Shown here: positions 1 to 36,035 of the stretch, piece by piece
Layout: the number at the start of each line of letters is the position of its first letter
How positions within the stretch are numbered: the stretch's first letter is position 1
Source: an uncultured Bacteriovoracaceae bacterium
Lineage (GTDB): Bacteria; Bdellovibrionota; Bacteriovoracia; Bacteriovoracales; Bacteriovoracaceae
DNA length: 36,035 bases
Direction: 5' to 3'
Assembly (NCBI GenBank): GCA_938034385.1
Contig: CALHLC010000059.1
Location: 1-36,035, forward strand
Notes under the pieces: model-generated
Database searches by the model: none
Seen by the model: only the letters and a program-made list of their open reading frames with translations
What the model was told of the DNA's origin: nothing
Position numbers and translations under genes: made by a program

Positions 1-207
1 ACCAAGAGTGTAGTCTCTATAGTCATCAAGGTTTTTAAACCAAGTAGAGTTTACTTCTAAAGAATATTTGGGATGAGGAGTATAAGAAACTCTTAATGTA
101 TTCATGTCAGGTGCTAAATTGGCCCAATAAACCCATCCATCCTTATAAATTACTGGGTGAGAGTAAGAACATATGCTAATAAATAATATACTTAAGAAGT
201 ATTTCAT
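1..207 (-). CDS. Exported protein of unknown function, C-terminus cut off by window edge
   Basis: The reading frame starts at an ATG at 207 and runs off the left edge after 69 codons without a stop. The first 16 residues (MKYFLSILFISICSYS) form a short signal peptide, probably cleaved before HPVIYK. The mature part is rich in Trp, Tyr and Thr with alternating polar and hydrophobic residues, as in a small outer-membrane beta protein, but I do not recognise the family. No clear Shine-Dalgarno sequence precedes the ATG. The gene lies outside the left tRNA repeat at 383-431, so it is probably resident chromosome rather than island cargo. Confidence 0.6.
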   Translation of the reverse strand, partial: MKYFLSILFISICSYSHPVIYKDGWVYWANLAPDMNTLRVSYTPHPKYSLEVNSTWFKNLDDYRDYTLG

Positions 208-368
208 ATATAAACTATATAGGGGTAGGGGGTATAGATAAAGTGTTTTTTTTGTAAACTTTTTTCTGTTCTGCATTTATTTTTTAAACAAGATAGAAGT
301 TAATACATGGGACGTATTTGCTATATTTCGAGTGCTAAAAAAATGAAAAGTAAGAACTTAAGTGTTCG

Positions 369-431
369 AAATTATTGAATTTTGGAGCGGGTGATGGGAC
401 TCAAACCCACGACTTCCTGCATGGCAAGCAG
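369..431 (-). repeat. Left att-like repeat: 3' half of tRNA-Gly(GCC)
   Basis: Read on the minus strand, 431-383 gives a perfect anticodon stem-loop (CTGC-TTGCCAT-GCAG, anticodon GCC), variable loop, T arm (GTGGG-TTTGAGT-CCCAT), acceptor 3' strand CACCCGC, discriminator T and encoded CCA. There is no D arm or 5' acceptor strand next to it, so this is not a working tRNA. The 49-base core recurs at 7545-7593 with 3 mismatches, and the flank at 369-382 resembles 4903-4916. Duplicated tRNA 3' ends are the usual footprint of integrase-mediated insertion. Confidence 0.85.
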
Positions 432-556
432 AACGTACACTTTTTCAGTGTGTTCGTAACACCTTGAAATTATGGTGTTTTCGCAATGATTTCAAAAGCT
501 TATGACTCATAGCAGTTTCTGGATCTTACTGTATTGTTCGGTATGTTTCGGTATCT

Positions 557-578
557 TGTAGACCATCGGTAGACCATG
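557..578. repeat. Tandem GTAGACCAT repeats, probable integrase arm sites
   Basis: Two direct copies of GTAGACCATS are spaced 11 bases apart, about 126 bases inside the left tRNA repeat. A 20-base segment (557-576) recurs inverted at 4731-4750 with one mismatch, and the 13-mer GTAGACCATGTTT recurs directly at 4764-4776. Tandem repeats at a fixed distance from a tRNA core, mirrored at the other end of the element, look like arm-type binding sites of a tyrosine recombinase. That function is inferred. Confidence 0.55.
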
Positions 579-606
579 TTTTGCAATAATAAATCTTATA
601 TTTTTT

Positions 607-954
607 CTATTTGGATTTACTTTCTTTTAAGTGACTTCCCCAATCACCCAATTGACACAGAATAGGACCAAGCTCTCTTGCATGCTCAGTAAGGCTATAT
701 TCAACTTTTGGAGGTATTTCATTATATGCTAAACGAGTGATAAGACCATCAACTTCTAGTTCACGTAATTTTTGGGTAAGCATTTTTTGTGTAATTTTAG
801 GGATTGATTTCTTAAGTTCTCCAAATCGTAATGTTTGATCGTATAGTTTATATAAAATAATTATCTTCCACTTTCCCTCAATTACATTAATTGCATTGAG
901 AAGTGGAGAGTCGATAATATCAAAATCTTTGTTTTTGGTTGTTTGTTTTATCAT
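607..954 (-). CDS. HxlR-family transcriptional regulator
   Basis: This is a small winged-helix DNA-binding protein of about 115 residues. It shows the HxlR pattern: an IEGKWKIIILYKL recognition-helix region, then FGELKKSIP-ITQKMLTQKLRELE, the wing (VDGLITR) and the typical VEYSLTEHARELGPIL ending. It lacks the N-terminal redox cysteine of sensors such as YodB or HypR; the equivalent stretch reads DSPLL. I chose the ATG at 954; an in-frame TTG at 972 would add six residues but has no better ribosome site. It is divergent from hchA across a 120-bp gap holding a long inverted repeat, so it probably controls hchA and possibly itself, in response to reactive electrophiles. That ligand is inferred from the neighbours. 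Confidence 0.88.
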   Translation of the reverse strand: MIKQTTKNKDFDIIDSPLLNAINVIEGKWKIIILYKLYDQTLRFGELKKSIPKITQKMLTQKLRELEVDGLITRLAYNEIPPKVEYSLTEHARELGPILCQLGDWGSHLKESKSK

Positions 955-1023
955 AGGCCTATTGGTTTCCAAAACGATACTTACTTACAAATTAGTTCGT
1001 ACTTGTTTAAGTTATTTCTATTG

Positions 1024-1062
1024 TTAGTATCTAAGTGTAAGAGAGTATACATTAGATACTAA
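1024..1062. promoter_or_regulatory. Inverted-repeat operator and promoter between hxlR-like gene and hchA
   Basis: TTAGTATCTAA (1024-1034) and its exact reverse complement TTAGATACTAA (1052-1062) are separated by 17 bases. A possible promoter for hchA overlaps it: TTGTTA (1021-1026), 19 bases, TATACA (1046-1051). A related GATACTTAC half-site lies near 975, next to the regulator start. Position and symmetry suit the operator of the HxlR regulator. The ribosome site AAAGGA follows just before the hchA ATG. Confidence 0.6.
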
Positions 1063-1076
1063 TAAAGGAAAATACA

Positions 1077-1937
1077 ATGCTTAAGAAAATTTTGGGGCTA
1101 GCGCCTAAACTAGAAGATGATGGTTCGTATGCTCCATCTAAAGTTGCTTTAAAGTTAGCAGTTCCAGCTAAGAGCGATTATAAAAAAATATCATATCAAA
1201 AATATCAAGGTCCTAAATCTAAGATATTAGTTATTTGCACTGAGCAAAAAAACATGAAAATGAAGAATGGAAAATATTTTTCAACAGGTAATCATCCTGT
1301 AGAAACTATTTTGCCAATGTTGCACTTAAAAGAAGCTGGATTTGATTTTGATGTTGTAACTCCTAACGGAGATCCGGTGATTTTTGAAATGTGGGCAATG
1401 CCCAATGAAGACAAACATGTACTAGATTTTTACAAAGAATATGAAGAACGATTTAAAAACCCAGAAAGCTTAGTAAACTTTATAGAAAATCTTACTGGAA
1501 AAGAAAGCTCATATGCTGCAATCTTTATACCGGGCGGTCATGGAGCAATGCTTGGTATCCCTGAAGATAAGAATGTAGGAAAAATATTACACTGGGCGCA
1601 TAACAATAATTTATTCACTATTACTTTGTGTCATGGACCAGGCTCATTATTATCAACAGCATTAGATGGTAAGAAATTTATCTATTCTGGCTATCAAATG
1701 ACAGTCTTTCCTGATTCTGTTGATAGGCAAACTCCTTTAATTGGTTATTTACCAGGTCATATGCCTTGGAAGTTATGTGAAAAACTCTCTGATTTAGGAG
1801 TTTCTATTATTAACAAAAAATCAGATAATTCGACCTTTCTTGATAGGAATCTAATAACGGGAGCAAGTCCATTAGCAGCTAATGAGTTAGGCATTTTAGC
1901 TGCAAATACGTTGTTAAATGAACTTAATAATCAATAA
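1077..1937 (+). CDS. hchA: Hsp31-type protein deglycase / glyoxalase III (DJ-1/PfpI superfamily)
   Basis: At 286 residues it is close to E. coli Hsp31 (283). The nucleophile elbow TLCHGPGS places the catalytic Cys at 185 and His at 186, with the acidic partner probably Asp213 or Asp216. GNHPVETILP (His73, Glu76) and IPGGHGAML (His155) match conserved stretches of the family, including the region of the Hsp31 metal site. The family converts methylglyoxal to lactate without cofactor and is also reported to repair glycated proteins and to act as a holding chaperone in the cytoplasm. A good ribosome site (AAAGGA, 8 bases upstream) supports this ATG. It heads a plus-strand run with the membrane protein, MBL lipoprotein and yghU, and is probably controlled by the divergent HxlR protein. 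Confidence 0.93.
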   Translation: MLKKILGLAPKLEDDGSYAPSKVALKLAVPAKSDYKKISYQKYQGPKSKILVICTEQKNMKMKNGKYFSTGNHPVETILPMLHLKEAGFDFDVVTPNGDPVIFEMWAMPNEDKHVLDFYKEYEERFKNPESLVNFIENLTGKESSYAAIFIPGGHGAMLGIPEDKNVGKILHWAHNNNLFTITLCHGPGSLLSTALDGKKFIYSGYQMTVFPDSVDRQTPLIGYLPGHMPWKLCEKLSDLGVSIINKKSDNSTFLDRNLITGASPLAANELGILAANTLLNELNNQ

Positions 1938-1988
1938 AAAATAGAAGATTAAAACCTAATTTTAAAATATGTAAAAGGAAAATATATT

Positions 1989-2687
1989 ATGCTTGCTGGA
2001 CATTATGCAACGGCCTTAATTGCACATCAAAAATATCCTAAGGGAACATTACTCTATTTTTTAATTGCTTCTCAATTACAAGATTTTTTATGGTTTATAT
2101 TTCATTATTTTGGTCTTGAAAAAACAGGTCCCGAAGATGTCTTGAATGCCACTTTGAGTAACATGAGTGTTAATATGCTTTTTAGTCATGATCTTGTTCC
2201 GCAAGCTTTTTGGTTAATTCTTATTTTTATAATAGGAAAAATGTTATCAAAAAGTACTAAAGTAGCTTTGCTTGGAACTTTACTAGTTGTGGGACATTTT
2301 GTTTTAGATTTTTTCTCGGGTCATCCACATCACTTCTTTGGAGAGCATAGTCAAACGATAGGGCTTGGGCTTTATGCTACAAATGTGTTTCTTGCTATAG
2401 GTATAGAAGCGATTTTTTGTATTTTAGCTTTAATGTATTTTTTCAAGCAAGATGCAGCAAATGGAATAAATCGTACTTCTAAAAATAAGAAATACATTAT
2501 TGGATTGTTTGTATTTGGAATTTTATTCATGTTGAGTATTGCTACAACTTCATTTAGACAATGGTTTGGTATTCCAGAGTTCAATATAGGATTTAATACG
2601 AACATGCCAATACTCATATCCACTTATATAGGAATGATTATATACTTAAACTTTTTTGTTTCTAGATATAATGTTTCTAAAAATTAA
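1989..2687 (+). CDS. Multi-pass membrane protein with conserved-looking His/Asp residues
   Basis: A 232-residue integral membrane protein with about six hydrophobic segments. His and Asp residues sit in or next to the membrane helices: GHYAT (His5), SQLQDF (Asp32), FSHDLVP (His67, Asp68) and GHFVLDFFSGHPHH (His103, Asp107, His112-115). This arrangement recalls membrane-bound metal-dependent hydrolases of the YdjM/DUF457 kind, but I cannot place it in a family with certainty. AAAAGGA lies upstream of the ATG. It follows hchA by 51 bases and precedes the MBL lipoprotein by 14, so it is probably in the same transcript. Its role in that set is unknown. Confidence 0.75.
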   Translation: MLAGHYATALIAHQKYPKGTLLYFLIASQLQDFLWFIFHYFGLEKTGPEDVLNATLSNMSVNMLFSHDLVPQAFWLILIFIIGKMLSKSTKVALLGTLLVVGHFVLDFFSGHPHHFFGEHSQTIGLGLYATNVFLAIGIEAIFCILALMYFFKQDAANGINRTSKNKKYIIGLFVFGILFMLSIATTSFRQWFGIPEFNIGFNTNMPILISTYIGMIIYLNFFVSRYNVSKN

Positions 2688-2701
2688 ATGAAGAGAACTA
2701 T

Positions 2702-3718
2702 ATGAAAAAAAAGATGATGCTTTCTTTGTTGTTATTATTGGTTAGTTGTTCAGGAGTTAAAAATATGGGTAACAAAAAAATCGTTGCTCCATTTGATGGT
2801 AAGAAATTTGATAATATAGAGCCATTTCCTGATAAGAGTCTCTTTACTGTTCTTAAATGGCGCATCACAGCCGATAGAGAAAACTGGAAAAAGGTAGAGA
2901 ATCAACGTTTCTCTAAACCTTCAACTACTAGATCTAAAGCTTTAAAACTGACTATGATTGGACATTCTACAGTGCTCATTCAAGTTGATAATATTAACGT
3001 CTTAACAGATCCACATTTCTCAGATCGTTCTTCCCCTGTTTCTTGGGCGGGACCAAAACGAGTGATAGGGCCTGCGATAAAATTTGAAGATCTTCCTCCT
3101 ATCGATATTATTCTCATTAGTCATAACCACTATGATCATCTAGATATTCCAACTCTTAAAAGATTAAGTAATAAATTTTCTTCAAAAATACTTGTAGGGC
3201 TTGGTAATAATGCTCTTTTGGAATCAAAGGGTATTGGCAATGTTCATGAGCTTGATTGGTGGGAGCGATTTGAATTCAATGGACTTCCTATTCATTTTAC
3301 TCCAGTTCAACATTGGTCGGCGAGAGGAGCTTTTGATAAGAGAGAGACTTTATGGGGTGGTTTTTATATAGAGGCAAGCAAGAAAATATTTTTCGCAGGA
3401 GATACGGGGTACGGTAAAGTCTTTAAAATGATTAATAAAAAATATGGAGATATGGATGTCGGGCTTATTCCTATTGGGGCCTACGCTCCTAGATGGTTCA
3501 TGAAAGATGCACATGTTAATCCTGAAGAAGCGGTCAAAATATTTAATGATTTGAAATTAAAAAAAGGTTTTGGAATTCACTTTGGTACTTTTAAGGATCT
3601 AACTGATGAACCACGGCTAAAACCGATTGTTGATCTTAAGGAAGCATTGAAGAAGTTCCAACTATCTACTAGAGACTTTATTGCCCCTAAATTTGGAAAA
3701 GAATATCTATTTGAGTAA
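2702..3718 (+). CDS. MBL-fold hydrolase, lipoprotein (NAPE-PLD/UlaG-like)
   Basis: A 338-residue metallo-beta-lactamase-fold enzyme. The N-terminus has a lipoprotein signal (LVSC, lipidated Cys16). Metal ligands are easy to see: SHNHYDHLD (His141, His143, Asp145, His146), VQHWS (His204), FAGDTGYG (Asp234) and FGIHFGTF (His293). The blocks LTDPHFSDRSSPVS and AHVNPEEAV match the branch containing N-acyl-phosphatidylethanolamine phospholipase D. The likely chemistry is two-metal hydrolysis of a phosphodiester or related bond at the membrane or in the periplasm; the real substrate is unknown. Downstream of the membrane protein in the hchA run. Confidence 0.88.
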   Translation: MKKKMMLSLLLLLVSCSGVKNMGNKKIVAPFDGKKFDNIEPFPDKSLFTVLKWRITADRENWKKVENQRFSKPSTTRSKALKLTMIGHSTVLIQVDNINVLTDPHFSDRSSPVSWAGPKRVIGPAIKFEDLPPIDIILISHNHYDHLDIPTLKRLSNKFSSKILVGLGNNALLESKGIGNVHELDWWERFEFNGLPIHFTPVQHWSARGAFDKRETLWGGFYIEASKKIFFAGDTGYGKVFKMINKKYGDMDVGLIPIGAYAPRWFMKDAHVNPEEAVKIFNDLKLKKGFGIHFGTFKDLTDEPRLKPIVDLKEALKKFQLSTRDFIAPKFGKEYLFE

Positions 3719-3789
3719 ATATTTTGTTTAGCATAGAGAAGTTGTGAACATACTTTTATTAATTATAAAAATGAAAAAAGGGAGTTGAA

Positions 3790-4638
3790 GTGATTGAATA
3801 TATACTGGAAAAAAAATGGTCTTGGAGCGAAGAAGGATCTGGGAAGTTTGCTTCGATAAATAGACCGACGGCCGGAGCAAGGTTTGAAAGAGAACTTCCT
3901 AGGGGAGAACATCCTTTCCAATTGTACTCTTTAGGATCTCCAAACGGAGTTAAAGTTACTATTATGTTTGAAGAGTTGTTAGCAAGTGGAGAAAATGAAG
4001 CACAGTATAATGCACACTTGATTAATATAATGGAACTAGACCAGTTTTCTTCTGGGTTTGTAAGTGTAAATCCAAATTCAAAAGTTCCTGCTCTTATTGA
4101 TACATCTGGAGATAAAGATGTTCGTATTTTTGAATCAGGTTCAATCTTATTGCATCTTGCTGATAAGTTTAAAAAGTTTATTCCTCAAGACCTTGAGAAA
4201 AGAGCTGAAACTTTGAATTGGCTTTTCTGGCAAATGGGAAGTGCTCCTTATGTTGGTGGTGGGTTTGGACACTTCTATAATTATGCACCGGTGAAATTAA
4301 AGTACCCGATTGATCGATTTAGCATGGAAACAAAAAGGCAACTCGATGTTCTTGATCGATGTTTAAAAGAGAGAGAGTATGTTGCAGGTAATGAATATAG
4401 TATCGCTGATATTGCCATATGGCCTTGGTATGGAGCTTTAGTTAAAGGAGAGCTTTATAAGAATGCTGCTGAGTATTTAGATGTTGATTCGTATAAAAAC
4501 CTTAAGCGTTGGACAAATCAAATATTCGAAAGAAAGGCTGTAAAGAAAGGTCGAATGGTAAATAGAACTTGGGGAGAAGAAAGTGAGCAAGTTCACGAGA
4601 GGCATAGTGAAAAAGATTTTGAAGGTAAGATTTCTTAA
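3790..4638 (+). CDS. yghU: Glutathione-dependent disulfide-bond oxidoreductase, YghU type (GST superfamily)
   Basis: The 282-residue protein follows E. coli YghU closely along its length: FASINRPTAGARFE, HPFQLYSLGSPNGVKVTIMFEELLA, DQFSSGFVSVNPNSKVPAL, FESGSILLHLADKF, then ETLNWLFWQMGSAP, GGGFGHFYNYAPVK, SIADIAIWPWYG and GRMVNRTWG. The N-terminal thioredoxin-like domain binds glutathione; the C-terminal helical domain starts near residue 130. YghU reduces disulfides and organic peroxides using two glutathiones. Translation starts at GTG 3790, five bases after GGAG. It suits the electrophile-stress theme of the hxlR-hchA cluster and implies that the host, or the island's donor, uses glutathione. 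Confidence 0.95.
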   Translation: MIEYILEKKWSWSEEGSGKFASINRPTAGARFERELPRGEHPFQLYSLGSPNGVKVTIMFEELLASGENEAQYNAHLINIMELDQFSSGFVSVNPNSKVPALIDTSGDKDVRIFESGSILLHLADKFKKFIPQDLEKRAETLNWLFWQMGSAPYVGGGFGHFYNYAPVKLKYPIDRFSMETKRQLDVLDRCLKEREYVAGNEYSIADIAIWPWYGALVKGELYKNAAEYLDVDSYKNLKRWTNQIFERKAVKKGRMVNRTWGEESEQVHERHSEKDFEGKIS

Positions 4639-4922
4639 AGAATTTTAAATGGTAATGAAATATTCTAGTTACTTCATATCTCGAGTAGATTTTGAAGCTA
4701 AGGATTATGTAGTTCTCATAAATGTTATTATGGTCTACTGATGGTCTACAAATTAGAGTTACTGTAGACCATGTTTATAAAAAATCAATTTTCTTGTATC
4801 TGCTCGTTTTCATATCTAATAGATTCAAGATAACAAGCTTCTGCATATCGAGTAGACAGTCATTGGTGATTTTCAATTCAATCTTAAAGAGTTAAGTAAT
4901 TAAAATTATTAAATTTGGAGCG
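4639..4922. other. Intergenic region, right end of first island
   Basis: No gene is seen before the recombinase-like frame at 4915. It holds the inverted GTAGACCA repeats (4731-4773), two TCGAGTAGA copies near 4681 and 4847, and at 4903-4922 the left piece of a split tRNA-type repeat. AAATTATTAAATTTGGAGCG there parallels the sequence at 369-389. Confidence 0.5.
4731..4773. repeat. Inverted copy of the GTAGACCAT arm-site repeats
   Basis: The reverse complement of 4731-4750 matches 557-576 at 19 of 20 positions. A further direct GTAGACCATG lies at 4764-4773. The element between 383 and about 4922 therefore carries mirrored repeat groups near both ends, as expected for attL and attR arms of one integrated element. 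Confidence 0.55.
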
Positions 4923-5376
4923 CCAAACGAAGCATTGTGCGAAATCCGTCCTCATTCCAGAAATCTCAATAAATACAAACACTTATATTGGAAAAGTTGA
5001 AATTCCCAAAGACGTCTTCATTCAAAAATATTGCTCTGAAGGCCTATCCTTGAGAGAAATTGCCACCCAATTTTCGTCCTCAAAAACTACAGTAAGAGAT
5101 CAAATTATCAAGCATGGAATAGAGCTTAGAAATAGAGGCGGTAATGAATTTTTTAAGGATCGATTTGGAAAAAGGAGAAAAAGGTATAAGACCAGAAAGT
5201 CACTGGAAGAACATAAGATTATCAATATTATGATTGATATGAGGAGACGAGGTTTGAGCTATCGAAAAATTGCTGAGCTTTTAACAGATATGAAAGTACC
5301 AACTAAGACAGGTAAGAAAAAGTGGCACAATAATGTTGTAAGAGAAATTCTTAATCGATTTGAATCTCTTTTTTAG
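4915..5376 (+). CDS. Recombinase-like HTH protein without catalytic domain
   Basis: A 153-residue frame. Residues about 32-72 form a helix-turn-helix (IPKDVFIQKYC, SLREIATQFSSSKTTVRDQI). The C-terminal part (GLSYRKIAELLTDMKVPT..KKWHNNVVREILNR) resembles the recombinase/DNA-binding module that follows the resolvase domain in large serine recombinases. No N-terminal catalytic serine domain is present. The start is unclear: the only conventional upstream start is a TTG at 4915, outside the terminal repeat and without a ribosome site; a stop at 4897 blocks further extension. It could be a decayed recombinase or a genuine short DNA-binding protein of the inserted unit. The first codons are translated terminal-repeat sequence. 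Confidence 0.6.
   Translation: MERQTKHCAKSVLIPEISINTNTYIGKVEIPKDVFIQKYCSEGLSLREIATQFSSSKTTVRDQIIKHGIELRNRGGNEFFKDRFGKRRKRYKTRKSLEEHKIINIMIDMRRRGLSYRKIAELLTDMKVPTKTGKKKWHNNVVREILNRFESLF
4923..4954. repeat. Left terminal inverted repeat
   Basis: It begins CCAAACGAAGCATTG and pairs with 7516-7547. The two mismatches are the adjacent bases AC here versus GT in the reverse complement of the right copy. It lies inside the recombinase-like reading frame. Confidence 0.75.
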
Positions 5377-5381
5377 CAAGC

Positions 5382-5410
5382 TTGACAACTCGCCTATCTA
5401 TTGATAGATT
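5382..5410 (+). promoter_or_regulatory. Promoter with TetR operator upstream of the TetR gene
   Basis: TTGACA (5382-5387), a 17-base spacer and TAGATT (5405-5410) form a good sigma70-type promoter. The perfect palindrome ATCTAT-TG-ATAGAT (5396-5409) overlaps the spacer and -10, a classic repressor position. A close relative of this palindrome precedes the dehydrogenase gene at 5992-6013. Transcription would start near 5417, the GTG of the regulator, so the message may be leaderless. Confidence 0.65.
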
Positions 5411-5416
5411 CGTTAA

Positions 5417-5974
5417 GTGAGTATTAAAATAGACCTTATAAACGCAGCAAAGAGAATGATTCAAAAGAATGGAATTGATTCGTTTAGCTTTAGGACTTTG
5501 GCAGAAATAGTTAATATTAAGAGCTCTAGTGTACACTATCACTTTCCCAAAAAAGACGATTTGCTAGTTGCTATAGCGATTGAATACAATAACAGCTTTT
5601 TTAAAATCTTAGATAGATTGGAGCAAGATAATTTATCTTCAAGAGAAAAACTCCTGAAACTTATCGAGTTATTTGAAGATACGAAGAAAAAAGATTTATT
5701 ATGCTTATGTGGGATGCTCGCCGCAAATAACAATAACCTAACTGAGCAATCACAAAAGGAAGTAAATAATTTCTTTCTTCGGGTCACTGAGTGGATTAAT
5801 GATATTTTAGATATTGCTAAAAAGAATAATGAATTAAATTCGAGATTAAAAACTAAGTCATTATCAAATATTTTGATTTCTTCTTTTGAAGGTGCATTAC
5901 TGATTGATAGGGTAGATAAAAAATTTAAATATCTTAAATCTTGCAAAGATTTAGTGAATGATATTTTAGGCTAA
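5417..5974 (+). CDS. TetR-family transcriptional repressor
   Basis: A 185-residue regulator. The N-terminal HTH is typical of the family: LINAAKRMIQKNG, FSFRTLAEIVNIKSSSVHYHFPKKDDLL. The ligand-binding part is helical and includes CLCGMLAANN near residues 96-105, a pattern common in LmrA/YxaF-like TetR proteins. It starts at GTG 5417 with no Shine-Dalgarno sequence, but the promoter predicts a transcript beginning almost at that base. The operator in its own promoter and the similar one before the neighbouring dehydrogenase suggest autorepression and control of the SDR gene. The inducer is unknown. Confidence 0.88.
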   Translation: MSIKIDLINAAKRMIQKNGIDSFSFRTLAEIVNIKSSSVHYHFPKKDDLLVAIAIEYNNSFFKILDRLEQDNLSSREKLLKLIELFEDTKKKDLLCLCGMLAANNNNLTEQSQKEVNNFFLRVTEWINDILDIAKKNNELNSRLKTKSLSNILISSFEGALLIDRVDKKFKYLKSCKDLVNDILG

Positions 5975-5991
5975 AAAAATTTATTAACAAT

Positions 5992-6013
5992 AACTATCTA
6001 TTGGTAGGTAGTT
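5992..6013. promoter_or_regulatory. TetR operator upstream of the SDR gene
   Basis: AACTATCTAT-TG-GTAGGTAGTT is a 22-base near-palindrome (two arm mismatches) sharing the CTATCTATTG core and spacing with the operator at 5396-5409. It sits 15 bases before the dehydrogenase ATG. GGGGAG (6018-6023) follows as the ribosome site. Confidence 0.65.
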
Positions 6014-6028
6014 CGAAGGGGAGTAGAA

Positions 6029-6760
6029 ATGAGTTTTAAAGGTAAAAAAGCATTAATTGTAGGGGGAACTAGTGGTATTGGTAAAGAAACAGCACTTTTG
6101 TTATCAGAGCAAGGGGCCAACGTTACAGTTGTGGGAAGGAAAGATCCAAATGAAAATTCTCTCAACTTTATAAAAACTGATCTTTATAAAAAAGAAGAAG
6201 TTGAGAGTTTATTAAAAGAGCTTGATTCTCACTTTTTTGATTATCTTATCAACGCTGCAGGAACATTTTCACCAAAAGCATTTATAGATCATACTTACGA
6301 AGATTATGATCAGTATGTAGATTTGAATAAAAGCTTGTTTTTTATTACTCAGAAAACAGTACAAAAAATGATTGAAAATTCTACAAAAGGCTCAGTGGTA
6401 AATATCGGATCAATGTGGGCTTCTCAGGCTGTTAAAGCAACACCTTCTTCAGCTTATTCTATGCAAAAAGCTGGTCTTCATTCTTTAACTCAGCATTTAG
6501 CGATGGAGTTAGCCGAGCATGGTATACGAGTTAATGCTGTTGCTCCAGCTGTTGTAGAAACACCAGTTTATGAAAGTTTTATACCTAAAAGTGAAGTCAA
6601 AGAAGCATTGCAAGGTTTTAACGACTTTCATCCTATTGGTAGAATAGGCCAGGCAAAAGATATAGCAAACTCAATCGAGTTTTTACTTTCTGATAAATCA
6701 AGCTGGGTAACTGGTGAAATATTTAATGTTGATGGTGGAGTAATGGCAGGTAGAAATTAA
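6029..6760 (+). CDS. Short-chain dehydrogenase/reductase (SDR)
   Basis: A 243-residue classical SDR. The cofactor motif is GGTSGIG (residues 12-18), followed by NAAG (75-78) and the catalytic tetrad Asn100, Ser128, Tyr143 and Lys147 (YSMQK). The C-terminus [11 protein letters not shown] is standard. VVGRKD after the second beta strand, with its basic residues, slightly favours NADP. It reduces or oxidises a carbonyl/alcohol of unknown identity. It lies directly downstream of the TetR gene, behind a matching operator, and is followed by a terminator; a regulator-controlled detoxification gene is the simplest reading. Confidence 0.9.
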
Positions 6761-6786
6761 CTTGATTTCATTTTATTTTATAGCTT

Positions 6787-6816
6787 TCAGGACGATTAAT
6801 AATCGTCCTGATTTTT
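6787..6816 (+). terminator. Rho-independent terminator after the SDR gene
   Basis: An 11-bp perfect stem (TCAGGACGATT, loop AAT, then the complement, 6787-6811) is followed by TTTTT (6812-6816). Confidence 0.85.
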
Positions 6817-6839
6817 GATAAACAAGATAAAGGATTCTT

Positions 6840-7496
6840 ATGTTTAAAGCAATAAATATGAATTTTAATGAAAAGATAATTCTGGCATTTAATAAAGAAA
6901 GTTGGACGAAGTCACCTGCCTCGAAAGTTCATAGAATTCAATTCGAACGAGAGCACGAAGAAACCGGTCATGTAACTTCTATAGTTCGTTACGAGCCTGG
7001 TGCAATTTTTTCTGAACATATACATCCTAAAGGTGAAGAGATATTTGTATTAGAAGGAACTTTTTCTGATGAAAGTGGAGATTACCCTCAAGGGACATAT
7101 TTAAGAAATCCTCCAGGAAGTTCTCATTCTCCATTTAGTAAAGATGGCTGTTTGCTTTTTGTAAAACTGAATCAATTCGATGAAAAGGATTTGGAAAAAG
7201 TTATTATTAATACTAACAAGGAAGAATGGATTAGAGGACATGGTGGCTTAAAAGTTATGTCTTTACACAGTTTCGAATCATCAGGAACAGCTTTAGTTAA
7301 ATGGCCTAAAGGTGAAAAATTTATACCTCATTCTCATTACGGGGGAGAAGAAATTTTAGTTTTAAGTGGAGTCTTTCAAGATGAATATGGAGAGTATCCG
7401 AAATACACCTGGATAAGAAGTCCGCATTTATCAACACATCATCCTTATGTCGAAGAAGAAACGATTACATTTGTAAAAACAGGACATCTGATATGA
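6840..7496 (+). CDS. Double-cupin protein, ChrR-like cupin domains
   Basis: 218 residues made of two tandem cupin repeats of the anti-sigma ChrR C-terminal type. Repeat 1: EHIHPKGEEIFVLEGTF, DYPQGTYLRNPPGSSH (His60, His62, Glu66/67, His96). Repeat 2: PHSHYGGEEILVLSGVF, EYPKYTWIRSPHLSTHH (His164, His166, Glu170/171, His200). Each repeat keeps a full metal-ligand set. The zinc-binding anti-sigma domain of true ChrR is absent, so it is not an anti-sigma factor; a metal-dependent enzyme or oxidative-stress sensor is possible. AAAGGA six bases before the ATG fixes the start. It is the last gene before the right terminal repeat. Confidence 0.85.
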   Translation: MFKAINMNFNEKIILAFNKESWTKSPASKVHRIQFEREHEETGHVTSIVRYEPGAIFSEHIHPKGEEIFVLEGTFSDESGDYPQGTYLRNPPGSSHSPFSKDGCLLFVKLNQFDEKDLEKVIINTNKEEWIRGHGGLKVMSLHSFESSGTALVKWPKGEKFIPHSHYGGEEILVLSGVFQDEYGEYPKYTWIRSPHLSTHHPYVEEETITFVKTGHLI

Positions 7497-7515
7497 AAGA
7501 ACTATATTGCCATTT

Positions 7516-7547
7516 TGAGGACGGATTTCGCACAATGCTTCACTTGG
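7516..7547. repeat. Right terminal inverted repeat
   Basis: Its reverse complement begins CCAAGTGAAGCATTG and matches 4923-4954 at 30 of 32 bases. It ends directly at the second AGCG (7548-7551), where the tRNA 3' half resumes. Confidence 0.75.
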
Positions 7548-7593
7548 AGCGGGTGATGGGGCTCAAACCCACGACCTTCTGCATGGCAAGCAG
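7545..7593 (-). repeat. Second att-like repeat: 3' half of tRNA-Gly(GCC)
   Basis: It has 46 of 49 bases in common with 383-431, including the anticodon stem-loop CTGC-TTGCCAT-GCAG, the T arm and the encoded CCA. Again no 5' half follows. Its last three bases (7545-7547) coincide with the inserted unit's terminal repeat. It is the shared junction between the first island and the element to the right. An intact tRNA-Gly is predicted beyond the right edge of this window. Confidence 0.85.
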
Positions 7594-7709
7594 ATTCACT
7601 CTTTTTTGTAAGTAGCTAAAAACAGGGGTAAAACCCAATAGTTTTAATGCCTTAAGTCTAAAAATGACTTCGGGATTTTATGGTATTTTATGGAGGTTTC
7701 TGGACGGCC

Positions 7710-7730
7710 GTAGGACATATGTAGGACATC
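7710..7730. repeat. Tandem GTAGGACAT repeats, probable integrase arm sites of the right-hand element
   Basis: GTAGGACATAT (7710-7720) and GTAGGACATC (7721-7730) are direct repeats with an 11-base period, 117 bases from the tRNA core. Spacing and layout match the GTAGACCAT pair at 557-578, but the sequence has diverged. Confidence 0.5.
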
Positions 7731-7773
7731 TTTTCTTAAATTTTTGATTTAAGTCTGTTTCTTAAGAAAGTGA

Positions 7774-7801
7774 TTGAATCTATATTGAATCTAGATATAA
7801 T
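7774..7801 (+). promoter_or_regulatory. brnTA promoter with tandem repeats
   Basis: TTGAAT (7774-7779), a 16-base spacer and a consensus TATAAT (7796-7801). The -35 and spacer are made of two tandem copies of ATTGAATCTAK (7773-7783, 7784-7794), a likely BrnA binding site. Transcription should begin near 7808, almost on the brnT ATG pair, giving a leaderless or near-leaderless message. Confidence 0.65.
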
Positions 7802-7805
7802 ATAG

Positions 7806-8087
7806 ATGATGATATTCGAATGGGATGCTAAGAAAAACAAAGAGAATAACCAAAAACATGGTGTTTGGTTTGAAGAAGCTGAGCAAGTATTTGAAGATGA
7901 TTTTGCTCGAGTGTTTTTTGATGAAGAACATTCAGCACAAGAGGATCGCTTTATAATTATAGGGAGATCAGTTTCTAGGCTCTTAATGGTTGTTCATTGT
8001 TTTCGTGAAGATGAGTCAGTCATTCGAATTATCTCAGCTAGAAAAACTACTAAAAAAGAGAGGATTGATTATGAAGAAGGAATATGA
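7806..8087 (+). CDS. brnT: BrnT ribonuclease toxin
   Basis: A 93-residue BrnT-family toxin. The N-terminal FEWDAKKNKENNQKHGVWFEEAEQVF pattern (fold start at Trp6), the mid-section RFIIIGRSVSRLLMVVHCFRED and the closing IRIISARKTTKKER are family hallmarks. BrnT is a RelE-like RNase that cuts mRNA; BrnA binding neutralises it. ATG 7806 and ATG 7809 are both possible starts. The gene overlaps brnA by 17 bases. It is the first gene inside the right-hand element and may act to stabilise it. Confidence 0.93.
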   Translation: MMIFEWDAKKNKENNQKHGVWFEEAEQVFEDDFARVFFDEEHSAQEDRFIIIGRSVSRLLMVVHCFREDESVIRIISARKTTKKERIDYEEGI

Positions 8088-8289
8088 TCTTAAGAAAATG
8101 AAAGAAATTCCTAATCCTTATAAAGGTTTAGTGAAAAAAAGTGTAGGGATAAATTTAAGTCATCAGGTGATTGACTACTTTAAATCCATGAGTGAGGAAG
8201 TAGGTATTCCATATCAGCGGTTAATAGATATGTATCTTCTTGATTGTGTTAAGAACAAGAAGAAGATTTCGATGAAGTGGTCTGCATAA
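8071..8289 (+). CDS. brnA: BrnA antitoxin
   Basis: 72 residues. The N-terminus (YDLKKMKEIPNPY) probably wraps the toxin. The C-terminal half, VGINLSHQVIDYFKSMSEEVG..YQRLIDMYLLDCV, is a ribbon-helix-helix DNA-binding domain. The ATG at 8071 follows GAGAGGA by six bases and is inside the end of brnT, so the two are translationally coupled. Upstream in-frame codons from 7990 are just brnT sequence in another frame. BrnA usually represses its own operon; the tandem repeats at 7773-7794 are the probable target. Confidence 0.9.
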   Translation: MKKEYDLKKMKEIPNPYKGLVKKSVGINLSHQVIDYFKSMSEEVGIPYQRLIDMYLLDCVKNKKKISMKWSA

Positions 8290-8401
8290 GAAAAGACTGT
8301 AGCCGGAAAGATTATTTAGTGAGATGAGAATCCCCGTTAAGTATTAGAAAGTTGAACGAACCTACATAGTAAAAAATTAAAAACACAGTATTTGATGGCC
8401 C

Positions 8402-8445
8402 AAAGATCCTTTAATTAACAATTAGCTGACTTTAAGGTCTTTTTT
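8402..8445 (+). terminator. Possible terminator after brnA
   Basis: AAAGATCCTT (8402-8411) pairs with AAGGTCTTT (one bulge) around a small inner hairpin, ending in a T run (8440-8445). The stem is AT-rich and imperfect. Confidence 0.35.
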
Positions 8446-8496
8446 GATCTGATGTTTTGTGGAGTTTTTTGCATAATCTGATAGAATAATATGTGA

Positions 8497-8829
8497 ATGA
8501 AGTACTTTACTCTTTTCATTGTAACTCTTTTTGTCTTGGCATCTGTTGAGGCTTCAGTGTGTTGTTCAGTGAAAGAGAATATAGAGACAAAACAAGAATC
8601 AATGGATTGTCATAATCACCACAGCTCAGAGCACGAGAAAGAAAATGAAGAAAATCAAGAGCATGATTGTCAGAAAAACTGCTGCTCTTGTTGTAGCTCA
8701 TTTTATGTTTTATCCAATTACATTGTTTTTATCGCTTTGGATTACAATGATATTGTTTTTCTTCAGCCATCAGACAAAACTCATCCTTACAACGATGAAT
8801 TATTAAGACCTCCAATTCTCTTAAGTTAA
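8497..8829 (+). CDS. Exported His/Cys-rich protein, probably metal-related
   Basis: A 110-residue protein with an N-terminal signal peptide (MKYFTLFIVTLFVLASVEA). Residues 22-24 (VCC) and about 38-67 (CHNHH, EHEKENEENQEHDCQKNCCSCC) are packed with metal-liganding Cys, His and acidic residues. A hydrophobic stretch (VLSNYIVFIALDY) and a conserved-looking tail (ELLRPPILLS) follow. Short exported proteins of this layout often accompany heavy-metal efflux genes, but none is seen here, and I do not recognise a named family. No Shine-Dalgarno sequence is present; a TAGAAT box at 8482-8487 would start the transcript about three bases before the ATG. It may form a pair with the Cys-rich lipoprotein 45 bases downstream. 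Confidence 0.65.
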   Translation: MKYFTLFIVTLFVLASVEASVCCSVKENIETKQESMDCHNHHSSEHEKENEENQEHDCQKNCCSCCSSFYVLSNYIVFIALDYNDIVFLQPSDKTHPYNDELLRPPILLS

Positions 8830-8874
8830 TTTTCAATTATTTACTGTTTTAGAAAAAATTAATTTGGAGAAAAT

Positions 8875-9078
8875 ATGAAATTATTTAAATATACATTATT
8901 AATGGGATCTTTCCTTCTAGCTTTTTCATGCTCAAGCTTAAATAAGTCTTGCTGTAGCTCAAAAGCTTCAGCTTGTTCTAGTGGGCAGTGCAAGGCTGAT
9001 AAGTCTTGTTGCGAGAATAAATGCGGGAGTTGTAAAGGTGAGAAGAGATCTTGTGCTGATGGGAAATGCAAGGTTTAG
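8875..9078 (+). CDS. Small Cys-rich lipoprotein (metallothionein-like)
   Basis: 67 residues with a clear lipoprotein signal (LLAFSC, lipid Cys19). The 48-residue mature part contains ten further cysteines (26, 27, 34, 39, 45, 46, 50, 53, 60, 65), many in CC or CxxC pairs, mixed with Lys, Ser and Gly. TTTGGAG lies ten bases before the ATG. The composition indicates a surface or periplasmic soft-metal binder (Cu, Zn, Cd) or a disulfide-knotted peptide; the sequence cannot decide between them. It follows the exported His/Cys-rich protein and ends before a strong hairpin. Confidence 0.75.
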   Translation: MKLFKYTLLMGSFLLAFSCSSLNKSCCSSKASACSSGQCKADKSCCENKCGSCKGEKRSCADGKCKV

Positions 9079-9103
9079 AATAAAATCTAACTTTTAATAT
9101 GCG

Positions 9104-9133
9104 CCCACGAGCTGATTAATTTCAGTTTGTGGG
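9104..9133. terminator. Strong hairpin between converging genes
   Basis: A 12-bp stem with two G-T pairs (CCCACGAGCTGA / TCAGTTTGTGGG, loop TTAATT). No T run follows on either strand, so it may be a Rho-assisted bidirectional terminator or an mRNA 3' stabiliser. Confidence 0.45.
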
Positions 9134-9236
9134 TCTCTATTAAAAAAATAAGACTTGAACTTTCGTTAAATTGTAATTTTCTTTAATGACCTAGGAGAGT
9201 CTTCTGTAACGTAAATTTTTAATGATCTTCCCATAA

Positions 9237-11213
9237 TTAAGCAACATCCTTATTCTTAATATATTCCTGAATCAAATGATTCCAATGCTCATAAATCATC
9301 ACCATGGCAAAAGTATCAAGCTCGCAATATCTAAGAAGAGCTTCGGTGATTTTCAATCTTTCCTTATCACTCATGCGAGAAAACTGCATCATCGAATATG
9401 CAGTTAAAGCAGCTCCACCATTAGCGATATCAGAATCTCTAGAAACTAATTCGAGGTTTTCATAATCATAATCTTCAAAAATAGAGGGTAGAGTTTTATA
9501 AGGATCTTGTACTTCTCCATCCTTTAGTTTGATCCATGTGTGATTTTTAAAATTCTTCGAATTATAAATTGGCCTAGAGTATTTTTCTTTAAGAAACTTT
9601 GACTCTTTTAATATTGCTGGTAAAACAAATTTCAAAGAATTTGATCCACCAGTAAGAGGTGAGTAGTAGTATCCTTTAACTAGCTCACAAAGATCAAACA
9701 TTTTTCTTTTTCCAGACCATTTCCCATTTTTAACGGTGATATCTTCGATGAAATCAATAAGCTCATCCTTATCAACCTCAGAGCTTTCAATAAGCTGTCC
9801 TCTGATCTGGCAAAGAACTGAGTTTTCATGATTGGAATACATGAAGATTGAGCCTACTTCACCAAGAGCATCTTTAAGCTTTCTCACAAACTCAAAGTTT
9901 GGGAAAAAACCTACTGTGTTATTGATATATTCATTAACATGTTCAATTCTTCCATCCTCATAAATAATGTGATGAGAGAATTGAAAAGCAACCTGCTCAT
10001 AGGGAGACCTATCCTTATTGAAGGGAATTGCAGTCATGCAGGTTTCAAAATCAATCATATGAAGGGGATAGGTGAATTCTGAAAACTTTCTACTTAATCC
10101 ATCGATATCAAGATAAACGGACTTATCGTCATCTTTGGTTTTTTCAATTTGAAGAGTTTGTCTGTCGGCACTTGATAAACTTCCATCTTCATTTTTGTTT
10201 AATTTAATATCGGTTAGATCGAGATCCCTGAGAAGAATCCTTCCATTTGAAATTGCCTTATCAGCACCTCTAAAATTCCACAAATCAAATACAAAAGATT
10301 CAGTCAACTCTTCTTGATTGAGACCTGTTTTTATAAAACAATCATCAAAGCCTGATGCTTTATCATCCTCTCTTGCTCTGAACTCACAATTCTTGCATTT
10401 CCCACCAACATTAGAATGAATCGGGGTATCGTCTGTAAGTGCTTTGGAAAAACTATTAATTGCACCAACAAATCCAAGTCCATTAAATCTTTCACCCATT
10501 TCTTTCTCTTCATAAATAATAGAGATAGCTTCATTACAGTTAATTTTAGTTAAAATTTCTTCACCTAGAGATTTTTTAGAGACGTCACCTGTAATATCAA
10601 CGGCAAATCTATTATTAAACTCAGCTATTTTGAATTTTTGGTTTAATCCATCAACGCTTGCCTTCTTAGTTTTATCAGCACACATAAGGAAGTGATTAAT
10701 ATTAAAAGATGGCATTGCATTTCTTAGAACGTATCCCTGAAAAGCTAAATCGTAGATATACTTTTTCCAATCTTTTTTGAGTTTGTATTGACCATTCTTT
10801 AACGATCTTTTATCCCAAAGCTCATCTTCAAAAGTATTAGGATTGCATGATTTTGATTTAACTTCGATGAGATTAAGAGTATTTCCGATTTTTTCTAAAA
10901 TATCTACTCGAACAAGTAGATTCTCAAAGACAATAGCTGCTTCAAAAATGACGATATTTTCTTTTCTTAGAAGTTCATTGGTTTCAGCAATTGCGCTTTC
11001 GGTATTTAAGGTTTTTACATCATTTCCTTGCGGATAATAACATTGTGCCAATGCACCTACCTGAAATCCTCCTTTTGCCAGAGCTTCAAGAAATGGATCA
11101 TCAAGTTTCTTATTTGCAAAGGTCTCTGGATGCTCTGAATAATAGAGCTTTGTAGGGCATTCCAAAGCGGTAGTGAATTTTGATTTAGTTAGGTATTTCA
11201 ATAATAAATTCAT
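9237..11213 (-). CDS. DUF2779 protein: RecB/Cas4-like nuclease with an iron-sulfur motif plus RNase H-like exonuclease
   Basis: 658 residues with two predicted nuclease parts. The N-terminal half is Cas4/RecB-like: FTTALECPTKLYY (Cys19), FEAAI (Glu91), VRVDILE (Asp104) and IEVKSKS (Glu117, Lys119) form a PD-(D/E)XK site, and Cys19 with Cys273, Cys276 and Cys292 looks like a split 4Fe-4S cluster. The C-terminal DUF2779 part has HMIDFETC (Asp388, Glu390), SNHENSVL (461-467) and YCELDTFAMV (Asp633), the spacing of a DEDD-type RNase H-fold exonuclease. It stands alone on the minus strand, divergent from the restriction/Gabija operon, so a role in DNA defence is plausible. Its substrate is unknown. 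AT-rich DNA with no obvious ribosome site precedes the ATG. Confidence 0.85.
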   Translation of the reverse strand: MNLLLKYLTKSKFTTALECPTKLYYSEHPETFANKKLDDPFLEALAKGGFQVGALAQCYYPQGNDVKTLNTESAIAETNELLRKENIVIFEAAIVFENLLVRVDILEKIGNTLNLIEVKSKSCNPNTFEDELWDKRSLKNGQYKLKKDWKKYIYDLAFQGYVLRNAMPSFNINHFLMCADKTKKASVDGLNQKFKIAEFNNRFAVDITGDVSKKSLGEEILTKINCNEAISIIYEEKEMGERFNGLGFVGAINSFSKALTDDTPIHSNVGGKCKNCEFRAREDDKASGFDDCFIKTGLNQEELTESFVFDLWNFRGADKAISNGRILLRDLDLTDIKLNKNEDGSLSSADRQTLQIEKTKDDDKSVYLDIDGLSRKFSEFTYPLHMIDFETCMTAIPFNKDRSPYEQVAFQFSHHIIYEDGRIEHVNEYINNTVGFFPNFEFVRKLKDALGEVGSIFMYSNHENSVLCQIRGQLIESSEVDKDELIDFIEDITVKNGKWSGKRKMFDLCELVKGYYYSPLTGGSNSLKFVLPAILKESKFLKEKYSRPIYNSKNFKNHTWIKLKDGEVQDPYKTLPSIFEDYDYENLELVSRDSDIANGGAALTAYSMMQFSRMSDKERLKITEALLRYCELDTFAMVMIYEHWNHLIQEYIKNKDVA

Positions 11214-11291
11214 CGGAATTTTAGAAGATAAAATAAATAGAAATTCCTAATCTTGACCGAAACAATCTCGCTTCATTGACCTTGTCATGAT

Positions 11292-11321
11292 TTGCTATAG
11301 CTTGTAATTGCTGGTTAAAAT
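11292..11321 (+). promoter_or_regulatory. Possible promoter of the restriction/Gabija operon
   Basis: TTGCTA (11292-11297), an 18-base spacer and TAAAAT (11316-11321) precede the HTH gene by 15 bases. This is the only gap on the plus strand upstream of the six-gene operon. Neither box is perfect. Confidence 0.3.
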
Positions 11322-11336
11322 TTAGAGTGTTTAATC

Positions 11337-11561
11337 ATGAAAGAGAGGTTTGTATTGTTTTCACCAGAAAGATGGCTATCCGTTGAAGAAATCGCAACTC
11401 ATTTAGGTGTCTCTAAAGAGACGATCTACCGCTGGGTAGATAAAAAGAAAATCCCTGCTCATAAAGTTGGGAGGCAGTGGAAGTTTAAGGTGAGCGAAGT
11501 TGATAGCTGGGTAACTACAGGTGGAGCGACAGACAGCCCTCTTGAAATCACAAGAAGATAA
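11337..11561 (+). CDS. Helix-turn-helix (excisionase-type) protein of the type I R-M operon
   Basis: 74 residues, almost all one winged-helix domain: WLSVEEIATHLGVSKETIYRWVDKKKIPAHKVGRQWKFKVSEVDSWV. This is the excisionase/MerR-like HTH_17 fold often found at the head of hsd operons, where a regulatory role is generally assumed. It is ten bases upstream of hsdM, in the same direction. There is no strong ribosome site. Confidence 0.85.
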   Translation: MKERFVLFSPERWLSVEEIATHLGVSKETIYRWVDKKKIPAHKVGRQWKFKVSEVDSWVTTGGATDSPLEITRR

Positions 11562-11571
11562 AAGAGTAATT

Positions 11572-13230
11572 ATGACGAAAAAGAAAACTAGTAGTAAGAA
11601 AAAAACTGCACCGAAGAAGAAGCAGACTCTAAAAGATATTGAAAGAACTCTTTGGAAGGCAGCAGATAAATTGCGAGTTAATATGGATGCAGCTGAGTAT
11701 AAGCACGTCGTACTTGGTTTAATTTTTTTAAAATATGTATCTGATAGCTTTGGTGAATTTAGAGAAAACTTAAAGAAGGAACTCACTGATCCTAAACATG
11801 AGCATTACTATGAAGGTGCAAGCGAAGAAGAGATAGAGTCAGAACTTGAGGACCGTGATTATTATAAGTCCCACAATATCTTTTGGGTTCCTCAAATTGC
11901 AAGATGGCATGGAAATACAATTACTGGTTACCAGGGTCTTCAAGATATGGCCAAACAATCTGATATTGGTAAAACAATTGATGATGCAATGGAAGCGATT
12001 GAAAAAGATAATTCAAAACTTAAAAATGTTCTTCCTAAGGACTTTGCAAGAAGACAGCCCAACATCAGACTTGGTGAACTTATCGATTTAATATCTACAA
12101 TTGGTTTCAACGATTCAGAACATAAAGCAAAGGATATACTGGGGCATGTTTACGAGTATTTCTTAGGGCAATTTGCTAGTGCCGAAGGCAAGAAAGGTGG
12201 TCAGTTCTATACACCTAAATCTGTTGTTAATTTAATTGTTGAGTGTCTTGAACCTTATGAAGGCCGAGTCTATGATCCAGCAATGGGCTCCGGTGGATTC
12301 TTTGTCTCAAGTGAGAAGTTCATTGAAGCTCATACTGATAAAAAACATGTTGATGAGGCAAAAAGAAAGATTTCACTTTATGGTCAGGAATCGAACCCAA
12401 CAACATGGCGACTATCTGCTATGAACATGGCAATTAGGGGAATAGATTTTAACTTTGGGAAAAAGCCAGCGGATACCTTCAGTCAAAATCAGCACCCTGA
12501 CTTAAAAGCCGACTTCATAATGGCTAATCCTCCATTTAATATCAGTGATTGGGGTGGAGATAAACTTACTGAAGATAGACGATGGAAATATGGAACCCCT
12601 CCAGAGGGCAATGCGAATTTTGCTTGGCTACAGCATATGATTCATCACTTATCACCTAAAGGTTATGCTGGAATTGTACTTGCGACAGGCTCTATGTCTT
12701 CTAATACAAACAGTGAAGGTGTTATTAGGCAAAAATTGGTTGAGGCTGATCTTGTGGATTGTATTATAAATCTTCCTTCTCAACTCTTCTTTAATACACA
12801 AGTTCCAGCTTGTATTTGGATTTTAACAAAAGACAAACTTAATAATCAAAAATTTAGAGCAAGGCCTAAAGAGATTCTTTTCATAGAAGCTAATGAACTT
12901 GGAAGTATGGTAAATAGAACCCAGAAAGCTTTTTCAGATGCTGATATTATTAAAATGGCTGAGACATATCATTTTTGGAGATCTAAAGACTCTTCGTATA
13001 AAGATATCGCTGGTTTTTGTAAATCTGAAAAAATCTCAGAAGTTTTAGAACATAATTTTATACTTAATCCTGGCCGATATGTAGGAGCAACAAACACCAA
13101 TATCGATTCAGACTCTTTTAATAAAAAGATGTTGTCTTTGACAAGTGAGTTAAGTCAATTGATAGAGCAAGGTGCTGATCTTGATAGTCAAATCAAAGTA
13201 TACTTAAGTGGTATTGGGTATGACGTTTAA
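11572..13230 (+). CDS. hsdM: Type I restriction-modification DNA methyltransferase subunit
   Basis: 552 residues from ATG 11572; a GTG at 11521 would overlap the HTH gene and is less likely. A lysine-rich N-terminus precedes the HsdM helical domain (LWKAADKLR, YKHVVLGLIFLKYVSD). The N6-adenine methyltransferase core follows: GGQFYTPKSVV, DPAMGSGGFF (S-adenosylmethionine loop, residues 235-244), GQESNPTTWRLSAMNMAIRG and the catalytic ANPPF (318-322). It methylates adenine in the recognition site and is part of the M2S and R2M2S complexes. Its end overlaps hsdS by 11 bases. Confidence 0.96.
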   Translation: MTKKKTSSKKKTAPKKKQTLKDIERTLWKAADKLRVNMDAAEYKHVVLGLIFLKYVSDSFGEFRENLKKELTDPKHEHYYEGASEEEIESELEDRDYYKSHNIFWVPQIARWHGNTITGYQGLQDMAKQSDIGKTIDDAMEAIEKDNSKLKNVLPKDFARRQPNIRLGELIDLISTIGFNDSEHKAKDILGHVYEYFLGQFASAEGKKGGQFYTPKSVVNLIVECLEPYEGRVYDPAMGSGGFFVSSEKFIEAHTDKKHVDEAKRKISLYGQESNPTTWRLSAMNMAIRGIDFNFGKKPADTFSQNQHPDLKADFIMANPPFNISDWGGDKLTEDRRWKYGTPPEGNANFAWLQHMIHHLSPKGYAGIVLATGSMSSNTNSEGVIRQKLVEADLVDCIINLPSQLFFNTQVPACIWILTKDKLNNQKFRARPKEILFIEANELGSMVNRTQKAFSDADIIKMAETYHFWRSKDSSYKDIAGFCKSEKISEVLEHNFILNPGRYVGATNTNIDSDSFNKKMLSLTSELSQLIEQGADLDSQIKVYLSGIGYDV

Positions 13231-14575
13231 AAAGCTAAAAGATTGTATTGAAACGGTAATTGATCATAGAGGCAAAACACCTAAAAAAATGGGAGGCGAC
13301 TGGGTTGCTAGTGGTATCCCTGCAATTTCTGCTAAAAATGTGAAAAATGGGAGATTGAAAAGTTTAGATCAAATAAGATATGTGTCAGAGGAAGTTTATA
13401 GAAAATGGATGAAAGAAGACATTAAAGCAGGAGATTGTTTTCTTGTGTCTGAAGGAGCGACTCTTGGCGAAAGGCTTTATTGGGAAAACGATTATCCTAT
13501 TGTTTTAAGTCAAAGGCTATATGCGATTAGAGCTAATCAAAGTATTCTTTACCCAAAATATCTATACGCGTATATGAATTCGTCCTCTTTTCAATCTGAA
13601 ATTGTAGGAAGAGCTACTGGTTCGTCAGTTCCGGGAATAAGACAAACTGAGTTATTAGAGCTTTCAATTTTTTGTCCATCTAAAAAAATTCAAAAAGATA
13701 TAGGAGATATATATTATGGCCTTAGTAAAAGAGTTGAAGTTAATGAGCAAATGAATGAGAAGCTAAAAAATATTTCTCGTGCTTTGTATAAATCATGGTT
13801 TGTAGATTTTGATCCTGTCTATGCAAAAAAAATAGCATTAGATGGAGGATTATCGAAGAAAGAGGCTGAGGTTTACGCAATCGCTATAATTTCAGGCAAC
13901 TTTTGTTTAGAGGAACTTAGAAACACACCTGAAGAAGTATCTTTACGAATTAAAAAGAAACTCGATTCAATGTCAGATGAGAACAAAGAAAAACTCACTT
14001 ATATTGCCTCATTGTTTCCAAGCGAACTTAAGGAAAGCAAGATTGGTGAGATTCCAAAAGACTTTGGAATTACAAATGTTGAAGAGGTCCTCGAACTTGT
14101 CTATGGAAAATCTTTAAAGAAGTCAGATAGAATAGAAGGAAGTGTTCCTGTATATGGCTCTGGTGGGAAGACTGGTATGCACAATACTCCTCATGTATGT
14201 GGCCCGGGGATTATCGTTGGTAGAAAAGGTACTGTTGGTAGTTTATATTGGGAAAATGAGGACTTCTTTCCTATAGACACTACTTTTTATGTAAAACCAA
14301 TAAATGGATACAGTCTCAGCTTTTTGTATTATCTCCTTGAAACATTAAGTCTTAATAAAATGAATACGGATGCCGCAGTTCCTGGCCTTAATCGAAATAA
14401 TGTATACAGACTTAAAATCCCTAATATTCCTAAGAAGATTAGAGATGCCTTTAATGTTATTGCTAATAATATACAAAATAAAATTAGCTTAAATATAAGA
14501 TTAAATTCTAAATTAGAGGATATGAGAGATATTTTATTACCTAAACTTTTAGAAGAAGAAAAAGGCAAGTTATGA
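13220..14575 (+). CDS. hsdS: Type I restriction-modification specificity subunit
   Basis: 451 residues from ATG 13220; a GTG at 13208 would add four residues. Two target-recognition domains are separated by conserved helices. TRD1 covers about residues 1-165 and ends in the helix RVEVNEQMNEKLKNISRALYKSWFVDFDPV; TRD2 begins near IPKDFGITNVEEVL and ends with LNIRLNSKLEDMRDILLPKLL. Each domain reads one half of a bipartite DNA target; the target cannot be told from sequence. It overlaps hsdM at its start and hsdR by ATGA at its end, typical of tight coupling. Confidence 0.95.
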   Translation: MTFKKLKDCIETVIDHRGKTPKKMGGDWVASGIPAISAKNVKNGRLKSLDQIRYVSEEVYRKWMKEDIKAGDCFLVSEGATLGERLYWENDYPIVLSQRLYAIRANQSILYPKYLYAYMNSSSFQSEIVGRATGSSVPGIRQTELLELSIFCPSKKIQKDIGDIYYGLSKRVEVNEQMNEKLKNISRALYKSWFVDFDPVYAKKIALDGGLSKKEAEVYAIAIISGNFCLEELRNTPEEVSLRIKKKLDSMSDENKEKLTYIASLFPSELKESKIGEIPKDFGITNVEEVLELVYGKSLKKSDRIEGSVPVYGSGGKTGMHNTPHVCGPGIIVGRKGTVGSLYWENEDFFPIDTTFYVKPINGYSLSFLYYLLETLSLNKMNTDAAVPGLNRNNVYRLKIPNIPKKIRDAFNVIANNIQNKISLNIRLNSKLEDMRDILLPKLLEEEKGKL

Positions 14576-17500
14576 TAACTGAAGATCAATTAGAGCTACT
14601 ATGCATAGACTGGTTAAAAGAACTTGGTTGGGAATATGAATGTGGTTATGATATTGCTCCTGATACAGATAGACCATTTAGAAAAGACTATAAAGAAGTG
14701 GTAATTATTGATCGTTTAAGAGATTCTCTTGTAAAAATTAATCCTAATGTTCCAGAAGACAAAATTGATGAAGTTGTAAAAAGACTATCTCGCCCAGAAT
14801 CTCCAATCCTCGAAGTAAATAATCGACAATTTCACCGTTTTATAAATGACGGTGTTCCTATTGAGGTAAGAGTTGATGGAAGACTTAAAGGCGACTTTGT
14901 TAAAGTAATCGACTTTAATAATGTAAAGAATAATGACTTTCTAATTATTAATCAGTTTACCATTCACGGTAAAAACGGGAATAGAAGACCTGATGTCATC
15001 GCTTTTATTAATGGTCTTCCGATTGCCGTATTAGAACTTAAAAACCCTGCTGATGAAAATGCTGACATTTGGAAAGCATTTGAGCAGATCAACACTTACA
15101 AAGAAGAATTGCCTGATTTATTTTCCTATAATGTTGCTTCAATTATTTCTGATGGTATCAATGCTCGAATTGGTTCTATCACTTCAGGTAAAGAGCGTTA
15201 TGGATATTGGCGAACTCGAAGTAATGAGAAGGATATCCCAAAATTTGAGTTTGAACTAGAAACTATGACTAAGGGCTTTTTTAATAAAGAACTTCTTTTA
15301 GACTTCATACGATACTTTGTTATTTTTGAAGAAAACGGCGGAAACATTATTAAAAAAATTGCTGGTTATCATCAATTTCATGCCGTTAGAGAGGCTGTTA
15401 ATAGTACAATTGCAGCCACACAGGATGTAAAAGACGGTAAATGTGGCGTTGTTTGGCATACTCAAGGCAGTGGAAAGTCTATTTCTATGAGTTGTTATGC
15501 GGCTAAATTAATGAATCATCCTAGAATGAATAACCCAACACTTGTTGTTGTAACTGATAGAAATGATCTTGATGGGCAACTTTATCAAACGTTTTCAAAT
15601 GCTAAAGAGCTTCTTCGTGAAGAGCCTGAACAAGCAGATAATAGAGATGAGCTAAGAAAACTTTTAAAGCGTCCGTCAGGTGGGATTATTTTTACTACCA
15701 TTCAAAAGTTTTCACTTATGGATGGTGAAAATAGCTTTCCTGAGTTAACTGATAGATCAAACGTTGTTGTGATTTCTGATGAGGCGCATAGAAGTCAGTA
15801 TGGTTTAAAGGCAAAGGTTCGTGAGGCCGACGGTAAGTTAACCTATGGTTACGCCAAACACTTGCGAGATGCCTTGCCTAATGCTGGTTTCATTGGTTTT
15901 ACTGGTACACCTGTGGCTCAAGAAGACAGAGACACTAAGGCTGTTTTTGGAGATTATGTTTCTATTTACGACATAGAACAAGCTGTAAAAGATGGCGCAA
16001 CAGTTCCTATCTATTACGAATCAAGACTTGCTGAGCTTCAACTGTCTTCTGAAGAGTCTGATATTGATGCTGAAATTGATGAGGTTATGGAGCAATCAGA
16101 AGACAGCTCAGATACTTATGTTAATGAGCAAAAAACAAAGTGGGCAGCTCTCGAAAAGCTCGTAACTGCTGATTCTAGAGTTGAGCAGGTTGCAAAAAAT
16201 CTTGTTGATCACTGGGAAGATCGCCTTAAAACAATTGATGGAAAGGCTATGATAGTCTGTATTTCCAGAGAAGCCTGTGTCCAAATGTACAATGAATTAG
16301 TTGCACTCAGACCTGATTGGGCTGGCTCTGTTGATACTAACGGAAGGCCAAGTTTGGATGATGGTGTTGTTAGAGTTGTTATGACAGGGAGTGCCTCAGA
16401 TAAAAAAGAATTACGAAATCATGTTTATGATAAAAAAGGGCGTAAACATCTTGAAAAGCGATGTAAAGACTCTGAAGACTCTCTTAAAATAGTTATTGTT
16501 CGTGATATGTGGCTGACAGGGTTTGACGCGCCAATGATGCATACAATGTACATTGATAAGCCTATGAGAGGAGCAAACCTTATGCAGGCCATTGCTCGAG
16601 TAAACCGTGTTTTTAAGGATAAGCCTGGTGGTTTAGTTGTTGATTATTTAGGAATCGCCAATGAGTTAAGAGAGGCTTTAAAAACATATACTCAGAGTAA
16701 TGGTAAAGGGCAACCCACGATAGATGTTTATGAAGCCTTAACGATCTTACTAGGAAAAGTTGATTATGTTAGAGATATGCTCAAAGAGATAGATTACTCA
16801 GAGTTTAAAAACTCGAAAAAACTTTTTTATATTATTGCTTCAGCTTGTGATCATTTATTAGGCCTAGAAGATGGAAAAAAGAATTTCTGCGACGTTGTTT
16901 TGGGTATCACTAAATCAAATGCATTATGTGGAACTATGCCAGAGGCGATCGAGTTAAGAGAAGAAATAGCACTTTTCCAAGCAATTAAAGTTGCTTTAAC
17001 TAAAAAAGAGGGTGCTGATAAAAAGATCTCAGATGATCAGGTTCAAAATGCTCTAAGACAAGTTGTCTCTAAAGCTTTGGTCTCTGATAAAATAGTAGAT
17101 ATTTTTGAAGCTGCTGGTCTTGAAAGTCCAGATATTTCAATCCTTAGTGATAGTTTTTTAGATGAAGTAAAAAACATGAAGCAGAAAAACTTAGCTGTTG
17201 AAATGTTATCACGTCTCCTTAAAGGTGAAGTGAAATCGAAGACTGCAAAAAATATCATTCAGGCTAAGAAATATTCCGAGTTACTCTCTAGAGCTTTATT
17301 AAAATATCGTAATCGTTCGATTGAAACAGCACAAGTTATTGAAGAACTCATACAAATGGCGAAAGATTTTAAAGACGAGATGAAAAGAGGAGAAGATCTA
17401 GGGCTTAATGAAGATGAACTCGCTTTTTATGATGCTCTTGCTGATGATGAAGCAGCGCTAAGAGATCTTGGTGATGAGATACTAAAAAAAATAGCACATG

Positions 17501-17688
17501 AATTAACAGATCAGTTACGTAAAACCGTCACGGTTGATTGGGCCCAGAGAGAAAGTGTAAGGGCCAGTATTAGGATTAAGATTAAAAGATTGTTAAGGAA
17601 GTATAAATATCCTCCTGAGAAAACGGAAGAAGCAATCGCTTTAGTTTTGAAGCAGGCTGAGACTCTTTCTGAAAGTTGGGTAAGTTAG
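14572..17688 (+). CDS. hsdR: Type I restriction endonuclease/translocase subunit
   Basis: 1038 residues. The N-terminal PD-(D/E)XK nuclease is RRPDVIAFINGLPIAVLELKNP (Asp141, Glu155, Lys157), with GNRRPDV just before. The SF2 motor has Walker A HTQGSGKS (296-303), TDRNDLDGQL, DEAHRSQYG (403-411), FTGTPV, then the second RecA domain with VRDMWLTGFDAPMMHTMYIDKPM and AIARVNR. A helical C-terminal part follows for binding HsdM/HsdS. All key residues look intact, so the system is probably active. The next gene, gajA, begins only nine bases downstream. Confidence 0.96.
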   Translation: MITEDQLELLCIDWLKELGWEYECGYDIAPDTDRPFRKDYKEVVIIDRLRDSLVKINPNVPEDKIDEVVKRLSRPESPILEVNNRQFHRFINDGVPIEVRVDGRLKGDFVKVIDFNNVKNNDFLIINQFTIHGKNGNRRPDVIAFINGLPIAVLELKNPADENADIWKAFEQINTYKEELPDLFSYNVASIISDGINARIGSITSGKERYGYWRTRSNEKDIPKFEFELETMTKGFFNKELLLDFIRYFVIFEENGGNIIKKIAGYHQFHAVREAVNSTIAATQDVKDGKCGVVWHTQGSGKSISMSCYAAKLMNHPRMNNPTLVVVTDRNDLDGQLYQTFSNAKELLREEPEQADNRDELRKLLKRPSGGIIFTTIQKFSLMDGENSFPELTDRSNVVVISDEAHRSQYGLKAKVREADGKLTYGYAKHLRDALPNAGFIGFTGTPVAQEDRDTKAVFGDYVSIYDIEQAVKDGATVPIYYESRLAELQLSSEESDIDAEIDEVMEQSEDSSDTYVNEQKTKWAALEKLVTADSRVEQVAKNLVDHWEDRLKTIDGKAMIVCISREACVQMYNELVALRPDWAGSVDTNGRPSLDDGVVRVVMTGSASDKKELRNHVYDKKGRKHLEKRCKDSEDSLKIVIVRDMWLTGFDAPMMHTMYIDKPMRGANLMQAIARVNRVFKDKPGGLVVDYLGIANELREALKTYTQSNGKGQPTIDVYEALTILLGKVDYVRDMLKEIDYSEFKNSKKLFYIIASACDHLLGLEDGKKNFCDVVLGITKSNALCGTMPEAIELREEIALFQAIKVALTKKEGADKKISDDQVQNALRQVVSKALVSDKIVDIFEAAGLESPDISILSDSFLDEVKNMKQKNLAVEMLSRLLKGEVKSKTAKNIIQAKKYSELLSRALLKYRNRSIETAQVIEELIQMAKDFKDEMKRGEDLGLNEDELAFYDALADDEAALRDLGDEILKKIAHELTDQLRKTVTVDWAQRESVRASIRIKIKRLLRKYKYPPEKTEEAIALVLKQAETLSESWVS

Positions 17689-17697
17689 GATTGATCT

Positions 17698-19482
17698 ATG
17701 AGAATTTCCAGAGTAATAATTAAAAACTTTAGAGGTATTAAATTTGGTGAGGTTATGTTTCCAAACCATGCTGTAGTGGTTGGGGATAACAATATAGGTA
17801 AATCAACAGTTTTAGAAGCAATTGATTTAGTACTTGGCCCAGATCGTATGAGAAGAAAGCCTGCAATTAATGAGCATGATTTCTTTGCTGGTGATTATTT
17901 GTGTAATGACAAAACACCTATTGAAATATTTATAGAAGTAACAGTTGTTGCTATTAACGACGAACAAGAACGTCATTTTAAAGATCATGTTGAGTGGTGG
18001 GATACTCATACTGAGAGTTTAGTTCAAAATCCACCTCCCGAGTCAATAGATCCAGAAGCAGTTCTACCTGCGATTCGAGTTTGTTTTAAAGGTTCTTATG
18101 ATACTGAAGAAGACGATTTTATTGGAAATACTTATTTTCAGCTGCCAGTAAAAGATGACGGAACTCTTGTTCCCTTTAAAACTAGAGATAAAAGAGTTTG
18201 TGGTTTTTTATATTTGAGAACATTGAGAACAGGCTCAAGAGCATTAAGTCTTGAAAGAGGTTCGTTGTTAGATATTATCCTACAACTAAGTAAAGTAAAG
18301 CTCGATATGTGGGAAGAGACTTTAGAGCAAATAAGAGCTATCAATGTTGCTGACAATCCAGAACTTGGAGTTTTAAATATCTTGTCTGGAGTACAAGACT
18401 CTTTGAAGTCATTGGTTCCATCAGACTGGGGAACCAATCCTAAAATGAAGGTTTCGGACTTTACACGAGAGCATCTTAGAAAAACTCTCAATGTATTTAT
18501 GTCTACTGGGGTAAAAAAAGTAAATGGGGAGGATCATATAGCTCCATTTCGAAAGCAGGGAACTGGAACAATAAACACTCTTGTTTTATCAATGCTATCC
18601 CTAATTGCAGACTTGAAACAAAATGTTATCTTTGCGATGGAAGAGCCAGAGATTGCGATACCACCGCATACGCAAAAGAGAATAATTAACAGTGTTAGAG
18701 ACAAGTCTTCGCAAGCAATTTTCACCTCTCATTCGCCATATGTGCTAGAAGAATTTGATCCAAAAGAAATAGTAGTGTTAAGTAATGAGGATGGGGTGGT
18801 AAAGTCATGCTTTGCAGGATTTACAGATAATATAAAAAGAAAGTCATATCAATTAGAATTCAGAAAACGCTATTGTGAAGCATTGTTAGCAAGTAGAGTA
18901 TTAATTGCTGAAGGTAGAACTGAGTATGATGCTTTACCATTAGTTGCAAGACATCTAAATAGCCTAAAACCTAAGGAGTACTCCAGCCTTGAGGCTTTGG
19001 GGATAGCTATTATTGACGCGGAGTCGGACACGCAAATAAAACCAATCGCAAGTCTATTAAAGAGTTTTGGTAAAACCACTTATGCTATTTTTGATAAACA
19101 AGATGCAACCCAAGGGGCAGGTATCAACAATGAAGTTGACTATTCATATGAGTCACCAGAAAAGAGCTTTGAAAAGCTAATAATGAACCACATCCCATCC
19201 GATAAATTAAAGTCTTTTGCAATAAAGCTTGTATCTGACGATGAATGGCCGACACATTTAAACTCACATGTACCATCTGAGACAAGTACTAATGAAGAAA
19301 TTAAAAGCCAATTAGAAAAATACTTTGGCTGGTCAAAAGGTGCTGGTACTGCAGCGTTACTGTTGCAAAGTTGTAGTTATGAAGAGATACCAAACTTTAT
19401 AAAAGAAACTTTAAAGAACATTAGACAAACAGTAAATCAGGTAAAAACAGGTGAAGTTAACCTTAATGACTTCTTAGATTAA
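17698..19482 (+). CDS. gajA: Gabija GajA-like OLD-family ATPase/TOPRIM nuclease
   Basis: 594 residues. The N-terminal ABC-type ATPase has ISRVIIKNFRGIKFGEV, Walker A GDNNIGKST (29-37), a signature-like RKQGTGTINTLV (285-296), Walker B NVIFAMEEPE (309-318) and the His loop FTSHSPYVLEE (342-352). The C-terminal TOPRIM part has VLIAEGRTEYDAL (Glu405) and acidic strands IIDAESD and IFDKQD. A class 2 OLD protein directly followed by a UvrD-like helicase is the defining layout of Gabija (GajAB), in which GajA nicks phage DNA when nucleotides are depleted. It is co-directional with hsdR (gap of nine bases) and gajB (gap of three). Confidence 0.9.
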   Translation: MRISRVIIKNFRGIKFGEVMFPNHAVVVGDNNIGKSTVLEAIDLVLGPDRMRRKPAINEHDFFAGDYLCNDKTPIEIFIEVTVVAINDEQERHFKDHVEWWDTHTESLVQNPPPESIDPEAVLPAIRVCFKGSYDTEEDDFIGNTYFQLPVKDDGTLVPFKTRDKRVCGFLYLRTLRTGSRALSLERGSLLDIILQLSKVKLDMWEETLEQIRAINVADNPELGVLNILSGVQDSLKSLVPSDWGTNPKMKVSDFTREHLRKTLNVFMSTGVKKVNGEDHIAPFRKQGTGTINTLVLSMLSLIADLKQNVIFAMEEPEIAIPPHTQKRIINSVRDKSSQAIFTSHSPYVLEEFDPKEIVVLSNEDGVVKSCFAGFTDNIKRKSYQLEFRKRYCEALLASRVLIAEGRTEYDALPLVARHLNSLKPKEYSSLEALGIAIIDAESDTQIKPIASLLKSFGKTTYAIFDKQDATQGAGINNEVDYSYESPEKSFEKLIMNHIPSDKLKSFAIKLVSDDEWPTHLNSHVPSETSTNEEIKSQLEKYFGWSKGAGTAALLLQSCSYEEIPNFIKETLKNIRQTVNQVKTGEVNLNDFLD

Positions 19483-19485
19483 TAA

Positions 19486-21204
19486 ATGAAAATTAATATT
19501 TGTTCTGAAAGACAAAAAATACTTGATTCAAATGAGAACTTACTGGTTCTTGGGGGACCTGGTTCTGGAAAAACTACCATCGCACTAATAAAGTGTTCTC
19601 AAGAAACTAAAAATCTTCTAAAAGGTCAAAAAACTTTATTTTTAAGTTTCGCACGCGCAACAGTCGCAAGAGTCCTAGAAAGTGCAAGTTCTTTAGTATC
19701 AAAAGATGGTTTAAAAACTATAGAAGTTAATACCTATCACGGCTTTTTTTGGAATATTTTAAGGAGTCATTCATATTTGCTAAACCCTAAGTATCCACTT
19801 AAGCTAATTACACCCTCGGAGGCAGCAGTTCAAATGGCGCATATTGCGTCAGATAATAGATCTTCCGAATTTGAAAGGCTGTTCCATGATGAAGGAATAT
19901 TAGGCTTTGACCTGTTTGCTAAATATACTAAGGATTTACTTAGCAGGTCTAGCAAATTAAGAAGCCTTATATCTAATACTTATCCCATAATCTTTGTCGA
20001 TGAATTTCAAGATACGAATTCAGAGGAGTGGGAAGTCATTAAGATCTTGGGAGAAAATTCCACTATTATTGCTTTGGCTGATGTGGAGCAAAGAATTTAC
20101 GAGTTCAGAGGGGCAGATCCTGCTCGAATTGGACAATATATTTCTGATTTTAAACCTTTAACTTTTGATTTTGGAATTGAAAATAACAGGAGCAATGGTA
20201 AAGATATCGCACAATATGGGAATGATATTCTTACTGGTACAGTTAGGACTACACAGTACAATGATGTTGAAGTTTTCAGTTATCCTTTTTATAGAGACTT
20301 CCACGAGATGTATTCTTTAAAAACTAAATTGATCGATGGAATTAAAAGAGTTAACCATCTTGATGATTGGTCTATAGCCATTTTAGTACCCACTAAAAAG
20401 CAAATGTTACAAGCATCCAACTACTTATCATCACAGAAAGATAATCTTCCAGTTTTAGAACATCATGTTGCCGTTGATGCTGAAGGGCCAACGTTAGCGG
20501 GTTATCTTTTTTCTCTTATGATCGAAGACCATAGCGACCCCGCTTATTTGAAAAAGAAGATTTTATTATCTTTAATAGACCATATGAAAGGAAGAAAGGG
20601 GGCATCACCTCCCACTAAAGCAGAGTTGGCATTATCAGTCGCTTTAGAAAGTTATATTGAGACAGGAAAAAAGTTAAGGGGAACTCGTAGACTTGCCTTG
20701 CTAACTGAAATAGATAAAATTGTTGCTGAACGAATGTCTATTGAAATGTCAGGAAACCCTTGGGATGATTGGTTTTTAAACCTTAAACTATTCTCTGATC
20801 ATGCGAATGAAAAACCACTTGTCACAATTAGAGAGGATGCAAGATATGTAAGGCTCTTGCATAAAGGTTCATACTTAAGAGAGACCTTAAATACACAATG
20901 GAGACAATTTGGATTTTACAAAAATGCTTCTAAGGTTTACATGGATACAATTCAGCAAGAAAATTTCTCTACAACGGTGAAAAGGCATGCAGGCTTGCAT
21001 GTAATGACCATCCATAAAGCAAAAGGTAAGCAATTTAATGAGGTTTTTCTTTTCGAAGGATATAGAAGAGGCCGATTTGTTAGAAATCCCAATAAGCCCA
21101 AGGTTGTTGAGCAGTCAAAGCTAATGATGAGAGTTGGTGTTACTCGAGCAGTCAGTAAGACCACAATTTTAACTCCAAAAAGTAATGAGTGTGAGATTCT
21201 TTAG
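19486..21204 (+). CDS. gajB: Gabija GajB-like UvrD/Rep-family helicase
   Basis: 572 residues of SF1A helicase. Walker A LVLGGPGSGKTT (20-31), motif Ia-like LFLSFARATVARV, TYHGFFWNIL, Walker B FVDEFQDT (170-177), motif III ALADVEQRIYEFRGA (196-210), late motif VMTIHKAKGKQFNEVFL and motif VI RVGVTRA. It is somewhat longer than the roughly 500-residue GajB prototype. In Gabija, GajB is thought to sense DNA ends or nucleotide state and act with GajA. It is the last gene of the operon; its stop codon overlaps, tail to tail, the stop of the histidine kinase on the other strand. Confidence 0.9.
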   Translation: MKINICSERQKILDSNENLLVLGGPGSGKTTIALIKCSQETKNLLKGQKTLFLSFARATVARVLESASSLVSKDGLKTIEVNTYHGFFWNILRSHSYLLNPKYPLKLITPSEAAVQMAHIASDNRSSEFERLFHDEGILGFDLFAKYTKDLLSRSSKLRSLISNTYPIIFVDEFQDTNSEEWEVIKILGENSTIIALADVEQRIYEFRGADPARIGQYISDFKPLTFDFGIENNRSNGKDIAQYGNDILTGTVRTTQYNDVEVFSYPFYRDFHEMYSLKTKLIDGIKRVNHLDDWSIAILVPTKKQMLQASNYLSSQKDNLPVLEHHVAVDAEGPTLAGYLFSLMIEDHSDPAYLKKKILLSLIDHMKGRKGASPPTKAELALSVALESYIETGKKLRGTRRLALLTEIDKIVAERMSIEMSGNPWDDWFLNLKLFSDHANEKPLVTIREDARYVRLLHKGSYLRETLNTQWRQFGFYKNASKVYMDTIQQENFSTTVKRHAGLHVMTIHKAKGKQFNEVFLFEGYRRGRFVRNPNKPKVVEQSKLMMRVGVTRAVSKTTILTPKSNECEIL

Positions 21205-22595
21205 TTTGTAATAACGAATGTTTTTTTCCGTAGTAAAAGAATATTTTTGTTTGGCAATGATAAAGCTCTGCTAAAGCTAGAGTTAATTACCACGTTATTA
21301 AAGCCAAAGGAGTTAATTTTCTCTATATCTTTATTATTTGTTTGTGACCCTTTTATGTTGTAATCAATAAAAACAGTGTGTTTTTTGTTAAGGTTTGTAA
21401 CTAAATCAAAAAATGATTTAAGATCCTCAAATCCCTTGTAGGGTATATTTTTTGATTTCGAAATAATCTCCCAATTTTTATGTACTATCTCACTATCATC
21501 AATAAGAATAATCCCAGATGGAGAAAATTCTATTTCCTTGAGGGGAAGTTTAATTTCAACTTTCACCCCTTTTTTATGAGCCCTTCTATTTTGAATTTCA
21601 ATACTTCCTTGAATTGATTCTACAAATCTTTGAGATTGGTACAATCCAAGTCCTGACTGGGACTTGCTACTGACATCTCGTGAAAGTGGATCCTCCACGT
21701 TGAGGCCTATGCCGTTGTCTGTAACTGAGATTTCTAGATTGTCTTTGTCTTTTGATGCAAGCAATTCAATTTGAATGTATTTATTTTCCGTAGATGCCTC
21801 AATTGAATTGTTGATAATATTAGAAAGAGTCCTCTGAAATTCTGACTTACTAATCGAGACTGAAAAGTCTTTGGCAATATCCTTGATTTCAAGATCAATT
21901 TGAAGGCTCTTCAGTTCAGAATACTCTTTTTTCTTAAGGGAAATAGTTTCCTCCAAAAGACTTTTCAAGTTCAATATTTCTTTAAAGGAGTTTTCTTCTT
22001 TGTTGTAAGAGTTTAAATTCTCAAGAACTTGCTCAATTTGCTGAAAAGATTGCTGAACAAGGTTTTTAGAATCGTTGTTTTCTTGTATGAAGTTTTTAAG
22101 CTGAGTCAAAGGGGATTTGATATCATGATAAACAAGATCAGCTAATTCTGACTTGGCCTCAGCTATTTTTGCTATTGTTAACTTCCGGTTTACTTCTTTT
22201 TGTGCTTTTGAAGAGAAAAAGAAAAGCAGGATAACCAATACTGAAAATATAGAAAGAGGAGTGATTAATTTTAGATACTTCTTAAGAAAAGAATATTTAA
22301 TAAAATGCTTACCATAGATCTGTTTTGATAATGAAAATAGTCCCTCTTGAGGTCTTTGTGGGGTAATCTCTATGTTATCGATATGAAAGCTTCTTTTTAT
22401 ACTAAAAATATTTTTTTCTAGTAATTCTCTTTGATCTAAAACGAGATTGTCCGTGAGAAGATTTTGATTTTTCCTATGAACTAAAATTACTTCATTTTTT
22501 GTTGTTTGGTATCTATCAAGTGCGCTGAAGATTAAAAGGCTGAAGCTTAAAAAGAAAATAGCATAGATGCTTTTTTGTAAGATATTATCTTTCAT
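21201..22595 (-). CDS. Hybrid histidine kinase with C-terminal receiver domain
   Basis: 464 residues. Two membrane helices (about 10-26 and 108-128) bracket an extracytoplasmic sensor segment of about 80 residues; no HAMP or PAS domain is evident. The dimerisation helix has LVYHDIKSPLTQL (phospho-His157). The ATPase has NIINNSIEAS (N box), DNGIGL (293-298) and SGLGLY (314-319). Residues about 360-464 form a receiver: ILIDDSE (Asp366/367) and VFIDYNIKG (phospho-acceptor Asp411). Because it ends in a receiver without an HPt domain, a separate phosphotransfer protein is expected. It overlaps the periplasmic binding protein gene by 11 bases, and that protein is the likely ligand-binding partner of the sensor segment. 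Confidence 0.92.
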   Translation of the reverse strand: MKDNILQKSIYAIFFLSFSLLIFSALDRYQTTKNEVILVHRKNQNLLTDNLVLDQRELLEKNIFSIKRSFHIDNIEITPQRPQEGLFSLSKQIYGKHFIKYSFLKKYLKLITPLSIFSVLVILLFFFSSKAQKEVNRKLTIAKIAEAKSELADLVYHDIKSPLTQLKNFIQENNDSKNLVQQSFQQIEQVLENLNSYNKEENSFKEILNLKSLLEETISLKKKEYSELKSLQIDLEIKDIAKDFSVSISKSEFQRTLSNIINNSIEASTENKYIQIELLASKDKDNLEISVTDNGIGLNVEDPLSRDVSSKSQSGLGLYQSQRFVESIQGSIEIQNRRAHKKGVKVEIKLPLKEIEFSPSGIILIDDSEIVHKNWEIISKSKNIPYKGFEDLKSFFDLVTNLNKKHTVFIDYNIKGSQTNNKDIEKINSFGFNNVVINSSFSRALSLPNKNILLLRKKTFVITN

Positions 22596-23523
22596 AGACG
22601 ACCTCTTTTTTGATATTCCATGAAAGGTAGTTTTCCTCTGTTTTGGCAGGAATTTTATTCTTTTTATTTTTAAAGCACTTAAATGACTTTTGAGTACAGT
22701 CTTCTTCTAAAATTTTAATAAGTTTTAAAGAATGGTAGCTGTAAAATGCTAAGTCAGAGCTAAATTTAGATGACTTTGTAAATGTGTTGAACCGATATAC
22801 TGATTTAACGTATTTAAGATCTTTGAAAACTTGATTTAGATAGATGCTTTTTGGGCCCCATGAATCGGCTCCGATAATAATTTTTGAGTATTTGCCTTGA
22901 TCAATATCGTTAATAGCCTTTGCGGATTCGTTCTCATCGAGAATGATAAAAATTGCATCATGTTTGGATTTAATTTTCTTACTTGTTTCGTAATATTGTC
23001 CCTTAATTTTTAAATTCTGCTGAATCTGGTTTTTTAGATCAACTGAATAAATGTTTGAAGGACTAAAGATTATTCCAATATCCTTATAGTGATTATTAAG
23101 GTGCTTAGAAATCTTTTTAGAAAATAAACTATTTATACCTGATGTTAAAAATATGGTTTTTGAACCACTAAAAGTGTTAGAGGTAGCAGTAGGGGAGAAA
23201 AGCATTTTATCTCCAAGGAAACTCTTTATAGCGGAGACTTTATTAGACTGACCAAGACCAACAAAGTAATCATTTTTCTCTTTGTTCAATCTAAAAGTCT
23301 TTTGAAGTTCTCCGAGGTTTTTACCGATGTCAATTTTGTTCAAATTAAAGCAAGTGCCTTTGATTTCTTGTTTTGCTTTATCTAGACCTTCAAGAATTTG
23401 TCTGCCGTAAACAGTGCCATCGTTTCCGATACTATTGAAGTGTGAAAGCACACCAATATTTACGCAAGAGTATGCGGGTGAAAGTGTAAATATTAAAAAT
23501 GTAATGCTAAATATCTGTTTCAT
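22585..23523 (-). CDS. Periplasmic substrate-binding protein, branched-chain amino-acid type fold
   Basis: 312 residues with signal peptide MKQIFSITFLIFTLSPAYS. The mature start CVNIGVLSHF, then GTVYGRQILEGLDKAKQEI, LFSPTATSNTF and the strand IGIIFSPSNIYSVDLKNQI fit a type I periplasmic binding fold (Peripla_BP_6, LivJ-like). No ABC transporter permease or ATPase gene is nearby, so it is unlikely to serve uptake. Its gene is sandwiched by overlaps between a nucleosidase (17 bases) and a membrane histidine kinase (11 bases), which points to sensing, as LuxP does for LuxQ. The ligand is unknown. Confidence 0.8.
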   Translation of the reverse strand: MKQIFSITFLIFTLSPAYSCVNIGVLSHFNSIGNDGTVYGRQILEGLDKAKQEIKGTCFNLNKIDIGKNLGELQKTFRLNKEKNDYFVGLGQSNKVSAIKSFLGDKMLFSPTATSNTFSGSKTIFLTSGINSLFSKKISKHLNNHYKDIGIIFSPSNIYSVDLKNQIQQNLKIKGQYYETSKKIKSKHDAIFIILDENESAKAINDIDQGKYSKIIIGADSWGPKSIYLNQVFKDLKYVKSVYRFNTFTKSSKFSSDLAFYSYHSLKLIKILEEDCTQKSFKCFKNKKNKIPAKTEENYLSWNIKKEVVYER

Positions 23524-24268
23524 CTAAAAACTTAAATAACGAATAAACGTTATTCACATTCTCCTTAATAAAATCGACATACTGATCATTGTTTCCAGAT
23601 AGATCATCAGAGCATATTTTCATCATCCCAAATCGGACATGAAACTTTGAGCATACATAAGCGCAAGCTGCCGATTCCATTTCAACAAAATCGGCATTAA
23701 AAGTTTTGTTGAGATATTTTCTTCTCTGAAGACTATCTACAAAGGATGCCCCAGATAAAACTTTTCCCTTTTTGTATTCAAGATAATTCTTTTCACAGAA
23801 CATTTTAAAGAGTTCAGTCATCATTGGCTGGACTCGATAGTCTTTGTTATTTTTCTTTTTTTCTTCTTCACTTAATGAAAGATACGACCTTCCTGTTCCC
23901 ATCTTTTCAATATTTTCCCCATAATAAAGAGAATCTTGATCAGCTATTGTTGAAGCGATAAAGTAATCTCCTTGCTCGATCTTATCTGATAGGGCACCAC
24001 CAACTCCAAATAAAAATACAGATGAGACTTCGTACTTATTTAAAATAGCGGATAAATTCATTGAAGCATTGATCGGCCCAACTCCTGATTTCATAAAAAT
24101 CCAATTATGATTTGTCCCTTCACACATCAAAGCATTTTCTTGAAAGTTATATTCAAAAAAACTTAAATTTGCTTCTGAGACGTATTCTTGAAGATCCTTA
24201 AGTAAAGAATCTTGCTCGCAATCCATTGCGGTCATAAATATCTTAAATGTTTTGTACTCATTACTCAT
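23507..24268 (-). CDS. MTA/SAH nucleosidase-family protein (PNP/UDP phosphorylase superfamily)
   Basis: 253 residues. It aligns by eye to E. coli MTA/SAH nucleosidase at all catalytic points: MTAMDCEQDSL (Glu18, like Glu12), FMKSGVGPINASMNLS, FGVGGALSDKIEQGD, FVEMESAACAYVC (Glu198, like Glu174) and ICSDDLSGN (Asp221, like Asp197). The family hydrolyses methylthioadenosine or S-adenosylhomocysteine, feeding methionine salvage and, via S-ribosylhomocysteine, AI-2 synthesis. An insertion near 112-150 (YYGENIEKMGTGRSYL, SEEEKKKNNKDY) suggests changed substrate choice. There is no signal peptide, so it is cytoplasmic. It overlaps its neighbours on both sides inside a signalling operon, an unusual setting. 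Confidence 0.85.
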   Translation of the reverse strand: MSNEYKTFKIFMTAMDCEQDSLLKDLQEYVSEANLSFFEYNFQENALMCEGTNHNWIFMKSGVGPINASMNLSAILNKYEVSSVFLFGVGGALSDKIEQGDYFIASTIADQDSLYYGENIEKMGTGRSYLSLSEEEKKKNNKDYRVQPMMTELFKMFCEKNYLEYKKGKVLSGASFVDSLQRRKYLNKTFNADFVEMESAACAYVCSKFHVRFGMMKICSDDLSGNNDQYVDFIKENVNNVYSLFKFLDETDI

Positions 24269-24437
24269 CTTTAACCTTCAATAATTCTTTTTGTAGAAGT
24301 TCTATTGATTCAAGAGCGACCTTAATGAATTCATTTTTAAGAACAATATCATCAATCTCATCTGCAATTTTTAAACTGTGTTTGATTGAGCTGAGATTTC
24401 CCTTTAAATCATGGATATTGATAGAATCTGCAATCAT
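24261..24437 (-). CDS. 58-residue protein with a histidine-kinase-like H-box (candidate phosphotransfer protein)
   Basis: A short gene between the response regulator and the nucleosidase. AGAGGAGG lies six bases before the ATG at 24437. The ATG overlaps the regulator's stop as ATGA, and its stop overlaps the nucleosidase start by eight bases. Residues 6-19 read INIHDLKGNLSSIK: His9 in an HDLK context, like HDIK in the nearby kinase (His157). The rest (IADEIDDIVLKNEFIKVALESIELLQKELLK) is amphipathic helix, so the whole could form a two-helix hairpin like a DHp domain. A free-standing DHp/HPt would complete a His-Asp-His-Asp relay. Function is inferred; reality of the gene is well supported by the ribosome site and overlaps. 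Confidence 0.75.
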   Translation of the reverse strand: MIADSINIHDLKGNLSSIKHSLKIADEIDDIVLKNEFIKVALESIELLQKELLKVKDE

Positions 24438-25795
24438 CGGAAACCTCCTCTGTTTACAAATGCTTCTCTATTTAGATTGTATTTCTTATAGAAATTACAA
24501 AGATTACTTGAAGAAATATGCAGCATGTTTGAAGCGTCTTTGGTAACACCCGTGGATTTCTCAAGTGCTTTTACAATTGCTTGTTTTTGAAGTTCATCAA
24601 TGACAAACTTAAGTCCATATTTTTCAATAAGTTTGAACTGAGAATGAGATAACTTGATCTCTCGGACTCTATCTTCTTTGAACTCAATATCAGTATGATC
24701 AATAAGGGTTAGCTCTTTAAGCTCCCAAGATTTAATAAGGGCCTTAAGCTGTCTTGAATTTTGAGGCCAATCATAACTTGTAAGTTTATTAATGGCCTTC
24801 TCTGTTAAGGCCATCTTGATAGTGCAATCCTTCATGAAATGATCGATTTGTAGTTCTATATCTTTTTTTCTTTCATTTAGTGGAGGAATGCGAAGATTAT
24901 AATAATCGATTCTTCCATAGAGATCTCTTTTAAAAGTTCCAGCATTTACAAGCTCCAGTAGATCCACGCTGGATGCAGCAATGAGTTTAAAGTCGGAGAA
25001 AAGTTCTTTTTCTGATCCTAAAGGAGAATAGATTTTTTCATCTATTACTTTTAAAAGTTTTTGCTGGGCCTTTAATGAAAGAGTATGAATTTCATCGAGA
25101 AACAATACTCCTCCATCAGCCAATTCAAAAATTCCTTTTTTATCATTAATTGCCCCTGTGAAAGATCCTTTCACATGCCCAAAAAGTTCAGACTCCAAGA
25201 GGTTGTCACTGAATTGAGAGCAGTTGACTGACTTGAAGGGTGTATCTTGCTCTGGAAACCATGATTCATAAAGAAACTTTGCAATAGTTGTTTTTCCAAC
25301 TCCTGTTGGCCCAGAGATTAAAATAGGAATGTCATGATTGGGATTTACGGTGAGATTTAGAATTGATTGAATAAGTTTTTGATCTTGAGTTTTAAATTTT
25401 TTTAAGAGCCTTATTTTTTGGAGTGAGTTATCCTTATGAGAAAAATGATATTTGTTAAAAACTTGTCCAATTCCTTCTCTTATTCGATCTTTATTAAGAT
25501 AACTCTTAGCTCCAAGAGTATAGCAATTTCTAAAAATTTCGTTTTTATCCATGCTGCTTATAACAACGGGATAAACAGAAGACTCTTTAGCTTGCTTTAT
25601 AACCTCATAGCCTTCAAGTTTTCCTTTGTAGTAGAGGTCTATAAAAGCAATATCGTATTTTCTATTTCTTAATTCTATTAATGCGCTTTCTTTCGAGTCA
25701 CAAGTGGTAACAAGTCCTCTTGAATTGCATTCATGCGAAATAATTTTTTGCCACCTTTGTTCGTCATCAACAATAAGGATTTTTAAATTTTTCAT
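24434..25795 (-). CDS. Sigma54-dependent response regulator (NtrC/LuxO type)
   Basis: 453 residues in the standard three parts. Receiver, 1-120: ILIVDDEQRW (Asp10/11), FIDLYYKG (phospho-acceptor Asp53), SYLNKD (Lys102). AAA+ domain, about 135-365: SGPTGVGKTT (Walker A, 161-170), ELFGHVKGSFTGA (the sigma54-contact loop as GSFTGA), GGVLFLDEIHTLS (Walker B), RDLYGRIDYY. C-terminal Fis-type HTH: IVKALEKSTGVTKDASNMLHISSSNLCNFYKKY. It should act as an enhancer-binding activator. It is divergent from the conjugation operon, whose leader holds a sigma54 promoter and palindromes, so it is the probable activator of transfer. First gene of the five-gene signalling operon. Confidence 0.94.
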   Translation of the reverse strand: MKNLKILIVDDEQRWQKIISHECNSRGLVTTCDSKESALIELRNRKYDIAFIDLYYKGKLEGYEVIKQAKESSVYPVVISSMDKNEIFRNCYTLGAKSYLNKDRIREGIGQVFNKYHFSHKDNSLQKIRLLKKFKTQDQKLIQSILNLTVNPNHDIPILISGPTGVGKTTIAKFLYESWFPEQDTPFKSVNCSQFSDNLLESELFGHVKGSFTGAINDKKGIFELADGGVLFLDEIHTLSLKAQQKLLKVIDEKIYSPLGSEKELFSDFKLIAASSVDLLELVNAGTFKRDLYGRIDYYNLRIPPLNERKKDIELQIDHFMKDCTIKMALTEKAINKLTSYDWPQNSRQLKALIKSWELKELTLIDHTDIEFKEDRVREIKLSHSQFKLIEKYGLKFVIDELQKQAIVKALEKSTGVTKDASNMLHISSSNLCNFYKKYNLNREAFVNRGGFR

Positions 25796-25820
25796 TGGGA
25801 TAATATTTACAAGTTTAAAT

Positions 25821-25864
25821 ATGAAAATTCATTTTTAATTAACTTACATTCATAAAAAATGAAT
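25821..25864. promoter_or_regulatory. ATTCAT/ATGAAT palindromes, probable enhancer sites for the sigma54 activator
   Basis: ATTCAT-AAAAA-ATGAAT (25848-25864) is a perfect palindrome. ATGAA-AA-TTCAT (25821-25832) is a second. ATTCATTTTT (25827-25836) and AAAAATGAAT (25855-25864) also pair over the whole region. They lie about 125-165 bases before the expected sigma54 start, the usual distance for activator sites, and close to the activator's own start codon, so autoregulation is possible. Confidence 0.55.
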
Positions 25865-25960
25865 CCATTGGGCAATAAGTTTAAATAATAAATATTTGAA
25901 AAATTCTTTAACTATTCAATTTCTAAAGGATCATAAAATTAATGCAATTCAGCTTAAAAA

Positions 25961-25976
25961 TGGCCTCATTCCTGCA
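25961..25976 (+). promoter_or_regulatory. Sigma54 (-24/-12) promoter of the conjugation operon
   Basis: TGGCCTCATTCCTGCA matches the sigma54 consensus: TGGC at the -24 end and TGC[A/T] at the -12 end with correct spacing. The transcript should begin near 25987, giving a leader of about 38 bases before the first gene. A sigma54-type activator is encoded immediately upstream on the other strand. Confidence 0.75.
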
Positions 25977-26024
25977 TATTAGTCCAACTCAAATTTAAAA
26001 ATTGTTCATCACAAAGGAGAAAGA

Positions 26025-26222
26025 ATGGACGCACATGATCACACTTTTCACATCGAATCAAAACCAAAACAAAAAACTAAAAAGAAAAATGAAGACCTCA
26101 ATAGGCTTAAAAAGTATCTAAACTCTTTTTCGTTTTCTGATTATGAAATTGAAAGGGAGGAGTATCGAAGTTTTCAATCAAATATAAACGATTACTTATA
26201 TTTCGATATGTTGAAAATTTAA
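26025..26222 (+). CDS. Small charged protein, first gene of the conjugation operon
   Basis: 65 residues, no signal peptide or membrane segment. His-rich start (MDAHDHTFHI), a Lys-rich patch (KPKQKTKKK), then an acidic/aromatic helix-like tail (SFSDYEIEREEYRSF, NDYLYFDML). An excellent ribosome site (AAAGGAG) precedes the ATG, and the sigma54 promoter lies just upstream. No family is recognised. Its position suggests a regulatory or accessory role in transfer. Confidence 0.7.
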   Translation: MDAHDHTFHIESKPKQKTKKKNEDLNRLKKYLNSFSFSDYEIEREEYRSFQSNINDYLYFDMLKI

Positions 26223-26252
26223 CTTTAGAAAAGCTACTTCAAGGAGGAAAGC

Positions 26253-26372
26253 ATGGAAAAAAAGCTAAGAGAGCTAGAAGAATTCGTTTTTGTTTCATTG
26301 GATGAATTAAGCGGATACTTCACTGTTACGAATCATATTTTTAATAAAGGGAGTTATTTTATATGTATTTAA
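26253..26372 (+). CDS. Very small protein, 39 residues, coupled to the following lipoprotein gene
   Basis: The ATG at 26253 follows AAGGAGG by five bases, one of the best ribosome sites in the window. The peptide (MEKKLRELEEF start, SGYFTV, NHIFNKG) is not recognised. Its last ten bases overlap the start of the large lipoprotein gene, and the GGGAG site of that gene lies inside it. It may be a leader peptide that couples translation rather than a stable protein. Confidence 0.5.
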   Translation: MEKKLRELEEFVFVSLDELSGYFTVTNHIFNKGSYFICI

Positions 26373-27988
26373 TTTTAAGTTTATTTTTAATGATGTCTTG
26401 CTCATTTGAAAATACTGAGCAGAAAGTTGATAAATCAAAAGAATTAATGGCTATGGACAGTGATGGTGATCAGGTTTCTGATTATGATGAAATCAGACAG
26501 GGAACGAACCGGTACGTAGCAAACCTTGTTATAGAAAAACCTGAAATCAAAAATCTAAGTTTGAAACTTGAGTACAAAGTGGAGGGTAGTGAAAAAGTAA
26601 AAACTTATTCAAAGAATTTTGATAAGATCAAGTTAATAGATTTTCAAAAAGAGCTACTTTCTTATGCTCATCATGAGCATGGGAATTACCTTGTAAATCA
26701 GCTTTTAGATCCTCATAAGGATTCTTTCAGAATTGATTTAAAAACCTCTGATAGGCTCAGTCTTAAGATTGATTCTAAAAGGTTGTCAGAAGTTGAAACG
26801 GAAACTATTTCAGTTGTTTTTAAAGGAGAACTTAAAAACTTTGAGAAAGGACAAGTTTTTGAGATTTTTCTTGGAAATAGTTATATCGGAGCAATTGAAA
26901 GTAAAAAATTTGAAATTGTTACTACCGTTGAAGATTTTATTACCCTTTTAGGGAAAGGAGAAAATCTTTACCTGAGGGTTGCTGATTTCAAAATAGGAGA
27001 TAAAACCTATCCTGAATTTAAAAGGGCCCTTCTTCAAAATTCAAGGTTGATCGCAATTAGCTATCCTCATAAAAGAGTAGAGTATTTTGTTTCAAAGAAG
27101 ATTAAAAATCTAAAAGATGGATTTAAGCAGATTTTTTCTAAAACCTATACTGGAGAAGATGATAAAATTACTAGACTTGGCTCTCAGGTGATTAATGATT
27201 ATCAAGGCTTCGTTACAGCCGCCATTGGAAACCCTTATGAGAGCTTGAATTCAGAAGTTCGGGTGTCATTAGTTGATAGATTAGACTCCAGGATGAAGTC
27301 AGATGCCCAAGGTGTAGTTTCTAGTACCTACTCAGAATCAAAACATTTTTTAGGGATTATCGATCGGAACTCAAGCTTTAAGCTTATGCTCAGAGTCTAT
27401 AATCAAAATGGTAGTTGGTATAATAGGAAAGTTTTTGATTATTCTAATAAAAAATGTCCTAGGACAGGATGTTATCCTTGGGATAAGGCTATTAGGTGTA
27501 CTTACGAAATTTTAAAATCTAAAAAAATTGCATCGACATTATCTTTAAAAGCAGGAAGCAGTCATGAACTTCATTACTTTTCTCTCGAAGTAAATAATAA
27601 GAGATACAACTTAAGAGATGTTTTAAAAGAAAAGCGTGCTCGTTTTAAAATTGTTAATTCCAAAGAAGCTGTTATTGAGTTTGATGATTTTGAACATTTT
27701 TTTGATGGAGATGAAACAAGCGAGTTAAAGCTCATTGTTCGAGGTGCAAAAAAAGTATTCTGGGAAGGGTTGAGAGTTGCAAGATTTAAAGGCCAAATAA
27801 CTTGCTTACTTGGAACGAGTGATCTTATGGCACGGTCTAAGTCTAAACTTGCTCCAACATCTGTGAATTATGGATTCATCAGAAAGGCCCTTAAACTACC
27901 AAACTCAAGGATTGCAAAGAAAAGAACTGTAAGTCTTCAAAGAAACATCGGATATTCCTTTGAACTAAAAGGGGCTATTCATGAGTAG
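26363..27988 (+). CDS. Large lipoprotein with an EF-hand-like calcium loop, T4SS-associated
   Basis: 541 residues. A short signal ends in LMMSC (lipid Cys13; Met at -3 is unusual). Residues 32-43, DSDGDQVSDYDE, form a calcium-binding loop of the thrombospondin type-3/EF-hand kind just after the membrane anchor. The long remainder is beta-rich, with a Cys-containing segment (NKKCPRTGCYPWDKAIRC) near 370-388 and a late Cys in QITCLLGT. No family is recognised. It leads the structural genes of the secretion operon and overlaps the VirB2-like gene by eight bases, so a role in the outer-membrane complex, cell contact or mating-pair formation is plausible but unproven. Confidence 0.7.
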   Translation: MYLILSLFLMMSCSFENTEQKVDKSKELMAMDSDGDQVSDYDEIRQGTNRYVANLVIEKPEIKNLSLKLEYKVEGSEKVKTYSKNFDKIKLIDFQKELLSYAHHEHGNYLVNQLLDPHKDSFRIDLKTSDRLSLKIDSKRLSEVETETISVVFKGELKNFEKGQVFEIFLGNSYIGAIESKKFEIVTTVEDFITLLGKGENLYLRVADFKIGDKTYPEFKRALLQNSRLIAISYPHKRVEYFVSKKIKNLKDGFKQIFSKTYTGEDDKITRLGSQVINDYQGFVTAAIGNPYESLNSEVRVSLVDRLDSRMKSDAQGVVSSTYSESKHFLGIIDRNSSFKLMLRVYNQNGSWYNRKVFDYSNKKCPRTGCYPWDKAIRCTYEILKSKKIASTLSLKAGSSHELHYFSLEVNNKRYNLRDVLKEKRARFKIVNSKEAVIEFDDFEHFFDGDETSELKLIVRGAKKVFWEGLRVARFKGQITCLLGTSDLMARSKSKLAPTSVNYGFIRKALKLPNSRIAKKRTVSLQRNIGYSFELKGAIHE

Positions 27989-28232
27989 AGTGCTTCTATT
28001 AATTTCAACACCAGTATTTGCAAGATCTATTAAGGGAACCATCGATAATATGGGCCAAGAGTCTCTAAGCCTAGGGCTTGCTTTATCAATTCTTGGAATT
28101 GCAGTAGGGGCTGCAAGTCTTATGTTTGGGAAACAAGATGCTACTCAAAAAATAGTAAGGGCAGTTATGGCAATTGTTTTATTTTCTGGGGCACCAGCTT
28201 TAGTGAGCTTTATCAAAGGATTAGTTCGATGA
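27981..28232 (+). CDS. VirB2/TrbC-like pilin
   Basis: 83 residues. A short hydrophobic leader (MSRVLLLISTPVFA) precedes a small protein with two hydrophobic helices (LGLALSILGIAVGAASLMF, AVMAIVLFSGAPALVSFI) separated by a short basic loop (GKQDATQKIVR). That is the layout of VirB2/TrbC major pilins. The VirB3-like gene follows with an ATGA overlap, the usual order. Confidence 0.75.
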   Translation: MSRVLLLISTPVFARSIKGTIDNMGQESLSLGLALSILGIAVGAASLMFGKQDATQKIVRAVMAIVLFSGAPALVSFIKGLVR

Positions 28233-28471
28233 GGAAGTTTCCAAAGTCTTTGACGAATTCTCCCAAATTTCTAGGGTTAGACTTGATAGATTTATCTGTA
28301 TTGGCGTTAGCAATTGTTCTTCCGCAGATATTTTTCATGAACAATATTTTTATAAGCTTGGGTTGCTTTCTATTCATTAAGCTAGGAAGGCATATTCTTG
28401 ATATCGAATCAATCTTAAAAGGATTTGAGATTAAGTTTAGAGAGATAGGCCCTTACTCGGAGGATCAGTAA
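28229..28471 (+). CDS. VirB3/TrbD-like inner-membrane protein
   Basis: 80 residues with two adjacent membrane segments (LIDLSVLALAIVLPQIFFM, IFISLGCFLFIKLGRHIL) after a short basic N-terminus and before a charged tail. The size, topology and location between the pilin and VirB4 are those of VirB3/TrbD. It ends TAATG, sharing one base with virB4. Confidence 0.7.
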   Translation: MRKFPKSLTNSPKFLGLDLIDLSVLALAIVLPQIFFMNNIFISLGCFLFIKLGRHILDIESILKGFEIKFREIGPYSEDQ

Positions 28472-30339
28472 TGATCCTCCCTTTTAAAATATCAGGAAGC
28501 CATGTAGTTGATTTGAAAGAGAATACCACTCAATGCTTTAAAGTTAATCCGATAGATAATTCTATCTATTCTCTTGAAAAACTTCAGAGTATTTACGAGC
28601 AGTATGAAAGTGATTTGAGAGAGAATCAAGAGGTTTTAAAGTTCTTTTACTTTAATAGGTCTGCTTATCTCAACTCGGTAGAGAATATTAGTTTTAATTC
28701 TATTTCTGTTAAAGAGGTAAATGCAGACGAAGTTTTAAAAAGCTATCTAGGCGATTACAAAAAGAATATTGAGTTCAAAGAGCATTTTTACAGAATAGAT
28801 AATCAATACACTTCAATTATTCACCTTAAGTCTTTTGAAGAAGTTGAAATCTGCACCCTTGAAGACTTTGATTTTGTTTTAAATTTAAAACCAGTTGATA
28901 AGCAGAAAACAATTTCAAAGCTAGATCTCAGAAGAAGGTTACATTTCTCAAATCTTTTTAAAGATTTAAAGGATATTGATAGTGAGAGTTCATTTAGTGA
29001 ATCTGAAGAGTATCTTGAAAAGGTAAAAAAAGATCAAGATAGATTTTATCAATTTGAGTCCTTTGTGTATGTGCGAGCTTTTGATGTTAAAACCCTGAAT
29101 GAAAAAATTAAAGAAGCTTCTATAGCCTTAAAAAGTAAGCAGATTGAGTTTAAGGTTTTAGGAAAGGATTTATCTTATCACTTTTACTTTAATCTTCCTG
29201 GAGTCATTCCAAGTTTTAAATACTCAAAGATTGCTCCTGTTTCTTTTTTAAGCTCACTTCTTCCTTTAAATCAACCAAAGGTTCATGATTTTGGTTTTGA
29301 ATTAAGGACGAATAAGGAAGGTGAAATCAATTTTAATCTTTTTGATAAAGGATCAACGAATTTTAATGCTTTAATTACAGGCTCTAGTGGCGAAGGAAAA
29401 TCGATGCTTGCGAACAAAATTCTTCTAGAAGAGATAAAAAAAGATACGAGCATTATTATTTTAGATCTTGGTAATTCTTTTAAGAGATTGGTTGATTACC
29501 ATGGTGGAGTAACATTGGATGAGTCTTTTAATCCATTTCAGTTTAAAGATCATAAATATCTATTGGAATTTGTTAAATCAATAATTCCAAATCTCTCTAA
29601 GTTTGATTGCGGGAAGATCTTATCGATTTTGAAGGAAAGCAACTCAATAAACTCATTAGAGAATTTGAAGGATATCCTTCGAGACGTGATTGAAGACATA
29701 GGCTTTCACTTTGAAGAATATGTTGAGCATTTTAACGAAGAGATTCTTGAAAATAAAAAGCTCATGTATGTAGAGCTATCAAAGTATCCAGATAATATTA
29801 AAGGTCCTTTGATAATTTATATTATTGAGTATTTTAAAAACATTCAGGGAAAGAAAATCCTTTTAATGGATGAATCGTGGCAGTTTCTAAAAAATAATGG
29901 TGAATTTATTGCTGAAACTTTTAGAACTCTTCGAAAACTTGAAGGGTCTGCGATTGCTATCTCTCAATCACTTGATGATTTTACTCATCACGATTTAGGG
30001 AAGGTCGTTTTTCAAAACTGCTTTTATCGTTTTAGCTTTAGACAAAAAGTTACTAATCCACCAATAGATGAACACGAAAGAGACTATTTGAAGTCGATAG
30101 CATCGATTAAGGATAAGTATTCTGAATTTGTTCTAAGTGTAGGGGATGAACCGAGAATCTTGAGGTATTACCCAAAAGATTTAGAGTTCATTCTTTTTAA
30201 TAGCTCAAGAAACTTCACCAGAAGAATCGAGAGCTTTATAGAAGGGAAAAAGAATTTCTTTTCTTATAAGAACATTATCAATCAATACAAACATGAATAT
30301 TTCAAAGGAGTGAATATTAATGAAGTATCTTCTAATTAG
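28471..30339 (+). CDS. virB4: VirB4/TraC-family conjugation ATPase
   Basis: 622 residues. The N-terminal half is divergent. The C-terminal ATPase has Walker A LITGSSGEGKSML (301-313), the strand IIILDLGNSFKRLV, Walker B KKILLMDESWQFLKN (461-475), then a TFRTLRKLEGSAIAISQSLDDF block and RFSFRQK. VirB4 powers pilus assembly and substrate transfer at the inner membrane. It is short compared with VirB4 (about 790) or TraC. Its end overlaps the next gene by 20 bases. Confidence 0.9.
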   Translation: MILPFKISGSHVVDLKENTTQCFKVNPIDNSIYSLEKLQSIYEQYESDLRENQEVLKFFYFNRSAYLNSVENISFNSISVKEVNADEVLKSYLGDYKKNIEFKEHFYRIDNQYTSIIHLKSFEEVEICTLEDFDFVLNLKPVDKQKTISKLDLRRRLHFSNLFKDLKDIDSESSFSESEEYLEKVKKDQDRFYQFESFVYVRAFDVKTLNEKIKEASIALKSKQIEFKVLGKDLSYHFYFNLPGVIPSFKYSKIAPVSFLSSLLPLNQPKVHDFGFELRTNKEGEINFNLFDKGSTNFNALITGSSGEGKSMLANKILLEEIKKDTSIIILDLGNSFKRLVDYHGGVTLDESFNPFQFKDHKYLLEFVKSIIPNLSKFDCGKILSILKESNSINSLENLKDILRDVIEDIGFHFEEYVEHFNEEILENKKLMYVELSKYPDNIKGPLIIYIIEYFKNIQGKKILLMDESWQFLKNNGEFIAETFRTLRKLEGSAIAISQSLDDFTHHDLGKVVFQNCFYRFSFRQKVTNPPIDEHERDYLKSIASIKDKYSEFVLSVGDEPRILRYYPKDLEFILFNSSRNFTRRIESFIEGKKNFFSYKNIINQYKHEYFKGVNINEVSSN

Positions 30340-30973
30340 CGTATTAATATCTCTAGGAGTAACTCCCTTCTCCAAGGCATCGATCTTCGGAGAAGAGAAT
30401 ATTACTCTTGGAAAGATATTAGTTACGACCATCAAAGAATTAAATGAACTTGAAAAATTAGTCTCAAATGCTGAAAAGTACACAAAGAAAATCACAGAGT
30501 ATAACGAGCTTGTTCAGGATCATTTATTTAAGGCACAAAGAATCAAGCTTCTTGCAAAAGAGATGACTGAAAAGAGGCAGATTAAGAATCTTTCAGATGT
30601 AAATCACAATATTAGAGAAATTGATTCAACAATTGAAAACATCCAAGGATTAATGAATGAGTACAATAAAAATATTTTTAGAGTTGAAGATATTAAAAAG
30701 GCGCAAGCTCTAACAAGCAACTCTCAAGCTCTTAGAGAAAAACTAGCTCGTCATCAAATTCAAAAGGCATCAAGTGCTAGATCACTAAAGAAGGTAAATC
30801 AAATTACAAGCCAAAATACAGGGCTTATGTTTGAAACCCAACTTCAGATGAAAAAGAATCAAGACCAAATGCTTGTTGAGCTTGCAAGGCATAACAAGCT
30901 TAAAAGTGAGGAGCTTCTTCGAGCAAGGCGAGTAGATCTGTTAAGAAAAAATCTTTATACAGGAGGTGAGTAA
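30320..30973 (+). CDS. VirB5/TrbJ-like exported coiled-coil protein
   Basis: 217 residues with a signal peptide (MKYLLISVLISLGVTPFSKA) and a nearly all-helical, charged mature part with heptad patterning (IKELNELEKLVSNAEKYTKKI; IREIDSTIENIQGLMNEY; MFETQLQMKKNQDQMLVEL). The final QNTGLMFETQLQMKKNQDQM pattern resembles TrbJ/VirB5 endings. AAAGGAG lies nine bases before the ATG. Its position between VirB4 and the VirB6-like gene agrees. Confidence 0.75.
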   Translation: MKYLLISVLISLGVTPFSKASIFGEENITLGKILVTTIKELNELEKLVSNAEKYTKKITEYNELVQDHLFKAQRIKLLAKEMTEKRQIKNLSDVNHNIREIDSTIENIQGLMNEYNKNIFRVEDIKKAQALTSNSQALREKLARHQIQKASSARSLKKVNQITSQNTGLMFETQLQMKKNQDQMLVELARHNKLKSEELLRARRVDLLRKNLYTGGE

Positions 30974-31788
30974 TGGAGGATATTCTTTTAATCTCTGAGC
31001 CTTCAATAGAAAGACTTTTTCAAGAGCTTATCAAAATCTCTAAATGGGCAATCCTTCCAGCATTTTTAATTGCGATGATTAAAGAGTATGCAGGGGATTT
31101 TGATTTTCTGTCAGCTTTAAAGGCGTTGATTATTTCAGTTTTGTTTGTAACTTACTTCCCAAGCTTTCATAAGAAAATGACGAGAGTATCTCTTGAAACT
31201 GCTACTGAGGTTTTAAATAGAATTAGTCCTCACAATAAGTTTTTTGGAGTGGCAAAAAATGAAAAGGAAAATAAATCAATCTTTGAAACTCTTCTTGGAG
31301 GATTTGAAGATTTAGTTGCAAATTTCTTTTACTTTTTATCAAGAATATTTTCATTTCTTTTAAAGCTCATTTATAGCTCAGTTTTTCATCTGACCTATAT
31401 CTTTAGTGGATTCTCTGCTGTTCTTTACTTGGCAGGCTTTAGAGGTTCAATTGGAGGAATGATTAAATCAAGTACGTGGTGCATGGCCTTACCCTTTATT
31501 CTAGTTTGTATTATTTCAATAGTAGGCAATGCGATTGATTTTACTGATTCTTCGGCCCTTAAAGGAATTGAAAAGATTCTATGGTTATTTGGAGTCAATC
31601 TTCTGATGCTTATTGCTCCTGCATTTACCTTTTCATTGATTAAAGATGCAAATATCTCAGCTTCAGGAACGAGTTTTTCAAATCTAAACATGAAAGGTGG
31701 AAGAAATACTTACAAATGGACTCCTATGGCCGCTGGGAAAATGAGATCTATCGGGTCAAGGATTAGATCTATTGGAGTTAGAAGATGA
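30973..31788 (+). CDS. VirB6/TrbL-like polytopic inner-membrane protein
   Basis: 271 residues with about six membrane segments (WAILPAFLIAMI; ALKALIISVLFVTYF; the long stretch 112-155; MALPFILVCIISIVG; LFGVNLLMLIAPAF) and a basic cytoplasmic tail. It starts at TAATG behind GGAGGTGAG. Size, topology and position match VirB6/TrbL, which builds the channel through the inner membrane. Confidence 0.75.
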   Translation: MEDILLISEPSIERLFQELIKISKWAILPAFLIAMIKEYAGDFDFLSALKALIISVLFVTYFPSFHKKMTRVSLETATEVLNRISPHNKFFGVAKNEKENKSIFETLLGGFEDLVANFFYFLSRIFSFLLKLIYSSVFHLTYIFSGFSAVLYLAGFRGSIGGMIKSSTWCMALPFILVCIISIVGNAIDFTDSSALKGIEKILWLFGVNLLMLIAPAFTFSLIKDANISASGTSFSNLNMKGGRNTYKWTPMAAGKMRSIGSRIRSIGVRR

Positions 31789-32237
31789 GTGAGGTGAATT
31801 CTATAGAGGATTTATATGGGAAGAGTCATAAGCTTTATAAGTATGCTTTCTTTATTTCTTTAATAGTTGTTACTCTATTAATTGCTTTGTTTTTCTATCA
31901 AGCAGGAAAGATTGAAAAAAGATACTTTGCTCTTGCCCCTTCACTAGAAAAGATTCCTCCTGTTGAGGCAATTTGTGAAGAGGGTTTCAAGGACATTGTG
32001 ACTGATAAGAATGAATCTGTATTTTTATCTAGTGGAATTCAAGCAATTCTAAAGCAAAGACCTTTTATTATTGATCCTTTTAAAATCAAGTCTCTTGGGA
32101 TGAAAGATGGAAATTGCTTCATCATCTTAATTTCTAAGAAACAGACTTACTTATTTAAAGTTGGATTTATTAAAAACCAATTACTTGGATCAGTTATTGA
32201 TAGTGTCGATCAAATTTCACCAAAGGATATTTTATGA
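31785..32237 (+). CDS. VirB8/TrbF-like bitopic protein, short form
   Basis: 150 residues: a cytoplasmic N-terminus, one membrane helix (AFFISLIVVTLLIALFFY, about 21-38) and a periplasmic domain of about 110 residues. This is the VirB8/TrbF topology and the gene sits in the VirB8 position, but the domain is shorter than the usual 150-200 residues, and I see no decisive motif. It overlaps both neighbours by ATGA. Confidence 0.55.
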   Translation: MSEVNSIEDLYGKSHKLYKYAFFISLIVVTLLIALFFYQAGKIEKRYFALAPSLEKIPPVEAICEEGFKDIVTDKNESVFLSSGIQAILKQRPFIIDPFKIKSLGMKDGNCFIILISKKQTYLFKVGFIKNQLLGSVIDSVDQISPKDIL

Positions 32238-32689
32238 TTTTCTCATTATTAGGATCTGTGATTTTAATTCTTGTTGGAAATTCATCTCTTACAACTCTTA
32301 GCTTTGATACTGAAATCGTGAGTTTTGTTTATGGAGGCAAACAATCTGATATTTATTTTAAGAAGGCTCATAATAATAAAACTCTAATTATTAAGGCTAA
32401 AAAGAGCTTTGATCCATCAAACTTATTAGTCGTAACGAGAAGAAGAAAGTATGCCTTTGATCTTAAGTATTCCAAAAAGCCTGATGGTTTTCTTGATATC
32501 AAGCATGGAGTCATAAATAGGTCTTACAAACTTATTCTTGATAAAAAAAGATTCAAGGTCTTTGAAGGCAATACTTCTCTTAGAATCTTAGGAAAAGGTA
32601 TCACGGTCAATAATCAAAAAATTAATGGAAAAGCTTACGCTTCTAAAGGAGCGAGATTATTCATTAACAAAAAGGAGGTGAGACTATGA
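32234..32689 (+). CDS. VirB9/TrbG-like protein, N-terminal domain only
   Basis: 151 residues. After a hydrophobic start (MIFSLLGSVILILVG) it reads FDTEIVSFVYGGKQSDIYFKKA...KTLIIKAKK...NLLVVTRRRKYAFDL, the recognisable VirB9/CagX N-terminal pattern. It is about half the usual length and lacks most of the C-terminal outer-membrane-complex domain. An unusually strong ribosome site for the next gene (AAGGAGGTGA) lies at its end. Confidence 0.65.
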   Translation: MIFSLLGSVILILVGNSSLTTLSFDTEIVSFVYGGKQSDIYFKKAHNNKTLIIKAKKSFDPSNLLVVTRRRKYAFDLKYSKKPDGFLDIKHGVINRSYKLILDKKRFKVFEGNTSLRILGKGITVNNQKINGKAYASKGARLFINKKEVRL

Positions 32690-33417
32690 GATATTTGCTC
32701 TTACTTCTCTCACTTGAAGTTTATTGTTCAAACTTTAATCTTTTGAAAAGTAAAAAGAAAAAAGTTCGTAAGGCAAGAAGAGTACAGGTAAGAAAAATAG
32801 CAAATCTTAAAGAGTTACAAAAAATTGAAGAATCTAAAGAGAAGATGGAAAAACTCTTAGAGGAAATGGATAGCTCTCCTTTAGTTGTTGAGAATGCACT
32901 CATTAGAGCGGGAAACATTCAAAAAGGAAAATTAATTAATTCTATTGATACAGCGCAATCAGGATCACCTGTAATTATTGAGTTTAAAGAATCTTCCAAG
33001 CTCGCTGGCTCAAAACTACTTTGCATTGCTAAGAGGGTAAAGAAGAGAGCTGATCTTAAATGCCAGACACTTTTAACTCCTAATAAGGATATTGAAATCA
33101 ATGCAAAGATTCTTGAGTTAGATGGCTCCTTGGGATTAGTAGGAAGCTATAGCTCTGGAAACATAGGAAGTTCAATCATTGAAGGAATTAAAGCTTTTGG
33201 TAGAGGAGTACTTGGTTATTCAAAAACAAGAGTATCAAGTGACAGAGGGAAAGTAATTGATTCAAGTATCCAAAATCAGACGATTGATGGACTTGGAAAT
33301 GTTTTAGATTCGGGAGCAGATGATTATCTGAAGAACAATATCGATAACTCTGAGTCCGTAAAAGTTTCTGGTGGAAGAGACGTATTAATTTATTTTAACA
33401 GGGAGGTTAATTATTAA
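32686..33417 (+). CDS. VirB10/TraB-like protein, short form
   Basis: 243 residues. A short signal or anchor (MRYLLLLLSLEVYC) is followed by a very basic stretch (KSKKKKVRKARRVQVRK), a helix, and then a beta domain with IQKGKLINSIDTAQSG, KLAGSKLLCIAKR and EINAKILELDGSLGLVG. These resemble the VirB10/TraB C-terminal domain that spans to the outer membrane. A normal VirB10 has a cytoplasmic domain and long Pro-rich linker, both missing here. ATGA overlap with the VirB9-like gene. Confidence 0.6.
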   Translation: MRYLLLLLSLEVYCSNFNLLKSKKKKVRKARRVQVRKIANLKELQKIEESKEKMEKLLEEMDSSPLVVENALIRAGNIQKGKLINSIDTAQSGSPVIIEFKESSKLAGSKLLCIAKRVKKRADLKCQTLLTPNKDIEINAKILELDGSLGLVGSYSSGNIGSSIIEGIKAFGRGVLGYSKTRVSSDRGKVIDSSIQNQTIDGLGNVLDSGADDYLKNNIDNSESVKVSGGRDVLIYFNREVNY

Positions 33418-33910
33418 GTTTTTAATTTTAAGTATGTTGATATTTTCATCTTGCTCTAGCTTGAAAGGAAATATTATCACAGGCGCAATTTTAGGAGGAA
33501 TTGCTGGATCTATTGGAGGTTCAGTGTTTTCACCTAATAATGATGCAAAATCAAAAAATGCTTATCTTTTTGGAGCACTCGGTACGGTAGCAGGAAGTGG
33601 AACAGGTTACTTTCTTTATAAAGATCCTCAGAAAATAAAAAAGGAAAACGAGTTAAAGCTATTAGAAGAAGCTAAACACAAACTACCAATCTTTGAATTT
33701 TCTGAAGAGTTAAAAGGAGTAAAGCCAGAGGTTACTTTTAAGCCACTTAAAAAGTATGAAGTACCAACTACAAAACTTCCCAAACATTTAAAAGGAAAGG
33801 CAAAGAAGCAATTTGTTATCGAATATGAAACAAAAGCTCAGACCATTGAGTATGGAGATAAAACAATTCAAATCGATCCATTTAAAGCTTACGAGGTGAC
33901 TTATGAATGA
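33413..33910 (+). CDS. Glycine-zipper lipoprotein of the conjugation operon, probable ATT start
   Basis: From ATT 33413 the protein has 165 residues and begins with a textbook lipoprotein signal, (M)KFLILSMLIFSSC. GGGAGG lies six bases before the ATT. The first conventional start (ATG 33434) leaves only six residues before the lipid Cys and has no ribosome site; a stop at 33386 and the lack of ATG, GTG or TTG codons rule out other starts. After the Cys come GAILGGIAGSIGGSVF and YLFGALGTVAGSGTGYFLY, a glycine-zipper membrane hairpin, then a Lys/Pro-rich tail. It may serve the VirB7 role or help form the outer pore; that is inference. Confidence 0.7.
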   Translation: MKFLILSMLIFSSCSSLKGNIITGAILGGIAGSIGGSVFSPNNDAKSKNAYLFGALGTVAGSGTGYFLYKDPQKIKKENELKLLEEAKHKLPIFEFSEELKGVKPEVTFKPLKKYEVPTTKLPKHLKGKAKKQFVIEYETKAQTIEYGDKTIQIDPFKAYEVTYE

Positions 33911-35369
33911 GATAAGAAAAAGAAAAGAAGGAGAAACTCTAATCGATGAAATCTTTCTTCAATTTTGTGATTTAATTGAAGATAGTATTATTGTTCTAGC
34001 CAATGGGATTGTATGGTTTTTAAAGTGGGTTGCTCCAAAGATATTTAAAGGGCTTAAGGGAAAACCGAAAGTACTGCGAATCAATGCACTAACCTGTAAA
34101 AAGAAAACAGAGAACTTCAAGGCAATTGGTGTAGATTGTACGACAAAGAAAGTTGTTCCTTTTAGTTCAATAAACACAACGAAGCATAACTTTATTGTTG
34201 GAGCTAGTGGATCTGGCAAAACTAATTTGATTAATCTTTTAATTAGAAACTCTTTAAGAAATCAAAGACCCGTGATATTTCTTGATCCGAAGGCAGATAG
34301 AGAGTCCTATAAAATGTTTAAGGATATGTGTCATGCATACTCAATTCCAACTTATGCATTTAGCGAGTTTGAAATTGACTTCTTTGCCATCAATCCCATT
34401 AAGGATGGAAGCATCAATCAGGTCACTGATAGGATTATGAATGCTTTTAATTGGAGTGAGGAGTTTTATAAAGAGGAATGCGCTGAAGCTTTAGAGGATT
34501 CTCTTCAAATCTTAAAAGAAGAAGGGAGAAGTTTTACTTTTGAGAATATTCAAGAGCTTCTTCAGAAAAGAAAAGATCAGTTAAACATTAAAGGGCTTAT
34601 CAATAAAATTAAAAGAATAAATAAGTCGGATTATGGGAAGATGCTTAATACTGAAGGTGCAATGAGTATTTCTGATCTTAGGAGAAATAACTTTGCTCTT
34701 TATATTGGAGTTTCAACTCAAGGTTACGCCGATACCGCTAAAGCTTTAGGAAAGATTTTTCTTGGAGATTTTCTTTATCATTCTTACTGGTATCTCTCTC
34801 AAACTGAAGAGACTAGGAAGCAATACAAACCTGTATCTGTCATTTTTGATGAGTTTGGATCAGTAGCAATGGAGCACTTTATTGAGCTTTTAAATAAATG
34901 TAGAGGCTCAGAGATGGAGCTAACAATGGCAATTCAAACTCTTTCAGATCTGGAATCTGTTCATCCAACATTCTTTAAACAAGTCATAGAGAATTGCAAT
35001 AACATCTTTATATTAAAGCAAATGGTTGATGATGCTGTTGGTTTTTTAGCAAAAAGTGCTGGAACAATTACGACAGAAAAACTTACTTCTGTTGCAGAAG
35101 ATGGGGTAAGTACTGGAAGAACTTCTGTTAGAGAGGTTGAGCAACTCGTTATCAACCCTAATATCATCAAGAATTTGAAAGTTGGACAGTGTGTTCATGT
35201 CACGTTTTCACCTAAAAAAGAAATGATTTTGAATCTTAGGTACGAGAAAGCGAGGTGGAGAAATCTTCTTTGGAAGGTGAAAAAAGTTTCACCCATGATG
35301 GTTGAGGCGATGAAAAAAAGAAAACTTTTAGAAGAAAATGATCCAGATTTTAGTAAGGAGATCCAATGA
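33903..35369 (+). CDS. virD4: VirD4/TraG-family type IV coupling protein
   Basis: 488 residues. An N-terminal hydrophobic helix (IIVLANGIVWFLKWV) anchors it. The ATPase has Walker A FIVGASGSGKTNLI (97-110), PVIFLDPKADRE, then Walker B VSVIFDEFGSVAMEHF (311-326) and the CRGSEMELTMAIQTLSDL block typical of TraG/TraD. Coupling proteins bring the relaxase-DNA complex to the secretion channel, implying that a relaxase is encoded nearby, probably downstream of this window. Confidence 0.92.
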   Translation: MNEIRKRKEGETLIDEIFLQFCDLIEDSIIVLANGIVWFLKWVAPKIFKGLKGKPKVLRINALTCKKKTENFKAIGVDCTTKKVVPFSSINTTKHNFIVGASGSGKTNLINLLIRNSLRNQRPVIFLDPKADRESYKMFKDMCHAYSIPTYAFSEFEIDFFAINPIKDGSINQVTDRIMNAFNWSEEFYKEECAEALEDSLQILKEEGRSFTFENIQELLQKRKDQLNIKGLINKIKRINKSDYGKMLNTEGAMSISDLRRNNFALYIGVSTQGYADTAKALGKIFLGDFLYHSYWYLSQTEETRKQYKPVSVIFDEFGSVAMEHFIELLNKCRGSEMELTMAIQTLSDLESVHPTFFKQVIENCNNIFILKQMVDDAVGFLAKSAGTITTEKLTSVAEDGVSTGRTSVREVEQLVINPNIIKNLKVGQCVHVTFSPKKEMILNLRYEKARWRNLLWKVKKVSPMMVEAMKKRKLLEENDPDFSKEIQ

Positions 35370-36035
35370 TAAATATCAGAATGAATGAGTTGCAAATTCT
35401 AGAGCCGCTTATTAAGTGGAGAATCTTAGATCTTAAAACACTTAAAAGAGAGTCTTCATATCAAAGTGGCTATGTCTCTTTTTGTAAAAAAATACTAAGA
35501 CTAGAAAAATTAGGAATAGTAAAAAAGGCGATAGATAAATTTACTGGCATAAAATATGTTTTTCTTTCAGCACTTGGAAAAAAGTATGTGGCAGGTTCGG
35601 AGAGTTATGAGTGCATTGCTGAAGGCCATGAAAGACATGATTTGATCAGTGTTTATCTCCTTAGATACTTTCAAGATTATTCCAGAGTAAATCACTGTTT
35701 GGTAGAACAAGAAATCAAGCAAGATAAAAAGTTTAGAAGCAAGGATCAAATAATTCCTGATGGACTGATAGAAGTAAAAACAATCAATGAAGAAGTGAAA
35801 AATATTTCACTTGAAGTAGAGCTTACAAGAAAGTCAAAGGATAGGATTAAGAAGAAGTACGAGCAGTATTTGAATGACAAAAACATAGATATGACATTTT
35901 GGTTTTTTGCATCTCAGTCTGTCTTAAATTCTTATCAAAAATACTTTAAAGAATTACATGGAAAAGAGGTAAATAAATTTGTCTATTTTTTAATCTGTGA
36001 AAATAAGCTTTTGGATTTGAAAGTGATGAATATTC
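35366..36035 (+). CDS. Replic_Relax-like mobilisation protein, C-terminus cut off by window edge
   Basis: 223 codons are visible from ATG 35366, overlapping virD4 by ATGA behind AAGGAG. The N-terminal 75 residues look like a winged helix (LEPLIKWRILDLKTLKRES; CKKILRLEKLGIVKK; YVFLSALGKKYV). Next come ERHDLISVYLLRYF, IIPDGLIEV and SLEVELTRKSKDRIKKKYEQY, the pattern of Replic_Relax proteins (plasmid replication-relaxation/MobC-type accessory), which may contain a degraded PD-(D/E)XK-like core. It likely helps process or recruit the element's DNA at the transfer origin. Confidence 0.65.
   Translation, partial: MINIRMNELQILEPLIKWRILDLKTLKRESSYQSGYVSFCKKILRLEKLGIVKKAIDKFTGIKYVFLSALGKKYVAGSESYECIAEGHERHDLISVYLLRYFQDYSRVNHCLVEQEIKQDKKFRSKDQIIPDGLIEVKTINEEVKNISLEVELTRKSKDRIKKKYEQYLNDKNIDMTFWFFASQSVLNSYQKYFKELHGKEVNKFVYFLICENKLLDLKVMNI

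Follow-up and report, generated by a model that had tools for sequence, protein, structure and literature searches.

A sensory operon with a sigma54 response regulator, conserved beside conjugative type IV secretion genes in Bacteriovoracaceae, as a candidate controller of DNA transfer

The window analyzed here, the whole of a 36,035-nucleotide contig (C59) from a Bacteriovoracaceae genome of 2.67 Mb (99% complete), carries five minus-strand signaling genes that diverge from a type IV secretion system (T4SS) operon (Table 1). In the explanation that we favor as reasonably probable, these genes form an element-borne sensory cassette, a four-step phosphorelay that responds to a small amino-acid-like ligand and controls the adjoining conjugative T4SS. 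We are fairly confident of the control of the T4SS by the cassette and much less so of the production of its own signal.

Table 1. Features of the sensory cassette and its predicted target operon (window coordinates), and contents of the same slot at other T4SS loci
Feature	Location	Strand	Evidence
NtrC-type response regulator (RR), REC + sigma54 AAA+ (GSFTGA loop) + Fis-like HTH	24434-25795	-	Pfam PF00158 3.7e-51, PF00072 9.3e-11
Helical H-box protein of 58 aa, putatively a phosphotransfer hairpin that stands alone	24261-24437	-	His9 conserved; no Pfam family
MTA/SAH-nucleosidase-family enzyme (MTAN), enzyme slot	23507-24268	-	PNP_UDP_1 2.2e-24
LivK/HAAT-class type I periplasmic binding protein	22585-23523	-	profile and Foldseek; homologues match Peripla_BP_6
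Membrane hybrid histidine kinase with H-box HDIKSPL and a degenerate receiver at the C terminus	21201-22595	-	HATPase_c 2.9e-16
Imperfect palindrome, possible RR enhancer site (weak)	25815-25838	.	sequence
Palindrome ATTCATAAAAAATGAAT, possible enhancer site	25848-25864	.	conserved in G001
Sigma54 -24/-12-like site TGGCCTCATTCCTGCA, directed into T4SS operon	25961-25976	+	empirical p 0.042 in spacer
EF-hand-like lipoprotein, predicted target operon	26363-27988	+	a homologue is the first large gene at most T4SS loci read
VirB2 pilin (TrbC), predicted target operon	27981-28232	+	PF04956 2.1e-8
VirB4/TraC ATPase, predicted target operon	28471-30339	+	TraC-F-type 2.7e-35
VirB9- and VirB10-like genes, predicted target operon	32234-33417	+	CagX 2.3e-6 (below Pfam cut-off), TrbI 2.8e-9
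VirD4-type coupling protein, predicted target operon	33903-35369	+	SXT_TraD 1.8e-34, T4SS-DNA_transf 6.4e-12
DUF985 cupin (Cupin_5), separate 112-aa receiver, 570-aa kinase	G002 (same genus as window)
KynB-like cyclase, kinase with large N-terminal membrane part	G140, G021, G146, G136
SDR, 837-aa kinase	G112
Glyoxalase-family (VOC) protein	G037

All five ORFs that the sequence-only reading had assigned to an overlapping minus-strand operon were recovered, each overlapping the next one (span 21201-25795). Its calls of a sigma54 RR, a nucleosidase with intact catalytic residues, a binding protein without transporter genes, and a kinase ending in a receiver also held. The RR combines Response_reg (PF00072), Sigma54_activat (PF00158), and a weak HTH_8 match (PF02954), the domain set of the NtrC type; the GSFTGA loop of its AAA+ domain reads GAFTGA in the homologue from G050. 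The nucleosidase is one of four PF01048 (PNP_UDP_1) matches in the genome. Its catalytic Glu/Glu/Asp residues (E18, E198, and D221), which we take to be equivalent to those of Escherichia coli MTAN, are conserved in an alignment of four homologues. By these sequence features it belongs to the MTA/SAH nucleosidase family; a score of 91.8 bits, below the cut-off of 169 of the NCBIfam equivalog model PRK05584, does not fix its substrate.

The binding protein alone has no Pfam match. A six-member profile built from this family (A7) matches the LivJ-type structure 4gnr (1.5e-12) and other branched-chain and amino-acid binding proteins in PDB, and a Foldseek search with its low-confidence model returned LivK first (9.9e-10). 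Structures of the binding protein and the kinase were predicted from three-sequence alignments (pLDDT 54 and 50) and served solely to judge fold class and the order of strands. No ABC permease or ATPase was recognized among the ORFs read around four loci, and the idea that the binding protein serves an ABC transporter was rejected on the lack of a permease there. Pfam misses the C-terminal receiver of the kinase in the window and finds it in the homologue from G137 (1.5e-7); the acidic pair of the receiver aligns across all kinase homologues compared, and the low-confidence kinase model has a REC-like beta/alpha alternation at residues 362-455.

The same gene order is kept in relatives. Among 98 relatives, a search with the binding protein found full-length homologues in G001 (94% identity), which is of the same genus as the window, and in G050 (44%), a member of another genus, and weak matches in G022; a family-wide profile search added G137 and G152. 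G001, G050, and G137 encode the complete order of RR, small protein, nucleosidase, binding protein, and kinase, in G050 at 44%, 32%, and 35% identity to the window for the binding protein, the nucleosidase, and the RR, respectively. All four intact loci, including the one in the window, adjoin a T4SS operon in divergent orientation. In the three other genomes the cassette diverges from the EF-hand lipoprotein gene, beyond which VirB2-, VirB3-, and VirB4-like genes follow in G050 and G137; in G001 the contig stops within the lipoprotein gene. The fifth locus, in G152, is a remnant that retains the kinase and a truncated binding protein beside genes read as virB8-, virB9-, virB10-, and integrase-like. 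The outer flanks vary: the window has Gabija and type I restriction genes, G001 a type IIG enzyme, and G050, by reading, small thiol-type genes and a MerR-like regulator. Retention of the order in three other genomes, one of them from a different genus, is not due to chance. Loci in G057 and G024 that combine MTAN, a binding protein, and a HAD protein were set aside as instances of the same system; the binding protein is of a different class in G057, and no T4SS was seen.

The spacer between the divergent units contains a sigma54-type site directed into the T4SS operon, and G001 and G050 have a similar site in the equivalent spacer. All such sites are predicted ones, obtained with a sigma54 consensus whose scores were compared with those of first-order shuffles. 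In the first run, sites with p<0.05 upstream of the T4SS were found in 12 of 17 tests of loci with a sigma54 regulator (as counted by the script, with L125 at 0.0499 and one locus tested with two regions), compared to 1 of 20 for loci with a peptide-type regulator and 4 of 17 for the others. For L125 and L142, where intervening ORFs had truncated the region scored, a new region was set after that run, with p=0.002 for each. Counted once per locus, the site is present at p<0.05 in 13 of 16 sigma54-RR loci (G001, at 0.052, L126, and L151 fail, and L168 is left out) versus 1 of 20 peptide-regulator loci. Thus, the sigma54-type site is enriched where a sigma54 regulator is present. For G137, p is 0.024 in the 608-base spacer and 0.172 over the whole 2.4 kb. 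Between the site in the window and the lipoprotein gene there are two short plus-strand frames (26025-26222 and approximately 26254-26370), conserved in G001 and not evident in G050.

In the opposite direction, toward the cassette, none of the nine T4SS-linked cassettes tested has a significant sigma54 site. Sigma54-dependent autoinduction of the cassette was accordingly rejected; the predicted target of the regulator is the T4SS, not the operon that encodes it, and nothing points to the transcriptional self-amplification that is typical of quorum sensing. Of the sequence-only interpretation, a conserved divergent unit, the lack of a transporter, a sigma54-type site ahead of the T4SS operon, and a plausible role in the control of transfer are supported. 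Counting against such control, some T4SS loci of the same clade have a sigma54-like site and no regulator nearby.

A single His (His9 in the window) is aligned by MAFFT in 14 of 14 divergent small proteins of equivalent position, the rest of the sequence being varied. MAFFT is free to align His, but His makes up 3% of the residues in these proteins, so that an invariant column is unlikely to arise by chance. At all loci with the small protein for which the kinase was read, a receiver is either fused to the kinase or encoded as a separate 112-aa gene, and two SBP_bac_5 loci with plain kinases (L126 and L135) lack both the small protein and the receiver. This co-variation is consistent with His-Asp-His-Asp transfer. 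In the proposed mechanism, the LivK-class periplasmic protein would bind an extracellular small molecule, probably alpha-amino-acid-like, and then engage the membrane kinase; phosphate would pass from the kinase His to the receiver Asp, from there to the hairpin protein of 58 aa at its His, and finally to the receiver of the sigma54 regulator, which would then bind DNA and activate the sigma54 promoter ahead of the T4SS operon. The degeneracy of the kinase receiver, undetected by Pfam in the window, counts against this phosphorelay. If the relay operates as proposed, the stand-alone H-box hairpin would be defined as a recurrent phosphorelay part.

The position occupied by the nucleosidase is taken by other enzymes at other T4SS loci. 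The family was searched with a VirB4 profile, and the DNA upstream of 60 VirB4 loci was read. A sigma54 regulator occupies the slot at 13 of these, in addition to the four MTAN loci, and most such slots also hold a 60- to 75-aa protein, an enzyme, and a sensor (Table 1). In a maximum-likelihood tree of the RRs, the regulators of the MTAN, cupin, SDR, VOC, and LysE cassettes group together (90/86) with one regulator from contig C64 of the window's own genome. The MTAN regulators of the window and G001 are nearest to that of the Cupin_5 cassette (100/99), and the MTAN regulator of G137 is nearest to the SDR and LysE ones (100/99). With MTAN on two RR branches, each nearer to a different enzyme, the modules move on one RR backbone: enzymes are exchanged on a related regulator lineage.

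The T4SS-side slot also holds a different arrangement, consisting of an SBP_bac_5 protein, a kinase, a sigma54 RR, an alpha/beta hydrolase, a secreted protein of approximately 100 aa, and an ICMT-like methyltransferase. It is found at the second T4SS of the same genome (L126, G000:C2:6000-19500) and on contig C15 of G137, and with variations in G039; SBP_bac_5-type cassettes were noted at L126, L135, and L142, and the secreted protein of L135 ends in GDGPGI. This gene set suggests a modified peptide signal. Upstream of many T4SS operons that lack a sigma54 regulator, the same position is taken by proteins of approximately 100 to 135 aa with a signal-peptide-like start and an ending such as GDGSGG or GDMGGG (L132, L138, L141, L144, L149, L155, L157, L158, L173, L174, and L177; several repeats of the ending in L149), mostly beside an HTH-like protein of approximately 270 aa. 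Judging by these features, the two look like peptide-pheromone precursors with their regulators.

Related cassettes also exist away from T4SS genes. A broad search of the phylum with the six-member profile mixes in ordinary LivK proteins of ABC transporters, and loci were therefore read singly. In these wider loci, the binding protein and kinase are preceded by an enzyme (radical SAM or adenosine-deaminase-like) and often by a membrane transporter (LysE, EamA-like, or amino-acid permease); Pfam confirms LysE in G022 and G018, the permease on C64, the adenosine deaminase in G123, and the radical SAM enzyme in G022, and the EamA-like proteins were assigned by eye. A second complete cassette in the window's own genome (L203, G000:C64:1-11361, positions 1192-8517) encodes an RR, a 71-aa His protein, an SDR, a heme-oxygenase-like enzyme, an amino-acid permease, a LivK-class protein, and a hybrid kinase, and no T4SS genes were recognized on that contig. 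As the cassettes on C64, in G022, and on G018 C120 have no T4SS in the DNA read, this type of module is not T4SS specific.

Several individual ORFs in such loci deserve mention. In each of two single long frames, the binding protein of a kinase operon (LivK class) is apparently fused to another protein, a radical SAM enzyme at L050 (574-2364) and an amino-acid permease at L057 (1279-3633). A 59-aa ORF with GGDMGGGGTGSGGIDIVGDGSGGGG, a motif shared with putative peptide precursors, directly follows the LysE-type cassette of G018 (L204, 6407-6586). At L032 (2-1207), a PLP enzyme of the BioF/CqsA superfamily heads an operon with an MFS transporter, a LivK-class protein, and a hybrid kinase; it belongs to the PRK07505 subfamily (376.6 bits, above the cut-off of 342) and scores only 78.7 bits against 428 for the CqsA-type model.

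LivK-class pockets hold alpha-amino acids, and cleavage of SAH by MTAN yields S-ribosylhomocysteine, itself an alpha-amino acid, so that, from family knowledge, the chemistry would be coherent. The nucleosidase in the interchangeable slot would most likely make or condition the sensed compound, such as S-ribosylhomocysteine or a different product of SAH/MTA cleavage, and each cassette would then carry its own signal. We regard the identity of ligand and enzyme product as a tentative proposal. A rather unlikely alternative is that the system senses recipients, prey, or nutrients, with the binding protein detecting an amino acid or metabolite released by a neighbor or prey and the enzyme removing or modifying that compound inside the cell; the cassette would then be a cue detector and not a self-made signal system. 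Such a role fits LivK-class proteins, which usually see amino acids, the lack of an exporter in the MTAN version and of a sigma54 site toward the cassette, and the hosts themselves, Bacteriovoracaceae being a family known for predators. Yet the related cassettes do include LysE, EamA-like, and permease genes, the first two usually being exporters, and unrelated chemistries in one slot fit signal diversification better than a single catabolic role.

It is improbable that an ordinary two-component operon with a spare nucleosidase merely lies beside a T4SS: every part does come from a common family, and the genome has other PF01048 genes, but the order persists in another genus at 32-44% identity (enzyme and binding protein) between unrelated outer flanks, repeated adjacency is unlikely in a genome with approximately 14 strong sigma54 activators over 2.67 Mb, and the locus types differ in their sigma54 sites.

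The window contains both a T4SS and a coupling protein, the combination used to recognize integrative conjugative elements. In G137, a tyrosine integrase and an SSB follow the coupling protein, and similar genes were read in G002; the window contig stops before that region. After the coupling protein at L205 (6537-9684) and L034 (188-3307) come a protein of approximately 245 aa that resembles the one at 35366-36034 in the window, an SSB, and a tyrosine integrase, a stretch that probably marks one element end in G002 and G137. A search for att direct repeats around the element returned only 13-base matches, none convincing. Beyond the kinase end of the operon, the window carries a Gabija pair (17698-21204; GajA, 1.5e-249, and GajB, 7.5e-201) and an entire type I restriction system (11521-17688), both looking like element cargo.

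With some skepticism, we raise the broader possibility that mobile elements of Bacteriovoracaceae have a polymorphic family of private chemical languages, in which a fixed phosphorelay backbone before the T4SS receives swapped, matched synthase-receptor pairs (MTAN, SDR, KynB-like, cupin, VOC, or a peptide with an oligopeptide-binding protein), each pair governing DNA transfer through the detection of carriers or non-carriers. The parts are of known kinds; so far as limited literature searches can tell, the way they are combined, at one fixed place and with exchanged enzymes, is undescribed. Those searches, of titles and abstracts with limited coverage of subscription papers, returned no description of such cassettes and almost no literature on conjugation in this predatory lineage. 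If the favored explanation is right, conjugation in this lineage would be under exchangeable enzyme-plus-receptor modules, and several candidate signals and new transporter-synthase-receptor sets would be available in one place.

The parallel to LuxP, LuxQ, LuxU, LuxO, and Pfs drawn in the sequence-only reading survives as wiring logic and fails for family membership and for AI-2. LuxS is absent from all 125 Bacteriovoracaceae genomes searched, the window's own included (controls in the same search match in 5 of 14), and production of AI-2 by this organism is refuted. The binding protein is of the LivK class and not of the ribose-binding class of LuxP, as judged from profile matches and from fold matches of a low-confidence model. 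Pfam finds no LuxQ periplasmic sensor domain in the kinase up to an E value of 1 and no LuxU-type Hpt domain in the 58-aa protein, which has an H-box motif instead. The RR scores 161 bits against the LuxO equivalog cut-off of 800, and the RtcR and NorR models score it higher than the LuxO model does. A true AI-2 system, which the equal set of signaling roles and the membership of MTAN in the Pfs family had suggested, is therefore extremely improbable on the absence of LuxS, the class of the binding protein, the missing Hpt and LuxQ matches, and the low LuxO score.

What the cassette shares with the Vibrio LuxPQ-LuxU-LuxO relay and Pfs/LuxS is a separate periplasmic binding protein with a hybrid kinase, a small His phosphotransfer protein, a sigma54 RR, and an MTAN, which in Vibrio serves the methyl cycle. 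It differs in that LuxS is absent, the binding protein is of the LivK class, an H-box hairpin takes the place of Hpt, a single operon holds all the genes, the predicted target is a T4SS, and the enzyme is exchangeable. Quorum-controlled conjugation systems (TraR/TraI plasmids, Rap/Phr on pLS20 and ICEBs1, and the Enterococcus sex pheromones) are similar in that a mobile element has its own sensor near the transfer genes, whereas the cassette has no LuxI/LuxR or RRNPP pair and would use a membrane phosphorelay, sigma54 activation, and a small-molecule enzyme of varying chemistry. Kinases linked to a binding protein, such as XylFII-LytS or hybrids of the BT1754 type, likewise receive their input from a periplasmic type I binding fold. 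Those systems sense sugars for catabolism, whereas the cassette has no catabolic or ABC genes and goes beyond them in its intermediate His protein and sigma54 RR.
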